Positions 1 to 64,000 of a stretch of DNA of 64,000 bases are shown here, one piece after another (position 1 is the stretch's first letter; every line of letters starts with the position of its first letter). The position numbers and the translations under genes are program-made. Below the pieces are notes generated by a model that saw only the letters and a list, made by a program, of their open reading frames with translations, did not search any database and had not been told where the DNA came from. This stretch comes from Microbacterium sp. 1S1 (GTDB taxonomy: Bacteria > Actinomycetota > Actinomycetes > Actinomycetales > Microbacteriaceae): positions 3,286,001 through 3,350,000 of the forward strand of contig NZ_CP043430.1 of NCBI RefSeq assembly GCF_008271365.1, in the 5' to 3' direction.

Positions 1-36
1 CGCGGCGTCGGCTACATGATCAAGGCCCCGCAGTGA
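1..36 (+). CDS. Response regulator, C-terminal end (partial)
   Basis: Only the last 11 codons are in the window, reading RGVGYMIKAPQ and then TGA. The RGxGY(M/R) ending is typical of the winged-helix output domain of OmpR/PhoB-family response regulators. The stop codon overlaps the GTG start of the downstream histidine kinase (GTGA), as expected for a co-translated two-component pair. The regulated genes cannot be told from this fragment. Confidence 0.8.
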   Translation, partial: RGVGYMIKAPQ

Positions 37-1553
37 GCGGAGCGGCGATGGCGCGACGGCCCATGAGCCTGCAGACCCGGCTGATGACCGCCGTGATCGG
101 GTTCGTGTCGCTGATCCTCGTCATCGTCGCCGTCATCACCAGTGCCACGCTCGGCAGCACCCTGGAGCAGCAGCTCGACGACGAGGTGAAAGGCTATGCG
201 ATCACCATCCGGGACCAGTTGGTGTCACGCTCCACCCCTTCGGAGGCGACGGCGGAGAACATCCTCTACGGCCGCGACGTCAAAGTCCCCGGTCTGCTGT
301 TCTCCGTCGCGAGTCCGGTCGTCGGCCCGACGGGCCTCGTCTTCGACGATAACCGCGAGGACCTCACCAGCTCGTCGCGCACCCTCACCTCCGAGCAGCT
401 GCAGCAGCTCTACGGCACGGTGGCCCTCGGGACGCCGGCCACGGTCTCCTTCGATGGACTGGGTTCGTACCGCATCGTCGCGACGACCGCGAGCAACGGC
501 GTCGTCGTCGTCACCGGGCTCCCCCGCGACGACATCCAGAATCAGCTCACCCAGCTGCTCACCGTCATCCTGCTCGCGACGGCCGGCGGGCTGATCCTCC
601 TCGCCCTCACCACGGCCGTCACGATTCGCGTCGGACTGCGACCGCTGCGGGCGGTGGCGGCGACCGCGACGCGCGTCGCCAACCAGCAGCTCGACCGCGG
701 CGAGGTCAGCATCACGGAGCGTGTGCCGGCGAGCGAAGCCGACCCCCGCACGGAGACCGGGCTCGTCGGGGCCGCGCTCAACAAGCTGCTCGACCACGTC
801 GACTCCTCCCTCGCCGCCCGGCAGAAGAACGAGGAGCAGATGCGGAGGTTCGTCGCGGATGCGAGCCATGAGCTGCGCACCCCCCTGGCCTCGATCCGCG
901 GATACTCCGAGCTGTCGCTGCGCGCCTTGCGGCAGGCCCCCGAGGCAACGCGGGAAGATCAGGTCGTCGAGGGCACCACGTCGTCGTTGGAACGCATCCA
1001 GGCGCAGTCGCTGCGGATGACGCGCCTCGTGGAGGATCTCCTTCTCCTGGCACGACTGGACGAGGGCCGGGAGCTGATCTACGGCACGGTCGATCTCGCC
1101 CAGCTCGCGCTCGAAGGACTCTCGGACGCTCGGCCGACCGCCGCCGATCATCACTGGAACATCGAGGTGCCGGACGAGCCGGTGACCGTCGTCGGCGATG
1201 CGGGGCGGCTGCACCAGGTCGTGGCGAACCTGCTGGCCAACGCCCGCACGCACACCCCCGCGGGGACGACGGTCACACTCAGCGTGGCGCGGGAGGGTGA
1301 TGACGCCGTGCTCCGCGTGCATGACGACGGTCCGGGGATCGACCCTGCTCTCCGCGACGAGCTCTTCGCCCGGTTCGCCCGGGGGGACAGCTCTCGCGCT
1401 CGGCAGACCGGCGGCACGGGGCTCGGGCTCGCGATCGTCAAGGCCATCGTGGAGGGTCATCACGGCCGCATCTCTGTCGACAGCGAGCCCGGCGACACGA
1501 CCTTCACCGTCCGGCTGCCGTTGACTCCTCCCGGCGACCCCTCCGACGCCTGA
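33..1553 (+). CDS. Two-component sensor histidine kinase
   Basis: This 506-residue membrane kinase should autophosphorylate on a histidine and pass the phosphate to the regulator encoded just upstream. A transmembrane helix lies near residues 18-40 and a second near 173-197, with about 130 extracytoplasmic residues between them as sensor. A HAMP-type linker follows. The H-box (SHELRTPLAS) puts the phosphorylated histidine at His279. An N-box (NLLANARTHT), a G1 box (DDGPGID) and a G2 box (GTGLGLAI) complete the ATPase domain. The GTG start overlaps the regulator stop by 4 bp; an in-frame ATG at 48 is an alternative. It resembles MprB/TcrS-type actinobacterial kinases, but the stimulus is unknown. 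Confidence 0.93.
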   Translation: MSGAAMARRPMSLQTRLMTAVIGFVSLILVIVAVITSATLGSTLEQQLDDEVKGYAITIRDQLVSRSTPSEATAENILYGRDVKVPGLLFSVASPVVGPTGLVFDDNREDLTSSSRTLTSEQLQQLYGTVALGTPATVSFDGLGSYRIVATTASNGVVVVTGLPRDDIQNQLTQLLTVILLATAGGLILLALTTAVTIRVGLRPLRAVAATATRVANQQLDRGEVSITERVPASEADPRTETGLVGAALNKLLDHVDSSLAARQKNEEQMRRFVADASHELRTPLASIRGYSELSLRALRQAPEATREDQVVEGTTSSLERIQAQSLRMTRLVEDLLLLARLDEGRELIYGTVDLAQLALEGLSDARPTAADHHWNIEVPDEPVTVVGDAGRLHQVVANLLANARTHTPAGTTVTLSVAREGDDAVLRVHDDGPGIDPALRDELFARFARGDSSRARQTGGTGLGLAIVKAIVEGHHGRISVDSEPGDTTFTVRLPLTPPGDPSDA

Positions 1554-1592
1554 TCCCGGGACCTTCGCACTCCCTCCGCCCCGTGCACATCT

Positions 1593-1865
1593 GCACGACC
1601 CGACCTCTTCCGCACGACGAATCCGTCCATCCCCTCGTGCAGACGTCCCGAGGTCGTGCAGCTGTGTTGTCCGGCCGGCGTCCGAGGTCGAGACGGGCAC
1701 TTTCTCACCGGCACGACCCGACCTCGTCCGCACCGAGGATCCGTCCATCCCCTCGTGCAGACATCCCGAGGTCGTGCAGGTGTTATCCGGCCGGCGTTCG
1801 AGTCGGGACGGGCACTTTCTCACAGGCACGACCCGACCTCATCCGCACGATGGATCCGTCCATCC
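1593..1865. repeat. 115-118 bp tandem repeat, two full copies and a partial third
   Basis: Copies begin at 1593, 1711 and 1826, each opening with GCACGACCCGACCTC. The first two run for about 117 bp and share the blocks TCCGTCCATCCCCTCGTGCA, GAGGTCGTGCAG, TCCGGCCGGCGT and GACGGGCACTTTCTCAC. The third is cut after about 40 bp, where it runs into the 19-bp array. Inside a copy, CTGCACGACC (1591-1600) and GGTCGTGCAG (1652-1661) are exact inverted repeats, and a smaller GCACGA/TCGTGC pair lies between them. There is no CRISPR-like spacer architecture. Confidence 0.85.
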
Positions 1866-1995
1866 GGTCGTGCACCCGTGCCCCGATCGTGCAGGTGTCC
1901 CCGGTCGTACCCCCGTGCCCCGGTCGTGCACCCGTGCCCCGGTCGTGCACCCGTGCCCCGGTCGTGCACCCGTGCCCCGGTCGTGCACCCGTCCC
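1866..1995. repeat. 19-bp minisatellite (GGTCGTGCACCCGTGCCCC)
   Basis: About seven head-to-tail copies of a 19-bp unit are present. Units at 1922, 1941 and 1960 are identical; those at 1866, 1885, 1903 and 1979 carry small changes (the one at 1885 is 18 bp). Uniform copies without intervening unique sequence fit slippage or unequal crossing-over. Copy number is therefore likely to differ between strains. Confidence 0.9.
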
Positions 1996-2135
1996 CCCGG
2001 CCGCGGCCCTGTCATGACCAGGTCTCCTGCACGACCCGGGGGCGGATGCACGACGAGACGGCGGAGACCGTCGTGCCGGTGTCGCGGGGTCGTGCAGGCG
2101 TCGCGTAGCCCCCGGACGCGGAACCGGAGGCAGGG

Positions 2136-3710
2136 TCAGTAGCCGGCGAAGGCGTCCGTCGTGAGTGACCGGGCCTTCTGCAGCGCGGGGGCGAGGTCGG
2201 CGATGAGCCGCGGCGGCCCGGAGATGAAGGCGTGCCGCGCGGAGAGGTCCCCGACGGCGTGCTCCAGGGTCTCCGCGTCCAGACGCGCTCCCTGGGCCCA
2301 GGTCCAGTGCGGGGGAAGGTCGGCGGGCTCGTCCGGTGTGAACACGACCGCGCGCACTCCCGTCGCGGCGAGCTCATCGCGGAAGGCGAGCTCCCGTGCC
2401 GAGGACGCCACATAGACGAGCACGATGTCGCGCCGCTCCCCCGTCGCCTGAAGCTGCCGGAGCTGCGACACGAAAGGGGTCACGCCGATGCCCGCTGCCA
2501 CCATGAGGACCGGTTGCTCGCCGCGCGGCAGGATGAAGTCGCCCCAGGTTCCGGTGACCGCGAACGTCGCACCGGGCTCGGCTGCCGCGAGAGCCCGCTT
2601 GTAGCTCGACGGGTGCTGCTGGTCGCCGTTCTTGTACGCGATGCGAAGGGTCGGAAGGTCGGCCGGAGCGGACACGATGCTGAACTCGCGGCGCGTCCCC
2701 CGCGCGTCAGGCCGCCGATGCGGGACATCGAGCTCGAGGTACTGCCCGGGGAGGAACCGCACGCGGCCCTTCGCCCGGAAGGTGAGCTCCTGGGCCGTCG
2801 GCGTCACGGAGGTGCGGCGCTCCAGGACGAGGCGCACGGACCCGCGGAGCGCGAATGCGAAGGCCACGAGGTTGCCGATGAGGAGCGCGCGCTCCTGCCC
2901 GAGTGTGAAGAGACCGGCCACGGAGATCGGCCACCCCGCGAGCACGCCGACCACGACCGCGACCACGAGCTGCTGCCGACGCCTCGGCGGGAGGGTGAGC
3001 GGCTCGGACAGCATGAACGCGCCGAGGAAGAGGAAGGGGGACTGCAGCACCGCGAAGGACAGCGCCGTCGGGAGGTCGAAGGAGACGTCGAACTGCACGG
3101 CCTGGACGGCCTGCCGCGCGATCGAGGTCGCCACGGCGACCGCGAGGAAGAGGAGCACGACGCCGACCTTCTCCGTGCGCCAGAGCACCGCCAGGCCGAG
3201 AACGACGACCGGGATCGCGAGCACGGGAGTGCCGACCCACCACGACGACGACGTGCCGAGCCAGCTGAACGCGCCGAACGCTCCGAGGATCGACACCACC
3301 GCGGCACCGAATGCGGCCGGGTTGAAGATGTGGCGGCCACGCCACGCGATGAGGTACTTGGACGCGCTCGCCACCGCCCCGGCGAGCGCGAGGCCGACGA
3401 GGGCCGACGGCTCGACGCCAGGGCGCAGCACGAACAGGAGGATGAGCGCGGTGACGAGCGACGACTCCACCCGCCACGGAAGCCGGAGAAGGCGTTGGGC
3501 GAGCGCGTCCACCGCGGAGATGACGAGCGCGAGTACGGCGAAGGATGCCAGCAGCTCGGTCGGCGTCGGCGCGACGATCACCCCGAACAGGGACAGGACG
3601 AGGGCGATGAGAGCGAGCGCCGCCAGGGCGAACAACACCAGGCGGTACATCGAGAGGGAGCCGAGCACGGCGAGGACGCGCTGGCGGGCGGCGGCGAAGG
3701 CGGTGGTCAC
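2136..3710 (-). CDS. NqrB/RnfD-like membrane protein fused to an FNR-type flavin reductase
   Basis: The 524-residue protein has two parts. Residues 1 to about 300 are strongly hydrophobic with many membrane segments and resemble the NqrB/RnfD membrane subunit. Residues from about 310 form a ferredoxin-NADP-reductase-like module: FLPGQYLELDVP and RREFSIVS (Phe343 region) for FAD binding, and GIGVTPFVSQL (about residues 405-415) for the nicotinamide nucleotide. The likely job is to move electrons from cytosolic NAD(P)H across the membrane to flavin on an exported carrier. The GTG start overlaps the apbE stop by 4 bp. An upstream open frame exists but only antisense-like sequence would be added. 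The acceptor is unknown. Confidence 0.82.
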   Translation of the reverse strand: MTTAFAAARQRVLAVLGSLSMYRLVLFALAALALIALVLSLFGVIVAPTPTELLASFAVLALVISAVDALAQRLLRLPWRVESSLVTALILLFVLRPGVEPSALVGLALAGAVASASKYLIAWRGRHIFNPAAFGAAVVSILGAFGAFSWLGTSSSWWVGTPVLAIPVVVLGLAVLWRTEKVGVVLLFLAVAVATSIARQAVQAVQFDVSFDLPTALSFAVLQSPFLFLGAFMLSEPLTLPPRRRQQLVVAVVVGVLAGWPISVAGLFTLGQERALLIGNLVAFAFALRGSVRLVLERRTSVTPTAQELTFRAKGRVRFLPGQYLELDVPHRRPDARGTRREFSIVSAPADLPTLRIAYKNGDQQHPSSYKRALAAAEPGATFAVTGTWGDFILPRGEQPVLMVAAGIGVTPFVSQLRQLQATGERRDIVLVYVASSARELAFRDELAATGVRAVVFTPDEPADLPPHWTWAQGARLDAETLEHAVGDLSARHAFISGPPRLIADLAPALQKARSLTTDAFAGY

Positions 3711-4600
3711 GGTGTCAGGTCTCCCCCGGGTCCGGCGGCTCCGGCTGCGGCCGCGATGAAGAGTTCGGCGGGGCAACCGGGCGAGCGCTGCACCCGCCCG
3801 TCGGTGGTCATGCGCACCCACTCGGCACCCCAGCGGGCGGCGAGCTCCGGACCGCCGTCGAAGAACAGGGCGGTGGCCACGGCGTCGGCCGTCATCGCGT
3901 CCGGCGCGAGGGCCCACGTCGCCGCCCAGGTACGGACGGGCCGTCCCGTCCGGGCGTCGAGCACGTGGTGGAGGCCGTCGCCCCAGGCTCGGCGGTTGAC
4001 GGCGGATGCGCACAGCGCGCCGTCGTGGAGCTCCACGACTCCGATCGCCTTGCGCGCATCGTAGGGGTGCTCGAGGGCGATGCGCACGGTGCCGCCACGC
4101 GCGCGGATGTCGCCGCCGGCGTCGACGACGACATCCCCGGGGACATCGGCCAGCGCGGCCATCACGCGGTCGACCAGACGTCCCTTGCCGACGGCGCCGA
4201 CGTCGAGGAGCGCCGGGGCGACCGCCTCGACGGCATCGTCCGACCACGCCAGTCGCTCGGTCCAGGAGGCCGGAGCGGGGCGGGGATCGCCAGTCTGCAG
4301 CGAGTACGCAGCGTCGTACCCGAGCGCGGCGAGGCTGTCGGCGACCAGCGGGTTCACCGCTCCGGCTGTCGCGGCGTCGAGCTCGCGATACACGTCGAGC
4401 ATGGGCCGCACGTCCGGGGACGACAGCCGCCCGCCGGCACGCCCCAGGCGCGACACGTCGGAGTCGTCGCGGAACCGCGACCACGCCCGATCGAACCGCT
4501 CGATCTCCGCCGTCACCGCTGCCCGGACGTGATCCGCGAGCGGCACGTCGGTCTCGATCTCCCACCCGGTGCCGATCGCCTCGAATCGCCAGCCCGCCAT
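3707..4600 (-). CDS. apbE: FAD:protein FMN transferase (ApbE family)
   Basis: A 297-residue ApbE-family enzyme, close to normal family length. The family attaches FMN covalently from FAD to a Ser/Thr of extracytoplasmic FMN-binding domains, using Mg2+. Recognisable motifs are VGAVGKGRLVDRV, the DAGGDIRARGG loop and MTADAVATALFF near the C terminus. I see no clear signal peptide or lipobox, unlike many ApbE proteins, so its export route is uncertain. It lies 15 bp after the FMN-binding lipoprotein gene and overlaps the reductase gene, which makes those two proteins the obvious substrate and partner. Confidence 0.93.
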   Translation of the reverse strand: MAGWRFEAIGTGWEIETDVPLADHVRAAVTAEIERFDRAWSRFRDDSDVSRLGRAGGRLSSPDVRPMLDVYRELDAATAGAVNPLVADSLAALGYDAAYSLQTGDPRPAPASWTERLAWSDDAVEAVAPALLDVGAVGKGRLVDRVMAALADVPGDVVVDAGGDIRARGGTVRIALEHPYDARKAIGVVELHDGALCASAVNRRAWGDGLHHVLDARTGRPVRTWAATWALAPDAMTADAVATALFFDGGPELAARWGAEWVRMTTDGRVQRSPGCPAELFIAAAAGAAGPGGDLTP

Positions 4601-4615
4601 GACGACGCCTCGCGC

Positions 4616-5092
4616 CTAAGCGGCGGCCTGCTCCTTGATGGCCTCCACCGCGTCGTTGAAACCGCCGCTCGTGAGCGAGGAGCCGGCGACGCGGCTGACG
4701 TTCAGCTCGTCGATCGGCTTTCCCACGACCTCGTCGGCGATCCCGTCGATGAACTCGCCCTGGTACCGCTCGGTCTCCGGCGCCTTGGGGTCGCCGGTCA
4801 CCTCGACCTCGGTCACGACGCCGTCGGCGAGGGTGAGTGTGACGGTGATCTCCTCCACCGTCTCCGGCGTCTGGTACGAGCCGTCGGCGGTGTACGTGCC
4901 GTCGGTGTAGGTGCCGGAGGCGTCGCCGCCGCTCGACGACGAGGACGAGGACGACCCCGCCGTCTCATCGGCACCGTTCGAGGTGTCGGCGGCGTCTCCG
5001 GTCGACGAGCACCCGGCGAGGATGAAGAGTCCTGCGACCCCGAGAAGGGCGGAGCCCGTGCGGACAGAGGTCGGAACGGTCGTGCGGATCAT
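4616..5092 (-). CDS. FMN-binding-domain lipoprotein
   Basis: The 158-residue protein starts at the ATG preceded by GGGAGGA; a longer frame adds 19 residues without support. A lipoprotein signal ends in LAGC (Cys28), followed by a Ser/Gly-rich linker with eight serines in a row and then a small FMN-binding domain. Near the C terminus AGSSLTSGG (136-144) aligns with the family flavinylation motif SGAT-x-TS, which would make Ser139 the attachment site. The change from SGAT to AGSS is unusual. It would be a surface-tethered flavin carrier modified by the neighbouring ApbE and reduced by the fused reductase. Confidence 0.82.
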   Translation of the reverse strand: MIRTTVPTSVRTGSALLGVAGLFILAGCSSTGDAADTSNGADETAGSSSSSSSSGGDASGTYTDGTYTADGSYQTPETVEEITVTLTLADGVVTEVEVTGDPKAPETERYQGEFIDGIADEVVGKPIDELNVSRVAGSSLTSGGFNDAVEAIKEQAAA

Positions 5093-5183
5093 GGGTCCTC
5101 CCGGTGCGTCGTCGGTCGACTCTTCCGTCGATGACTCGACCGTAAGCACCGCGGCTATGCGCGGGCTGTGTCGTCCCGATGAG

Positions 5184-6218
5184 TTACGCGTCCCCGCCGA
5201 ACATGCTCGTGACGGATCCGTCCTCGAAGACCTCGTGGATCGCGCGAGCCAGCAGCGGCGCGATCGGGAGCACCGTCAACGTCTCCCAACGGCGCGAGGC
5301 CGAGAGCGGGATGGTGTCGGTGACGACGACCTCGTCGATCGCCGCGTCCTGCAGGCGCTCCGACGCCGGATCGCTGAAGATGGCGTGGGTCGCGGCCACG
5401 ATCACGCGGCGCGCACCGTTCGCCTTGAGCGCCTGAGCGGCTTTCACGATGGTGCCGCCGGTGTCGATCATGTCGTCGACGAGGAGGCAGGTGCGGCCCT
5501 CGACGGTACCGACGATCTCGTGCACCGAGACCTGGTTGGCGACCTTCGGGTCGCGACGCTTGTGGATGATCGCGAGCGGCGCGCCGAGGCTGTCGGACCA
5601 GGTGTCCGCCACCCGGACGCGCCCCATGTCCGGCGACACCACCGTGAGGATCTCGCGGTCCTCGGGCGTCAACGTGCGCTCGAAGTGCTCCAGGAGCACC
5701 GGCTTGGCGAACAGGTGGTCGACGGGCCCGTCGAAGAAGCCCTGGATCTGCGCGGCGTGCAGATCGACGCTCATGACGCGGTCGGCGCCGGCGGTCTTCA
5801 GCAGGTCCGCGACGAGCCGCGCACTGATCGGCTCACGCCCCCGGCCCTTCTTGTCCTGACGCGAATACGGATAGTACGGGGCGACGACGGTGATGCGCTT
5901 GGCCGAGGCGCGCTTGGCGGCATCGATCATGATGAGCGTCTCCATGAGCCACTCGTTCACCGGCTCGCCGAAGGTCTGGACGAGGAAGAGGTCGACCCCG
6001 CGGATCGAGACCTCGAAGCGCGCGTAGATCTCACCGGAGGCGAAGGTACGGTGCTCGACCGGGGCGATCTCGGTGCCGAGTGAGGCGGCGACCGCGGCGG
6101 TGAGCTCGGGATGCGAACGTCCACCGGCGACGACGAGCCGCTTCTTGGTCTTCGCGATGATGCCGGGGGCCACCCCGTTGTCGCGATCCAGGTCGACCGT
6201 CTTCTTCTTCCGGGCCAT
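5184..6218 (-). CDS. prs: Ribose-phosphate pyrophosphokinase
   Basis: Makes PRPP from ribose 5-phosphate and ATP for nucleotide, histidine and tryptophan synthesis. The 344-residue protein carries the family landmarks: the DLHAAQIQGFF metal/ATP segment, SPDMGRVRVADTW, and the PRPP loop LLVDDMIDTGGTI. The start chosen is MARKKKTVDL, 7 bp after the glmU stop; the frame extends 13 codons further but into glmU. The tRNA-Gln, glmU and prs order suggests co-transcription. Confidence 0.97.
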   Translation of the reverse strand: MARKKKTVDLDRDNGVAPGIIAKTKKRLVVAGGRSHPELTAAVAASLGTEIAPVEHRTFASGEIYARFEVSIRGVDLFLVQTFGEPVNEWLMETLIMIDAAKRASAKRITVVAPYYPYSRQDKKGRGREPISARLVADLLKTAGADRVMSVDLHAAQIQGFFDGPVDHLFAKPVLLEHFERTLTPEDREILTVVSPDMGRVRVADTWSDSLGAPLAIIHKRRDPKVANQVSVHEIVGTVEGRTCLLVDDMIDTGGTIVKAAQALKANGARRVIVAATHAIFSDPASERLQDAAIDEVVVTDTIPLSASRRWETLTVLPIAPLLARAIHEVFEDGSVTSMFGGDA

Positions 6219-6225
6219 GCTCCGC

Positions 6226-7656
6226 CTATTCCGCTGAATTCTCCCGGGCAGCGGCATCCGCCGCTCCCGTGCCTGCTCTGTTCTTCTCGACCCACCCCTC
6301 GACGTTGCGCTGGGGGGCGACGCTCATGGCCAGGGCACCGGCCGGGACGTCCTTGCGGACGACGGCGCCGGCGCCGGTCTTCGCACCAGCTCCCAGCCTA
6401 ACGGGCGCGACCAGCACCGTGTGCGAGCCCGTGTGCACCTCGTCGCCGATCTCGGTACGGTGCTTGTTGACGTCGTCGTAGTTGGCAGTGATCGTGCTCG
6501 CGCCGAGGTTCACCCCGCGCCCGATCGTCGCATCGCCGACGTAGGAGAGGTGCGGGACCTTGCTGCCCTCGCCGATCTCGGCGTTCTTCGTCTCGACGTA
6601 GGCGCCGATCTTCCCCTTCGCGCCCAGGACGGTGCCGGCGCGGAGGTAGGAGAACGGGCCGACGGTCGCCTCGGCGCCGATCACGGCCAGCGTCGCGTCC
6701 GTGCGGCGCACGACGGCGTCCTCGCCGACCTCGCAGTCGACGAGCGTGGTGTCCGGGCCGATGGTCGCGCCGGCGGCGATCGTCGTCGCGCGCAGGATCT
6801 GCGTGTTCGGCAGGATCGTGACATCGGGAGCGAGGGTCGCGTCATCATCGATCCACGTGGTCGCGGGGTCGACGATCGTGACGCCCTCGAGCTGCCAGCG
6901 ACGCACGATGCGGGCGTTCAGGCGACGGCCGACCTCGGCGAGCTGGGCTCGGTCGTTGACGCCGAACGTGACCTCGACGTCGGCGACGATCGACGCGGCG
7001 ACCCGGTCGCCGTCGCGGCGGACGAGGCCGGGGACATCGGTGAGGTACATCTCGCCCTGGGCGTTGTCCACGCCGAGACGGGGCAGGTAGGTCCGCAGCG
7101 TGGACGCGCGGAAGACGTACATGCCCGCGTTGATCTCACTGACCGCGGCCTCCTCCTCCGTCGCGTCTTTCTGCTCGACGATGCGGTCGACGTCGCCGTC
7201 CGCATCGCGGATGACCCGGCCGTAGCCCGTGGGGTCGTCGACGCGGGCGGTCATGAGGGTCGCCGGGGCTCCGGAGGCCCGGTGCTCGGCGAGGAAGGCG
7301 GAGAGCGTGTCCGCGTCGGCCAGCGGGCAGTCGCCCGAGAGCACGAGGATGTCGCCGTCGAAGTCGGCGGGGAGAGCATCGACGGCCACCTGGACGGCGC
7401 GGCCGGTACCCGGCACGTCGTCCTGATCGACGAAGACCGCATCCGGGTAGTCCTCGCGCAGTGCGGTGACGACCTTGTCGCGCTCGTGCCGCACGACGAC
7501 CTCGATGTGCGCCGGCTGCAGTCGGGTCGCGGTCGTCAGCACGTGTCCGACCAGAGGCCGCCCGCTGATCGGGTGCAGAACCTTCGGCAGGCGCGACTTC
7601 ATGCGGGTGCCCTGGCCGGCGGCGAGGACGATGATGGCGAGGTTGTTCCCAGTCAT
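6226..7656 (-). CDS. glmU: Bifunctional GlmU (UDP-GlcNAc synthesis)
   Basis: Acetylates glucosamine 1-phosphate and then uridylylates it to UDP-GlcNAc for peptidoglycan. The 476-residue protein has the N-terminal nucleotidyltransferase motif LAAGQGTRMKSRLPK and a C-terminal left-handed beta-helix rich in hexapeptide repeats, with the acetyltransferase signature region around YVETKNAEIGEGSKVPHLSY. Start ATG 7656 (MTGNNLAIIV) is fixed by the conserved LAAG motif 12 residues in. It lies only 1 nt after the mature end of tRNA-Gln, so its Shine-Dalgarno-like GGCGGA is part of the tRNA acceptor stem. Confidence 0.97.
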   Translation of the reverse strand: MTGNNLAIIVLAAGQGTRMKSRLPKVLHPISGRPLVGHVLTTATRLQPAHIEVVVRHERDKVVTALREDYPDAVFVDQDDVPGTGRAVQVAVDALPADFDGDILVLSGDCPLADADTLSAFLAEHRASGAPATLMTARVDDPTGYGRVIRDADGDVDRIVEQKDATEEEAAVSEINAGMYVFRASTLRTYLPRLGVDNAQGEMYLTDVPGLVRRDGDRVAASIVADVEVTFGVNDRAQLAEVGRRLNARIVRRWQLEGVTIVDPATTWIDDDATLAPDVTILPNTQILRATTIAAGATIGPDTTLVDCEVGEDAVVRRTDATLAVIGAEATVGPFSYLRAGTVLGAKGKIGAYVETKNAEIGEGSKVPHLSYVGDATIGRGVNLGASTITANYDDVNKHRTEIGDEVHTGSHTVLVAPVRLGAGAKTGAGAVVRKDVPAGALAMSVAPQRNVEGWVEKNRAGTGAADAAARENSAE

Positions 7657-7657
7657 G

Positions 7658-7729
7658 CTCCGCCGCCAGGACTCGAACCTAGACCTCACAGCTCCAAAGG
7701 CTGTCGTGCTGCCATTACACCACGGCGGA
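7658..7729 (-). tRNA. tRNA-Gln (anticodon TTG)
   Basis: Reading the minus strand, acceptor arms TCCGCCG and CGGCGGA pair over 7 bp. The anticodon stem ACAGC/GCTGT encloses the loop CTTTGGA, giving anticodon TTG. The T-loop GGTTCGAGTCC is present. The discriminator is G and CCA is not encoded, so it must be added after processing. The gene ends one base before the glmU start codon. Confidence 0.95.
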
Positions 7730-7853
7730 CCGCGGCACCCCCGGGGGGACCGCCCGATAAGTCTGCCACGTCCGCGCGGGTGTTCCTGTGTGGACGGCCC
7801 CCGCGCGGCGCTCCCGTCATCCGCCGGAAACACCGCTCTGGGATCCTGATGCC

Positions 7854-8363
7854 ATGAACATCGCGATCCATCGGGTCACCGTCGCCAGCCCCGAGATGGC
7901 GGACTTCGTCGGCGCACACCACGCCGAGATGCAGGGCACCGCTCCGCCGGAGAGCCAGCACGCCCTCACGCTCGACCGGCTGCTCACTCCGCGCGTCCGC
8001 TTCTTCACGGGAGTCGTCGAGGGACGGATCGCCGCGACGGGAGCGCTCGCGGTCGTCGAGGAGGGGCACGAGGAGCTCAAGTCGATGCGCACGGACCCGG
8101 CGCTCCGCGGGCGCGGGTTCGGACGGGCGATGCTGGACCACCTTCTCGACGATGCGGCCGGGCGCGGCGTCCGGCGGGTCTCGCTGGAGACAGGACGCGA
8201 CCCCTTCTTCGCTCCCGCCCGGGCGATGTACGCCGCGGCCGGGTTCCGGGAGGGTCCGCCGTTCGGCACCTACCTCCCCGATCCGCACAGCGCGTTCCTG
8301 ACGACGCTCCTTCCCGCGTCGTCCGAGGCCACGACACGATCCCACGCGATAATGAACGGATGA
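7854..8363 (+). CDS. GNAT-family N-acetyltransferase
   Basis: A 169-residue acetyltransferase of the GNAT fold. The acetyl-CoA pyrophosphate loop is visible as LRGRGFGRAML (residues about 83-93), preceded by the beta-strand HEELKSMRTDP and followed by the YAAAGF segment typical of the C-terminal half. The substrate cannot be predicted. The ATG at 7854 is preferred over an upstream frame that runs into the promoter region of tRNA-Gln. It overlaps the next gene (marR-like) by 4 bp, suggesting the two are co-expressed. Confidence 0.88.
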   Translation: MNIAIHRVTVASPEMADFVGAHHAEMQGTAPPESQHALTLDRLLTPRVRFFTGVVEGRIAATGALAVVEEGHEELKSMRTDPALRGRGFGRAMLDHLLDDAAGRGVRRVSLETGRDPFFAPARAMYAAAGFREGPPFGTYLPDPHSAFLTTLLPASSEATTRSHAIMNG

Positions 8364-8854
8364 GCGAGGCGGATGAGGTCGACCGGATCGTCGGGGCATG
8401 GAACACCCAGCGCCCTGACCTCGACTTCTCTCCGCTCGAGGTGCTGTCCCGGATGGACCGTCTCTCCCGGCACCTGGACCGCGCCCGCCGTGAGGTGTTC
8501 CGCCGCAGCGACCTGGAGCCGTGGGAGTGGGATGTCCTCTCGGCGCTCCGCCGAGCGGGGTCGCCGTTCCAGCTCTCGCCGAAGCAGCTCCTCCAGCAGA
8601 CCCTCGTGTCGAGCGGCACTATGACCAACCGCATCGACCGCCTGGTCGGCCGTCGCTTCGTGCGCCGAGAAGCGGATCCGGCGGACGGCCGCAGCGTGCT
8701 CGTGACTCTGACCGACGACGGCCGGGTCCGGGTGGACGCCGCGATCACCCGACTCGTCGACGCCGAGGCCGACCTGCTGCGCGCTCTCTCCCGCTCCGAC
8801 CGGGACCGGCTGGCCGCGCTGCTGCGCAAACTGAGCCTCAGTTTCGACACCTGA
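8360..8854 (+). CDS. MarR-family transcriptional regulator
   Basis: A 164-residue dimeric winged-helix regulator. After an N-terminal helix (DLDFSPLEVLSRMDRLSRHLD) come the HTH and wing: PKQLLQQTLVSSGTMTNRIDRLVGRRFVRREADPADGRSVLVTLTDDG, the last part being the highly conserved MarR wing. Translationally coupled (ATGA) to the GNAT gene, so the two probably work together, for example in detoxifying a ligand sensed by this protein. No obvious operator palindrome was found in front of the pair. Confidence 0.93.
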   Translation: MSEADEVDRIVGAWNTQRPDLDFSPLEVLSRMDRLSRHLDRARREVFRRSDLEPWEWDVLSALRRAGSPFQLSPKQLLQQTLVSSGTMTNRIDRLVGRRFVRREADPADGRSVLVTLTDDGRVRVDAAITRLVDAEADLLRALSRSDRDRLAALLRKLSLSFDT

Positions 8855-8884
8855 ACCCGGGCCGGTGGGGTCCCGTGCGGTCGG

Positions 8885-9030
8885 GTCCCGCTCCACGTGT
8901 CCCGCTCCACGTGTTCCGCCTGCACGATCCGAGCACGGGTGCCGGGCGACAGCCGCCACACGGTCGTGCAACCGGACCCGCGTCGCGCAACCGTCGCGGC
9001 GGAGGTCCCGCGACGTCCGGCACACGTGCG
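8885..9030. repeat. TCGTGCA-type intergenic repeat sequence between convergent genes
   Basis: The gap between the marR-like and Rrf2-like convergent genes contains a short direct repeat (CCCGCTCCACGTGT, twice, 8887 and 8901) and an inverted pair TGCACGATCC / GGTCGTGCA around 8930-8970, followed by GTCGTGCAACC and the related GTCGCGCAACC. The words match those in the 1.6-2.1 kb and 10.4 kb islands. No gene is apparent. Confidence 0.6.
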
Positions 9031-9032
9031 GG

Positions 9033-9503
9033 TCAGAGGCCGAGGAGGAGACGCCGGTTCTTGGCCGGGACGGTGTCGGGGAGCGTGCCGACGACCTCCG
9101 CGATCGACACCGACTCCAGAGAAGTCCGCCAGGCCTCGTGGGCACGGCGCATCACGACCGCGAGCCCGCACGGCGCGGTGCAGTCCTCCGGACGGGCGGC
9201 TCCCCGTCCCTGTTGACGGAGTTCGCGGCAGATGTAGGGATCGGCGGCGCCGTCGACCGCGGTGACGAGATCGAGGATGCTGATGCTCTCGGGCTCCCTG
9301 GCCAGGCGGAAGCCGCCGCGTGGACCGGTGCTCCCGGTGAGGATGCCGGCTCGGACGAGCTTGGCGAGCTGCTTCGACAGGTACGGCCCCGGCACGCCGA
9401 AGTGCTCGGCGAGCTGCGCGCCGGACACCGTCGACCCCGCGGGGAGCTGAGCGATCACCGCGACGGTGTGCAGCACCCACTCGGAGGTCTCGGGGAGTTT
9501 CAC
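9033..9503 (-). CDS. Rrf2-family transcriptional regulator
   Basis: A 156-residue Rrf2 protein starting at a GTG (VKLPETSEWVLH). The winged HTH includes SGAQLAEHFGVPGPYLSKQLAKLVRAGIL and the wing GPRGGFRLAR. Three cysteines (Cys92, Cys108, Cys112) sit where Rrf2 members bind an Fe-S cluster, so redox or iron sensing is plausible. Divergent from an NmrA-like gene with a perfect palindrome between them. The arrangement is like the Rrf2/NAD-binding protein pair ywnA-ywnB of Bacillus, as far as I recall. Start site is moderately certain, because the Shine-Dalgarno is weak. Confidence 0.88.
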   Translation of the reverse strand: MKLPETSEWVLHTVAVIAQLPAGSTVSGAQLAEHFGVPGPYLSKQLAKLVRAGILTGSTGPRGGFRLAREPESISILDLVTAVDGAADPYICRELRQQGRGAARPEDCTAPCGLAVVMRRAHEAWRTSLESVSIAEVVGTLPDTVPAKNRRLLLGL

Positions 9504-9526
9504 TTGCCCATCGTATCCGGGCACCC

Positions 9527-9544
9527 TATTGTGGACACACAATA
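9527..9544. promoter_or_regulatory. Operator palindrome between Rrf2-like and NmrA-like genes
   Basis: TATTGTG-GACA-CACAATA is a perfect 7+7 bp inverted repeat with a 4-bp spacer. It is strikingly AT-rich for this genome and lies 23 bp upstream of the regulator's start and 21 bp upstream of the NmrA-like start. The most economical reading is that the Rrf2 protein binds here to control both genes. Confidence 0.75.
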
Positions 9545-9565
9545 TCCATGATTGAAGGAGCGGGC

Positions 9566-10315
9566 ATGCGCATCGCGGTCGCAGGAGGAACGGGACGGAT
9601 CGGGCGACTGGTCATCGACGAGGCACGGCGTCGGGGGCACGACCCGCTGTCGCTCAGCCGCAGCCAGGGCGTCGATCTGACCGCGGGCGAAGGCCTCGCG
9701 ACCCTGCTGCGCGGCGTGGAGGCGATCGTCGACGCGACGAACCCCCCGGTATCCGACGTCGCCGAGGCGGAGCGCGTGTTCGGGACGGTCAGCCGCACCC
9801 TGCTCGCTGCCGGCGCCCAGGCCGGGGTCCGCCATCACGTGGCTCTCTCGATCGCGGCGCTCGACCGCGTGCGCGGCAACCCCCACTACGCGGGCAAGCG
9901 TGCCCAGGAGCGAGAGGTCACGCGCGGCGCGGTGCCGTTCACCATCGTGCGGGCGACGCAGTTCCACGACTTCCCTGCGATGATCGCCGAGTGGAGCATC
10001 GAGGACGGCGAAGGCATCGTGCCCCCTCTGCTGCTGCAGCCCATCGCCCCCGCGGACGTGGCCATCGCCCTCGTCGACGCGGCGGAGTCGCCGGCACTCG
10101 GCGGCTCGTTCGACGTCGCCGGCCCCCGCACGGAGGACGCCGTCGACATGGCCCGCCGCACTCTCGGGGCCTGGGGACGTGACCTTCCGCTGCGCGCCGC
10201 GTGGCGGGGTGCCGCACTCGGCGTCGAGTTCGCGGGTGAGGTACTGCTCCCCGGCGACGACGCGCGCATCGCGCCGACGACCTTCGACGACTGGCTCGCC
10301 GGCGAAACCCGCTGA
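9566..10315 (+). CDS. NmrA-like NAD(P)-binding protein (atypical SDR)
   Basis: A 249-residue Rossmann protein: IAVAGGTGRIGRLV at the N terminus is the dinucleotide-binding GxxGxxG, with HVALSIAALDRV and HYAGKRAQEREV in the core. It lacks a classical SDR Tyr-x3-Lys site, so it may sense NADP(H) or act as a quinone/NAD(P)H reductase of the azoreductase-like group. Start ATG 9566 is preceded by GAAGGAG at 5 bp; an ATG at 9548 lies inside the untranslated leader. Regulated together with the divergent Rrf2 protein. Confidence 0.85.
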   Translation: MRIAVAGGTGRIGRLVIDEARRRGHDPLSLSRSQGVDLTAGEGLATLLRGVEAIVDATNPPVSDVAEAERVFGTVSRTLLAAGAQAGVRHHVALSIAALDRVRGNPHYAGKRAQEREVTRGAVPFTIVRATQFHDFPAMIAEWSIEDGEGIVPPLLLQPIAPADVAIALVDAAESPALGGSFDVAGPRTEDAVDMARRTLGAWGRDLPLRAAWRGAALGVEFAGEVLLPGDDARIAPTTFDDWLAGETR

Positions 10316-10674
10316 CACCGGATCCGGTCCCCCGATCTGGCGTGGGCCCCCGGCCGGTCCCCTCCGGTCCGGATGCACGACCAGTGTCCGGTCGTGGGAC
10401 GAGAACCTCGGATTGATCGTGCAGGCGCAACCGGATCGTGCAACCGCCGACAGCGGCCTTGTCTCCGGTCCGGGTTCCCTCCGGTTCGGATGCACGACCA
10501 GGGTCCGGTTGTGGGACGAGAACCTCGGAATGATCGTGTAGGCGCGGCCGGATCGTGCAACCGCCGACAGGGCCGTGCAGGTGCGGCCACGACCCACGGA
10601 CCCCGCCCGAGCGGGTCGCCTAGGCTGGGAACACCCGGTCGCGGCCCCGCGACCCCTGCTCCGAAGGCCGAGAC
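10316..10674. other. Intergenic region with tandem repeat and promoter
   Basis: No gene is seen in these 359 bp. Two copies of a 117-bp repeat fill 10352-10573. Downstream, TAGGCT at 10621-10626 is a good -10 candidate for the pseudouridine synthase gene, with a leader of about 40 nt. Confidence 0.7.
10352..10573. repeat. 117-bp direct repeat, two copies (TCGTGCA type)
   Basis: The block GGATGCACGACCAG begins at 10371 and again at 10488, a period of 117 bp. Each copy continues with GTCCGGT(C/T)GTGGGACGAG, AACCTCGGA, (G)ATCGTG(C/T)AGGCGC, GGATCGTGCAACCGCCGACAG. The core words and the period match the island at 1593-1865, though the unit sequences differ. TGCACGACC and (G)ATCGTGCA form inverted pairs in each copy. 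Confidence 0.85.
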
Positions 10675-11598
10675 ATGGGCATGCCCTCCCCGCTCCCCGT
10701 GCGCGACGGCGTCGGGGCGACCCGGCTGCACGTACCCCTGACGGGCGCGTGGCCCACGGTCGCGGCCTACATGGTGGAACGGTTCTTCCACCTGGATCCG
10801 GAGCGGCTGCTCGTGCGCTTCGACCGCGGGGAGATCGTCGCACGCGACGGCAGGCCCCTCTCCCGGGACACGCCTCTGGGCGCCGAGGAGTTCGTCTGGT
10901 ACTACCGCGAGCCTCCGATCGAGAAGGAGATCCCGTTCACCGAGGAGATCCTGCACCAGGACGAGCACCTGGTGGTCGTCGACAAACCGCACTTCCTCCC
11001 CACCACTCCGGGCGGCAAGTATCTCCAGAACTCCGCGCTCGTGCGGCTGCGCAATCGCCTCGACAACCCGGATCTCACGCCGATACACCGGCTGGACCGG
11101 GCCACGGCGGGACTGCTGATGTTCTCCGCCCGCCCGTCCACCCGCGGCGCCTACCAGCTGCTGTTCGAGGACCGCCGTGTGGAGAAGGTGTACGAGGCGG
11201 TCTCCGCGCGCCCGGCGGACTGGGATCCGTCGCGCTTCCCGCTCGTCTACCGCAACCGCATCGAGAAGCTCCGCGGTCAGGTGTGCGTGCAGGTGGATGA
11301 GGACGGCGAGCCGAACTCCGAGACGCTCATCGAGGTCATCGCCGCCGACGACCGCGTCGTGCACACCCTCCTCCGTCCGCACAGCGGGAAGATGCACCAG
11401 CTCCGTGTGCACCTTGCCGCCCTCGGCCTCGGCATCCTCCACGACGGCTTCTACCCCGTGCTGCAGCCGGAGCGCCCGGACGACTTCACCCGCCCGCTCC
11501 AGCTCCTCGCCCGCGAGCTCCGGTTCACCGATCCGCTGAGCGGACAGGAGCGCTCGTTCACCACGCGCCGGAGCCTGCAGGAGGCCCCGGCACGCTGA
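10675..11598 (+). CDS. RluA-family pseudouridine synthase
   Basis: A 307-residue RluA-type enzyme that isomerises uridine to pseudouridine in rRNA or tRNA. Asp141 in HRLDRATAGL is the catalytic aspartate. VVDKPHFLPTTPGG is the conserved substrate-side strand, and GKMHQLRVHLAALG is the C-terminal motif. The N-terminal region (WPTVAAYMVERFFHLDPERL) may be a degenerate S4-like domain. The exact RNA target cannot be read from the sequence. Confidence 0.92.
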   Translation: MGMPSPLPVRDGVGATRLHVPLTGAWPTVAAYMVERFFHLDPERLLVRFDRGEIVARDGRPLSRDTPLGAEEFVWYYREPPIEKEIPFTEEILHQDEHLVVVDKPHFLPTTPGGKYLQNSALVRLRNRLDNPDLTPIHRLDRATAGLLMFSARPSTRGAYQLLFEDRRVEKVYEAVSARPADWDPSRFPLVYRNRIEKLRGQVCVQVDEDGEPNSETLIEVIAADDRVVHTLLRPHSGKMHQLRVHLAALGLGILHDGFYPVLQPERPDDFTRPLQLLARELRFTDPLSGQERSFTTRRSLQEAPAR

Positions 11599-11604
11599 TG
11601 GGCC

Positions 11605-12264
11605 TCAGCGGCGCATGACCTTCCGGGCGAGCCGGGTACCGAGGAGCTGCACGAGGTGGACGAACACCACGATGAGGATGATCGCCGCCCACATCACGAG
11701 CGGCTCGAACTGCCGGAAACCGTAGATCTGCGCGAAGGCCCCGAGCCCGCCGCCGCCGATGAGTCCGGCCATGGCGGTCATGTCGATGAGCGCGACGACG
11801 ATGAAGGTGTAACCGAGGATGAGGGGGCCGAGCGACTCGGGGATCGCGACGGTGAAGAGGATCCGCCAAGGCCCGGCGCCCATCGCCCGCGCCGCCTCGA
11901 TCACGCCCGGCGACACGGAGACGAGATGCTGCTCGACGATGCGGCCGATCGCGAACGCCGCCGCGAGACCGATGATGAAGGCTCCGGCGGTGGTGCCGAT
12001 GCCGCTGCCGACGACCAGGCGCGCGAACGGCTGCGCCACCGCCATGAAGATGACGAACGGGATCGGACGGAAAAAGTTCACCACGAAGTTGATGAGCCCG
12101 GAGACGACGCGGTTCGGCATCAGTCCACCGGGGCGCGTCACGTACAGCAGGACGCCCACCGCCAGCCCGAGGATCCCACCGAGCACGAGCGCGAACGACG
12201 TCATGTACAGGGTCTCGAGCGCGGCCTGCCAGAACTCCGGCCACAGTTCGTTCAACCGATCCAT
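11605..12264 (-). CDS. metI: Methionine ABC transporter permease
   Basis: A 219-residue inner-membrane permease with about five membrane segments. It carries the EAARAMGAGPWRILFTVAIPESL coupling loop that contacts the ATPase. The start codon shares one base with the stop of the ATPase gene (TGATG). It is the third gene of the metQ-metN-metI set. Confidence 0.93.
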   Translation of the reverse strand: MDRLNELWPEFWQAALETLYMTSFALVLGGILGLAVGVLLYVTRPGGLMPNRVVSGLINFVVNFFRPIPFVIFMAVAQPFARLVVGSGIGTTAGAFIIGLAAAFAIGRIVEQHLVSVSPGVIEAARAMGAGPWRILFTVAIPESLGPLILGYTFIVVALIDMTAMAGLIGGGGLGAFAQIYGFRQFEPLVMWAAIILIVVFVHLVQLLGTRLARKVMRR

Positions 12265-13307
12265 CAGCGCGCCTCCTCTCCGGCGATCACCGTGACGTCG
12301 ACACGCTCCGCGATATGCGCCAGGGCCCTGTCGATCGCCGCGCGGTCACCACGGATGGCCAGCGTGAGGTGGCCGAAGGCGCGACCCCGGATGTCGTTGA
12401 TCCCGCCGTAGACGAGCTCGAAGTCGAGACCCGCCGAGGCGAGGTCGAGGAACACCTGGGCCTGCGACGAGTCGCCGTCGCGGAACGACAGGGTCACCAG
12501 GCGTCCGGTATGCCGGTCCCGCAGCACCGCCAGTTCCGACGGCGAGGGCACCCCCTTCACCACCGTGCCGACGAACCGCTGGGACGCGGGATTCCGCGGG
12601 GCGGAGAAGACATCGAAGACGTCGCCCTGCTCGATGACCCGCCCGTTCTCCATGACGGCGACGCGGGTGGCAATGGTCTGGATCACATCCATCTCGTGGG
12701 TGATGACGACGATCGTGACACCTTGCTCCTCGTTCACACGCTTGAGCAGGTCGAGGACCTCGTGCGTGGTCTGCGGATCGAGCGCGCTCGTCGCTTCATC
12801 CGCAAGGAGGATGGCGGGCTTGGTGGCGAGCGCGCGGGCGATCCCGACGCGCTGCTTCTGTCCACCGGACAGCTGCTCGGGGTAGGCCTTCGCCTTGTCG
12901 GAGAGCCCCACGAACGACAGCAACTCGGCGACGCGCGCCTCGATGTCCGGCTTCGACCACCCGGCGAGCTTGAGCGGATAGGCGATGTTGGCCTTGACGC
13001 TGCGTGACGAGAACAGGTTGAACTGCTGGAAGATCATCCCGATCCCGCCGCGCACGGCGCGCAGCTCGCTCTCCTTGAGCGCCGTGATGTCGACGCCGTC
13101 CACCGTGATGGTGCCGCGGGTGGCGGGCTCGAGCGCGTTGATGAGACGCACGAGCGTCGACTTCCCCGCACCGGAGTATCCGATGATGCCGAAGACATCG
13201 CCCTTGTCGATGGAGAGGGTGACGTCGTCGACGGCGACGATCTCACGATCGCCCTGGCTGCGGGAGGGATAGGTCTTGGAGACGTTCGTCAGGGTGACGA
13301 TCGGCAT
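12264..13307 (-). CDS. metN: Methionine ABC transporter ATPase
   Basis: A 347-residue ATPase powering D/L-methionine import. Walker A is GYSGAGKSTL, the signature LSGGQKQRVGIARAL and Walker B ILLADEATSALD. The final 80 or so residues match the regulatory NIL/ACT-like domain of MetN (VTLSFRDGDSSQAQVFLDLA), where methionine causes trans-inhibition. The start ATG 13307 is preferred to an extension of 16 codons that lacks a ribosome binding site. It follows metQ after a strong hairpin. Confidence 0.95.
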   Translation of the reverse strand: MPIVTLTNVSKTYPSRSQGDREIVAVDDVTLSIDKGDVFGIIGYSGAGKSTLVRLINALEPATRGTITVDGVDITALKESELRAVRGGIGMIFQQFNLFSSRSVKANIAYPLKLAGWSKPDIEARVAELLSFVGLSDKAKAYPEQLSGGQKQRVGIARALATKPAILLADEATSALDPQTTHEVLDLLKRVNEEQGVTIVVITHEMDVIQTIATRVAVMENGRVIEQGDVFDVFSAPRNPASQRFVGTVVKGVPSPSELAVLRDRHTGRLVTLSFRDGDSSQAQVFLDLASAGLDFELVYGGINDIRGRAFGHLTLAIRGDRAAIDRALAHIAERVDVTVIAGEEAR

Positions 13308-13336
13308 GTGGTGCTCCGGTCTGGTTCTCGGGAAAC

Positions 13337-13375
13337 GGAGAATCGGGCGGCGCACGAAGCGCCACCCGATTCTCC
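13337..13375 (-). terminator. Hairpin between metQ and metN
   Basis: A 17-bp stem (13337-13353 with 13359-13375), one C-A mismatch, and a 5-nt loop. There is no T-run. Because metN starts 30 bp beyond it, it is probably a partial terminator or an mRNA-stabilising structure that lets the binding protein be made in excess over the membrane parts. Confidence 0.75.
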
Positions 13376-13412
13376 CTCATCGAACAGGGGGCGGATCACA
13401 CCCCGGCGTTCG

Positions 13413-14315
13413 TCACTTCTCTTCGGCGTCCTTCTGGACCTTCTCCAGCGAGGCCACGAGGTCCTCGACCGGGGTACGCAGCGCCACCGCGGTGTCGCCC
13501 GAGGACTCGAGCAGGCCCGCCTGCACATCCTCGTTCGTCTGGAAGATCTCGACGAGCTTCTGGTACGTCTCGTTGTCCGCGTCCTCCGCACGCGCGGCGA
13601 AGATGTTGACGTATGGGAGGGCGTTCGGGTCCTCCGGGTCGTCCTGCGCGATCGCGTCGTCGAACGTCAGTCCGGCGTCCTCGACGAAGTCGTTGTTGAT
13701 GATCGCAGCCGCGACGTCCGGGAGCGAGGTCGGGATGAGCGCACCCTCGAGGGCCGTCACCTTCACCTTCGACTTGTCCGCGTCGATGTCGGCGAGGTCG
13801 GAGTACGGCGTGCCTCCGCTCTTGAGCTCGAGCAGGCCCGCCTGCTGCAGCACGTTGAGCGCGCGCGCCTGGTTCGAGGCGTCGTCGGGAACCGCGACCG
13901 TGTCGCCCTTCTTGATGTCGTCGACGTCGTCGTACTTCGTCGAGTACAGGCCGAGCGGGTAGATCGCGGTCGAGCCGATGGGCGTGAGGTCGGAGCCCGA
14001 GGCGTTGTTGTACTCCGCGAGGTACACGATGTGCTGGAACTGGTTGAGGTCGATCTCCCCCTCGGTCAGCGCCGGGTTCGGCTGCTCGTAGGACCCGAAG
14101 TCGACGAGCTCGACCGTGATGCCCTCGTCGGCGGCGGCCTCGACGAAGGGCGCCCACTGCGCGTCCCCCTTCCCGACGACACCGATCTTGACGGTCTCGT
14201 TCTCGGAACCGCCGTCGCCGGAGCCCGCGTCGGACGAGGTAGCGCACCCGGCAAGGGCGACAAACAGCGGGACCGCGGCGAGCGCGGCGAGGGCAGAGGT
14301 GGTGCGGCGGGACAT
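13413..14315 (-). CDS. metQ: Methionine-binding lipoprotein
   Basis: A 300-residue NlpA/MetQ-family substrate-binding lipoprotein. The signal peptide ends with the lipobox LAGC (around residues 21-24), followed by a Gly/Ser/Asp linker and then VKIGVVGKGDAQWAPF. Family landmarks include FGSYEQPNPALTEGEIDLNQFQH and PLGLYSTKY, both close to MetQ. Start MSRRTTS is preceded by a GGAAGGAA-type site; the longer frame adds a non-signal stretch. It delivers methionine to MetN/MetI. Confidence 0.93.
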   Translation of the reverse strand: MSRRTTSALAALAAVPLFVALAGCATSSDAGSGDGGSENETVKIGVVGKGDAQWAPFVEAAADEGITVELVDFGSYEQPNPALTEGEIDLNQFQHIVYLAEYNNASGSDLTPIGSTAIYPLGLYSTKYDDVDDIKKGDTVAVPDDASNQARALNVLQQAGLLELKSGGTPYSDLADIDADKSKVKVTALEGALIPTSLPDVAAAIINNDFVEDAGLTFDDAIAQDDPEDPNALPYVNIFAARAEDADNETYQKLVEIFQTNEDVQAGLLESSGDTAVALRTPVEDLVASLEKVQKDAEEK

Positions 14316-14342
14316 GATGAGGGGTTCCTTCCTGGCGGGACT

Positions 14343-14373
14343 CGACAACGTTAGGCAGGAGGCCGCGTTGTCG
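14343..14373 (-). promoter_or_regulatory. Dyad upstream of metQ
   Basis: CGACAACG (14343-14350) and CGTTGTCG (14366-14373) are exact 8-bp inverted repeats separated by 15 nt, 28 bp before the metQ start. It could be a leader hairpin or an operator for a methionine-responsive repressor. It does not look like a known SAM riboswitch; the whole intergenic space is only 103 bp. Confidence 0.4.
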
Positions 14374-14418
14374 CGGAATCGGGATGTCACACGGCGTCAC
14401 AGCCGCGCGGGAAGTGGG

Positions 14419-16191
14419 TCAGTCGAGCTCTTCGATGCCCTGCAGCCGCACCTGTTCGAGGTCGAGACGGGCGGAGATGCGGCGCACGACCATGTCGTCC
14501 ACGGTGCCCGCGCCGCGGAGCCCGAGCAGCACCTCGCGCTTGCGGTCGAGCAGCGCCAGCTTGAGGCGGGTGTGCTCCTCGTGCCGCACGAGCGGCGAGC
14601 GCTGGGCGAGGTCGACGTCGGCGGACGTCGCGATCATCTGCAGCGTCGTGCCGTCCGTCGCCTCGGGGTCGGGGGCGGTCCCTGCCGACACGGCGATGTC
14701 GCCCGCTCCGTCGTCGCCGCGCGTCTCTCCCCCGGTCCCGTACGGGTCCGGCTGGCCGAGCATCTCGTCCAGAGCGTCGGCCTCCGCGTCGATGCGCGCC
14801 TGTTCGCGCGCGAGCGTCCGCGCGTTCGCGAACTCCAACGCCTGGTAGCCCTCGGCGCGGACACGGTCGCGCACCTCCTGACCGATGCCGTGTTCGGCCG
14901 CGAGGTCGTCGAGTGCGGCCAGGGCGGCTCCCGAGATCGCACGCTCGGCGAGCTCGTACTCCTCGTCCTCGGCGTGATCGACGGGGAACCGCGCCCAGCG
15001 CACGAGCGCCGGCAGGAGGGGCGCCTGGACGAGGAGGCTGAGCAGGATCACCCCGGCGGTGACGAAGACGATCTCGTCGCGACCGCCCACGACGCTTCCT
15101 TCGGAGACACCCGCCGGCACGGAGAGCGCGATCGCGAGGGACACGGCGCCGCGCATGCCGGCGACCGTGGAGACGAGACGCGCCCGGGACCGGGCGCCAC
15201 GCGGGGGGCGTTCCGCGGGACGGCGCTGGAAGAGGGCGTTGAGCAGTTGGAACACGTACCGCACCGCGAACAGCGTCACCCAGACGGCGAGCGTGACGAG
15301 CACCAGGCGGCCGATCGCGGCGGCGGAGATCTCATGCGCGACGAACTGCACCTCGAGGCCGATGAGCACGAACAGCGCCCCGTTGAGGAGGAAGACACCG
15401 AACGGCCAGGCGGCGTCGGCCTGGCGGCGCGAGGCCGCCGTCGTCACGCGCGGCGAGACCCAGGCGACGATGAGCCCGGCGACGACCACGGCGAGCACGC
15501 CGGACGCGTGGACCAGTTCGGCGACCAGGAACGCCGAGAACGGCACGAGCAGCAGCGTGACATTGATCACGATGGTCGAGGACATCCGTCGGAGCAGCAG
15601 TGTGGCCAGGGACGCGACGGCGATGCCTGCAGCGATCCCGCCCACGTACGACACCAACACGTCCCACGTGACCGAGAGCGGCGTCACCTGGCCGCCCAGG
15701 GCGAGCGACACCGCGATGGCGTAGAGAACGAGCGCGGTGCCGTCGTTGGTCAGACTCTCCGCCTTCAGCTTCATGAACATCCGGCGCGGCAGCAGCCGTC
15801 CGAGGGCGGCGACGGCCGTGGCATCGGGCGGCGCGACCGCGGCACCCAGGATGAGCGCGATCTCCCAGGGCATGCCGAACAGCACCCCGATGCCGGCAAC
15901 CGCGAACGCGGAGGCGACGACGAGGAGGGTGCTCATCGGCACGATGTAGCGGAAGTCACGGCGGATCGACCGCAGCGACGTGGTGAGACTCTCCCAGAAC
16001 AGCATCACCGGGAGGAACAGCAGCAGGACCGTCTCCGGCGGCAGCTGGACCTCGCGCAACGGCGGGATGAACCCCAACAGCAGGCCGAGGATGACGAGGA
16101 CGAGGGGCAGCGCGAGACGCACGCGCGGGGCGATCAGGGTTCCGACGAGGATCGTGAGTCCGAGCAGGACGGTTACTTCAAGGCCTTCCAT
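14419..16191 (-). CDS. Na+/H+ antiporter, CPA1 family
   Basis: A 590-residue cation/proton exchanger: the first 410 residues form about 12 membrane helices with the NhaP/NHE-like core (GAAVAPPDATAVAALGRLLPRR and the AESLTNDGTALVLYA segment, including the conserved ND pair). The last 180 residues form a cytosolic charged tail. It exports Na+ in exchange for H+ and supports pH and salt homeostasis. Start ATG 16191 is preceded by GGGAG; a TTG four codons upstream is less likely. Confidence 0.93.
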   Translation of the reverse strand: MEGLEVTVLLGLTILVGTLIAPRVRLALPLVLVILGLLLGFIPPLREVQLPPETVLLLFLPVMLFWESLTTSLRSIRRDFRYIVPMSTLLVVASAFAVAGIGVLFGMPWEIALILGAAVAPPDATAVAALGRLLPRRMFMKLKAESLTNDGTALVLYAIAVSLALGGQVTPLSVTWDVLVSYVGGIAAGIAVASLATLLLRRMSSTIVINVTLLLVPFSAFLVAELVHASGVLAVVVAGLIVAWVSPRVTTAASRRQADAAWPFGVFLLNGALFVLIGLEVQFVAHEISAAAIGRLVLVTLAVWVTLFAVRYVFQLLNALFQRRPAERPPRGARSRARLVSTVAGMRGAVSLAIALSVPAGVSEGSVVGGRDEIVFVTAGVILLSLLVQAPLLPALVRWARFPVDHAEDEEYELAERAISGAALAALDDLAAEHGIGQEVRDRVRAEGYQALEFANARTLAREQARIDAEADALDEMLGQPDPYGTGGETRGDDGAGDIAVSAGTAPDPEATDGTTLQMIATSADVDLAQRSPLVRHEEHTRLKLALLDRKREVLLGLRGAGTVDDMVVRRISARLDLEQVRLQGIEELD

Positions 16192-16230
16192 CGCTACTCC
16201 CAACAGTCGTGGGAGAAGGATATTCCTCCG

Positions 16231-18075
16231 TCAGCCGATCTGCTCCGTGAGTTCGAACCAGCGCAGCTCCAGCTCCTCGATTTCGGCCTCCTGCGCCGTG
16301 ATCGCCTTCATCCGCTCGCCGAGGCCCTCGTAGTCGGACTGGTCGTGGTCGGCGAGGGCGTGCTTGGCTGTGTCGACCTGCTGCGTGAGCTTCTGGATGC
16401 GCCGTTCCAGGGCGGCCGCCTCCTTCTGCGCCGCGCGAAGAGCCGCGCCGTCGAGACCGCCCGCTGCGGGGGCCGACGCCGCCGTCGAGGTCGCCGGGAC
16501 ACTCTCGACGCGCTGCCGCAGACGAAGGTACTCGTCGACGCCGCCGGGGAGATGCCGCAGGCGCCCCGCGCCGTCCGGACCGGGAAGGATTGCGTACTGC
16601 TGATCCGTCACCCGCTCCAGGAAGTACCGGTCGTGGCTCACGACGAGGAGCGTGCCCGACCAGGAGTCGAGGAGGTCCTCGATCGCGGCGAGCATGTCGG
16701 TGTCCATGTCGTTCGTGGGCTCGTCGAGGATGAGCACGTTCGGCTGGTCGAGCAGCACGAGCAGCAGTTGCAGCCGACGCTGCTGGCCACCGGAGAGGTC
16801 CTTCACCGGAGTCGAGAGCTGGGCGGACGAGAATCCGAGCCGCTCGAGCAGCTGCCCGGGGGTGAGGTCCTGCGCCTTCGACCCCGCACCGAGCGTGTAC
16901 GAGGTGCGCAGACCGGAGATGACCACGCGCACGGGGTCGTTCCAGTGCGGGAGGAGTTCGTCGAGGCGCTGCGTGAGCGTGCGCACCTGCACGGTCTTGC
17001 CCCGCTTGATCCGGCCCTCCGTCGGCTCGATCGTGCCGGAGATGAGCCCGAGGAGGGTCGACTTCCCGGCACCGTTCACGCCGAGGATGCCCGTGCGCTC
17101 GCCCGGGGCGATCCGCCACTCCACGTCTTTCAGCACGGTCTTCCCGCCGGCCCCTGAGCCTGCCTGGCCCCCTGAGCCTGTCGAAGGGTACGTGACCCCC
17201 ACATCGAGCAGATCGACGACGTCCTTGCCGAGCCGGGAGACGGCGAGGGACTGCAGCGAGACCTTGTCCCGGATCTCCGGCACGTCGGCGATGAGCTCGT
17301 TGGCGGCGTCGATGCGGAACTTCGGCTTGCTCGTGCGGGCCGGGGCGCCGCGGCGCAGCCAGGCGAGCTCCTTGCGCGCGAGGTTCTGCCGCTTCGCCTC
17401 GGTCGCCGCAGCCATCCGGTCGCGCTCCACCCGTTGCAGGATGTAGGCCGCGTAGCCGCCCTCGAAGGGCTCGACGATGCGATCGTGCACCTCCCACGTC
17501 TCGGTGCAGATCTCGTCGAGAAACCACCGGTCGTGAGTCACGACGAGGAGAGCGCCGGCGTTCGCGGGCCAGCGCTTCTTGAGGTGCCCGGCGAGCCACG
17601 TGATCGCCTCGACGTCGAGGTGGTTCGTCGGCTCATCGAGAGCGATGACGTCCCAGTCGCCGGCGAGCAGCTTCGCGAGCGATACACGGCGGCGCTGACC
17701 GCCGGAGAGGGAGCCGATCTGCGCGTCCCACGGCAGGTCGGTCAGCAGCCCCTCGATCACATCGCGCACCCGGGCGTCGCCTGCCCACTCGTGCTCGGCC
17801 ATGTCTCCGACGACGGCGGCACCGATCGTGATGTCGTCGGGGAGTGTGTCGGCCTGGTCGAGTACGCCGATGCGGGTGCCGCCGCGAACCGTCACCCGCC
17901 CCGAGTCCGGTTCCTTCGTTCCGGCGAGCATGCCGAGGAGGCTCGACTTGCCGTCGCCGTTGCGGCCGACGATGCCGATGCGGTCGCCCTCCTCGATGCC
18001 GAGGGTCACGGCGTCGAAGACGACGCGGGTCGGGTATTCGAGGTGCAGGGCTTCGGCCCCGAGAAGATGTGCCAT
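16231..18075 (-). CDS. ABC-F family ATPase (Uup-like)
   Basis: A 614-residue cytosolic protein with two ABC domains and no membrane region: Walker A GRNGDGKSSL and [11 protein letters not shown], signatures LSGGQRRRVSLAKLL and LSGGQQRRLQLLLVLL. The C-terminal coiled coil (about residues 550-612, rich in Glu/Lys/Ala) is typical of Uup. ABC-F proteins act on the ribosome rather than as transporters. In the second half, between the linker and KTVLKDVEW, there is an extra Gly/Ser-rich insert (STGSGGQAGSGAGG) encoded by a short repetitive DNA element. Confidence 0.92.
   Translation of the reverse strand: MAHLLGAEALHLEYPTRVVFDAVTLGIEEGDRIGIVGRNGDGKSSLLGMLAGTKEPDSGRVTVRGGTRIGVLDQADTLPDDITIGAAVVGDMAEHEWAGDARVRDVIEGLLTDLPWDAQIGSLSGGQRRRVSLAKLLAGDWDVIALDEPTNHLDVEAITWLAGHLKKRWPANAGALLVVTHDRWFLDEICTETWEVHDRIVEPFEGGYAAYILQRVERDRMAAATEAKRQNLARKELAWLRRGAPARTSKPKFRIDAANELIADVPEIRDKVSLQSLAVSRLGKDVVDLLDVGVTYPSTGSGGQAGSGAGGKTVLKDVEWRIAPGERTGILGVNGAGKSTLLGLISGTIEPTEGRIKRGKTVQVRTLTQRLDELLPHWNDPVRVVISGLRTSYTLGAGSKAQDLTPGQLLERLGFSSAQLSTPVKDLSGGQQRRLQLLLVLLDQPNVLILDEPTNDMDTDMLAAIEDLLDSWSGTLLVVSHDRYFLERVTDQQYAILPGPDGAGRLRHLPGGVDEYLRLRQRVESVPATSTAASAPAAGGLDGAALRAAQKEAAALERRIQKLTQQVDTAKHALADHDQSDYEGLGERMKAITAQEAEIEELELRWFELTEQIG
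17152..17189. repeat. CCTTCGACAGGCTCAGG-type element inside the ABC-F gene
   Basis: On the plus strand the sequence reads CCTGAGCCTGCCTGG and then CCCCTGAGCCTGTCGAAGGG. The second part is the complement of the CCCTTCGACAGGCTCAGG word common as a dispersed repeat in high-GC genomes, and the first is a degenerate second copy. The insertion is in frame and encodes a flexible Gly/Ser loop, so the protein stays intact. Confidence 0.65.
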
Positions 18076-18112
18076 GTCCTCTCCAGGGTAGCCGCGCCGG
18101 ACGGTCGCCCGG

Positions 18113-18883
18113 TCAGACGAGGGACGGGGCGAAGAGTTCCGGTAGTGCGGCGGTGAAGACCTCGAAGTGGCTGTACCAGACGGTGTGGGCGGCGCCGGGG
18201 ATGCTGCGCACCGTCACCCCGCCATGCTCGAACCGCCGGGCATCTTCGTCGGTGACCCAGGCGCTGGGCTCCGCGCGGACGACGATGGAGCCGGGCGCGG
18301 CGGTCCAATGGCCGTCGGCACCGCAGGAGACCGAGGCCGCCGTCGGCGGGTCGAACCGCTCGGCCGCCCGCGCCTCGACCGTGGCGTCATCCATCGAGTA
18401 GAACGGGCGCAGGCGGCGGAGCTCAACCGGCGACATCCGTGCGCGGCGGTCGTGCTCGTACTGCGACACGAGGGCAGCACGATCGTTGTGGCCCTGGAGG
18501 GCGAGCGGCGCGTCGACGTAGACCGCGAGGCCGGGGTCGAGGCGGGGAGCGGCGGCGGCGAGCACCGTGGCCCCGAACGAGTGCCCGACGGCGACGGCGA
18601 GCGGGGCGTGGTCCTCGGTGACGCGGGCCGCTTCCGTGGTGCGGCGGTGCCGCGCGAGGGTCTCGACGACGGCGTCGGCCGCCGTCTCGATCGTGAGCTC
18701 CGGATCACGCGGCGAGAGGCCGTGGCCGGGCAGATCGAGCGCGAGGACGCGGAAGCCGCGCTCCACGAGCAGCGGGACCACACGGTGCCAGCTCTCGGCG
18801 GACCCCATCATGCCGTGCAGCAGCACGGCGACGCGGTCGCCCTCCCCGGCTTCGATGACGTTCAGGAGCACGGAGCCAGTCAA
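18113..18883 (-). CDS. Alpha/beta-fold hydrolase
   Basis: A 256-residue serine hydrolase. The oxyanion HG motif is VAVLLHGMMGS, the nucleophile elbow is GHSFGAT and the catalytic His lies in IPGAAHTVWYSH near the C terminus. The substrate is unknown. The start is uncertain: TTG 18883 follows AAAGGA at 12 bp, while GTG 18871 (VLLNVIEAG) is four codons later and better matches the domain's first strand. Confidence 0.87.
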   Translation of the reverse strand: MTGSVLLNVIEAGEGDRVAVLLHGMMGSAESWHRVVPLLVERGFRVLALDLPGHGLSPRDPELTIETAADAVVETLARHRRTTEAARVTEDHAPLAVAVGHSFGATVLAAAAPRLDPGLAVYVDAPLALQGHNDRAALVSQYEHDRRARMSPVELRRLRPFYSMDDATVEARAAERFDPPTAASVSCGADGHWTAAPGSIVVRAEPSAWVTDEDARRFEHGGVTVRSIPGAAHTVWYSHFEVFTAALPELFAPSLV

Positions 18884-18928
18884 CCACGGTCGTTATCCTT
18901 TCGTGATACGACTTTCGGCCAGATTCCT

Positions 18929-18944
18929 TCGAAGCTTCGTTCGA
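18929..18944 (+). promoter_or_regulatory. LexA (SOS) box-like site upstream of the HNH gene
   Basis: TCGAAG-CTTC-GTTCGA differs at one base from the actinobacterial SOS consensus TCGAAC-N4-GTTCGA. It ends 29 bp before the ATG of the DUF222-HNH gene, where LexA would block transcription. Related 13E12-family genes in Mycobacterium tuberculosis belong to the LexA regulon, as I recall. Confidence 0.7.
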
Positions 18945-18973
18945 ATGTCGGTGGTCGGTGCTGGACTGACGTC

Positions 18974-20380
18974 ATGCCCGCACTGCTCGATGCGACCGAC
19001 TCCCAGATGGCGACGCTCGCCGATCTGGTGGCGGGGCTGGAAGCGGCGGAGAAGACACTGAGCAGCATGCACGCGGCTCGCGACGGGCTTCTCGCGATGG
19101 CGGGGCGCCTTGCGGTGGAGATCGCCCGCCAGGCCCGGCATCCGGACGGCGGCGACATGGCGATCCGCACGGTCGCCGCGGAGATCGGAGCGGCACAGCG
19201 GGTCAGCGACCGCACGATCGAGCGGCGGATGTCCCATGCCTCCTGGCTGGTCGAGCGGTTCCCCGCCGTCTGGGAGGCCCAGGGCGCCGGGCGGATCAGC
19301 GCCGCACACGCGCGGCTGATCGTGGCGGCGGGTGCTCATCTCGATGACCCGGACGACCGCTCGCGCTTCGCGACGGAGGCGATCGAGGTGGCCGCTGCGG
19401 AGTCTCCGAACCGGATACGCCGACTCGTGCGCCGACTGGCCGATCGCTTCCAGGAACGCTCGCTCGTCGAGCGACACCGCGACGCCAGGGAGCTGCGCCG
19501 GGTTTGGGTGACCGATCTGGATGACGGCATGGCTGAGCTCGGTGCGCGTGGACCGGCTGCCCTCGTGCACGGCATGTACGACCGGCTCTCCCAGATGGCG
19601 CATGCCGTGCGGGAGGAGAACGCGCGGGCTCGTCGTCGGGAGACGGAGGAGAGCGCCCTCGACGATAGGACCGTGGATCAGCTCCGCGCCGATCTGCTGA
19701 CCGACCTCGTCCTGACGGGCGCTCCGGCCGGGCACGACACGGAAGAAGGACTGCTCTCGGAGCTTCGGGCGCGCGTCGAGGTCACGGTGCCGGTGCTGAC
19801 GCTGATGCACGGCGAGCGGAAGGAGGCAGCGGACGGCACCCCGATCCTCCCCGCGGAGCTGGACGGGGTGATCCCGATCGACCCGGTCACGGCTCGCCGA
19901 CTGGCCGGCGCGGCGAGCGGCTGGGATCGGGTGCTCACCCATCCGATCAGCGGCGCACTGCTGGCCGTCGACCGATACCGCCCGGGCGAGGGTCTCCGCC
20001 GGCATCTGCGGGCCCGCGATCAACGATGCCGCTTCCCCGGCTGCGGCCTCACGCCGCGGAAGTGCGACCTCGACCACAATCACGACGCGGCGCTCGGCGG
20101 AGAGACCGTGCACGACGACCTCGCGACCTTTTGCCGCCGGCATCACATGCTCAAGCACCACTCCCCCTGGCACGTCAAGCAGGGGCCAGGCGGTGTTCTG
20201 GAATGGACGAGCCCCACCGGCCGGACCTCCATCGACCGACCGCCGCCTCCGCACACCGTGACCTTCGCGCAAGAACCCTCCTGGTCTCCCACCGACAGCC
20301 CTAGAGTGGAGGGCATGTCGAGCCCCGAATCAGACAGGTCGGGGGCTGCCGGTCACACCGTCAGCCCCGTGAACCACTGA
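18974..20380 (+). CDS. DUF222 and HNH endonuclease-domain protein (13E12-type)
   Basis: A 468-residue protein. The N-terminal two thirds match DUF222 (helical, with RVSDRTIERRMSHASWL and GRISAAHARLIV). The C-terminal third is an HNH nuclease: CRFPGCG, then CDLDHNHDAALGG, then CRRHHMLKHHSPW. The cysteines are the structural zinc ligands and DHNH the metal-catalytic residues. The family is abundant in actinobacteria and its cellular role is poorly known. The ATG at 18974 is the first in-frame start that avoids an upstream stop, and a LexA-like site lies in front. It ends near the cmx-like gene but probably has its own promoter. Confidence 0.9.
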   Translation: MPALLDATDSQMATLADLVAGLEAAEKTLSSMHAARDGLLAMAGRLAVEIARQARHPDGGDMAIRTVAAEIGAAQRVSDRTIERRMSHASWLVERFPAVWEAQGAGRISAAHARLIVAAGAHLDDPDDRSRFATEAIEVAAAESPNRIRRLVRRLADRFQERSLVERHRDARELRRVWVTDLDDGMAELGARGPAALVHGMYDRLSQMAHAVREENARARRRETEESALDDRTVDQLRADLLTDLVLTGAPAGHDTEEGLLSELRARVEVTVPVLTLMHGERKEAADGTPILPAELDGVIPIDPVTARRLAGAASGWDRVLTHPISGALLAVDRYRPGEGLRRHLRARDQRCRFPGCGLTPRKCDLDHNHDAALGGETVHDDLATFCRRHHMLKHHSPWHVKQGPGGVLEWTSPTGRTSIDRPPPPHTVTFAQEPSWSPTDSPRVEGMSSPESDRSGAAGHTVSPVNH

Positions 20381-20478
20381 TCCCTTCGTTCGCCCTTTCG
20401 GCGGACACGCGCCGGTGACCCGGGCGCTGACCGTGGTGACGAGAAGCACACCTCTCCCCTCTCACCTCGGAGCACTCG

Positions 20479-21687
20479 ATGCCTTTCCCTCTCTATGCCC
20501 TTGCCCTGGCGGTCTTCGTCATGGGCACCTCGGAGTTCATGCTCGCGGGACTCGTCCCCGCGATCTCGCATGAGCTCGACGTCCCGGTCGGTTCGGCCGG
20601 CCTCCTCACCTCCGCCTTCGCCGTCGGCATGGTCATCGGCGCGCCCGCCATGGCCGCGTTCGCGCGCGGCTGGCCACTGCGACGCACGCTCGTCGGCTGC
20701 CTCGCGCTCTTCGCCGTGTGCCATGTCGTCGGCGCGATGACCTCCGTGTTCGAGCTCCTGCTCGCCACGCGGGTGCTCAGCGCCCTCGCGAATGCGGGCT
20801 TCCTCGCCGTCGCCCTGCGCACGGCGACCCTCCTCGTCCCCCGCGAGCGCACGGGGCGGGCGCTCGCGGTGCTGCTCTCCGGGACGACCATCGCGACGAT
20901 CACCGGCGTCCCTGCGGGTGCCGTCCTCGGCAGCGCGCTGAGCTGGCGGGCGACGTTCGCCGCGGTGGCACTGCTCTGTCTCCCCGCGCTGGTCGGAATC
21001 CTCCGCGGCGTGCCGAAGACGATCCAGCACACGAGGCTCGGCGCGACCACGTCGCCGCCCGTGACGGCGCCCACCCCGGCACCGTTCCTCCGAAACACTC
21101 CGTCCCTGCGTACCGAGCTCGCGCTCCTGGGGACACCCCGCCTCGCCCTCGCGATGACCCTGGCGGCCCTGGTGAACGCGGGGACGTTCGCGGTCTTCAC
21201 CTTCCTCGCGCCGATCGTCACCGAGATCGCCGGTCTCCCCCGAGCTGCGGTCCCCCTCGCCCTGGTCCTGTTCGGTCTCGGCTCGTTTCTCGGTGTGACC
21301 ATCGCGGGTCGATTCTCCGATCATCACACCGGGTCGCTGCTCGCGGTCGGCGCGCCGCTGCTCCTGGGCGGCTGGATCCTCCTCGCGGCGGTCGCATGCC
21401 AGCCCGTCGCGCTGCTGATCCTCGTCTTCGTGCAGGGCACGCTCTCGTTCGGCGTCGGGAGCACCCTGGTCGCCCTCGTGCTCTCCACCGCCGCCGGCGC
21501 CCCGACCATGGGAGGGTCGTACGCGACGGCTGCACTGAACCTCGGCGCCGTGATCGGACCGGCGTGCGCCGCGTGGACGCTCGCGAACGGCGCGGACCCC
21601 CTCTCCCCCGTCACGGTCGCCGCCGCCCTGACGACGACGGCCCTCGCCCTCGGTCTGATGACACGACGCCTCCGCTCCGTGAGCTGA
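20479..21687 (+). CDS. Chloramphenicol efflux-like MFS transporter (Cmx/CmrA type)
   Basis: A 402-residue, 12-helix drug:H+ antiporter of the DHA1 group. Segments such as LALAVFVMGTSEFMLAGL, RVLSALANAGFLAVAL, LLSGTTIATITGVPAGAVLG and GVGSTLVALVL closely match, from memory, the Cmx/CmrA chloramphenicol exporters of Corynebacterium and Rhodococcus. It is chromosomal with no adjacent mobile element, so this is probably an intrinsic homologue. Resistance itself is not demonstrated. Confidence 0.9.
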   Translation: MPFPLYALALAVFVMGTSEFMLAGLVPAISHELDVPVGSAGLLTSAFAVGMVIGAPAMAAFARGWPLRRTLVGCLALFAVCHVVGAMTSVFELLLATRVLSALANAGFLAVALRTATLLVPRERTGRALAVLLSGTTIATITGVPAGAVLGSALSWRATFAAVALLCLPALVGILRGVPKTIQHTRLGATTSPPVTAPTPAPFLRNTPSLRTELALLGTPRLALAMTLAALVNAGTFAVFTFLAPIVTEIAGLPRAAVPLALVLFGLGSFLGVTIAGRFSDHHTGSLLAVGAPLLLGGWILLAAVACQPVALLILVFVQGTLSFGVGSTLVALVLSTAAGAPTMGGSYATAALNLGAVIGPACAAWTLANGADPLSPVTVAAALTTTALALGLMTRRLRSVS

Positions 21688-21717
21688 CGGCAGGAGGCGG
21701 CCGAGCCCTGACAACGG

Positions 21718-21757
21718 CGACGAGCCGCCCGGACCCGAAGGTCCGGACGGCTCGTCG
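21718..21757. terminator. Bidirectional hairpin terminator
   Basis: An 18-bp stem (21718-21735 with 21740-21757, one C-A mismatch) closed by a CGAA tetraloop, between the convergent cmx-like and sugar-binding-protein genes. It has no T-run on either strand, as usual for intrinsic terminators in this group. Confidence 0.85.
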
Positions 21758-21798
21758 TGTCGGACGTCCGCGGGGGACGCGGACGGTCTCGCTTCTTC

Positions 21799-22920
21799 TT
21801 ACTCGTACGACTTCACGATCTCGAGGAGGCTTGGGACGTTGGCGTAGGCCTCGGCCGCGTTCTCCTTCGTCACGATGATCGGGTCGAGCAGGTAGGACGG
21901 GACGATCTTCTCGCCGTTGTCGTACTGCTCGGTGTCGTTCACGTCGACCTCCTCGCCCTTCTGGAGCTGGCCGACCATCTTGATCGACTGCTCGACGAGG
22001 AGCGTGGTGTCCTTGTTGATCGTGGAGTACTGGACGCCCTCCATGATCGACTTCACCGACTCGACCTCGGAGTCCTGACCCGTGACGACCGGGACCGGCT
22101 TGCCGGCCTGCTGCACCGAGGTGATGATGGCGCGGGCGAGCGTGTCGTTGGGCGAGAGTACGCCGTCCAGGACCGTGTCGCCGCTGTACGAGCCGGTGAG
22201 CAGCGTGTCCATGCGGTTCTGCGCGTTCTCCGCCAGCCACCCCTCGGTCGCGGTCTGGGCGATCTCGGTCTGGCCCGACACGACCTTCAGCGTCCCGTCG
22301 TCGATCTTCGGCTGCAGCACATCCATGGCGCCGTCGAAGAACACCGCGGAGTTGGCGTCGTCCGGCGAGCCCGAGAAGAGCTCGATGTTGTACGGCGCCT
22401 CGTGACCCGCGCGCTCGGCGAGCCCGTCGAGGAGCGCCTGACCCTGAAGCTGACCGACCTTGAAGTTGTCGAAGGCGACGTAGTAGTCGACGGCCTCGGT
22501 GTTCTCGATCAGACGGTCGTACGCGATGACGTAGGCGCCGGCATCCTTGGCGGCCTGCACCTGCGTGGCGAGCTGCTTGCCGTCCTTCGCGCCGATGATG
22601 ATGACCTTGGCGCCGTTCGACACCATGGCCTGGATCTGGTTCTGCTGCTCCGCGACCGTGTTGCTGGCCGGCGCGTACTGCACGTCGGCCTTGAACCCGG
22701 CCTCCTCCAGCCCGTCGGTGAACAGCTTGCCCGCGAGGACCCAGTTCTCACTGGTCTTGTCGGGCAGGGCGACACCGATCGTGGCGTCGGCGGCGAAGCC
22801 CGAGGACTCCTCCTCGCCCGAGCCCGAGCCGGTGTCCCCGCCCCGCTGCGAGGAGCAGCCGGTGAGGGCGAAAGCGCCTGCGACGACAAGCGCTGTCGCC
22901 GACAGAAGAATCTTCTTCAT
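21799..22920 (-). CDS. Sugar ABC transporter substrate-binding lipoprotein (ChvE type)
   Basis: A 373-residue family-1/ChvE-like periplasmic-type binding protein. The lipoprotein signal ends in LTGC (around residues 19-22), followed by ATIGVALPDKTSENWVLAG, the usual first strand. NNEP-like sugar-binding sections such as NIELFSGSPDDANS and GVLSPNDTLARAI are visible. It is the last gene of an operon with MmsA/MmsB-like genes (mmsA-mmsB-chvE order), which points to import of several monosaccharides (for example glucose, galactose, arabinose or xylose). The substrate is inferred only. Confidence 0.9.
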   Translation of the reverse strand: MKKILLSATALVVAGAFALTGCSSQRGGDTGSGSGEEESSGFAADATIGVALPDKTSENWVLAGKLFTDGLEEAGFKADVQYAPASNTVAEQQNQIQAMVSNGAKVIIIGAKDGKQLATQVQAAKDAGAYVIAYDRLIENTEAVDYYVAFDNFKVGQLQGQALLDGLAERAGHEAPYNIELFSGSPDDANSAVFFDGAMDVLQPKIDDGTLKVVSGQTEIAQTATEGWLAENAQNRMDTLLTGSYSGDTVLDGVLSPNDTLARAIITSVQQAGKPVPVVTGQDSEVESVKSIMEGVQYSTINKDTTLLVEQSIKMVGQLQKGEEVDVNDTEQYDNGEKIVPSYLLDPIIVTKENAAEAYANVPSLLEIVKSYE

Positions 22921-22981
22921 GTGATCTCTTTCTCTGTGGTGTGCGTGGGCCGCGTCGCCTCTGCGGTGCGCGACTCGACCC

Positions 22982-24355
22982 TTACTTTCCGCGCGTCTCC
23001 TCGACGGCGGGGGCTTCGTACTTCTGGCTGGTGGGGTAGTTGGCCTTGGTCGGATCGAACGTGTCGGTCATGGGGTCCTGCTTGCGGCCGAAGCGGCGCG
23101 TGAGGAAGCCGATGATCGACGGCCGACCCTGCTGCTTGTTCCACACGTCGATACCGACCGCGAAGAGGAGCACGAGACCCTTGATCATGGCGACGACGTC
23201 GGCACCCTGGCCGAGCAGGGCGAGGCCGTTGTTGAGGAACGCCATGACGAGACCACCGATGATCGAGCCGATCACGGTGCCGATACCGCCGGACACCGCC
23301 GCGCCGCCGATGAACACCGAGGCGATCGCGTCGAGTTCCCAGCCGGTGCCGTCGTTCGGGCCGGAAGCCTGGGAGCGGGCGACGAAGATCATGCCGGCGA
23401 GAGCGGCGAGGACCGACATGTTCATCATGACGAAGAAGTCGACCCAGCGGTCCTTCACGCCCGACAGTCGCGCGGCCTGACGGTTGCCGCCGACCGCGTA
23501 GATGTGGCGACCGAAGACCGTGTTGCTCGTGATGAACGAGTAGATGATGACGAGGGCGAGCAGGATGAGGCCGGGAACAGGGAAGCTCGTGCCGGGGCGA
23601 CCGGTGGCGAACATCCAGCCGGCGGCGAGGACCACGATCGACAGCAGCGTCACCTTCACGGCGCTCACCCACACGGGTGCGCTCTCCGAGCCCATCTTGT
23701 GCTGCACACGACGCGTGCGGATCTCCCAGAAGACCAGCCAGGCCACGCCGAGCAGCGCCAGGATCATGGTCGGCACGTTGAAGGGCAGCGGCAGCGCGAT
23801 CTCCGGCAGGTAGCCGGTGCCGATGTACTGGAAGCCCTTGGGCACGGGAATGGTCTGCGCATCACCGATGAACTGCTGCGCGCCGCGGAAGAACAGCATG
23901 CCCGCCAGCGTCACGATGAATGCCGGCACTCCGACGTAGGCCACCCAGAATCCCTGCCAGGCGCCGACCAGCACGCCGACCCCGAGTCCGAGGAGGATCG
24001 CCAGCGGCCAGGCGAGCTGCCAGTCCGCCATCGACTTCGCCACGATGATCCCAGTGAACGCCGCCACCGAGCCCACAGACAGGTCGATGTGCCCCATGAT
24101 GATGACCATCACCATGCCGATCGCCAGGATCAGGATGAACGAGTACTGGTTGATGACGTTGATCAGGTTCCCCGGCGTGAGCGTGGCACCCGCCGGGTTC
24201 CGCAGCACCGTCAGGATCTCGAACAGCAGGATGATGACGATCAGGCTGCCGAGGATGCCGAACTGGCGGAGCGTGGAGGTGCCGCCGCCCCCGAACATCT
24301 TCGTGATGTCCTTGAAGTGGAAGCCGCGCTTCGCGGTGGTCGAGTCGGTGGTCAT
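22982..24355 (-). CDS. Sugar ABC transporter permease (MmsB/GguB type)
   Basis: A 457-residue permease of the RbsC/XylH/GguB family. The [16 protein letters not shown] motif is the family hallmark, followed by [16 protein letters not shown] and [19 protein letters not shown], which is the coupling segment. Its ATG overlaps the ATPase stop by 4 bp. It works with the ATPase and binding protein on either side to import a monosaccharide. Confidence 0.93.
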
Positions 24356-25920
24356 GCGGTTGCTTTCTGGGTCGCGGAGGTCATGCTGCGCATGAGGTCC
24401 TCGGGGGTCGCCTGGTCGGCCGGGATGCAGTCGGTGACCCGGCCTTCGAACACGGTGTAGATGCGGTCGGAGATGCCGAGGAGCTCGGGCAGCTCACTGG
24501 AGATGACGATCACGCCCTTGCCCTGCGCGGCGAGCTCGTTGATGATCGCGTAGATCTCGTACTTGGCCCCGACGTCGATGCCGCGGGTGGGCTCGTCGAG
24601 GATCAGCAGATCGGGGTCGGTGAACATCCATTTCGCCAGCACGACCTTCTGCTGGTTGCCGCCGGACAGCTTGCCGACGCCCTCCTCGACCGAAGGGGTC
24701 TTGATGCGCAGCGCCTTGCGATAGCGCTCCGCCACCGAGAACTCCTCGCGGGAGTCGACGACGCCGTTGTGCGCGATCTTGGAGAGCTTCGCCGCGACGA
24801 TGGACCGCTTGATGGTGTCGAGCAGGTTGAGCCCGAGCACCTTGCGGTCCTCGCTCACGTACGCGAGCCCGTGCTTGATCGCGGCTGCCACGTCGGGGAG
24901 CTCGATCTCCTGGCCGTCCTTGACGAGGGTGCCGGAGAGGAACGTGCCGTAGGAGCGGCCGAAGATGCTCATCGCCAGCTCGGTGCGGCCGGCGCCCATG
25001 AGGCCGGCGATGCCGACCACCTCGCCACGCCGGACGTTGATGTTCGACCCCTTCACGACCATGCGCTCCGGCACGGTGGGGTGCTGCACCCACCAGTCCT
25101 TGACCTCGAAGAAGACCTCGCCGATCTCGGGCGTGCGGTCGGGGTAGCGACTCTCCAGCGATCGGCCGACCATGCCGCGGATGATGCGGTCCTCATTGAT
25201 CTCCCCGCGGGAGATGTCCAGCGTCTCGACCGTGCGACCGTCGCGGATGATCGTGATCTCGTCGGCGATCTGCTCGATCTCGTTGAGCTTGTGGCTGATC
25301 ATGATCGACGCGATCCCCTTGGCCTTGAGGCCCAGGATCAGGTCGAGGAGGTGCTGCGAGTCGTTCTCGTTGAGCGCCGCGGTGGGCTCGTCGAGGATGA
25401 GCAGCTTGACGTCCTTGTTGAGTGCCTTGGCGATCTCGATGAGCTGCTGCTTGCCGACGCCGAGCGTCTTGATCGGCACATCGGGGTCTTCGTCCAGGCC
25501 GACGCGGGCGAGCAGCTCGATCGTGCGCTCCTTCTGCGCCTGCCAGTCGATGCGCCCGAAGCGACGGATCTCGTTGCCCAGGAAGATGTTCTCCGTGACG
25601 GAGAGCTCCGGGATGAGGGCGAGCTCCTGATGGATGATGACGATGCCGGCCTGCTCGCTGGCCGCGATGTCCCTGAAGCGCTGCTCTTCGCCGTACAGGA
25701 GGATCTCGCCGTCGTAGGTGCCGTACGGGTACACCCCCGAGAGGACCTTCATCAGCGTCGACTTCCCGGCACCGTTCTCGCCGCAGATCGCATGGATCTC
25801 GCCGGCACGGACGGTGATCGAGACGTCGGCGAGCGCCTTGACTCCGGGGAACTCCTTGGTGATGCGGCGCATCTCCAGGATCGGGCCTGACACGGTCGGC
25901 AACGTTGCTGTGGTGCTCAC
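24352..25920 (-). CDS. Sugar ABC transporter ATPase (MmsA/GguA type)
   Basis: A 522-residue double-ABC ATPase. The first domain has [14 protein letters not shown] and [15 protein letters not shown], a non-standard signature typical of this family. The second has a degenerate Walker A ([15 protein letters not shown]) and [15 protein letters not shown], again as expected for sugar importers of this class. The GTG start 25920 follows GAGGAAGATCC; an extension of 15 codons reaches into the operator and is rejected. First gene of the operon, controlled by the LacI protein upstream. Confidence 0.93.
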
Positions 25921-25950
25921 GGATCTTCCTCGCGACGTGCGGTCACCTTC

Positions 25951-25968
25951 GATGTGACCGTTCACATC
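25951..25968. promoter_or_regulatory. LacI-type operator before the sugar transporter operon
   Basis: GATGTGA-CCGT-TCACATC is a perfect 7+7 inverted repeat centred 40 bp before the mmsA-like start. A TATACC/GATATA -10 candidate lies just upstream on the minus strand, so the operator covers the expected transcription start. A 14-bp core (13 of 14 matching) recurs in front of the adjacent lacI-like gene. Confidence 0.78.
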
Positions 25969-26025
25969 GGTATATCGTCGTCTTCCGCGGGAGCGGTGTC
26001 AAGTCCGCGGCGTGTTTTCGTGTCG

Positions 26026-27039
26026 CTACCGTGATGCAGCGGATTCGCGAGCCCGCACGAGAGTCTGCAGCGGACCGAAGGCGGGGGTCTTCTCCCCACG
26101 GATCTCGGCGAGGAGGATCCGGACGGCGCGCCGCCCGAGCTCGGGGAAGTCCTGATGCACGGTGCTCAGCGTCGGTGCCACGTGCGCCGCGACCGGGATG
26201 TCGTCGAAGCCGATCACGCTCACATCGTGCGGGACGCGCACACCGGCGTCCCGGAAGCCGTGCAGGAGTCCGATCGCCATGAGGTCGTTCGCCGCGAACA
26301 CCGCCGTGAAATCGCGCCGGAGGGAGAGTTCCTTGCCCGCGAAGTATCCGAAGTCCGCGGTCCAGTCACCACGGATCGGGGGGAACGTCGGCAGATCGGC
26401 GTCGCGGAGGGCGTCGAGATACCCACGCATCCGGGACTCCGCCTCGATCCAGTCCTGCGGTCCGGCGAGATGGAGGATGTCACTGTGCCCCAGGGCGATC
26501 AGGTGCTCCGTCGCCGCCTTCGCGCCTGCGACCTGGTCCGCCGACAGGCTCACGCCGTCGGATCCGGACGCCGTCTGCAGGGTGACGAACGGCATCGTGA
26601 CGTTCATGCCGCGCAGGACATGGAAGACGCGAACCTGCGGCGCGAGCACCACGATGCCGTCGACCTGCTCGCGTTCGAGCTGCCGCACGGCATTGCCGAT
26701 CGCCTCCGGGGTGGTCGCTGGGAGGTTGAGCGTGGAGACCGAGTAGCCCTCCTCCCGCGCCGCATCCTCGATCCCCGCGATGGAGGACGTCGGCCCGAAC
26801 TCGCCGATCGTCGCGGAGAGGATCCCGAGCATGTTCGACTTGCTCGTCACGAGCGCCCGCGCCGCGAGGTTGGGTCGGTAGTCGAGCACGGCGATCGCGT
26901 CGAGCACCTTCGCTTTGGTCTCGGGGCGGATGCTCGGATGGTCGTTGAGCACGCGGGAGACCGTCTGGTGTGAGACGCCGGCGAGGCGGGCGACGTCCCG
27001 GATGCTCGGCATGCGGGCACGCTCGGAGGACGTGGACAT
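26026..27039 (-). CDS. LacI-family regulator of the sugar transporter
   Basis: A 337-residue LacI/GalR repressor. The HTH is RDVARLAGVSHQTVSRVLNDHPSIRPETKAKV, and the sugar-binding core follows (NMLGILSATIGEFGPTSSI; DIPVAAHVAPTLSTVHQDF). ATG 27039 follows GAGGAGG by 4 bp; an upstream start at 27066 is unlikely. It lies upstream of the operon on the same strand with its own promoter. Matching operators suggest it represses the transporter and itself. Confidence 0.93.
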   Translation of the reverse strand: MSTSSERARMPSIRDVARLAGVSHQTVSRVLNDHPSIRPETKAKVLDAIAVLDYRPNLAARALVTSKSNMLGILSATIGEFGPTSSIAGIEDAAREEGYSVSTLNLPATTPEAIGNAVRQLEREQVDGIVVLAPQVRVFHVLRGMNVTMPFVTLQTASGSDGVSLSADQVAGAKAATEHLIALGHSDILHLAGPQDWIEAESRMRGYLDALRDADLPTFPPIRGDWTADFGYFAGKELSLRRDFTAVFAANDLMAIGLLHGFRDAGVRVPHDVSVIGFDDIPVAAHVAPTLSTVHQDFPELGRRAVRILLAEIRGEKTPAFGPLQTLVRARESAASR

Positions 27040-27053
27040 CCAGCCTCCTCGCG

Positions 27054-27067
27054 TGTGCACGGTCACA
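27054..27067. promoter_or_regulatory. Operator copy in the lacI-like promoter
   Basis: TGTGCACGGTCACA matches the core of the transporter operator (TGTGAACGGTCACA on the same strand) at 13 of 14 positions. On the minus strand CATAAT at 27078-27083 is a good -10 box, so the site covers the start of transcription, consistent with autorepression. Confidence 0.7.
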
Positions 27068-27159
27068 TGACTACTTCATTATGTCTGCCATGAGCCGCGG
27101 GATGCACCTCGACCGCGCGCACGCTCCTCGCCAGTCGACCGCGAGGGAATCGGGCGGGT

Positions 27160-28092
27160 TCAGCCGATGATGCGGGCTCCCGGCACGGCGCCGTGCACGT
27201 GCAACGGATCGAGACCGTCCTCGCGGAGCGCCGTCTGCGCCGCCTGCGCGGACTCGGGATCGGCGCAGAGGAGGGCCACGGTCGGCCCCGACCCGGACAC
27301 GAGACCGTGCAGCGCACCGGCCGAGACCCCGCGTTCGATGGTCTGCGCCAGATCCGGTCGCAGGTCGAGCGCGGCCGCCTGGAGGTCGTTGTGGAGCGCG
27401 TCGGCAAGCTGCCAGGCGTCTCCGGTGCGCAGCGCCTGCAGCACCGGGATCGGCACGTCGAGGGACAGCGGCGGGTCGTCGGCGAGCGCCCCCTCGTCCT
27501 CCCGGAGCTCGTCGAGCCGGGCGTAGACGGCGGGCGTGGACAGCCCCTCGTCGCTCGTCACGAGAAGCCAGTCGAAACGGCCGCGGGCGAGAGCCGGGTT
27601 CAGCTGATCCCCGCGGCCGGTGCCGACGGCCGTGCCGCCATGCAGCGCGAAGGGGACATCGGCACCGAGCCGCGCGGCGAGGTCGTGCAACCGCGCGGCC
27701 GAGAGTCCCGTACCCCACAGCGCGTCGCAGGCGACCAGGGCCGCCGCCGCGTCCGCCGAGCCGCCACCCATACCACCGGCCACCGGAACGCTCTTGCGGA
27801 TCTGCAACGCGACGCCGCCGCGGTGATCGGTCGCCGTGGCCAGCAGTTTGGCCGCCCGCATCGCGAGGTTCCGGTCGTCGAGCGGGACCGAGCCGTCGTC
27901 CTCCACCCCCGACACGGTGATCGAGAAGTCGTCGGCCTCCCGGGCGATCACGTCCTCGTAGAGCGACACCGCTTGGAAGACCGTCGCGAGCGCGTGGTAG
28001 CCGTCGTCGTGGCGCCCGCCGACGCCGAGGTAGACGTTGATCTTCCCCGGCGCGCGCACGTGCACGGACCCGGAGGACGCGGCGAGGCTCAT
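27160..28092 (-). CDS. ispE: 4-diphosphocytidyl-2-C-methyl-D-erythritol kinase
   Basis: A 310-residue GHMP kinase phosphorylating CDP-ME in the MEP isoprenoid pathway. VRAPGKINVYLGV is motif 1, PVAGGMGGGSADAAAAL the ATP-binding motif 2 and LVSGSGPTVALLC motif 3. Start MSLAASSG lies 7 bp after the aldo/keto reductase stop. The rsmA and ispE genes are usually neighbours in actinobacteria; here an oxidoreductase gene sits between them. Confidence 0.95.
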   Translation of the reverse strand: MSLAASSGSVHVRAPGKINVYLGVGGRHDDGYHALATVFQAVSLYEDVIAREADDFSITVSGVEDDGSVPLDDRNLAMRAAKLLATATDHRGGVALQIRKSVPVAGGMGGGSADAAAALVACDALWGTGLSAARLHDLAARLGADVPFALHGGTAVGTGRGDQLNPALARGRFDWLLVTSDEGLSTPAVYARLDELREDEGALADDPPLSLDVPIPVLQALRTGDAWQLADALHNDLQAAALDLRPDLAQTIERGVSAGALHGLVSGSGPTVALLCADPESAQAAQTALREDGLDPLHVHGAVPGARIIG

Positions 28093-28099
28093 GGCAGGG

Positions 28100-29167
28100 T
28101 CACAGGTCCGACGAGGTCGCCCACAGGTTCACGTCGATGGCGCCGGCGAGCTCGTCGATGCGGCGGAGCTCCTCGTCGGTGAAGGCGGGACCGTCGAGGG
28201 CGGCGAGGTTCTCGTCGAGCTGCTTCGTGCGCGACGCGCCGATGAGCGCCGAGGCGACGACCGGTGTGCGCAGAGTCCACTGCAGTGCGAGCTGCGCGAG
28301 CGACTGCCCCCGGCCCTGCGCGACCTCGTTCAGCGCACGGAGCGTCTCGACCGCTTCGTCGGTCAGCTTGCCCTTCGGCAGCGAGCCGCGCTGCTGCGCG
28401 CGCTCGGCCGTGCCGTCGCCGAGGTACTTGTCGGTGAGGAGGCCCTGGGCGAGCGGGGTGAAGGCGATGGCGCCGAGACCCGACTCCTCCAGCGTCTGCG
28501 TGAGGCCGTCCTCGATCCAGCGGTTGAGGATCGAGTACGCCGGCTGGTGGATGACGAGCGGCGTTCCCAGCTCCTTCGCCACGGCGACGGCCTCGGCCGT
28601 GCGCTCCGCGCTGTACGAGGAGATGCCGACGTACAGCGCCTTGCCCTGGCGGACCAGGGTGTCCAGAGCGCCGACCGTCTCGGCGATCGGGGTGACCGGG
28701 TCGACGCGGTGCGAGTAGAAGATGTCGACGTAGTCCAGCCCCATGCGGGTGAGGGACTGCTCGGCGCTCGCGAGGATGTACTTCCGGCTCGCGTAGTCGC
28801 CGTACGGTCCGGGCCACATGTCCCAGCCGGCCTTGGACGAGATGATCAGCTCGTCGCGGTACGGCCGCAGGTCCTCCGCGAAGATGCGGCCGAAGTTCTT
28901 CTCGGCCGAGCCATAGGGCGGGCCGTAGTTGTTCGCGAGGTCGAAGTGCGTGATCCCGTGGTCGAACGCGTGGCGAAGGAGCGCGCGCTGATTGTCGAGA
29001 GGGATGTTGTCGCCGAAGTTCCACCAGAGCCCGAGCGAGATCGGCGGCAGATAGAGGCCGGAGGAACCGACCTGACGGTAGGCGAACCGTCCGTAGCGGC
29101 CCTCGTCGGCAGCGTACGGGCGGTGCAGCTCGGGGACATCGGGGCGGAAGCGGGGGGAGTCGGTCAC
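28100..29167 (-). CDS. Aldo/keto reductase (YghZ / Kv-beta-like)
   Basis: A 355-residue AKR of the YghZ (L-glyceraldehyde 3-phosphate reductase) type: the TIM-barrel start LYLPPISLGLWWNFGD, then FDLANNYGPPYGSAEKNFG with the catalytic Tyr, ISSKAGWDMWPGPYGD with the Lys, and the FYSHRVDPVTPIAET strand with the His. Probably an NADPH-dependent reductase of toxic aldehydes. GTG start. It is placed between rsmA and ispE with short gaps and is likely co-transcribed. Confidence 0.93.
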   Translation of the reverse strand: MTDSPRFRPDVPELHRPYAADEGRYGRFAYRQVGSSGLYLPPISLGLWWNFGDNIPLDNQRALLRHAFDHGITHFDLANNYGPPYGSAEKNFGRIFAEDLRPYRDELIISSKAGWDMWPGPYGDYASRKYILASAEQSLTRMGLDYVDIFYSHRVDPVTPIAETVGALDTLVRQGKALYVGISSYSAERTAEAVAVAKELGTPLVIHQPAYSILNRWIEDGLTQTLEESGLGAIAFTPLAQGLLTDKYLGDGTAERAQQRGSLPKGKLTDEAVETLRALNEVAQGRGQSLAQLALQWTLRTPVVASALIGASRTKQLDENLAALDGPAFTDEELRRIDELAGAIDVNLWATSSDL

Positions 29168-29176
29168 CGTGCCAGA

Positions 29177-30046
29177 TTAGCCGCTGACGCCGGATCCCTC
29201 GATCGCCGTTGCGTGGTGGGCGATCCGCTGGTAGTCATCGACCGTGAGGTCCTCGCCGCGGGCGGTCGGCGCGACCCCGGCGGCGGTCAGCACCTCCGTC
29301 GCCGCGGCGGAGCTGCCGAAGACCCCGGACAAGGCCTGCCGCAGCATCTTGCGGCGCTGGTTGAAGGCCGCATCGACGATCGCGAAGGTGCGGCGACGCT
29401 CCTCGTCCGAGCCGCGCTCCCCCTCGGAGCGGTCGAATCCCACGAGGAGGCTGTCCACGTTCGGCACCGGCCAGAACACCTGTCGCGAGACGTTCCCGGT
29501 GAGCTTCCACTCGCCGTACCAGGCAGCCTTGACGCTGGGCGAGCCGTAGATCTTCGACCCCGGCTTCGCGGCCAGGCGCTCGGCCACCTCGGCCTGTACC
29601 ATCACGACGCCGCGCTGCAGGTACGGGAACGTCTCGAGGAGATGCAGCAGGACCGGCACGGACACGTTGTACGGCAGGTTCGCGACGAGCACCGTCGGTT
29701 CCCCTGGCAGCTCGGTCACGCGGAGGGCGTCGGCGTCGACCACCGTCAGCATCCCCTCCGGCACGCCGTGCTCCGCGGCGGTCCGCGGCAGGCGAGCGGC
29801 GAGGCGGTGGTCGATCTCGACCGCGGTGACCGCGGCGCCCGCCTCGAGGATCGCCAGCGTCAGGGATCCGAGTCCGGGGCCGACCTCGACCACCCGCTCC
29901 CCCGGCTGCACGCGGGCGGCCTGGACGATCTTGCGGACGGTGTTGGCGTCGACGACGAAGTTCTGCCCGAGCTTCTTGGTGGGGGTGACTTCGAGCTCGG
30001 CGGCCAGGCGGCGGATCTCGGTGGCCCCGAGCAACGTGACGGTCAT
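29177..30046 (-). CDS. rsmA: 16S rRNA dimethyladenosine transferase
   Basis: A 289-residue KsgA-family enzyme dimethylating the two adenosines in the 3'-terminal helix of 16S r[21 protein letters not shown], the SAM motif [16 protein letters not shown] and the catalytic-loop [16 protein letters not shown] are present. The start [10 protein letters not shown] is at ATG 30046; the open frame extends 28 codons more without a ribosome binding site. A GAGAAT hexamer ends 6 nt before the ATG, so leaderless transcription is possible. Confidence 0.96.
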
Positions 30047-30133
30047 GGTCCCATTCTCCCGGATGACGGAGGTTCTCCGGAGCGGGGGGGCGGGATCCTG
30101 GGCGGGTTCCTCGGCGATGTCTGCGATCATCGC

Positions 30134-30139
30134 TATCCT
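30134..30139 (+). promoter_or_regulatory. -10 box of a leaderless promoter (MFS gene)
   Basis: TATCCT lies exactly 6 nt before the ATG at 30146. Transcription would begin at or next to the start codon. Confidence 0.65.
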
Positions 30140-30145
30140 TCGGGG

Positions 30146-31432
30146 ATGCCCTCCCTCGGTGAACTGATCGCTCCGCGGCGCCTGGGCAGGGACTTCCGCT
30201 GGCTGCTCGCGTCGTCGTGGACGAGCAACGTCGGCGACGGCGTGGCCTTGGCCGCCGCTCCCCTGCTCATCGCGTCATTGACGTCGTCGCCCATCCTCGT
30301 GGCGGCCGGAGCCATCCTCCAGTTCCTGCCCTGGCTGCTGTTCGGGCTGCACGCCGGGGCCATCGCCGACCGGTTCGACCGCCGTCGACTCGTCATGACC
30401 GCCAACGCGGCGCGGGCCGTGGTCCTCGCGGCGCTCTGCGTCTTCCTCGTGACCGGCACCGCCAACATCGGGATCGTGCTGGCCGTGGCGTTCCTCTACG
30501 GCACGGCGGAGGTGTTCGTCGACACGGCAGGGAGCACGCTGCTGCCCATGCTCGTGAAACCGGCCGACCTGGGCATCGGGAACGCGCGGCTGCAGGCGGG
30601 CTACCTCGTCGCGAACCAGTTCGCCGGTCCGCCGCTGGGAGCGTTCCTCTTCGCCGCCGGGAGCGCGTGGCCGTTCCTCGTCGAGGTGCTGTGCGTGACG
30701 CTCGCGATCGTCCTGGTCTCCCGGATGGCGCGCACCCCCGTCCCGCCGCGGGACGTCGACACCCATCCGCCGGTGCACACCGACATCGCGGAGGGTCTGC
30801 GCTGGCTGTGGCGCAACCCGCCGGTGCGCATGCTCGTGCTCATCATCCTCGTCTTCAACGTGACCTGGGCCGCCCCCTGGGGTGTGCTCGTGCTCTACGC
30901 CACCGAGCACCTGCAGATGGGGCCGGTGGGCTACGGCGCCCTCACCACCGCCTCCGCGGCGGGCGGGATCCTCGCGACGCTGAGCTTCGGGTGGCTGGAG
31001 CGGCACGTGTCCTTCGCGACCCTGATGCGCGTCGTCCTCTCGCTGGAGGTGCTCATGCACCTCGCGTTCGCCCTGACCACCACGGGCGCGGTCGCCCTCG
31101 TCATCATGTTCTTCTTCGGCGCGTATGCCTTCGTGTGGGGCACGATCTCCACGACCGTCCGGCAGCGTCTCGTCCCGGCCGCGCTCCAGGGGCGCGTGGC
31201 TTCGGTCAACATGGTCGGGGTCTTCGGTGGCATGGTCGTCGGTCAGGCCCTCGGCGGCGTCATCGCACAGACCTGGGGATTGACGGCCCCCTGGTGGTTC
31301 GCATTCGGCGGGGCGGCGATCACGCTGCTGCTCGTGTGGAAGCCGATCTCCCATATCGTCAGCGCGAAGCCGGTCGCCGAGACGGGGCCGGAGGACGTCG
31401 AGCCGGAGGATCAGTCGGCGAACGAGCCGTAG
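30146..31432 (+). CDS. MFS transporter (EntS/MFS_3-like)
   Basis: A 428-residue major facilitator with about 12 helices. The [13 protein letters not shown] loop between helices 2 and 3 is the MFS signature, and the overall layout resembles the enterobactin-exporter/macrolide-exporter group (MFS_3). The substrate is unknown. The C terminus is charged (Glu/Asp-rich). Its last 22 bp overlap the 3' end of tatD on the other strand. Divergent from rsmA. Confidence 0.88.
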
Positions 31433-32289
31433 ACCCGCAGCGTGTTCTCGGCGAGCTGCGCGGAGAGCTCGTCCACATCCAGGTCGAGCTCCGCGGCCAG
31501 GAAGCGCACGGTGATCGGCACGAGGTAAGGCGCGTTCGGCCGGCCCCGCAACGGCACCGGCGTGAGGAACGGCGCATCCGTCTCCACGAGGAGACGGTCG
31601 AGCGGCGTGACCTTGAGGGCATCCCGCAGGTTCTGCGCGTTCTTGAACGTCACGTTCCCGGCGAAGGACAGGTAGTACCCGGCGTCCGCGCACACGCGGG
31701 CCATCGCGTCGTCGCCCGAAAAGCAGTGGAACACGGTGCGTTCGGGAGCGCCGACCCGCGTCAGCGTCTCCACCACCGCGTCATGTGCATCCCGGTCGTG
31801 GATCTGCATCGCGACGCCGTGCTTCTTGGCGAGGGCGATGTGCGCCTCGAACGAGGCGAACTGCGGACCGCGGCGCTCCGGCTCGGTGCGGAAGAAGTCG
31901 AGTCCCGTCTCGCCGATGGCCCGAGTGCGCGGATGGGCGGCGAGTTCGTCGATCACCGCGAGGGCTTCGTCGAGGCGGCCCTCCTCGGCGTAGGTCGGAG
32001 CGTCGTTCGGGTGGATGGCCACGGCGGCGAGGACGCGGGGGTCGGAGGCGGCGGCCTCCACCGCCCAGCGGGACGACTCGATGTCGCCGGACGCCTGAAC
32101 GACGCCCGCGATGCCGACCGCCTCGGCCCGGTCGAGCTGGGTCTTGAGCGACAAGGGCTGCTCACCATCAGCGATCTCGAGATGCGCGTGGTTGTCGTAC
32201 ACGGGCACCGCGAGCGGCTCCGGGGCCGCCGGATACGTCCGGTCCTTGCGCCCGTCGCCCGAGCGTTCGCGCACGTAGGTCTCCGCCAT
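31411..32289 (-). CDS. tatD: TatD-family metal-dependent hydrolase
   Basis: A 292-residue TatD DNase family protein (TIM barrel, two metals). DNHAHLEIADG provides the first metal-binding histidines, AIGETGLDFFR the Glu, MQIHDRDAHD and FHCFSG further ligands, and LVETDAPFL the last Asp. Follows metG on the minus strand (19 bp gap), the common metG-tatD pair. The family acts as a 3'-5' exonuclease and in DNA repair. Convergent 22-bp overlap with the MFS gene. Confidence 0.95.
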   Translation of the reverse strand: MAETYVRERSGDGRKDRTYPAAPEPLAVPVYDNHAHLEIADGEQPLSLKTQLDRAEAVGIAGVVQASGDIESSRWAVEAAASDPRVLAAVAIHPNDAPTYAEEGRLDEALAVIDELAAHPRTRAIGETGLDFFRTEPERRGPQFASFEAHIALAKKHGVAMQIHDRDAHDAVVETLTRVGAPERTVFHCFSGDDAMARVCADAGYYLSFAGNVTFKNAQNLRDALKVTPLDRLLVETDAPFLTPVPLRGRPNAPYLVPITVRFLAAELDLDVDELSAQLAENTLRVYGSFAD

Positions 32290-32308
32290 GCTGTCCCGCC
32301 CCCGGATA

Positions 32309-33886
32309 TCAGGCCGTGGACTCCACGCGCGGGAACAGCGGCGCGAGGCCGTTGACGCTCGTGCCCGGCTTCAGCAGGCCCCAGGCTCCCGCCTCGCGGA
32401 TGGGCTGGTCCTGCAGACGACCGAGGGTCTCCGCGGCACCGAGCGCGATCCACAGCTTCTCGGTGGACTGCGGCATGACCGGCGACAGCAGCACGGCGAG
32501 CGCGCGCAGGCCCTCGGCGCACGTGTAGAGCACGGTGCCCAGGCGCTCTCGCTGGTCCTCGTCGCGGGCGAGCGCCCACGGCTCGTTCTCCGTGATGTAC
32601 CCGTTCAGCGCGTCGACGATGGTCCAGATCGCGGAGATCGCCTCATCGATGCGGAACTGGCCGATCGCGGCGTCCGCCTTCGTCGCGGCGTCCGCGACGA
32701 TCTTCTGGATCGCGAGGTCAGCGTCCGTGTACCCGGCCGCCGGCGGCACGACGCCCTCGAAGTACTTCTCGATCATCGCGGTCGTGCGAGAGGCGAGGTT
32801 GCCGAAGCCGTTCGCGAGCTCGGCCTGATAGCGGGCGGAGAGGTCCTCCCAGGAGAACGAGCCGTCCTGACCGAACGCGATCGCGGACAGGAAGTAGAAG
32901 CGGTAGGCGTCGGAGCCGAAGACGTCGGTGATCTCGGTCGGCGCGATGCCGGTGAGCTTCGACTTCGACATCTTCTCGCCGCCGACCAGCAGCCAGCCGT
33001 GCGCGAACACACCCTTCGGCACGTCGAGCCCCGCCGCCATCAGCAGCGCAGGCCAGATGACGGCGTGGAAGCGGAGGATGTCCTTGCCGACGACGTGGTA
33101 GGCGGGCCAGCGGCGCGCGAACGTCTCCTCGTCGGAGCCGTAGCCGACGGCCGTTGCGTAGTTGAGCAGCGCGTCGACCCACACGTAGATGACGTGCGAC
33201 TCGTCCCACGGCAGCGGGATGCCCCAGTCGAAGGTCGAGCGGGAGATCGAGAGGTCCTTGAGACCCTGGCTCACGAACGACACGACCTCGTTGCGCGCCG
33301 AGTCAGGGCGCACGAAGTCGGGCTCGGTCTTGTAGAGCTCGAGCAGGCGGTCCTGGAACTCGCTGAGCTTGAAGAAGTAGTTCTTCTCCTGCAGCAGCTC
33401 CAGCGGCTTGGAGTGGATGGCGCAGACCTTCAGCCCCTCGAAAGGCCCCGTGCCGTCGACGATCTCGGACTCCGGCTTGAACTCCTCGCAGCCCACACAG
33501 TAGAGCGCCTCGTACTCGCCCGCGTAGATGTACCCGCGGTCGTAGAGCCGCTGGAAGAACGTCTGCACGTTGGTCTCGTGCCGCTCCTGCGTGGTCCGGA
33601 TGAAGTCGTCGTTCGCGACGTCGAGGGTCTTGAGCAGCGGGAACCAGCTCTCGCTGACGAGCTTGTCGACCCACTCCTGCGGGGTGACGCCGTTCGCGGC
33701 CGCCGCCCGCAGCATCTTCTGACCGTGCTCGTCCGTGCCGGTGAGCATCCAGGTGTCGTCGCCCGCCTGGCGGTGCCACCGTGCGAGGGTGTCGACGGCC
33801 ACCGTCGTGTACCCGTGACCGATGTGGGGCACATCAGAGGGGTAGTAGATGGGCGTGGTGATGTAGAAGGAGTCGCCAGCGGGCAT
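32309..33886 (-). CDS. metG: Methionyl-tRNA synthetase
   Basis: A 525-residue class I synthetase. PHIGHGYTT is the HIGH motif and GEKMSKSKLTG the KMSKS motif; YCVGCEEF and VCAIHSKP form the zinc-knuckle region. There is no C-terminal EMAP-type dimerisation domain, giving the shorter form. Start MPAGDSFYIT (ATG 33886) sits 7 nt after the hexamer TAGAAT, consistent with leaderless translation. An ATG at 33910 is also in frame but would be upstream of that -10 box's transcript. Confidence 0.97.
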   Translation of the reverse strand: MPAGDSFYITTPIYYPSDVPHIGHGYTTVAVDTLARWHRQAGDDTWMLTGTDEHGQKMLRAAAANGVTPQEWVDKLVSESWFPLLKTLDVANDDFIRTTQERHETNVQTFFQRLYDRGYIYAGEYEALYCVGCEEFKPESEIVDGTGPFEGLKVCAIHSKPLELLQEKNYFFKLSEFQDRLLELYKTEPDFVRPDSARNEVVSFVSQGLKDLSISRSTFDWGIPLPWDESHVIYVWVDALLNYATAVGYGSDEETFARRWPAYHVVGKDILRFHAVIWPALLMAAGLDVPKGVFAHGWLLVGGEKMSKSKLTGIAPTEITDVFGSDAYRFYFLSAIAFGQDGSFSWEDLSARYQAELANGFGNLASRTTAMIEKYFEGVVPPAAGYTDADLAIQKIVADAATKADAAIGQFRIDEAISAIWTIVDALNGYITENEPWALARDEDQRERLGTVLYTCAEGLRALAVLLSPVMPQSTEKLWIALGAAETLGRLQDQPIREAGAWGLLKPGTSVNGLAPLFPRVESTA

Positions 33887-33893
33887 GGGGACA

Positions 33894-33899
33894 ATTCTA
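33894..33899 (-). promoter_or_regulatory. metG: -10 box of a leaderless promoter (metG)
   Basis: TAGAAT on the minus strand, 7 nt before ATG 33886, with no Shine-Dalgarno between. Confidence 0.65.
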
Positions 33900-33935
33900 G
33901 GTGCCCCCATGCCCGTGGTTACGCCGCGCGGCCCG

Positions 33936-35105
33936 TCAGAGGCCATTGCGGCGGGCGACCTCGCCGAGCCAGGCCAGCGAGGGCTTCGGGAACCGCTCGA
34001 AGGTCTCGTGGTCGAAGCCGATGAGACCGAAGGTCGGCCGGAAGCCACTCGCCCATTCGTAGTTGTCCAGCGCGCTCCAGTGCTGGTAGGCGCGGACCTC
34101 GATGCCGTCGCTGATGGCGCGATGCAGCCCCTCCAGCGCTCCCTGCGTGTAGGCGATGCGCCGGGTGTCGTCGGCCGTCGCGATGCCGTTCTCCGTGACG
34201 AGCACCGGAACACCGCCGCTGCGCTCCCACGCGCTGCGCACGCCCAGCTCGAGGGCCTCGGGGAAGAACTCCCAGCCGGTAAGCGTCGTCTCCACATCCG
34301 GCGACACGGGAAGCGGTCCTTCCGGGCCGATGAAGGTGCGGGTATAGGCCTGCACGCCGACGAAGTCGTCGCCGGCGGACTGCTCCAGGTACCAGTGGTC
34401 GCGCGGGTCGCCGTACGCGGCGAGCATCTCGTCCGCGCCGGGCTCGCCGGTGGAGTGGAACGCCTGGGTCGCGATCGTCCAGCCCGCCTGTACGCCCGGT
34501 ACCGTGTGCAGGATCTCGGACGCGCGCCGGTGGGCCGTCAGCAGGGTGTCCGCGACGCCGAGGTCCGGGTTCGGCAGGCCGTAGGCGACGAGGTTCGCCG
34601 CGTCCTCTCCCCCGGCGAGCATCGCCGCGATGTTCGGCTCGTTGATCGTGCACACGTAGCGCACGCCGTCGAGGATCGGCAGCACGGTCTCGACGTAGCG
34701 GGAGAACAGGTCGACCGCGTCGTCCGCACGCCAGAAGCCGTCCTTCTGGAACCACTGCGGCACCGTGAAGTGCATGAGGGTGACCGTCGGGTCCAGCCCG
34801 TTCTCCCTGGCGGTGTCGATCATGCGGCGATAGTGGTCGAGCATCGCCCGGGAGATGAAGCCGCGTTCGGGCTCGATCCGCGCCCACTCGACCGAGAAGC
34901 GGTAGGAGTTCAGCCCCGCCTCGGCGAGCAGGCGCATGTCCTCCGGGTAGCGGTGGAAGTGGTCGGCGGCGTCACCGGAGGGCTCGACCATGGGCGAGTC
35001 GGGGGCGTGTTCCATCGCCCACCAGTTGCTCGTGGTGTTGTTGCCCTCCACCTGATGGGCGGCGGTCGCGGCGCCCCAGAGGAAGCCGTCGGGGAATGCG
35101 AGCAC
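33936..35105 (-). CDS. GH1 family beta-glucosidase
   Basis: A 389-residue glycoside hydrolase 1, somewhat short for the family (about 450). The acid/base Glu156 lies in TINEPN and the nucleophile Glu305 in VTENG; FLWGAATAAHQVEG is the conserved N-terminal strand and QHWSALDNYEWASGF the last. No signal peptide, so it acts on sugar imported into the cytosol. GTG start 35105 is preceded by GAGAGGAG. It is the last gene of the transporter operon, so it probably cleaves the imported beta-glucoside (cellobiose-like). The substrate is inferred. Confidence 0.93.
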   Translation of the reverse strand: MLAFPDGFLWGAATAAHQVEGNNTTSNWWAMEHAPDSPMVEPSGDAADHFHRYPEDMRLLAEAGLNSYRFSVEWARIEPERGFISRAMLDHYRRMIDTARENGLDPTVTLMHFTVPQWFQKDGFWRADDAVDLFSRYVETVLPILDGVRYVCTINEPNIAAMLAGGEDAANLVAYGLPNPDLGVADTLLTAHRRASEILHTVPGVQAGWTIATQAFHSTGEPGADEMLAAYGDPRDHWYLEQSAGDDFVGVQAYTRTFIGPEGPLPVSPDVETTLTGWEFFPEALELGVRSAWERSGGVPVLVTENGIATADDTRRIAYTQGALEGLHRAISDGIEVRAYQHWSALDNYEWASGFRPTFGLIGFDHETFERFPKPSLAWLGEVARRNGL

Positions 35106-35146
35106 GGATGCGCTCCTCTCTCTTTCTTGCAGTCGTTCGGCGCGCG

Positions 35147-36856
35147 TCAGCGGGCGCGGGCCGGGTTCGGCACGGCGTCGAGGAGCTCGACCGTGTACGG
35201 GTCCTCCGGATGCTGCAGCACCTGGGAGGTCTCGCCCCGCTCGACGACGCGGCCGCTGTTGAGCACGAGGATGTTCTCGGTGACCAGACGCGCGCTCAGT
35301 AGATCGTGGGTGATGTAGAGCATGCTGATGCCCCACCGTTCGCGAAGGTCCTCCAGCAGCGCGAGCACACCGGCGCGGAGCGAGACGTCGAGCATCGACA
35401 CCGGCTCGTCCGCGATGAGCACCTGCGGGTCGCTCGCGAGCGCCCTGGCGATCACCACGCGCTGCCGCTGCCCGCCGGAGAGCTGGTGCGGCAGCTTGGC
35501 CGCGAACTGCTCGACGGGCGTCAGACCCACCGTCTCCAGCAGCTCGAGGACGCGGGCCCTGGCCTCGGCACCGCGCAGCCGCGTGTAGTTCACGACCGGG
35601 CGGGTGAGGGCGTATTCGACGGTGTGCAGCGGGTTCAGGGCCGCATACGGGTCCTGGAACACCATCTGCACGTCCTTGCGGAGGTCGCGGAGTCCGCGCC
35701 GCTTCAAGGACGCGACGTCGGTGTCGCCGAAGCGGATGCTTCCGGAGGTCGGCTTCTCGACCCCGGTGAGCATCTTCGCGATGGTCGACTTGCCCGAGCC
35801 GGAGGCGCCGACCAAGGCCAGCGCCTCTCCCGGCTCGAGGCGGAAGGACACGTCGTCGACCGCGACGACGGGGTCCTGACCGCGGCGCGGTGCCGGATAG
35901 CGCTTGGTCACGCGGTCCACGACGATCGCGGCATCGGCCCGGCGGGCGTCCCGCGGCGACACGGTCGGCAGGGTCTCGGTGACGTCCGTGCGGCTGCGGC
36001 CCTCCCGACGCCGAGTGCCGAGGTCGACGAACCCGGGGATCTCGATCTTCTCGGCCCGCGGGTCGGCGTAGTGGCTGAGCAGCATCCGGGTGTACTCGTC
36101 CTGCGGACGGTGCAGGATGTCCTGGCTCGGCGCGTCCTCCACGATGCGCCCCTCGTGCATCACCATCACCCGGTCGGTCGCCTCGAGGACGATGCCCAGG
36201 TCGTGGCTGATGAGGATCGCGGTGAAGTGCTCCGACCGCTGCAGCTCCTGGATCGTGTCCATGACCGCGTGCTGGACGAGCACGTCGAGGGCTGTGGTGG
36301 GCTCGTCGAACACCATCAGCTGGGGTTCGAGCGAGAGGGCGAGGGCGATCGAGGCGCGCTGTCGCATGCCGCCGGACAGCTCCCCGGGATACCGGTCGAG
36401 CACCTGCGGCTTCAACCCCACTTTGCCGACGAGCTCGCGTGCGCGGGCCTGGCGATGCTCCGCCGGCACGTGGCCGTGCGCGGCGAAGATGTCACGGAAG
36501 TGGTTGCCCACCGTGCGCACCGGGTTGAGGGCGTTCATGCCGGACTGCAGCACCATCGCGAAGCCGCCCTGCCGCTGGCGCCGCAGCTCTTCCGCGTCGA
36601 GCTCGCGGATGTCGCGGCCGTCGAACAGGATGCGTCCGCCGCTGATGCGAGCCGGCGGCTTCTGCAGCCGCGTGAGCGCGAAGCCCAACGTGGACTTACC
36701 TGAGCCGGACTCGCCGACGAGCCCGACGAACTCGCCGCGCCGGAGCGCGAACGACACGTCGCGCACGGCCGGCACCGGCTCCTGCCCCGGGGAGGCGTAC
36801 TCCACGGACAGCGACTGGACGTCGAGGAGGATGTCGTCGTGCTCCATGGCGCTCAT
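35147..36856 (-). CDS. Oligosaccharide/oligopeptide ABC ATPase, fused DppD-DppF
   Basis: A 569-residue fusion of two ATPase domains that are usually separate proteins. Domain 1: Walker A GESGSGKSTLG, signature [15 protein letters not shown], Walker B LMVFDEPTTALD. Domain 2: GASGSGKSTIAKM, LSGGQRQRVVIARAL, VLIADEPVSMLD. The linker lies around residues 265-310. The start ATG 36856 overlaps the permease stop by 4 bp. It powers the Opp/Dpp-type importer encoded by the next genes. Confidence 0.94.
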   Translation of the reverse strand: MSAMEHDDILLDVQSLSVEYASPGQEPVPAVRDVSFALRRGEFVGLVGESGSGKSTLGFALTRLQKPPARISGGRILFDGRDIRELDAEELRRQRQGGFAMVLQSGMNALNPVRTVGNHFRDIFAAHGHVPAEHRQARARELVGKVGLKPQVLDRYPGELSGGMRQRASIALALSLEPQLMVFDEPTTALDVLVQHAVMDTIQELQRSEHFTAILISHDLGIVLEATDRVMVMHEGRIVEDAPSQDILHRPQDEYTRMLLSHYADPRAEKIEIPGFVDLGTRRREGRSRTDVTETLPTVSPRDARRADAAIVVDRVTKRYPAPRRGQDPVVAVDDVSFRLEPGEALALVGASGSGKSTIAKMLTGVEKPTSGSIRFGDTDVASLKRRGLRDLRKDVQMVFQDPYAALNPLHTVEYALTRPVVNYTRLRGAEARARVLELLETVGLTPVEQFAAKLPHQLSGGQRQRVVIARALASDPQVLIADEPVSMLDVSLRAGVLALLEDLRERWGISMLYITHDLLSARLVTENILVLNSGRVVERGETSQVLQHPEDPYTVELLDAVPNPARAR

Positions 36857-37767
36857 CGGCCCTTCCCTTCGCGGAGGCGCGGATTGGAGATGCCGTCCAC
36901 GCCGAAGTTGATGAGTGTGAGGCTGAGCGCGAGCAGCGCGATGCACAGACCGGGCGCGAACAACAGCAACCACTGGCCCGTGAGCAGGGAGTTCGAGTTC
37001 TGCGCCCAGTAGAGCATCGTGCCCCAGGAGACGATGCTCGAGTCGCCGAGACCGAGGAACTCCAGGCCCGCCTCGGCGAGGATCGCCGCCGTCGCCGCCC
37101 CGAAGAGGGTGCCGGCGATGATCGAGGTCATGTTCGGCAGGATCTCGCGGAAGACGATGCGAGCCCTGCTGTCGCCGGAGAACTGGGCCGAGGTGACGAA
37201 GTCGTTGCCACGGAGGGATTGGGTCTGGCTGCGCAGCACGCGCGCACCCCAGGCCCAACCGGTCACGACGATCACGGCGATGATCATGAGGATGCCGCCG
37301 TTCTGCAGGTAGGCGGCGATCACGATCATCAGCGGCAGACCGGGGATCACGAGGAAGAGGTTCACGATGAATCCGACGACCTCGCCCGCGAAGCCGCGCA
37401 TGTACCCCCAGCTCAGACCGATCAGCACGGCCACGATCGTGGAGAGGAGCCCGGCCGCGAATCCCACGAGCAGGCTGACCTGCGCGCCGTAGATGAGCTG
37501 GCTGAGCACGTCCTCCCCCGCGGCGGTCGTGCCGAGCCAGTGCTCCCACGAAGCGTCGGCATTGCGCGGGAATCCGTTCTCCTTCGGTCCGTACGGGGCC
37601 AGGAGCGGGGCGAACACGGCGACGAGCACGAAGAACGCGAGGAGGCAGAGGCCGATGCGGGCCTTGCCGTTCGACCACAGGGTGCCGACCATACGGCCGA
37701 AGGCGCGCCAGGGGCTGGGTGCCGCGATGCGGTCGGTGGGGACTTTGACGTTCATGGTGGTAGTCAT
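36853..37767 (-). CDS. ABC transporter permease (DppC type)
   Basis: A 304-residue permease with a single N-terminal helix followed by a loop ending in HWLGTTAAGEDVLSQLIYGAQVSL, the family-conserved segment, and five more helices. The coupling motif appears as REILPNMTSIIAG. ATGA overlaps on both sides show tight translational coupling. Confidence 0.94.
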   Translation of the reverse strand: MTTTMNVKVPTDRIAAPSPWRAFGRMVGTLWSNGKARIGLCLLAFFVLVAVFAPLLAPYGPKENGFPRNADASWEHWLGTTAAGEDVLSQLIYGAQVSLLVGFAAGLLSTIVAVLIGLSWGYMRGFAGEVVGFIVNLFLVIPGLPLMIVIAAYLQNGGILMIIAVIVVTGWAWGARVLRSQTQSLRGNDFVTSAQFSGDSRARIVFREILPNMTSIIAGTLFGAATAAILAEAGLEFLGLGDSSIVSWGTMLYWAQNSNSLLTGQWLLLFAPGLCIALLALSLTLINFGVDGISNPRLREGKGR

Positions 37768-38744
37768 CGGCGAGTCCTCGGGTCGAGAACCCCGTAGAGG
37801 ATGTCCACGAGGAAGTTGGCGATGAGCACGCTCACGGTGATCATCAGGAAGAGCGCCTGCATGAGCGGGTAGTCCTGCCCGATCACGGCGTTGAACAGCA
37901 GGTAGCCGATGCCGGGGTAGCCGAACACCTGCTCGACGAGGATGGAACCGCCCACCACGCCGCCGAGCGTGAGCCCAAAGCCGGTGAGGTTGGGCAGGAT
38001 CGCGTTGCGGGCGGCGTAGCGGAGCGCGATGGTGCGGCCGCGGAGGCCGTTCGCCTCGCCGAAGGTGATGTAGTCCTCGCCGAGAGTGTTGATCATCGCG
38101 TTGCGCATGCCGATGATCCAGCCGCCGAGCGAGGTGAGCAGGATCGTCAGGGCCGGGAGGAACGCGTGCCGGACGAGGTCGACGATGAAGTCCCAGGTGA
38201 ACCCCGGGGTGGTCGTCGCCGAGTAGGCGCCGGTGGTCGGGAACCAGTGCAGCACGTAGCCGAGGAAGAACAGCAGCAGCAGCGCCGTCCAGAAGTACGG
38301 GAACGTGCTGAGGAACGACCCGGTCAGCGTGGGTAGCGAGTCCAGCCAGGTCCCGCGTCGCCACGCGGCCATCACTCCGATCAGCGTGCCGATGACGAAC
38401 GCGAGGATCGTGACGATCCCGACGAGACCGAGCGTGTACGGCAGCGCGGTGGAGACCATGCTCGACACGGTCTGCGGATAGAACGTGTACGAGACGCCGA
38501 AGTCGAGCCTCACGACCTGGCCGAGGTACGCCACGTACTGGTCCCACACCGAGCCGGTCGGCACGCCGAGCTGCGCTTCGATCGCGGCACGGGTGGCGTC
38601 CGAGACCGGGCCGTTCTGGGAGAGCTTGGCGATCGCGGCGTCGGCGGGCGAGCCGGGCATCAGTCGCGGGAGGAAGAAGTTCAGGGTGATCGCCGCCCAC
38701 AGGGTGAGCAGGAACAGGCCGATCTTCTGGAGGACGTACTTCAC
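37764..38744 (-). CDS. ABC transporter permease (DppB type)
   Basis: A 326-residue permease, six helices, starting with a GTG that overlaps the binding-protein stop (GTGA). LFLLTLWAAITLNFFLPRLMPGSP is the first helix and conserved periplasmic loop start, and AARNAILPNLTGFGLTLGGVVGGSILVEQVFGYPG the C-terminal coupling region. Confidence 0.94.
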   Translation of the reverse strand: MKYVLQKIGLFLLTLWAAITLNFFLPRLMPGSPADAAIAKLSQNGPVSDATRAAIEAQLGVPTGSVWDQYVAYLGQVVRLDFGVSYTFYPQTVSSMVSTALPYTLGLVGIVTILAFVIGTLIGVMAAWRRGTWLDSLPTLTGSFLSTFPYFWTALLLLFFLGYVLHWFPTTGAYSATTTPGFTWDFIVDLVRHAFLPALTILLTSLGGWIIGMRNAMINTLGEDYITFGEANGLRGRTIALRYAARNAILPNLTGFGLTLGGVVGGSILVEQVFGYPGIGYLLFNAVIGQDYPLMQALFLMITVSVLIANFLVDILYGVLDPRTRR

Positions 38745-40405
38745 CGGTCTCCCCCGTCCGCTCGTTTCAGGTGCGTGAAGATCATCAGCGGTGCCGAATC
38801 GTAGTTCTGCGGGATCATGTACGGATCGTCCGCGGAGGGCCAGCCGGTGAACTTCGCGTCGTTGAACAGGCCCCAGATCCCGCCGTAGTACATGCCGATC
38901 ACCGGCATCTCCTCATAGACGATGCTCTGCAGCTCGTGCACGATCTCGGTCTGCCGCTCGGGGTCGATGGTCGCCCGGTACTCCTCCAGGAGGGCGTCGG
39001 CCTCCGCAGAACGGTAGCGCTGGAAGTTGTTGGTCGTGACCTCCCCCGCCGGCACGTAGAAGTCGCTGGAGAGCAGGCTGTTGTACGCCTGGTAGACGTC
39101 ACCGTTGCCCATGCCGCCGATGGCCATCTCGAAGTCGCCGGTGCCGATCGCGCTCTGGTAGCCCGCGGGCTGCGGGAGCTTGAGCGACACCTTGACCCCG
39201 ACGTCCGCGAGCTGGCGCTGCACGGTCTGGGCCGCGCGGGTCCAGTCCGAGAACCCGTTGGCGGTGGTCAGCGAGAAGGCGAGCTGCTTCCCGTCCTGGC
39301 CGACGAGCTGGTCGCCCTGGAGCGTGTAGCCCGACTCGGCGAACGCCGCGAGCGCGGCGTCGCGGTCCTGCGCGAGCATGCCCTGATCCGGGATCTCCGG
39401 GTCGAGGTACTGCTCCTGGTTGGGCAGGATGAGCCCGGTCTGCCCGGCGGGTTCCATGTACCCCTCCGAGGCGGTCTCCGCGATCTCCTCCCGGTCGAGC
39501 GCGAGGGCGATCCCGCGGCGGACGTTCACGTCGTCGAACGGGGCGACCTCGAGATTCGGCACGAGCGAGATGACGCCGCCCGGCGGGAACCACCAGGTGT
39601 TGTCGGGACTCGCCGCGCCCCACGTGCCCTCGACGTCGGAGATGAACGAGTACGCCCAGTCGTAGCCGCGGGTCACGGTGTCGAGCTGGGTGTTCGTGGC
39701 GGGCAGGATGATGTGCTCGATCTCGATCTTGTCCGCTTGCCAGTAGTCCGGGTTGCGGTCCATCGAATACTGCTGGTCGTTGTAGTTGCCGAGCACGAAC
39801 GGGCCGCTGCCGACCGGCTCCTCGTTCCGCCAGGTGGCCGGGTCCTTCACGTCGGCCCACAGGTGCTCGGGGACGATCATGGTCTGCCCGATGATCGAGA
39901 GCGACGGGGCGTCCTCCCCCTGCAGGTGGAAGATCACATCGTCGCCCTCGACCTCGATGCGGTCGATGTGCTGCCACGCGCCCTTGATGTCGAGCGAGGG
40001 CTCGTCCTTGATGAGCTGGAACGTGAAGGCGACGTCCTCCGGCGTGAGGGCTTCGCCGTCGCTCCATTCCACGTCATCGCGGACCGTCATGACGATCGTG
40101 CGGGCGTCGGGCTGCGTCCATGCGGAGGCCAGCCAGGGTGTGAGCTCGCCATCGAGCGGATTCACGAGGATGAGCGGCTCGTAGATCCACCGGGAAGCCG
40201 TCCGGGTGTTCGTGAGGTAGGGGTTGAAGTTCTGCGTGAAGAACGGATTGCCCTTGTCGGCGTTGATGAGCATCGTGTCGTCGCCGATCGACGGGTCGGG
40301 CTGCGAACTGATCTGGATGCTGCAGCCGCTGAGCGCGACCGCTGCCGCCGCGAGCCCCACGACGGCGGCGCGGCGCCAGCGTCGGAAGGTGTGCGTCTCT
40401 GCCAC
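38741..40405 (-). CDS. ABC transporter substrate-binding lipoprotein (family 5)
   Basis: A 554-residue SBP_bac_5 protein. The lipoprotein signal ends in LSGC (about residue 27), followed by NPYLTNTRTASRWIYEPLI. Family landmarks: YEPLILVNPLDGELTPWLASAW and the GSGPFVLGNY region. GTG start preceded by GAGGT. Family-5 proteins bind oligopeptides or oligosaccharides; because the operon ends with a beta-glucosidase and is watched by a LacI protein, a plant-derived beta-glucoside is the best guess. Confidence 0.92.
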   Translation of the reverse strand: MAETHTFRRWRRAAVVGLAAAAVALSGCSIQISSQPDPSIGDDTMLINADKGNPFFTQNFNPYLTNTRTASRWIYEPLILVNPLDGELTPWLASAWTQPDARTIVMTVRDDVEWSDGEALTPEDVAFTFQLIKDEPSLDIKGAWQHIDRIEVEGDDVIFHLQGEDAPSLSIIGQTMIVPEHLWADVKDPATWRNEEPVGSGPFVLGNYNDQQYSMDRNPDYWQADKIEIEHIILPATNTQLDTVTRGYDWAYSFISDVEGTWGAASPDNTWWFPPGGVISLVPNLEVAPFDDVNVRRGIALALDREEIAETASEGYMEPAGQTGLILPNQEQYLDPEIPDQGMLAQDRDAALAAFAESGYTLQGDQLVGQDGKQLAFSLTTANGFSDWTRAAQTVQRQLADVGVKVSLKLPQPAGYQSAIGTGDFEMAIGGMGNGDVYQAYNSLLSSDFYVPAGEVTTNNFQRYRSAEADALLEEYRATIDPERQTEIVHELQSIVYEEMPVIGMYYGGIWGLFNDAKFTGWPSADDPYMIPQNYDSAPLMIFTHLKRADGGDR

Positions 40406-40484
40406 TGGATGACCTCATGTCGTCTCTGTCATGAAGGGCGCCCCGGGGAGTGGGGAGTCCTGCCGGCCGGAGCCGTCCCTCGAT

Positions 40485-40498
40485 TGTAAGCGCATACA
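40485..40498. promoter_or_regulatory. LacI-type operator over the -10 box of the glycoside operon
   Basis: TGTAAGCGCATACA is an inverted repeat with a central CG (one mismatch between half sites), the LacI-family form. On the minus strand the -10 hexamer TACAAT (40483-40488) overlaps it, so a bound repressor would block the operon starting at the binding-protein gene. Confidence 0.78.
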
Positions 40499-40558
40499 TT
40501 TTCAGTCGGCAACCCCCGCGCCGTGCGGTCCCCGTCTCGGGCGGCGGACCGTCGCCGC

Positions 40559-41659
40559 TCAGGACGGGCGGGTGGAGCTCTGCCGGAGCAGGATCTGGAG
40601 AGGGAGGCGCGTGGTGCGCGGCGGAGCCTCCGGCTGCTCCAGTCGGCGGGCCAGAACCTGCACGGCGGCGCGTCCCAGGTCGATCATCGGCTGACGGATC
40701 GTGGTCAACGGCGGCGAGGCCAGGGTCGCGGCCTCGATGCCGTCGAACCCGGTGACGAGCACGTCGTCCGGCACCCGCACCCCGGCACTGCGGAACACGT
40801 CCATGGCGCCGAGCGCCATCTGGTCATTGGCGGCGATCAGCGCGGCGGGCACCCCCTGGCGAGCGAGCTCCTCCCCTGCCCGACGCCCGGAGGCTCTCGT
40901 GAAGTCGCCCCGCAGCACGCGCACCGCTGCCCGATCACGACCCGCCGCGGCGAGCGCGGTCGACACACCGTCCCACCGCTGCTCCGCGTCTGGCGAGTCG
41001 GCCGGCCCGGCGAGGAAGACGATCTCCCCGTCCCCGACCTGCGACAGCACATGGCGGGTGAGCTCCCCCATCGCCTCGGCGTTGCTCACCGTGACATGGT
41101 CGTAGGCATCGCCCCGCGACGGTCCGGACAGCACGACCACCGGGATGCGCCGCCCCAGTCGGGCGAGCACCTCGTCCGGCACGCTGCGCGCGAGCACCAT
41201 GAGCCCGTCCACCCGGCCGGCCATGTCGCGGACGGTCGAGCGATCGGGGTCGTCGCGACCGACACCCACCATGAGCACGAAGCCTTGCTTCCACGCCTCC
41301 AGCTCGGCGCCGCGGAGGACCTCGTCGAGGAACAGCATCGAGGAGTGTCCCGTCCCCGCCTCGTCCTCCTCGGACACCACGGTGAACGGCGGGCGGGCTG
41401 CGGCCGACAGCACGTCGAGCGGCGGAGCGTCCTCCGCTGCGTCGAAGCCGGGGAAGTACAGCCCGAGCACTCCCGTCCGGCGCTCGGCGAGCCCCCGGGC
41501 GCTGCCGCTCGGGACGTAGCCCAGCGCGGAGACCGCGTCGAGCACCCGCTCGCGGGTCACCGGACGGACGGCCTCCGGCGAGCGCAGCACGCGCGACACG
41601 GTCGCGATCGATACGCCGGCGCGGGCGGCGACGTCGTACACGGTCGCGGCCTTGCTCAC
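40559..41659 (-). CDS. LacI-family regulator of the glycoside operon
   Basis: A 366-residue LacI-family repressor: HTH YDVAARAGVSIATVSRVLRSPEAVRPVTRERV, then the effector-binding core (GVLGLYFPGF, LIAANDQMALGAMD, VTGFDGIEAATLASPPLTTIRQP). GTG start follows AAAGGAG at 7 bp. It lies directly upstream of the transporter operon on the same strand; the palindrome at 40485 is the likely target. The 110-nt leader contains a hexamer repeat. Confidence 0.93.
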   Translation of the reverse strand: MSKAATVYDVAARAGVSIATVSRVLRSPEAVRPVTRERVLDAVSALGYVPSGSARGLAERRTGVLGLYFPGFDAAEDAPPLDVLSAAARPPFTVVSEEDEAGTGHSSMLFLDEVLRGAELEAWKQGFVLMVGVGRDDPDRSTVRDMAGRVDGLMVLARSVPDEVLARLGRRIPVVVLSGPSRGDAYDHVTVSNAEAMGELTRHVLSQVGDGEIVFLAGPADSPDAEQRWDGVSTALAAAGRDRAAVRVLRGDFTRASGRRAGEELARQGVPAALIAANDQMALGAMDVFRSAGVRVPDDVLVTGFDGIEAATLASPPLTTIRQPMIDLGRAAVQVLARRLEQPEAPPRTTRLPLQILLRQSSTRPS

Positions 41660-41675
41660 GGGCGGCTCCTTTCGG

Positions 41676-41778
41676 TCGCGGTTCTGGTTCTGGCCCGGGT
41701 TCTGGTTCTGGTTCTGGGCCTGGTTCTCGTTCGGGACCTGGTTCTGGTCCCGGTCCTGGTCCTGGTCCTGGTCCTGTC
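41676..41778. repeat. Degenerate hexamer repeat (GGTTCT/GGTCCT) in the lacI leader
   Basis: On the plus strand GGTTCT units are followed by GGTCCT units for about 100 bp, ending 17 bp before the regulator's start. On the mRNA this is AGAACC/AGGACC repeated, a leader without U. A -10 candidate TACGCT (41779-41784, minus strand) precedes it. Confidence 0.75.
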
Positions 41779-41880
41779 AGCGTAGGACAGTCTCCCCAGA
41801 CTCCCGTTCCCCCTATCCCTCCCCTTGCCCCCTTCCCCTCCCGCGTGCGGGCGCAGATTCACGTCGGTATCGCAGAGAGC

Positions 41881-41915
41881 TCGCAGGATCCTGCGACACG
41901 GTGCGGATCTGCGAC
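41881..41915. repeat. GTCGCAG-type palindromic element
   Basis: TCGCAGGATCCTGCGA (41881-41896) is a perfect 16-bp palindrome, and CGGATCTGCGAC (41904-41915) is the reverse complement of GTCGCAGATCCG at 42656-42667. It lies just after the methyltransferase gene's stop codon, so elements of one family flank and enter that gene. No gene is seen in the gap 41660-41930 outside these repeats. Confidence 0.65.
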
Positions 41916-41930
41916 CGCGCGGGCGGCGGG

Positions 41931-42731
41931 TCAGGAGCGACGGGCGCGGAGAGCACCGTGAGGGCGGGAGCTGATCTCGCCCGGCTCGCGCTCGCGGGTC
42001 TCGGACCACTGCAGCTCGAGGCCGGCAGCGGCCAGGAGCGGAGACAGGGCCTCCGCGGTCCAGAAATACGCAGGAGCGACGGCATGGGCGAAGGCGACGC
42101 GAGGCTCGCCGACGAAGTAGCCGAGGAGCAGATCGCCGCCGGGAGCAAGGACCCGCGCGAACTCGCCGAGCACCTCCGGGAGCTCGACCGGAGGCGTGTG
42201 GATCACGGAGTACCACGCGAGGACACCGCCGACGGTGCCCGATGCGTGCGGCAGCGTACGGAATGAGCCGTGGTGGAAGCGGAGGTGCGGATACGTCGCC
42301 CTCGCCCCATCGATGAAAGCGACGGAGAGGTCGATCCCCTCGACCTCGTGCCGGGTCCCGAGCCCCACACCGCCGTCCCCGTGGAGGAAGGCCGTCCAAT
42401 GACCGGGACCGCATCCCGCGTCGAGCAGCCGCCCCGGGGTCTCGTCTCGCCACCGTCGGATGAGTTCCCGGTCGCGTGGATCCATCTGGCCCAGGGCGCC
42501 CGCGACCTCCCGGTACTCCGCGGCCCTCTCGTCGTAGGCCCGCGCGACGGAACCCACGCTGGCCGGACGTCGCGGATCCGGGCCCCCGTCGCAGCCCTCC
42601 CCGGAATCCCTGCGACCCGAGTGCGAATCAGCGACGGAACCCGTCCCGGCCAGACGTCGCAGATCCGGGCCCCCGTCGCAGCCCTCCCCGGGACCCCTGC
42701 GACCCGAGTGCGAATCCGCGACGGAGGTCAT
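41931..42731 (-). CDS. SAM-dependent methyltransferase with an N-terminal tandem repeat
   Basis: A 266-residue class I methyltransferase (ubiE/COQ5-like, methyltransferase type 11). SAM motif I is LLDAGCGPGHWTAFL, with post-I EGIDLS and motif IV-like region VLAWYSVIHTP. ATG 42731 overlaps the rsmI stop by 4 bp. Before the domain lie two 29-residue repeats beginning SVADSHSGRR, then the start of a third (SVARAYDERA). They are translations of a repeat element and probably disordered. The open frame continues upstream antisense to rsmI but that is not coding. Substrate unknown. Confidence 0.83.
   Translation of the reverse strand: MTSVADSHSGRRGPGEGCDGGPDLRRLAGTGSVADSHSGRRDSGEGCDGGPDPRRPASVGSVARAYDERAAEYREVAGALGQMDPRDRELIRRWRDETPGRLLDAGCGPGHWTAFLHGDGGVGLGTRHEVEGIDLSVAFIDGARATYPHLRFHHGSFRTLPHASGTVGGVLAWYSVIHTPPVELPEVLGEFARVLAPGGDLLLGYFVGEPRVAFAHAVAPAYFWTAEALSPLLAAAGLELQWSETREREPGEISSRPHGALRARRS
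42566..42725. repeat. 87-bp tandem repeat within the methyltransferase gene
   Basis: GACGTCGC occurs at 42566 and 42653, giving a period of 87 bp, exactly 29 codons, which keeps the frame. Copies share CGTCGCAGCCCTCCCCGG and CTGCGACCCGAGTGCGAATC. It is the same element family as at 41881-41915. Confidence 0.85.
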
Positions 42732-43549
42732 CGCGACCGGGCGGCCAGGGCGGCTTGATAGAGGTCCCGGGAGGACAAGCCCGTCTGGGCCGCGACCTCG
42801 GAAGCCGCATCCTTCAGCCGGGTGCCGTCCGCGACGAGGGCCTGCACCTGGGCCAGGGCGTCCTCCGGGGAGGCCTCCCGCCGCGGCGCCCCCTCGACGA
42901 CCACCACGATCTCGCCCTTGACCCCGTCCGCGGCCCAGGCGGCGAGATCGGATGCGGTGCCGCGACGGACCTCCTCGTACAGCTTCGTGAGCTCCCGGCA
43001 CACGGCGATCCGGCGATCCGCACCGAAGGCGGCCCCCATGTCGGTCAGGGTCGTCGCCAGGCGCGAGGGCGACTCGAAGAACACCATCGTGCGGGGCTCG
43101 GCGGCGAGGGCGGAGAGGGTCGCTCGGCGCTCCCCCGGCTTCCGCGGAAGGAACCCCTCGAACGTGAAGCGGTCCGTCGGCAGTCCCGAGATCGCGAGGG
43201 CCATGAGCACTGCGCTGGGGCCCGGGATCGCCGTCACCGTGACCCCCTGCGCCACGGCCTCGGCGACGAGACCGTATCCGGGGTCGCTCACGGTCGGCAT
43301 TCCCGCATCGCTGAGGACCACGAGGTCGGTGTCCGCGGCGAGCGCGGCGAGCTCGCCCGCCTTCTGCTTCTCGTTGTGGTCGTGCAACGCGATCAGGCGC
43401 GGCCGATTCTCGATCTTCAGGGCCTGCAACAGTCGCTGCGTGGTGCGGGTGTCCTCCGCGACGACGATCTCCGCGTTCTCCAGCACCTCCACGAGACGCC
43501 GCGACGCATCGCCGAGGTTTCCGATCGGGGTCGCGGCGAGGATGATCAC
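42728..43549 (-). CDS. rsmI: 16S rRNA (cytidine 2'-O) methyltransferase
   Basis: A 273-residue tetrapyrrole-methylase-fold enzyme that 2'-O-methylates C1402 of 16S rRNA. ILAATPIGNLGDAS, LVVLSDAGMPTVSDPG and AIPGPSAVLMALAISGLPTDRFTFEGFLPRKPGER are diagnostic. GTG start lies 6 nt after TAAGCT, a leaderless arrangement. It is divergent from the O-mannosyltransferase gene, as in mycobacteria. Confidence 0.96.
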   Translation of the reverse strand: MIILAATPIGNLGDASRRLVEVLENAEIVVAEDTRTTQRLLQALKIENRPRLIALHDHNEKQKAGELAALAADTDLVVLSDAGMPTVSDPGYGLVAEAVAQGVTVTAIPGPSAVLMALAISGLPTDRFTFEGFLPRKPGERRATLSALAAEPRTMVFFESPSRLATTLTDMGAAFGADRRIAVCRELTKLYEEVRRGTASDLAAWAADGVKGEIVVVVEGAPRREASPEDALAQVQALVADGTRLKDAASEVAAQTGLSSRDLYQAALAARSR

Positions 43550-43555
43550 CCGCCC

Positions 43556-43561
43556 AGCTTA
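43556..43561 (-). promoter_or_regulatory. rsmI: -10 box of a leaderless promoter (rsmI)
   Basis: TAAGCT on the minus strand, 6 nt before the GTG at 43549. Confidence 0.65.
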
Positions 43562-43634
43562 GGCGTGGGCCCGGAGCGGGAGCGTCGAGGCGGGATGGGA
43601 GCCGGCGCACCGGGAGCGCAACGCCGAGTGTGTC

Positions 43635-43640
43635 TAGGCT
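43635..43640 (+). promoter_or_regulatory. -10 box of a leaderless promoter (O-mannosyltransferase)
   Basis: TAGGCT followed by 6 nt (GGAGCG) and then GTG at 43647. The spacer also looks like a weak Shine-Dalgarno, but no room exists for it in a leaderless mRNA. Confidence 0.7.
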
Positions 43641-43646
43641 GGAGCG

Positions 43647-45200
43647 GTGACCGCGCCCGAGCCCCTGCTGCCCGCTCCCGAGGAGCGGCTCACACGCTAC
43701 GGACGGCTGCGCGACCGCGTCCTGCACGATCCGGACTGGGGTCGGGCGATCGGCTGGCTGGCCCCGTTGCTGGTCACCGCCCTCGCGGCCGTGCTGCGGC
43801 TGGCCAACGTCGGCCATCCGCACCAGCTCGCCTTCGACGAGACGTACTACGTCAAGGACGCCTGGTCGCTCTGGACCCTCGGCTACGAGGGGGTGTGGGG
43901 CGAGAACGCGAACGATGCCTTCGTCACCCTGCAGGAGCTTCCGCTGACGAACAAGGGCGCGTTCATCGTGCACCCGCCGCTCGGGAAGTGGCTCATCGCG
44001 CTGGGCATGGCCATCGGCGGCCCGGACAACAGCGCCGGCTGGCGTCTCGCGACCGCCCTGCTCGGGGCGGCCTCGGTGCTGCTGGTCTACCTGATCGCCC
44101 GCCGCCTGACGGGCTCGGTCGTGGCGGCGACCGTAGCGGGCACGCTGCTCGCGATCGACGGCCTCAGCATCGTCATGAGCCGGATAGCCCTGCTCGACGG
44201 CATCCTCACGTTCTTCGTGCTGCTCGGCGTGCTGTTCGTCCTGGTCGATCGCCAGCGCACGATTCCCCTGCTCGAGCGCCGGAATCCCTCTGACGAACAC
44301 CCTCTCTGGGGACCGATCCTGTGGCGCCGTCCCTGGCTCGTCGCCGCCGGCCTCGCGCTCGGGGCGGCCGCGGCGGTGAAGTGGTCGGGGCTCTACGTCC
44401 TCGCCGGCTTCGGCCTCTACGTCGTCATCACCGACGCCCTCGCCCGACGACGCGGCGGGGTCGTCGTCTGGCCCGCCTCCGCGGTGTTCCGCCAGGGTCC
44501 GGTGTCCTTCGTCCTCCTCGTCCTCCCCGCGCTCGCGGTCTACCTCGCGAGCTGGACCGGGTGGCTGGTGACGGCGAACGGCTACGACCGCGGGAGCGAT
44601 CCGAACCCTCTCGTCGCCCTGTGGAACTATCACCAGGCGATGCTCGGTTTCCACGTGGGTCTCACCCGCGGGCACCCGTACGCGAGCCCGGCATGGGAGT
44701 GGCCCTTCCTGCTCCGCCCGACAGCGGTGTGGGTCGACAGCGACCCCACCGGCTGCGGCGTCGACCACTGCATCGGCGTGATCTCGGCCGTCCCCAACCC
44801 GCTCATCTGGTACGGCGGCGTCGCGGCCAGCGTCTACCTGCTCTTCCGCCTCGTCCGCGGCTGGATCACGCGACAGCCCGTCGGCCCGGCCCTCAGCCTG
44901 CCACTCGTGGGACTCGCGGTGACCTACCTGCCCTGGCTGATGTTCCCGGAGCGCACGATCTTCCAGTTCTACACCGTGGTGATGATGCCGTTCCTCGTGC
45001 TCGCCCTCACGGTCACGCTGCGGATCATCGCCGGACGCCGGGAGGATCCGCTCCCGCGCCGTCAGTCCGGCGAGCGGACGGTGCTGATCTTCCTCGGCGT
45101 CGTCGTCCTCGTCTCGGCGTTCTTCCTGCCGCTGTGGACCGGGATGAGCGTGCCGTACGACTTCTGGCGCCTGCACAACTGGCTTCCCGGGTGGGTCTGA
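43647..45200 (+). CDS. Dolichyl-phosphate-mannose--protein mannosyltransferase
   Basis: A 517-residue GT39 enzyme (PMT) that transfers mannose from polyprenyl phosphate to Ser/Thr of exported proteins. The catalytic pair Asp64-Glu65 is in FDETYYVKDAW; ten or so helices follow, and the motif GWRLATALLGAASVLLVYLIARRLTGS matches the actinobacterial Pmt. It shares a divergent promoter region with rsmI (as Rv1002c/Rv1003 in M. tuberculosis, from memory). Its 3' end faces the AsnC-like gene, 15 bp away. Confidence 0.95.
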   Translation: MTAPEPLLPAPEERLTRYGRLRDRVLHDPDWGRAIGWLAPLLVTALAAVLRLANVGHPHQLAFDETYYVKDAWSLWTLGYEGVWGENANDAFVTLQELPLTNKGAFIVHPPLGKWLIALGMAIGGPDNSAGWRLATALLGAASVLLVYLIARRLTGSVVAATVAGTLLAIDGLSIVMSRIALLDGILTFFVLLGVLFVLVDRQRTIPLLERRNPSDEHPLWGPILWRRPWLVAAGLALGAAAAVKWSGLYVLAGFGLYVVITDALARRRGGVVVWPASAVFRQGPVSFVLLVLPALAVYLASWTGWLVTANGYDRGSDPNPLVALWNYHQAMLGFHVGLTRGHPYASPAWEWPFLLRPTAVWVDSDPTGCGVDHCIGVISAVPNPLIWYGGVAASVYLLFRLVRGWITRQPVGPALSLPLVGLAVTYLPWLMFPERTIFQFYTVVMMPFLVLALTVTLRIIAGRREDPLPRRQSGERTVLIFLGVVVLVSAFFLPLWTGMSVPYDFWRLHNWLPGWV

Positions 45201-45215
45201 CCGGCCGCGACCCGG

Positions 45216-45695
45216 CTACGACGTCGCGTCGGCCACGTGCTCCACGAGCGGGAGCACGCGTCCGGACAGATGTGTGCGCATGGCGATCGACGATGCGGTC
45301 CGTGCGACGCCCGGCACCAGGGCGACCCGGTCCAACACCTCCTGGAGCTGGGTCGCGTCGCGTGCGACGAGCCGGAGCTGCATGTCGCTCGCCCCGGTCA
45401 CCGTGTGCATGTCGACGATCTCCGGCACCGCGTCCGCGAGGGCGCTCGCCACATCGTCGTGTCCGATCTTCTGATCGATCTCGACGAGGCAGAACGCCAC
45501 GACACCGTAGCCGAAGCCGCCGGGGTCGATGCGGGGCACGATCGCTTCGATGACCCCACCCTCGTGCAGCCGCGCGAGGCGGCTGGTGGCCGTCCCGCGA
45601 GCGACCCCCAGCCGGCGCGCGCACTCCAGGATCGGCAGTTGCGGCGACTCCGTCAGCAACCGGATCAGCTCGGCGTCGAGGCGATCGATCCGCAC
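45216..45695 (-). CDS. Lrp/AsnC-family regulator
   Basis: A 159-residue feast/famine regulator: AsnC HTH (LDAELIRLLTESPQLPILECARRLGVARGTATSRLARLHEGGVI), then a RAM ligand-binding domain (IVDMHTVTGASDMQLRLVARD). GTG start, 1 bp after the permease stop. Third gene of an amino acid operon, so it probably senses the amino acid taken up or transaminated by its partners. Confidence 0.92.
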   Translation of the reverse strand: MRIDRLDAELIRLLTESPQLPILECARRLGVARGTATSRLARLHEGGVIEAIVPRIDPGGFGYGVVAFCLVEIDQKIGHDDVASALADAVPEIVDMHTVTGASDMQLRLVARDATQLQEVLDRVALVPGVARTASSIAMRTHLSGRVLPLVEHVADATS

Positions 45696-45696
45696 G

Positions 45697-47088
45697 TCAC
45701 TCCTTGACGATCCCGGGGCGCGAGACGCCGCGCGTCAGGCGGGCGACGACGAGCAGCACGGCGGTGAGTCCGAGCGTGAGCAGCAGCTGGGTGCGCGCGG
45801 CCGGGTCGATCATCGCGAGCGCGATGACTGCGGCGAGCAGCACCAGACACAGCCACGACACCCACGGGAACCCCCAGAGCCGCATGGGCATCGCCTCGCC
45901 TGCACGGTCCGCACGTCGCCGCAGCACGATCTGCGAGATGGCCGTCGCCGTCCAGATCACCAGCAGGGTCGACCCCACGACGTTGAGCAGAGCCGGGAGC
46001 ACGACGTCGGGGAACGCCCAGTTCAGCCCGACGGTGACGAAGCCGAAGGCCACGGAGGCGAGGACGGCGACGAACGGCACGCCCTTGAAGCTCGTCCGGG
46101 TGACCGACAGCGGCGCCAGCCCGCGTTCTCCCAGCGAGTACGCCATCCGGGAGGCGCCGTAGATGTTGGCGTTCATGGCCGAGAGCAGTGCGATCACCAC
46201 GATGAGGTCCATGACGAGGCCGACTCCCGGCACGTTCAGCGTGTCGAGGACGGCCGAGAACGGACCGGCCTGCACGGCGGGGTCGTCCCACGGGAGCACC
46301 GCGACGATGACGAAGATCGAGCCGACGTAGAAGATGAGGATGCGGACGAGCACCTCGCGCACGATCCGGCGGATGTTGCGCGAGGGGTCGTCCGACTCGG
46401 CCGCAGCGATGGCGACGACCTCGGTGCCGCCGAACGCGAAGACGACGATGAGGAGCGCCGCCGCGATGCCCGTGATCCCGTGCGGGGCGAAGCCGCCCTG
46501 GTCCACGAGGTTCGAGATCCCGGTCGCGGGCACGCCGGGAATGAGCCCGACGATCGCACACACGCCGACGACGAGGAACGCGATGATCGCGGCGACCTTG
46601 ATCGCCGCGAACCAGAACTCGAAGTTGCCGTAGTTGCGGACGCCGAACAGGTTGACCACGGTGAGGGCCACCACGAACACGAGCACCCACACCCACGCGG
46701 GGACGCCCGGAACCCAGTTCGCCACGATTCCGGCCGCGCCGGTCGCCTCGGCGGCGATCACGACGATGAGCTGGATCCAGTAGAGCCAGCCCACCGCGCT
46801 GCCGGCACTGCGACCCATGGCCTTCTGGGCGTAGGAGCTGAAGGCACCGGAGCTCGGGCGAGCTGCGACCATCTCGGCGAGCATCGCCATCACGAGCACG
46901 ACGATGCCGCCCGCGACGAGGTAGGAGATGAGCACGGCCGGGCCGGCGATGCTGATCGCCTGGCCGGAGCCGACGAACAGGCCGGCGCCGATCGCCCCGC
47001 CGAGCCCCATCATGGAGATCTGGCGGCGGGTGAGGCCCGGGTGCAGCCCCTTCGTGGTCGTCGTCGTGACGGGGACCTCGGTGGTCAT
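45697..47088 (-). CDS. Amino acid permease (AAT/APC superfamily)
   Basis: A 463-residue transporter with 12 predicted helices. The AAT-family starting motif GLTRRQISMMGLGGAIGAGLFVGSGQAI and the SFKGVPFVAVLASVAFGF region resemble the GABA/aromatic amino acid permeases (AnsP/GabP-like). The start overlaps the aminotransferase stop by 4 bp. Specificity cannot be given; an amino acid used by the neighbouring transaminase is likely. Confidence 0.92.
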   Translation of the reverse strand: MTTEVPVTTTTTKGLHPGLTRRQISMMGLGGAIGAGLFVGSGQAISIAGPAVLISYLVAGGIVVLVMAMLAEMVAARPSSGAFSSYAQKAMGRSAGSAVGWLYWIQLIVVIAAEATGAAGIVANWVPGVPAWVWVLVFVVALTVVNLFGVRNYGNFEFWFAAIKVAAIIAFLVVGVCAIVGLIPGVPATGISNLVDQGGFAPHGITGIAAALLIVVFAFGGTEVVAIAAAESDDPSRNIRRIVREVLVRILIFYVGSIFVIVAVLPWDDPAVQAGPFSAVLDTLNVPGVGLVMDLIVVIALLSAMNANIYGASRMAYSLGERGLAPLSVTRTSFKGVPFVAVLASVAFGFVTVGLNWAFPDVVLPALLNVVGSTLLVIWTATAISQIVLRRRADRAGEAMPMRLWGFPWVSWLCLVLLAAVIALAMIDPAARTQLLLTLGLTAVLLVVARLTRGVSRPGIVKE

Positions 47089-48206
47089 GCGCCCACCTCC
47101 ATCAGGTCGGAATCGTGGTCGGAGTCGTGGTCGGAGTCGTGCGCGGTGTCGCGGCCGGAGGCTGCGGCGAGGGCAGCCTCGACGCGGTCGATGTCGACGG
47201 CGGAGCCGGACGAGATGCGGATGCCCTCCCCCGGGAAGGCACGGGCGACCACGCCCCCGGCGTGCAGGAGCGCGTCGAGCTCGGCGGTGCGCTCCCCCGC
47301 AGGAACCCAGACGAAGTTGGCCTGCGAGCGGACGGCGGGCCACCCGGCTGTGGTGAGCACGGTGTACAGCCGATCGCGCTGCGCGACGACCTCATCGATG
47401 CGGACGGCGAGCTCGTCCTCCGCGGCGAGCGAGGCGAGGGCTGCGGCCTGAGCGAGGTCGGTGACCCCGAACGGCACGGCCACCTTGCGCTGTGCCTCGG
47501 CGACCTCGGTCGGAGCGATCGCGTAGCCGATGCGGAGCCCAGCCAGGCCGTAGGCCTTGGAGAACGTGTGCAGCACCGCGACGTGGGGGTGCCGGCGGAA
47601 CAACTCGATGCCCGCACCGCGGCTGTTCGTGCGGTCGAAGTGCACATAGGCCTCGTCGATGACGACGAGGACGTCGTGCGGCACGGCGGAGACGAAGCGC
47701 TCCAGGGCCGCGGCGTCGACGACGGTACCGGTCGGGTTGTTCGGGTTGCACACGAACACGAGACGCGTGCGTGGCGTGATCGCCGCGAGCATGGCGTCGA
47801 GGTCGTGTGCGTGATCCGCATTCAGCGGCACGGCGACGGGCGTCGCGCCGGCGATCCGGACGAGCGAGGGGTAGGCCTCGAAAGACCGCCATGCGAACAC
47901 GACCTCATCGCCCTGGCCGGCGACCGCGTGGATGAGCTGGGCTGCGATCTCCACCGACCCGGCGCCGACGGTGACCTGGGCCGGATCTACGGCGTACCGC
48001 GCGGCGAGCGCCTCCCGGACCGCGGAGGCGCTCATGTCGGGGTAGCGGTGGATGCCGGCGACCCGATCCTGCACCGCGCGCACGACGGACGGCAGCGGCG
48101 GGTGCGGCGACTCGTTCGAGGAGAGCTTGGAGGCACCGGCCGGGGCGGAGCGCCCCTGCCGATACGCGGGCACGGCGTCGAGACCGGCGCGGGTGGAAAG
48201 AGTCAT
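47085..48206 (-). CDS. PLP aminotransferase (HisC/aromatic type)
   Basis: A 373-residue fold-type I aminotransferase of the HisC family. KLSSNESPHPPLPSV is the N-terminal substrate arm, CNPNNPTGT the PLP-ring motif, VIDEAYVHF the Asp contact and HTFSKAYGLAGLRIG holds the Schiff-base Lys. With a permease and AsnC regulator it may act on aromatic amino acids rather than in histidine synthesis. The last 20 residues carry an odd DSDH repeat. Start M (48206) chosen by homology; upstream frame rejected. Confidence 0.92.
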   Translation of the reverse strand: MTLSTRAGLDAVPAYRQGRSAPAGASKLSSNESPHPPLPSVVRAVQDRVAGIHRYPDMSASAVREALAARYAVDPAQVTVGAGSVEIAAQLIHAVAGQGDEVVFAWRSFEAYPSLVRIAGATPVAVPLNADHAHDLDAMLAAITPRTRLVFVCNPNNPTGTVVDAAALERFVSAVPHDVLVVIDEAYVHFDRTNSRGAGIELFRRHPHVAVLHTFSKAYGLAGLRIGYAIAPTEVAEAQRKVAVPFGVTDLAQAAALASLAAEDELAVRIDEVVAQRDRLYTVLTTAGWPAVRSQANFVWVPAGERTAELDALLHAGGVVARAFPGEGIRISSGSAVDIDRVEAALAAASGRDTAHDSDHDSDHDSDLMEVGA

Positions 48207-48403
48207 CGTCAGAGCATCCTTGCTGTGATCCGAGAGGGGTCGCGTCACCCTAGAACGGATGGCGGGCGCTGGGCAAACCGTGCAGCCGAAGCTGCGCATC
48301 GCGCGCACTCGATGGGCAGCCGGACGCCTCTCGGTAGGCAGAATGCACAGGACTGACCCCGGGAGCGTGTGTCACCGCGTCACACGGCGGGGCGACCCCG
48401 GTC

Positions 48404-50206
48404 TCACCGTGCGCGGGACACCTCGGCCGGATCACTCACCGGAAGGCGGCACACGAAGGCACGACAGTCGTAGGCGCGCTCTGGCCCCGCCGCCTTACCC
48501 GCGAACAGCTCGAACCCCGCGGCGGCGAACGCGGCGGCCTGGGCGGGGGTGACGACCGCGACGACCTCGGCATCGGCTCCGCGGGCGGCGGCGGCGAGTG
48601 CTCCGCCGGACTCCTCCGTCACCACGACGAGCTGACGGGGCGCGGCGGCGAGACCGGCGGCGACCCGCAGCAGGCTGCCGTGGGCGAAGGGCTGCGCGAG
48701 CGCCCGGGAGGCGAGTGCCTCCACCCGCTCGGCCGCCGCCGCGCGGTAGCGGTCCCCCGCCCCGAGACGCCAGGCGGTGAGCGCGGCCTGCGCGACTGCC
48801 GCCGAGTCGGAGGGAAGGTCGCCATCGGTGTGGTCGGGCGAGGCGGCGATGCCCTGCGCGCGGAGCAGCGGGTCGTCCCCCGCGGCGCCGTCCAGCACCT
48901 CGTCGAGGAGGTCGCGACCCGTGACCGCCGGAGCGACGTCGCCCGTCGCTGCCGCGAGGGCGAACAGGCCGTCGGCGAGGAGGGCGAGGTCGGCCGGGGT
49001 CGCCACGGCGGCGGAGGACCGCCCGTCCAGTGACGCGCGGACGAGAGCGCCGTCCGGGCCGCGATTGGTGCCGAGGACGGCAGCGGCGGCGTCTGCGGCC
49101 GCGGCGATCCACGCGTCCTCGCCGAGCGCGGCGCCGGCCCGAGCGAGCGCGGCGATCGCGAGGCCGTTCCAGCCGGTGATCACCTTGCCGTCCACCGCCG
49201 GCGGCTCCAGGTCGGCGCGCTCCGCGACCGGGCGGAGGTAGTAGCCGCCCTCGCTGCGGATGCCGTCGATCCATGACTCGGAGTCCTGGGCGGCCCCGAA
49301 GCCGCCGCCCTCCCGCCGGAGCGTGCCGAGCAGGAAGCGGGCGATGCCGCGGGCCGTCTCCTCGTCCCCGGCGTCGAGGGCGACCTCGAGCAGCTGGGCG
49401 TTGTCGGTCAGCATGCGCTCGTAGTGCGGCACCGTCCAGTCCCGCCTGGTCGCGTAGCGGAAGAACCCGCCGTCGGCATCACGCAGATCCGAGTCCGCCA
49501 TCGCCGCGAGCGCGCGCCCTGCTGCGGCCGCCGCCTCCGGGGCGGTCTCGCGGATGAGGGGCTCCTGCAGGAATCGCAGGGTCGTGGCCACCGGGAACTT
49601 CGGAGCGCCGCCGAAGCCGCCGAACTCGGTGTCCTCCCTGGCGGCCAGCCCGCGGGCGGCCTCGGCGAGCGCCGCGGAGTCAGGGACGTCTGACCCTGAG
49701 GTCGCTGCCGCTTCGGCGAGCGCCGCGGTCACCGCGTCCGCAGACTCCTCGGCCTGCGCGCGGCGCGTCGTCCACGCCTCCCGCACGGCGGCCAGCACGT
49801 CGCGGAACGCGGGCATCGTCGGCCGTGCCTCGGGCGGCCAGTAGGTCCCCGCGTAGAACGCGCGGCCGGTGGGCGTGGTGAACACCGTCAGTGGCCAGCC
49901 CAGGTTCTGCGTGAACGCCGACGCGGCGGCCATGTAGGCGCCGTCGACGTGCGGATGCTCCTCGCGGTCGATCTTGACCGCCACGAACCCTTCGTTGATG
50001 CGCGCGGCGGTCTCCGGATCGGCGAACGACTCCCTCGCCATCACATGGCACCAGTGGCACGTGGAGTAGCCGATCGAGATCAGCATCGGGACGTCGCGAC
50101 GGCGGGCCTCGGCGAACGCCTCCTCCCCCCACGGATACCAGTCGACGGGGTTGTCGGCGTGCGCCCGCAGGTACGGACTGAGGGTGTCGGCGAGACGGTT
50201 CGTCAT
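48404..50206 (-). CDS. YyaL-like thioredoxin-domain protein (DUF255)
   Basis: A 600-residue cytosolic protein. The N-terminal part is a thioredoxin fold with TCHWCHVM (Cys50 and Cys53) preceded by the conserved [20 protein letters not shown]. The C-terminal part is an (alpha/alpha)6-barrel-like domain with [10 protein letters not shown] and [13 protein letters not shown]. Conserved in most bacteria, human SSP411 relative; biochemical role unclear. ATG 50206 is 6 nt after TAGCGT. Confidence 0.95.
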
Positions 50207-50212
50207 GTCCCC

Positions 50213-50218
50213 ACGCTA
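50213..50218 (-). promoter_or_regulatory. -10 box of a leaderless promoter (YyaL-like gene)
   Basis: TAGCGT on the minus strand, 6 nt before ATG 50206. Confidence 0.62.
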
Positions 50219-50280
50219 CGCCGGGGACGCGGGGTGAGGGCGGGATCAGCCGAGCAGCAGCCCCACCGGACGGGTCAGGC

Positions 50281-50850
50281 TCAACCGACCAGCAGTCCCG
50301 CGGGACGGGTCGCGGTGTAGCCGACGAGCGGGAGGGCGCGGTCGGCGGCCAAGGCGATGCGCGAGCGCAACACCTCCGTCGCCACGTCGTAGCCGTCGAA
50401 GTCGGTGGTGCTCGCGTACACCCCGAGCGGCAGGGTGAGCGCCTGGAAGAACGCGAAGAGCGGGCGCAGCTGGTGCTCGATCATGAGCGCGTGCCGCTCG
50501 CCGCCTCCGGTCGCCGCGAGGAGCACCGGCGTGCCGACGAGCGCGTACTGGTCGACGAAATCGAACAGGTGCTTGAACAGACCGGTGAACGAGGCGCGAT
50601 ACACCGGGCTTCCCACGATGAGCAGGTCGGCGGTCTCGATGGCCTGCAGGGACGCCTCCACCTCGGGCGGAAGCTGGTCACGGCGCAGAGCACCGGCGAG
50701 GGACGGCCCGATCTGCGTGAGTTCGATCAGCCGCGCGTCGACGGGGGCGCGCTCGGCGACCGCGGCGGTGATCGCACGGAGGAGGGCGGTGGTCTTGCTC
50801 GGTTCGTGCAGGGAGCCCGAGACGGCGACGACGCGGAGCGGAGCTGTCAT
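50281..50850 (-). CDS. NADPH-dependent FMN reductase (MsuE/SsuE-like)
   Basis: A 189-residue flavodoxin-fold reductase supplying FMNH2. VVAVSGSLHEPSKTTALLRAI binds the FMN phosphate and GSPVYRASFTGLFKHLFDFV is the family-conserved segment. The sequence looks like the CE1759-type reductases that usually accompany a luciferase-like monooxygenase, but none is adjacent here; the closest is at 59279. ATG 50850 lies 7 nt after TACCGT. Confidence 0.9.
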   Translation of the reverse strand: MTAPLRVVAVSGSLHEPSKTTALLRAITAAVAERAPVDARLIELTQIGPSLAGALRRDQLPPEVEASLQAIETADLLIVGSPVYRASFTGLFKHLFDFVDQYALVGTPVLLAATGGGERHALMIEHQLRPLFAFFQALTLPLGVYASTTDFDGYDVATEVLRSRIALAADRALPLVGYTATRPAGLLVG

Positions 50851-50857
50851 GCGCTCG

Positions 50858-50863
50858 ACGGTA
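50858..50863 (-). promoter_or_regulatory. -10 box of a leaderless promoter (FMN reductase)
   Basis: TACCGT on the minus strand, 7 nt before ATG 50850. Confidence 0.55.
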
Positions 50864-50942
50864 CCCACGCGGACGCCCCGTGTCGCGGGAAGCGACACGG
50901 GGCGTCATCTGGAACGTTCGTGCTCCGGAGCGAGGCTCCTGG

Positions 50943-51791
<849 letters not shown>

Positions 51792-51833
51792 GGACCTGTG
51801 ATGACAGGTAGGGCCTGCGGATGACGGAAAGCG

Positions 51834-53057
51834 TCAGTGGCGGGGTACCGCGGCCATCGCGGCTGCGCCCTTCCCGACCAGGCGCTCGAGAGGCCCGCGG
51901 CCGACGAACATCGACCAGAGCGTCGCCGCGAGCAGCAGCGTCACGGCGGTGGCGGCCCAGAACGTGTTGTCCGACACGAAGCCGCCGGGGCCGGCGACGA
52001 GAACCACGGAGACCACGTGCAGACTGTACGCCGTGAGCGGCATGGAGCCGAGAGCACCCACGGGCAGCAGCACCCAGCGCAGCGGGCGGCTGAGCAGCAG
52101 ACACAGGGCGACCACTGCAAGCGCGAAGCCCCCGGAACCGAGGATCTCCGCCGTCCCGCCGCTGTGCGGGTCGACGGCGAAGACGGCGCGGACCACGGAA
52201 CCGAGCGGATCCGTCGCGAGGAGGGCCTCCGGGTAGCTCTCCCATCCGGAGACCGGGCTCGGGTCGTCGGGGAGGAAGGACGACAGGCTTCCACCGGGGA
52301 GGCCTCCCGTGCTCTCATCCCCGGAGTACTCGCTCGACGAGGACGCCATCGACCCGGTCTCGGCCACACCGGCCGCCGCTCCGACGGCGCCCAGGCCGTA
52401 CCCGACCGCGGCGAGCACTACGCCGACGACGAGGGCGACGACGGCCGTGCGCTTCTTCTGCACGCGGAGCCGACCCAGGGCCATGCCGCCCAGCACGAGG
52501 GCCAGCCACACCGTGATCGGGTAGGTGCCGTAGAGCACGAAGCCGATGCCCGCGCCGTACGGCTGCAACGCGAGCGCGTTGATCAGGGCGAGCAGCGCAG
52601 GCCCGGCGAGAGCGAGGACCGCGGCACCGAGGAGCAGTCGCCGCGGGCGCCACCGCAGCACCGGGATGACCGCGACGTAGAGCAATCCGTAGAGCGTGAG
52701 GATCACGGCGATGGGCGTGTTGAGGAGCTCCAGGGCGAGGCCGATGAGGAAGATCACGGCACCACGGCCGACGAGATTCAGCCGGATGCCCGGGAGGCGC
52801 TCCGGCTCCGGGAGCTCGTCCCGTCCCGTCATGAGGGCGATCGAGACGCCGGCGAGCAGCGCGAAGAGGATCGACGAACGGCCGTGCACGAGGTCGGTCC
52901 ACGTGGTCGGGTCGCCCCACTGGAAGGCCTCCGTCATGCCGACGTGGGCGCCGGCCATGCCCAGGATCGCCAGACCCCGCGCGACGTCGAGCCCGAGGAT
53001 GCGCGGGGGGCGTCCGAAATCGCGGAACCAGCGCCCGGGAGGAAGAGCAGTCGTCAC
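51834..53057 (-). CDS. DUF1624/DUF418-like membrane protein (putative acyltransferase)
   Basis: A 407-residue multi-pass protein with about 10 helices. RILGLDVARGLAILGMAGAHVG and HGRSSILFALLAGVSIALMTG resemble the heparan-alpha-glucosaminide N-acetyltransferase/DUF1624 family, and the C-terminal helices resemble DUF418. A Ser/Gly-rich extracellular loop sits near residues 230-270. Function is unknown; acyl transfer to a cell-surface sugar is possible. GTG 53057 is 6 nt after TACGAT. Divergent from hrpA. Confidence 0.85.
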   Translation of the reverse strand: MTTALPPGRWFRDFGRPPRILGLDVARGLAILGMAGAHVGMTEAFQWGDPTTWTDLVHGRSSILFALLAGVSIALMTGRDELPEPERLPGIRLNLVGRGAVIFLIGLALELLNTPIAVILTLYGLLYVAVIPVLRWRPRRLLLGAAVLALAGPALLALINALALQPYGAGIGFVLYGTYPITVWLALVLGGMALGRLRVQKKRTAVVALVVGVVLAAVGYGLGAVGAAAGVAETGSMASSSSEYSGDESTGGLPGGSLSSFLPDDPSPVSGWESYPEALLATDPLGSVVRAVFAVDPHSGGTAEILGSGGFALAVVALCLLLSRPLRWVLLPVGALGSMPLTAYSLHVVSVVLVAGPGGFVSDNTFWAATAVTLLLAATLWSMFVGRGPLERLVGKGAAAMAAVPRH

Positions 53058-53063
53058 CCGATG

Positions 53064-53069
53064 ATCGTA
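53064..53069 (-). promoter_or_regulatory. -10 box of a leaderless promoter (DUF418-like gene)
   Basis: TACGAT on the minus strand, 6 nt before the GTG at 53057. On the opposite strand another TACGAT (53107-53112) lies 8 nt before the hrpA ATG. Confidence 0.6.
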
Positions 53070-53120
53070 TGCGGCGATCGCGGCGGCCCCCGCGTACATC
53101 CCGGCATACGATGGAGGGCT

Positions 53121-57065
<3,945 letters not shown>

Positions 57066-57076
57066 CCTCCGCCGGG

Positions 57077-57082
57077 TAGCCT
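57077..57082 (+). promoter_or_regulatory. -10 box of a leaderless promoter (quinone oxidoreductase)
   Basis: TAGCCT, 6 nt before ATG 57089, in the 23-bp gap after hrpA. The spacer GAGGGA also resembles a Shine-Dalgarno, so read-through from hrpA could use it too. Confidence 0.6.
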
Positions 57083-57088
57083 GAGGGA

Positions 57089-58033
57089 ATGACCCGCGCG
57101 ATCGTCTACACCGAGTTCGGATCCCCCGCCGTCCTGCACCTCATGGAGGTGCCGGACCCTGTGCCCGTCCGCGGCGAGGCGCTCGTGCGCATCGAGGCGG
57201 CCGGCGCCAACCCCATCGACGCGAAGCTCCGCAGCGGCAAGCGTCCCTCTGCGCCGATCACCGAGCCGCGTCCGGTCGGGTTCGACGGCGCCGGGGTGAT
57301 CGAGGTGCTGGGCGAGGGCGTGGACGGGTTGGAGGTCGGCGACCGCGTCGCGATCCGTGACACGCTCGGCACGTACGCCTCCGCCCTCGCGGTCGAGGCC
57401 GACAAGCTCGTGAAGCTCCCGGACGCCGTCACCGCGGCCGAGGGGGCAGCGATCGGCATCCCCGCTGGAACCGCCTATCAGTCCCTCCGCTCGCTCGGCG
57501 TGACGGCCGAGGACGTGCTTCTCGTCCACGCGGGTTCGGGTGCGGTCGGGCAGGCCGCCGTGCAGTTCGCGGTCGCCGGGGGCGCGACGGTGATCGCCAC
57601 CGCGAGCCCCGCCCGGCACGACCAGCTCCGTGAGCTCGGCGCGATCCCCGTGGCCTACGGCGACGGCCTGCTTCACCGCGTCCGCGAGGCGGCCCCCTCC
57701 CCCGTGACCGTCGTCCTGGACTGCGCGGGCACTGACGAGGCGATCGAGACCTCCCTCGCCCTGGTTGCCGACCGCGACCGCATCGCGACCATCGTCCGCG
57801 GTCCCGACGCGGCCGACTTCGGCATCCGGGCGTTCTCCGGAGGCTCCCCCAAGCCGCTCACGCCGCAGGAGCTGGCGTGGCGCGCCGAAGCGCTGCAGAA
57901 GACGGTCGACCTGCTGGCGGCCGGCGACTTCACGATCGAGCTCGGTCCGGAGCTGCCTCTCGCCGAGGCGGCGCGGGCCCATGAGCTCATGGAGGCCGGC
58001 GCCGCCTCGGGGAAGATCATCCTCGTCCCCTGA
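57089..58033 (+). CDS. NADP-dependent quinone oxidoreductase (zinc-free MDR)
   Basis: A 314-residue medium-chain dehydrogenase/reductase of the QOR type. VGFDGAGVIEVLGEGVDGLEVGDRVAI is the GroES-like core, and LLVHAGSGAVGQAAVQFAVAGGATVIATAS the Rossmann motif. No zinc ligands are seen. It should reduce quinones or enones with NADPH. Its 3' end is 8 bp from the convergent AhpD-like gene. Confidence 0.93.
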   Translation: MTRAIVYTEFGSPAVLHLMEVPDPVPVRGEALVRIEAAGANPIDAKLRSGKRPSAPITEPRPVGFDGAGVIEVLGEGVDGLEVGDRVAIRDTLGTYASALAVEADKLVKLPDAVTAAEGAAIGIPAGTAYQSLRSLGVTAEDVLLVHAGSGAVGQAAVQFAVAGGATVIATASPARHDQLRELGAIPVAYGDGLLHRVREAAPSPVTVVLDCAGTDEAIETSLALVADRDRIATIVRGPDAADFGIRAFSGGSPKPLTPQELAWRAEALQKTVDLLAAGDFTIELGPELPLAEAARAHELMEAGAASGKIILVP

Positions 58034-58041
58034 CCGCGAGG

Positions 58042-58650
58042 TCAGGCGGGAGCGACGGGCCGGCCGAGCGAGAGCATCAGCCGGTTCGCCCAGTTGAAGA
58101 AGGCCGCGCCGTGCACGACATCCGCGATCTCGAGGTCGTCCAGTCCGGCCGCACGGAGGCGCGCGATGTGCTCGGGACCGAACGCGCGGGGCGTATCGGT
58201 CAGCGCGACCGCGGCGGCCACGATCGCGTTCCAGCGCTCCCCGAGGTCCGCGTCCACGCCCTCAGCCAGGAGGGCGTCGACGTCCTCCGGTCGCTTGACG
58301 TGGTGCGCCGCGAACCGGGAGTGCACCGACGCGCAGAAGACGCAGCCGTTGCGGCGGGAGGCGGCCGTGGCCGCGAGCTCCCGCTCGGCGCGCGGCAGCC
58401 CCTCCGCGGTGTTGTAGAAGATGTCCTTGTCGACGAGGGTGCGGGCGCGCAGCACCTCCGGGTCGCGGGCGAGCAGCCGGAAGTACTCGTTCTTCGCCCG
58501 GGCGGCGTCGACGAGGCCGTCGAGGTGACGCGGGGTGAGATCCTCCTCCGCCAGCGGCGCGAGGTGCGGCGTCCAGCCGACCTCGGCGCGGGTGAAGGCG
58601 TCGGGATAGGGGGCGTCGTCGTGCCGGAGCACGGTGTCGGCGGCGGTCAT
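58042..58650 (-). CDS. Alkylhydroperoxidase (AhpD)-domain protein
   Basis: A 202-residue carboxymuconolactone-decarboxylase/AhpD-fold protein. The redox motif GCVFCASVH has Cys103, Cys106 and His110 in the AhpD arrangement. It ends the LLM/ABC operon and its start overlaps the CMD gene by 4 bp. It resembles the Avi_7169-type peroxidase-domain family that accompanies this transporter (from memory). It could remove peroxide released by the monooxygenase. Confidence 0.88.
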   Translation of the reverse strand: MTAADTVLRHDDAPYPDAFTRAEVGWTPHLAPLAEEDLTPRHLDGLVDAARAKNEYFRLLARDPEVLRARTLVDKDIFYNTAEGLPRAERELAATAASRRNGCVFCASVHSRFAAHHVKRPEDVDALLAEGVDADLGERWNAIVAAAVALTDTPRAFGPEHIARLRAAGLDDLEIADVVHGAAFFNWANRLMLSLGRPVAPA

Positions 58651-59282
58651 GCGGCCTCCTCGTCGGTGTCGGTGTCGGTGTCTGTGGCGGTGGCGGTCAG
58701 CCCGGCGTCCTGGAGCACCCGCAGGCCGGTGACGACCCGCTGTTGGAAGGCGAGGAACGACACGAGCTGCGACAGCGTGACGATGCCGTCCGTCGACCAG
58801 CCGGCGTCGTGCAGGCGACCGAGGTCGCCGCCGGATGCCTCGCGGGGACGGAACACCAGCAGGTGCGTGTGCGCGAGAGCCGCCGCGAGACGCTCCCCCA
58901 GGGTCGCCGACGCCGCCTCGTCCGGCACGTACCGCGCGCCGTCGGTGCTCTCGGCCTCCAGTCCGCGTTCGGTGTAGGCGCCGAACGGTCCGGTGGTCGC
59001 GGCGGCCGCTGCCTCCCGGGCGACGATCACGGCGCGCTCCGGGTCGACCTCGCGGGCCCTCCCGGCGTAGAACTCCGCCGTGGGGTCGTCGGCACCGGCG
59101 AGCGCGGTCGCGAACGCCGCGATGAGCGCGCGCTCCGCGAGCGAGACGTGCGCCGCGGAGACCGGGTGGAAGAGCGCGTCGAAGCTCGCCTGGAGCTGCT
59201 CCCTGGTCACGGGACGGCGACGACGCAGCGCATCCAGCTCCGGCGTCACCCCCGTCAGCTGGTCGACGATATCGGCGGTCAT
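58647..59282 (-). CDS. CMD-domain protein lacking the CxxC motif
   Basis: A 211-residue helical protein of the carboxymuconolactone-decarboxylase fold (Avi_7170-like, from memory). Unlike its neighbour it has no cysteine pair, so it is likely a non-catalytic partner or binds a ligand. It carries FLAFQQRVVTGLRVL at its C-terminal helix and a low-complexity tail of alternating Thr-Asp. Overlaps both neighbouring genes by 4 bp. Confidence 0.8.
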   Translation of the reverse strand: MTADIVDQLTGVTPELDALRRRRPVTREQLQASFDALFHPVSAAHVSLAERALIAAFATALAGADDPTAEFYAGRAREVDPERAVIVAREAAAAATTGPFGAYTERGLEAESTDGARYVPDEAASATLGERLAAALAHTHLLVFRPREASGGDLGRLHDAGWSTDGIVTLSQLVSFLAFQQRVVTGLRVLQDAGLTATATDTDTDTDEEAA

Positions 59283-60349
59283 GCGTTCTCCTTCACGGTG
59301 GGGGTAGTCGTGGACGTGCGGGTGGTCTCGGGGTCGGGCGGGGTCAGCGCGTAGCCGAGGGCCGGAGCGACCTCGGTCGCGAACAGCTCGATCGACCGCA
59401 GGACGTGAGCGTGCGGCGCGTCGACCGAGTGCACCTGGAACGCCACTTCGGTCGCGCGGCGCAGGGTCGTGTCGGCGGCGAGCGAGGCGGCGACCTCCTC
59501 GGGGGTGCCCAGATGCGTGTCGAGCGCGACGATGAGATCGTCGAGGTCGTCTCCGGGGATCGTCTGACCCTGCCGGCGGAAGCCCTCGGCCGCACGGCGC
59601 AGACCGACTTCGGCGAACCGCAGCGCCTCGGCACGGTCGTCCGCCACGAACACGGTGCGGGAGGCGGTGATCCGCGGCGTCGCGCCGGTGGGCAGCGCGT
59701 CGAGGTAGGCGTCGATGATGGGGTCCTGCAGAGCGGACAGCGGCGCGTGCAGGCGGCCGTCGGGGCGAGGTTGCGTGCGGGACAGCAGCAGCCCGTGGCC
59801 GTGGATGCCCGCCCGATGACCGCCGGGGGCCGAGAACGTCGCCTGCCAGATCCGCGCGGCCAGCGACCCCGCGTCCGGATACAGCGTGTTCCCCGCACCG
59901 ATGTCCCGGCCTGCGAGAGCGTCGAGCAGGGCGCCGAGCTTGCGGTCGTAGGTGGGCCCCTTGTCGCGCACGTCCTCGCCGAAGGGAGCGAAGGATGACG
60001 GGGTGCCGCCGCTGCCGAGCCCGAGGTCGATCCGGCCGTCCGCGAGCAGGTCGGCCACCACCGCGTCCTCGGCCACGCGAACCGGGTCCTCGAGGGGCAG
60101 CGTGATGATCCCGGTGCCCAGCCGGATCCGTGCCGTGCGCGCCGCCGCGTGCGCGAGGAAGACGAGCGGCGAGGGCAGCCCGCCTTCCGCCGCTCGGAAG
60201 TGATGCTGCGCCACCCAGGCCCTTCCCACCCCGTGTCGTTCGGCATGCTGGATCTGCGCCAGCGCGAGGCGGTAGCGGTCGGCCGGGGACGCGTCGTCGA
60301 GGAGCCGGGTGAAGAACGCGACGGTGGGGCGGGGAGCGGTGGCACTCAT
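59279..60349 (-). CDS. Luciferase-like flavin-dependent monooxygenase
   Basis: A 356-residue LLM-class TIM-barrel oxygenase using reduced FMN. Family segments: VAFFTRLLDDASPADRYRLALAQIQHAERHG, RAWVAQHHFR, RIRLGTGIITLPLEDPVRVAEDAVVADLLADGRIDLGLGSGG and SAPGGHRAGIHGHG. It resembles the KPN_01858-type subgroup that is linked to an ABC importer. It starts with ATG overlapping the ATPase stop. The substrate would be the molecule brought in by the transporter; its nature is unknown. Confidence 0.92.
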   Translation of the reverse strand: MSATAPRPTVAFFTRLLDDASPADRYRLALAQIQHAERHGVGRAWVAQHHFRAAEGGLPSPLVFLAHAAARTARIRLGTGIITLPLEDPVRVAEDAVVADLLADGRIDLGLGSGGTPSSFAPFGEDVRDKGPTYDRKLGALLDALAGRDIGAGNTLYPDAGSLAARIWQATFSAPGGHRAGIHGHGLLLSRTQPRPDGRLHAPLSALQDPIIDAYLDALPTGATPRITASRTVFVADDRAEALRFAEVGLRRAAEGFRRQGQTIPGDDLDDLIVALDTHLGTPEEVAASLAADTTLRRATEVAFQVHSVDAPHAHVLRSIELFATEVAPALGYALTPPDPETTRTSTTTPTVKENA

Positions 60350-61991
60350 GCAGTGATCTCCGTTCGGCCGGGAACCGCGGCCAGCAGCTCCCGGGTCTTC
60401 TCGTGCTGCGGATCGTGGAACAGTTCCTCGGTCGGCCCGTCCTCCACGACGCGCCCGCGGTGCATCACCGAGACGGTGTGGCTGATGCGGCGCACCACGG
60501 CGAGGTCGTGCGAGATGAAGAGGTAGGTGAGTCCGAGCTCGGCCTGGAGCGCGGAGAGCAGTTCGAGGATGCGCGCCTGCACCGTCACGTCCAGCGCCGA
60601 CACGGCCTCGTCGAGCACGAGGATTTCGGGGTCGACGGCGAGCGCTCGCGCGATCGCGACCCGTTGCCGCTGTCCGCCCGAGAGCTCACCCGGCGTGCGG
60701 CGGGCGACGTCCGCGGGCAGCGCCACGCGTTCGAGCAGCGCGACCGCGCGGTCACGCCGCTCGGACCGGCCACCGATCCGGAAGTTGTGCAGCGGCTCGG
60801 CCACGATGTCGGCGATCTGCTGCCGCGGGTCGAGGGAGGCGAACGGGTTCTGGTACACGAGCTGGATGCGGCGGCGCAGCGCCCGCAGTCGCGCTCCCTC
60901 GACGGCCGTGGCATCCTCCCCCGCGAGCTCCACCGTCCCGGCATCAGGACGGAGGAAACGCGTGACCAGTCGCGCTGTCGTGGACTTGCCCGATCCGGAC
61001 TCGCCGACCAGCGCATGGGTCGTGCCCCGCCGCACCCGGAAGGAGACGTCGTCGACCGCCCGGAAGCGCTCGCGTCCCGCCACCCGGAAGTCCTTGACGA
61101 GGCCCGCGGCCACGATCTCGTAGGGCTTCTCGGCGGCCACCGCCGCGGCGTCACGGAGGAACGGCGGCACGTCCGGGCGCCGGAAGCCGGTCGTGAAGGC
61201 GGGCGCGTCGGCGAGGAGCTGCCGCGTGTACGGGTCCTCCGGCTCCGCGAGCACCTGCGCACTCGGTCCCTGCTCCACGATCCGGCCGTCCTTCAGCACC
61301 GCGATCCGCGCCGCCCGGTCCGCGGCGACGCCGAGGTCGTGCGTCACGAGCAGGATGCTCGTGCCCTCCTCGCGCTGCAGTTCGTCCAGCAGGTCGAGCA
61401 CCCGACGCTGCACCGTGGCGTCGAGGGCGCTCGTGGGCTCGTCGGCGATGAGCAGCCGCGGACGGAGGGCGATCGCGGTCGCGATGAGGACCCGCTGCCG
61501 CATGCCGCCGGAGAGCTCGTGCGGATACTGGCGAGCCCGCAGCTCGGGGTCGTCGAGTCCGACCCGGTCGAGCAGCTCCCGCACCCGGGCCTGACGGGAC
61601 CGCCGGTCGCGATACCCATGCAGGCGCAGCACCTCCGCGACCTGCACGCCGACGGGGCGCACCGGGTCGAGCGATGTCGTCGGGTCCTGCGGCACCAGTC
61701 CGATCTCCGACCCGCGGATGCCGCGGAGCGCACGCTCGGACCAACCGGAGATGTCGAGGTCGCCGAGTCGGACGCGGCCGCCCTCGACCCGTCCGCCCTC
61801 CGGCAGGAGGCCGAGGAGAGCGTGGGCCGTGGTGGACTTGCCGGAGCCCGACTCGCCGACCAGGGCGAGGGTCTCCCCCTCGGCGATGGTGAAGGAGACG
61901 CCGTGCACGACCTCGCGGCCGGCGTACGAGACCCGCAGGTCCGTCGCGGTGAGGACGGAGGGGACGGGGCCGGAGGGGTGGCCAGTGTCAT
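60346..61991 (-). pseudogene. Oligopeptide-type double ABC ATPase, 5' frameshift
   Basis: Two ATPase domains are intact: [41 protein letters not shown], then GESGSGKSTTARLV, LSGGQRQRVAIARAL, ILVLDEAVSALD. The best start, ATG 61991 with a strong GGAAGGAG 6 nt away, is in a different frame (+1) from the domain. In the domain frame the first strand reads VLTATDLRVSYAGREVVHGVSF but has no start codon; the first usable GTG (61908) would drop it. One base missing between about 61955 and 61988 would restore a 548-residue protein. Either a real frameshift or a sequence error. Confidence 0.8.
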
Positions 61992-62056
61992 CGCGAGCTC
62001 CTTCCGAGGTGGTGGCTGATCGAGATCGCCACGGGCGAGGACGTGCGCTCGATCAT
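61988..62056 (-). CDS. 22-codon mini-ORF created by duplication
   Basis: MIERTSSPVAISISHHLGRS followed by SR and stop. Its ATG overlaps the permease stop by 4 bp and its stop overlaps the ATPase ATG by 4 bp. The last 12 residues repeat the permease C terminus (ISHRLGRSSR), so it is probably a by-product of the 65-bp duplication rather than a functional peptide. It keeps translational coupling across the gap. Confidence 0.4.
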   Translation of the reverse strand: MIERTSSPVAISISHHLGRSSR

Positions 62057-62085
62057 CGCGAGCTCCTTCCGAGGCGGTGGCTGAT
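61988..62085 (-). repeat. 33-bp direct repeat, period 65 bp, carrying an SD and start codon
   Basis: Positions 61988-62020 and 62053-62085 match at 32 of 33 bases (one C/T change). Each copy encodes the end of the permease (LGRSSR) and carries GGAAGGAG then ATGA. Duplication of the end of permease C and the start signal of the ATPase is the simplest origin. Confidence 0.88.
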
Positions 62086-62947
62086 GCGATTGGCGCTGAG
62101 CACGACGGCGACGACCACGAGACCGGGGAGCGCCGTGAGCCACCAGGCGGTCGCGATGTAGTTGCGTCCCTCGGCTATCAGCAACCCCCATTCGGGGGTG
62201 GGCGGCGGGGCCCCGTAGCCGAGGAACCCGAGGGTGGAGATGGCGAGGATCGCCGTACCGAACTGCAGCGCGGCGAGCGCGATGATCGGGGTGAGCGCGT
62301 TCGGGAGCACGTGCCGGCGCAGGACAGCGGCGAAGGTGCCGCCGCTGCCGAAGGCCGCCTCGACGTACTCTGTGCGCCGCACGCGCGCCACCTCCGCCCG
62401 CATGAGCCGGGCGAACGCGGCGACGCTGCCCAGACCGACGGCGATCGCCGCGTTCACCGTGCCGAATCCGAGCAGGATGATGACGGAGAGCGACAGCAGC
62501 AGCCCGGGGATCGCCAGCAGCACGTCGACGATCCGCATCAGCACGTCGTCCACGACGCCGCCGGTCGCGCCGGCGACGGCCCCGAGGAGCGTCCCCAGCG
62601 CGAGGCCGACCGTCACGGCGATGAGCGCCCCCGACAGGGAGTGCACCGCGCCGTGCACGACCCGGCCGAAGAGGTCGCGGCCGAGGGCGTCGGTCCCCGA
62701 ACCAGTGCGCCGCGCTCGGTGGCAGGAGCTTGTCGGCGGGCACGCCCGTCAGCGGATCGCCCGGGGCGAAGACCGCGGGGCTCACCGCCCAGAGCACTGC
62801 CACCGCGACGACCGCGAGCGCCAGGTACAAACCCCAGGCACGCGAGCGCCCTCGCGGCCGAGATGCGGAGTGGGGTGCCGGGGCGGGCGGCGCGGGCAGC
62901 GCACCGGGCGTCTCGATCGACGTCTCCGCGATCACGGGAGCGGTCAT
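62053..62947 (-). pseudogene. ABC transporter permease (DppC type), frameshifted
   Basis: The N-terminal part (ATG 62947, MTAPVIAETSIETPG... to HWFG, about 83 residues) is in one frame and the remainder (GTDALGRDLFGRVVHGAVHS and onward to LGRSSR) in another. The family motif GTDxLGRDxFxR spans the break. Removing one base from the CCCC run at 62695-62698 (GGGG on the coding strand) restores a continuous 297-residue permease. The total length 895 nt is one more than a multiple of three. Its start overlaps permease B by 4 bp. Confidence 0.85.
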
Positions 62948-63924
62948 GCGGGCACCTCCTGGGCGGTGGGGTGGACGGGGCGCGACCGGGCGACGCGCGC
63001 CGACCGACGCTGCCGCGGATCGATGAGCGGCGTGGCGAGGTCGACGGCGAAGCTGATGAGGACGAATCCCAGGGCCGACAGCAGCACGACCCCCTGCAGC
63101 ACCGGGATGTCCTGGTTCGCGACGGCCTGCTCCGTGAGGCGCCCGATGCCGGTGCGGCCGAAGACCGTCTCGGTGACCACCGCACCTCCGACGAGCTCCC
63201 CGAACAGGACCCCCGCGATGGTGAGCGTCGGGACGGCGGCGTTGCGGGCGACCGATCGCGTGAGCACCCACGCCGGCGGCGCGCCCTTCGCCCGCACCAC
63301 GGTCACGAACGGCTGCGCCTGCACCCGGTCGATGGATCGGACCAGGACCTGCGCGAGAGGCGCGGAGATCGGCACGGCGAGGGTGAGGACGGGCAGGATG
63401 AGCCCGCTGACGGGGTCGGCTCCCACGATCGGCACCCAGCCGAGTCCGAACGAGAACACCTGGATGAGGAGGATGCCGAGCCAGAACACCGGGACCGCGA
63501 CGAACAGTCCCGGCACCTGCCGCAGACCGTCCCGCAGCCAGACGAACGGCGCGAGCGCGGAGAGCGCCGCGATCAGCACCGCGAGCACGACGGCGACCAG
63601 GAGCCCGAGCGCCGCGAGCAGCAGCGTGGCGGGCAGCGCTTCGGCGAGCATCGTCCGTACGGGCGTGCCGTACTGGGTCGAGTAGCCGAAGTCGCCCGCC
63701 AGGAAGCCGAGACCCGCGTGCAGGTACTGCTCCCCCCACGGCACGTCGGCACCGTAGGTGGCACGGATGTCGTCGAGCTGCTCCGGCGAGAGCCCCAGGC
63801 TCGGGTCGGAGAACTTGATGAGGATCGCGTCTCCCGGCAGCAGCTGCAGGAGGAAGAACGTCGCCGTGAAGGCCGCGATCAGCACGATCGCGGCCTGCCC
63901 GGCCCGTCGGAGGACGAAGATCAT
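62944..63924 (-). CDS. ABC transporter permease (DppB type)
   Basis: A 326-residue permease with six helices: VLIAAFTATFFLLQLLPGDAIL at the N terminus, and ARNAAVPTLTIAGVLFGELVGGAVVTETVFGRTGIGRL as the coupling region. Full length and in frame, unlike the partner permease. It lies 16 bp after the binding-protein gene. Confidence 0.93.
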   Translation of the reverse strand: MIFVLRRAGQAAIVLIAAFTATFFLLQLLPGDAILIKFSDPSLGLSPEQLDDIRATYGADVPWGEQYLHAGLGFLAGDFGYSTQYGTPVRTMLAEALPATLLLAALGLLVAVVLAVLIAALSALAPFVWLRDGLRQVPGLFVAVPVFWLGILLIQVFSFGLGWVPIVGADPVSGLILPVLTLAVPISAPLAQVLVRSIDRVQAQPFVTVVRAKGAPPAWVLTRSVARNAAVPTLTIAGVLFGELVGGAVVTETVFGRTGIGRLTEQAVANQDIPVLQGVVLLSALGFVLISFAVDLATPLIDPRQRRSARVARSRPVHPTAQEVPA

Positions 63925-63940
63925 GGCGTCACCGCGGCCC

Positions 63941-64000
63941 TCAGTGCTCCGCGAGCCACACGCCGGAGAACGTGGGGCGCCCGACCGACTCGAACGCGAC
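63941..64000 (-). CDS. ABC transporter substrate-binding protein, C-terminal end (partial)
   Basis: The last 19 codons (VAFESVGRPTFSGVWLAEH) and TGA are in the window. Position at the head of the permease operon and the FSGVW ending fit a family-5 substrate-binding protein (KPN_01854-like, from memory). The rest lies beyond the right edge. Confidence 0.65.
   Translation of the reverse strand, partial: VAFESVGRPTFSGVWLAEH

Follow-up and report, generated by a model that had tools for sequence, protein, structure and literature searches.

The window analyzed here, a stretch of 64,000 nucleotides from Microbacterium sp. 1S1 (contig NZ_CP043430.1, positions 3,286,001 to 3,350,000), ends in a genuine operon, with all genes on the minus strand between positions 58042 and 64000 of the window. 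In the direction of transcription the genes encode a substrate-binding protein, permease B, permease C, a double ATPase, a luciferase-like monooxygenase (LLM), a CMD protein, and an AhpD protein (Table 1). The order and unity of this seven-gene operon were as described in an earlier note on this DNA, but permease C is not a single reading frame, and the expected start of the ATPase lies in another frame. Nor does the whole binding protein gene, which that note had counted, fall inside the window; only its last 60 bases do, and the complete gene is in the 19-kb record around the operon (L009). The 4-base overlaps that had been thought to run almost throughout join four of the six junctions (B/C, ATPase/LLM, LLM/CMD, and CMD/AhpD), whereas a 16-base gap separates the binding protein gene from permease B, and a gap of about 60 bases, spanned by a direct repeat, separates permease C from the ATPase. 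A second monooxygenase gene (LLM1) upstream of the binding protein gene was missed previously because it is outside the window. The eight operon genes from LLM1 to AhpD include none for a flavin reductase, acetyltransferase, or deacetylase.

Table 1. Features of the operon, in order of transcription. Coordinates are those of the window unless preceded by L009.
Feature	Coordinates	Strand	Family or other characteristics
LLM1, NtaA/DmoA-type monooxygenase, upstream of binding protein, just outside window	L009:10709-12103		TIGR03860
Binding protein, whole gene	L009:8942-10576		544 aa, lipoprotein-like N-terminus with Cys24
Substrate-binding protein gene, last 60 bases in window	63941..64000	-	TIGR04028
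Permease B, Opp/Dpp/Nik type, 326 aa	62944..63924	-	PF00528 and PF19300
Permease C, frame-broken	62053..62947	-	PF00528 on C-terminal part
33-base direct repeat, permease C/ATPase junction	61988..62085	-	copies 61988-62020 and 62053-62085
Duplicated ATPase	60346..61965	-	two ABC_tran stretches
LLM2, FMN-dependent luciferase-like monooxygenase, 356 aa	59279..60349	-	TIGR04027, PDB 8K74 match
CMD protein, 211 aa, cysteine-free, AhpD-like fold	58647..59282	-	TIGR04029
AhpD protein, 202 aa	58042..58650	-	TIGR04030; Glu91, Cys103, Cys106, His110

A family search placed LLM2 in TIGR04027 (LLM_KPN_01858; 512.8 bits, curated cut-off 412.9), the CMD protein in TIGR04029 (CMD_Avi_7170; 168.2 bits, cut-off 100.75), and the AhpD protein in TIGR04030 (perox_Avi_7169; 270.6 bits, cut-off 233.15), the three families that the earlier note had named. 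The binding protein belongs to TIGR04028 (SBP_KPN_01854; 788.1 bits, cut-off 468.5). The gene set is named after KPN_01854 and KPN_01858 of Klebsiella and Avi_7169 and Avi_7170 of Allorhizobium ampelinum. NCBI lists all four families as hypothetical equivalogs without assigned function; the note had said that the families it named lack an assigned substrate. LLM1 scored 330.9 bits against TIGR03860, the NtaA/DmoA monooxygenases (cut-off 279.7), and its best PDB matches were YtnJ/MoxC. Permease B passed no cut-off among the NCBIfam equivalogs. The ATPase scored above the NikE, NikD, and CntF/CntD cut-offs, but two matched domains lie behind these scores and they were discarded as evidence of substrate.

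The operon is a member of a widespread gene set. The importer-LLM-CMD-AhpD arrangement is kept in 65 of 76 loci selected by their LLM; another 10, of 86 in all, had flanks too short to be counted. The genome loci were the 80 that best match the LLM of the window, out of at least 279 confirmed relatives, and are not a random sample. The four families co-occur in Actinomycetota and in alpha-, beta-, and gammaproteobacteria. On plasmid pAtS4e of A. ampelinum the order from binding protein to AhpD is identical to that in the window operon, but there is no LLM1 at the corresponding place, and LLM1 is absent beside most proteobacterial operons. In Microbacterium, 118 genes in 117 of 295 genomes exceeded the TIGR04027 cut-off, and none of 14 control genomes, Corynebacterium glutamicum included, had a match. 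These results bear out the proposal that importer and oxygenase form one unit, yet 19 of the 118 Microbacterium TIGR04027 genes lack a TIGR04030 neighbor (over cut-off, within 3 kb). A Glyoxalase_3 (PF13468) gene lies within or beside the operon at 9 loci in 6 genera (by clustering, with three proteins tested) but could not be fitted into the pathway discussed below. Short-chain dehydrogenases near the operon seemed scattered in occurrence and were dropped.

The window operon and L009 together carry adjacent importer, LLM, CMD, and AhpD genes in the order of the TIGR04027-to-TIGR04030 operon, and differ from that gene set in the frame breaks of permease C and the ATPase start. Permease C is split over two frames. 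The N-terminal part runs from 62947, and the C-terminal part occupies 62053 to 62658 (201 aa from the first in-frame start). The codon-usage signal switches frame between about 62694 and 62721, a point at which the reading frame is open in all 19 compared relatives. For the ATPase, the coding signal reaches 61965, whereas the first start codon in that frame is at 61908 (520 aa), and the start expected near 61991 falls in another frame. A frame scan of 60 coding segments in the window plus 10 kb flagged nine, three of which belong to permease C and the ATPase and two of which are pairs of adjacent same-frame genes. In the other four (8316-8851, 18966-20128, 40584-41776, and 48465-50209), 44 to 252 bases at one end of the segment did not match. 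Sequencing or assembly error may have caused the frame breaks. As sequenced in this genome, the importer part appears damaged and may be nonfunctional, in which case the enzymes may rely on another importer or on an internal substrate. The frame breaks are therefore a warning that a working importer may be missing from this strain.

The gene neighborhoods of relatives point to sulfur metabolism. Among the 19 Microbacterium TIGR04027 genes without a TIGR04030 neighbor, 13 have a gene for SfnG, the dimethylsulfone monooxygenase, upstream on the same strand (at about 1.2 kb for 11), three are divergent from cysK-cysE, one has only an SfnG-like LLM, and two have none of these. Scores for the neighbors tested were well over the cut-offs for SfnG (583 to 589 bits versus 383; four tested) and CysK (445 and 442 versus 351; two tested), and over it for CysE (237 versus 211; one tested). 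In this cluster the TIGR04027 gene lies directly behind SfnG, and one 10-kb contig (L159) joins SfnG to the importer operon, with a TIGR04028 binding protein, permease, ATPase, LLM2, and CMD. Of the 19 other importer-trio loci in Microbacterium, 5 have sulfur amino acid genes no more than 10 kb from LLM2. Near LLM2 were a MetY-like gene, below cut-off, at L053 and L059, and cbs-like (below cut-off) and cystathionine gamma-synthase-like genes at L058, L060, and L061. Desulfurase-like matches in Agromyces were also below cut-offs. A CysB-family regulator over cut-off adjoins the trio in a Variovorax locus (L045).

In proteobacterial records, neighbors within 30 kb of LLM2 were counted by hand and after the fact. 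SfnB-like genes were present in 6 of 44 records (0.97 expected) and NtaA-type LLMs in 6 of 44 (2.1 expected). CysB-family regulators occurred in 2 of the 44 records against 0.28 expected, adjacent in one and about 29 kb away in the other, and thus do not amount to a general regulator signature. Only 9 of the 44 records had any of these three kinds of gene (10 when the Erwinia plasmid is treated as a closed circle). Unlike the SfnG cluster, the window operon has no match to SfnG, MetY, CysK, or CysE in the 19 kb around it. Furthermore, in a tree of LLM2 proteins (the L080 row, with a called open reading frame of more than 400 residues, was left out), the LLMs linked to SfnG and cysKE group in a clade separate from that of the window LLM, and function is thus carried over between paralogous clades. 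This objection is softened by one locus with CMD and AhpD (L153), whose LLM is placed in the SfnG/cysKE-linked clade.

Sulfur control of comparable genes is described for C. glutamicum. Two papers bear on cg2678, cg2677, cg2675, and cg2674, which encode a periplasmic subunit, a permease, a duplicated ATPase, and a CMD-family protein: a table marks these genes McbR, and cg2678-74 are listed among the McbR-regulon genes with lower transcription in a cysR mutant (PMC2580772, PMC2807442). The C. glutamicum control genome exceeded the TIGR04030 cut-off, and cg2674 to cg2678 are presumably its TIGR04030 and TIGR04028 members, judged by their descriptions. Like the window operon, these genes combine importer parts and a CMD-family protein under neighboring locus numbers; unlike it, they are in a genome with no TIGR04027 match.

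The window AhpD protein has the Glu-CxxC-His site of AhpD thiol peroxidases, and its four residues, which we take to be catalytic, are present in all 78 relatives. The CMD protein has no cysteine and hence no CxxC motif, which was found in the CMD of only 1 of 75 unfused relatives. It is therefore not itself an AhpD-type peroxidase. Profile-profile comparison of CMD with AhpD was weak (probability 16%), and a fold search settled the relation by revealing an AhpD-like fold in CMD. The N half of Escherichia coli YciW matched the CMD profile (HHalign probability 87%) and its C half the AhpD profile (90%). Judged from these profiles, YciW is a distant CMD-AhpD fusion, with the order of the operon pair in one protein. 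It has 22% identity to an Erwinia fusion, is below the TIGR04029 cut-off, and has not kept the CxxC motif. The yciW gene sits behind a reported CysB motif, and neither an importer nor an LLM of the TIGR04027-to-TIGR04030 set is beside it. One paper describes cg2674 as an AhpD reduced through Lpd/SucB/NADH (PMC11266056). Peroxide cleanup, as proposed in the earlier note, is possible on the evidence of the AhpD site and cg2674. A sulfenic acid or a disulfide would suit just as well as the compound reduced, and CMD is cysteine-free.

We consider it probable that the operon serves in sulfur scavenging, importing a small organosulfur compound from which two FMN monooxygenases free the sulfur, together with a thiol-active AhpD protein and its cysteine-free partner. 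This assignment, the most likely one, is based on the gene neighbors and regulation of relatives. The link to YciW, and the listing of both KPN_01858 and TauC as higher under iron limitation in Klebsiella, also speak for it. The families, conservation, thiol site, fold, and relatives' sulfur-gene neighbors come from the present analysis, and the sulfur control of the C. glutamicum genes is taken from the papers cited above. The earlier suggestion that a nutrient is imported and oxidized agrees with this reading, which narrows the kind of nutrient to organic sulfur. We infer the sequence of reactions, what each enzyme catalyzes, and the AhpD substrate as follows. The Dpp/Opp-type ABC importer, with its TIGR04028 binding protein, would take up the compound, probably a thioether, sulfoxide, or sulfone with a charged or peptide-like part. 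LLM2 and LLM1, both FMNH2 dependent, would act on it, one oxygenating the sulfur and the other cleaving the C-S bond, by analogy with CmoO and CmoJ in S-alkylcysteine salvage, to yield an aldehyde together with either a sulfenic acid or a sulfinate. AhpD would reduce the reactive species formed, whether a sulfenic acid, a disulfide, or a peroxide, with CMD as a structural or substrate-binding partner, and the reduced sulfur would then enter cysteine or methionine synthesis.

The Bacillus subtilis salvage pathway also employs a pair of flavin monooxygenases, including one of the YtnJ/YxeK/DszA kind, and forms a sulfenic acid that needs reduction, as proposed for the operon. CmoJ, which we take to be YtnJ, is encoded together with an importer. 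In contrast to that pathway, the operon encodes no N-acetyltransferase or deacetylase and has AhpD and CMD instead. It is conceivable, if doubtful, that CMD and AhpD together form a two-part thiol reductase devoted to the sulfenic acids, or similar products of sulfur oxidation, that the paired flavin monooxygenases generate. The AhpD half would keep the thiol site, the CMD half would be a cysteine-free substrate-holding pseudoenzyme, and YciW would be a decayed stand-alone version.

An alternative that we regard as unlikely is oxidation of a carbon or nitrogen nutrient without sulfur, such as carboxylate-rich oligomers or poly(acrylic acid), with AhpD removing peroxide from uncoupled flavin turnover. 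The LLM family has not gone entirely unstudied. The one close solved structure, PDB 8K74 (E 7.7e-113 to LLM2), is Klebsiella PCX02514, for which NADPH-dependent oxidation of poly(acrylic acid) and a proposed active site of Arg10, Arg125, Ser186, Arg187, and His253 have been reported (PMC11354265). That report aside, the portions of the open PMC literature consulted assign no substrate to the operon. Mapped by alignment onto 86 relatives, Arg10 and Ser186 are conserved in all and Arg187 in 85; every one of the 86 has Arg or Lys at the Arg125 position, but only 7 have His at that of His253. The Liv-type importer genes that replace the Dpp type at some loci would also suit a nutrient without sulfur. 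However, poly(acrylic acid) is a synthetic polymer, which excludes it as the natural substrate; at about 2000 Da, such a polymer is also large for a Dpp/Opp-type importer, and the links to SfnG, cysKE, and the sulfur regulon would be left unexplained.

We think it quite improbable that the operon functions in stress defense or detoxification, with AhpD and CMD acting against peroxides or electrophiles, the LLM neutralizing a toxin of plant or microbial origin, and sulfur control reflecting thiol demand. The invariant AhpD residues, the tie of cg2674 to NADH via Lpd/SucB as an AhpD (PMC11266056), the appearance of cg2674-78 in a table of pH-responsive genes (PMC2807442), and the plant origin of many plasmid carriers are consistent with such a role, but a dedicated importer and sulfur-uptake neighbors such as SfnG speak against it. 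Uptake of a metal chelate or opine-like compound (NikA/CntA-like), with the enzymes releasing the compound from the chelator, is very improbable: NikA is the next best family of the binding protein, PDB matches of that protein include NikA and opine binders, and Klebsiella KPN_01858 is listed as higher under iron limitation, but the NikA score is far below cut-off (158 versus 393 bits), TauC is in the same list, the neighbors are SfnG and cysKE, and McbR and CysR are sulfur regulators.

The gene set is widespread and its function has so far been unassigned. A link to sulfur scavenging reduces an open annotation problem to a short growth and enzyme test, connects the four families to the unexplained YciW, and casts doubt on poly(acrylic acid) oxidation as a natural function. 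If CMD-AhpD were indeed a two-part thiol reductase, this would provide a function for four hypothetical families and YciW, and a new role for the AhpD fold.

The operon is read on the minus strand from the window end in the order binding protein, permease B, permease C, duplicated ATPase, luciferase-like monooxygenase (LLM2), cysteine-free AhpD-fold protein (CMD), and Glu-CxxC-His protein (AhpD). The window holds the last 60 bases of the binding protein gene; the whole gene, and the gene for a second monooxygenase (LLM1) before it, were seen beyond the window. LLM2, CMD, and AhpD scored over the NCBIfam curated cutoffs for TIGR04027, TIGR04029, and TIGR04030, respectively, the families that the earlier note had correctly named, as did the binding protein for TIGR04028 and LLM1 for the NtaA/DmoA family TIGR03860. 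The gene set is ordinary, in that it is made of catalogued families, yet it has no functional assignment. Among the matches listed, the closest named proteins and loci were from Microbacterium. By clustering, the quinone-oxidoreductase-like gene directly after AhpD is kept in several Microbacterium loci.

Coordinates of the window features and of features in comparison loci (L-numbers)
Feature	Position	Remark
Window	NZ_CP043430.1, 3286001-3350000	Part of a single 3.40-Mb contig
Quinone-oxidoreductase-like gene	window 57089-58033	Convergent
Importer-trio operon	window 58042-64000	- strand
ATPase, first start in frame	window 61908	Coding signal up to 61965
33-base direct repeat	window 61988-62085	Spans permease C/ATPase junction
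Permease C frame change	window about 62694 to 62721	Codon-usage signal
A. ampelinum plasmid	L042:4932-6116, 15396-21484	SfnB-like and SsuD-like genes flank operon
Paracoccus denitrificans	L043:9857-12004	LLM2-CMD-AhpD
E. coli YciW	L127:4981-6108	Remote two-domain relative

The locus set comprised 80 genome loci from an LLM2 scan (the best 80 of at least 279 relatives), 5 plasmid loci, and the window, and the 76 loci with enough flank were counted. The full importer with CMD and AhpD was present in 65 of the 76 (best matches listed, plasmids, and window), under 25 organism labels with the window as its own label. Seven others had LLM2-CMD-AhpD without a complete importer, one had the importer without CMD or AhpD, and three had neither. 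Liv-type importer genes (branched-chain amino acid class, below NCBIfam cutoffs) precede the enzyme trio in L108, L115, L121, and L153 (two Rhodospirillales, one Variovorax, and one Microbacterium) in place of the Dpp type, and thus different importers appear to be swapped in beside the trio enzymes. CMD and AhpD are one fused protein in all six Enterobacterales loci of the set (among the matches listed), which suggests that they probably act together. By clustering, a Glyoxalase_3 (PF13468) gene was found in or beside the operon in nine loci of six genera (L084, L096, L098, L103, L106, L113, L116, L121, and L123).

TIGR04027 was detected in 121 of 295 Microbacterium genomes at E ≤1e-60, and over the cutoff in 117; over-cutoff TIGR04030 lay within 3 kb of 99 of the 118 over-cutoff TIGR04027 genes. 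Three of 296 genomes drawn from the phylum matched TIGR04027, including the genome under study, which was the sole over-cutoff match. Therefore, the distribution is patchy.

Two importer genes in the window have broken frames. The N- and C-terminal parts of permease C lie in different frames, and the frame is open across the break point in all 19 relatives compared. The ATPase coding signal extends beyond the first in-frame start, and thus the protein's N-terminus is either truncated or lies in another frame. The direct repeat lies between the two breaks. A frame scan of the window plus 10 kb flagged 9 of 60 coding segments: three in permease C/ATPase, two that are adjacent same-frame genes, and four with small end mismatches. 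Relatives carry intact copies, and the breaks may reflect decay or else an assembly error. Paracoccus denitrificans has the whole trio, beside which permease C and ATPase were found only as fragments; sarcosine oxidase and folate genes lie upstream of this trio.

Sulfur genes accompany relatives of LLM2. All 19 over-cutoff TIGR04027 genes of the genus that had no over-cutoff TIGR04030 nearby were fetched (L145 to L152 and L154 to L164). By tblastn, SfnG was upstream on the same strand in 13 (at a distance of about 1.2 kb in 11, and of 2.1 and 7.3 kb in the other two), three were divergent from cysK-cysE, one had an SfnG-like LLM only, and none of these was found in L161 and L163. NCBIfam confirmed SfnG in the four proteins tested (583 to 589 bits; cutoff, 383), cysK in two, and cysE in one. 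At the same thresholds, SfnG and cysK were found in none of the 21 CMD-AhpD Microbacterium loci compared. Importer, CMD, and AhpD are absent from the 19 loci, with the exception of L159, which has importer and CMD. There, SfnG is followed by a gene that matched no NCBIfam family and then by the TIGR04028 gene (858 bits), permease, ATPase, LLM2, CMD, and the contig end; the importer operon itself occupies the 7.3 kb between SfnG and LLM2.

Apart from the window, 19 Microbacterium importer-trio loci were searched, and 5 of them had sulfur amino acid genes within 10 kb of LLM2: a MetY-like gene in L053 and L059, and cbs-like and cystathionine gamma-synthase-like genes in L058, L060, and L061. NCBIfam, run for L053, L059, and L058, placed the MetY-like genes below the cutoff (494 and 477 bits; cutoff, 495), the L058 cbs-like gene below (462; cutoff, 510), and its gamma-synthase over (624; cutoff, 513). 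Within 30 kb of LLM2 in 44 records, SfnB-like genes (>200 bits) occurred in 6 (0.97 expected), NtaA-type LLMs in 6 (2.1 expected; 7 with the circular Erwinia plasmid closed), and a CysB-family regulator in 2 (0.28 expected), counts made by hand for families picked after the neighbors had been seen. The genes flanking the A. ampelinum operon, with SfnB- and SsuD-like matches below cutoffs, include some annotated as taurine transport.

LLM1 belongs to the local unit. Of the 21 CMD-AhpD Microbacterium loci, 14, counting the window, carry it upstream of the operon, and so do, by clustering of neighbor genes, some other Actinomycetota. In Agromyces lapidis LLM1 adjoins LLM2, followed by a cysteine-desulfurase-like gene (below its cutoff); importer, CMD, and AhpD were not found in the 21 kb covered.

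The LLMs linked to SfnG and cysKE group in a clade apart from the window LLM2 (midpoint root, support 88/88), and thus the sulfur inference is drawn from paralogues. A search of the 19 kb surrounding the operon in the window found none of the sulfur genes looked for, and no neighbor gene names the substrate. Both L159 and L153, the latter a CMD-AhpD locus that falls inside the SfnG/cysKE-linked clade, strengthen the inference.

Corynebacterium glutamicum regulation further strengthens it with independent support, which bears on the importer and AhpD rather than LLM2. A table in PMC2807442 marks cg2678, cg2677, cg2675, and cg2674 (periplasmic subunit, permease, duplicated ATPase, and "putative carboxymuconolactone decarboxylase") with McbR; PMC2580772 counts cg2678-74 among the McbR-regulon genes whose transcription was lower in a cysR mutant; and a table in PMC6892785 gives cg2678 the mark R, taken here to mean McbR repression. 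The C. glutamicum control genome was over the TIGR04030 cutoff and among the controls matching TIGR04028 and TIGR04029, each of which had one control, not necessarily C. glutamicum, over its cutoff; these matches would be cg2678 and cg2674. Over 329 residues, YciW aligned with the Erwinia fusion at 22% identity (E 1e-11), its halves matching the CMD and AhpD profiles with CxxC not kept. The review PMC10821248 describes a CysB motif ahead of yciW and a cysteine-sensitive yciW mutant, and a list in PMC7194016 has Klebsiella KPN_01858 and TauC both higher without iron.

The closest chemistry is that described in PMC10863075, in which CmoO oxidizes the sulfur of (acetylated) S-alkylcysteine, and CmoJ, which is homologous to YxeK/DszA, breaks the C-S bond of the sulfoxide, yielding an aldehyde and a sulfenic acid that needs later reduction. 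In the best model, by analogy, an organosulfur compound would be taken up and its sulfur then freed oxidatively by two FMNH2 enzymes, with LLM2 in the CmoO role; LLM1 belongs by family with CmoJ. This two-step oxygenation scheme is tentative. AhpD/CMD would be the reductant, and their acting as a sulfenic-acid reductase is rather unlikely. Alternatively, it is possible that peroxide from uncoupled turnover is removed, as the earlier note proposed for an operon importing and oxidizing an unassigned nutrient. Taken together, the lines of evidence support sulfur scavenging best among the roles of the operon considered, and make it a probable one; the single reactions are far less certain.
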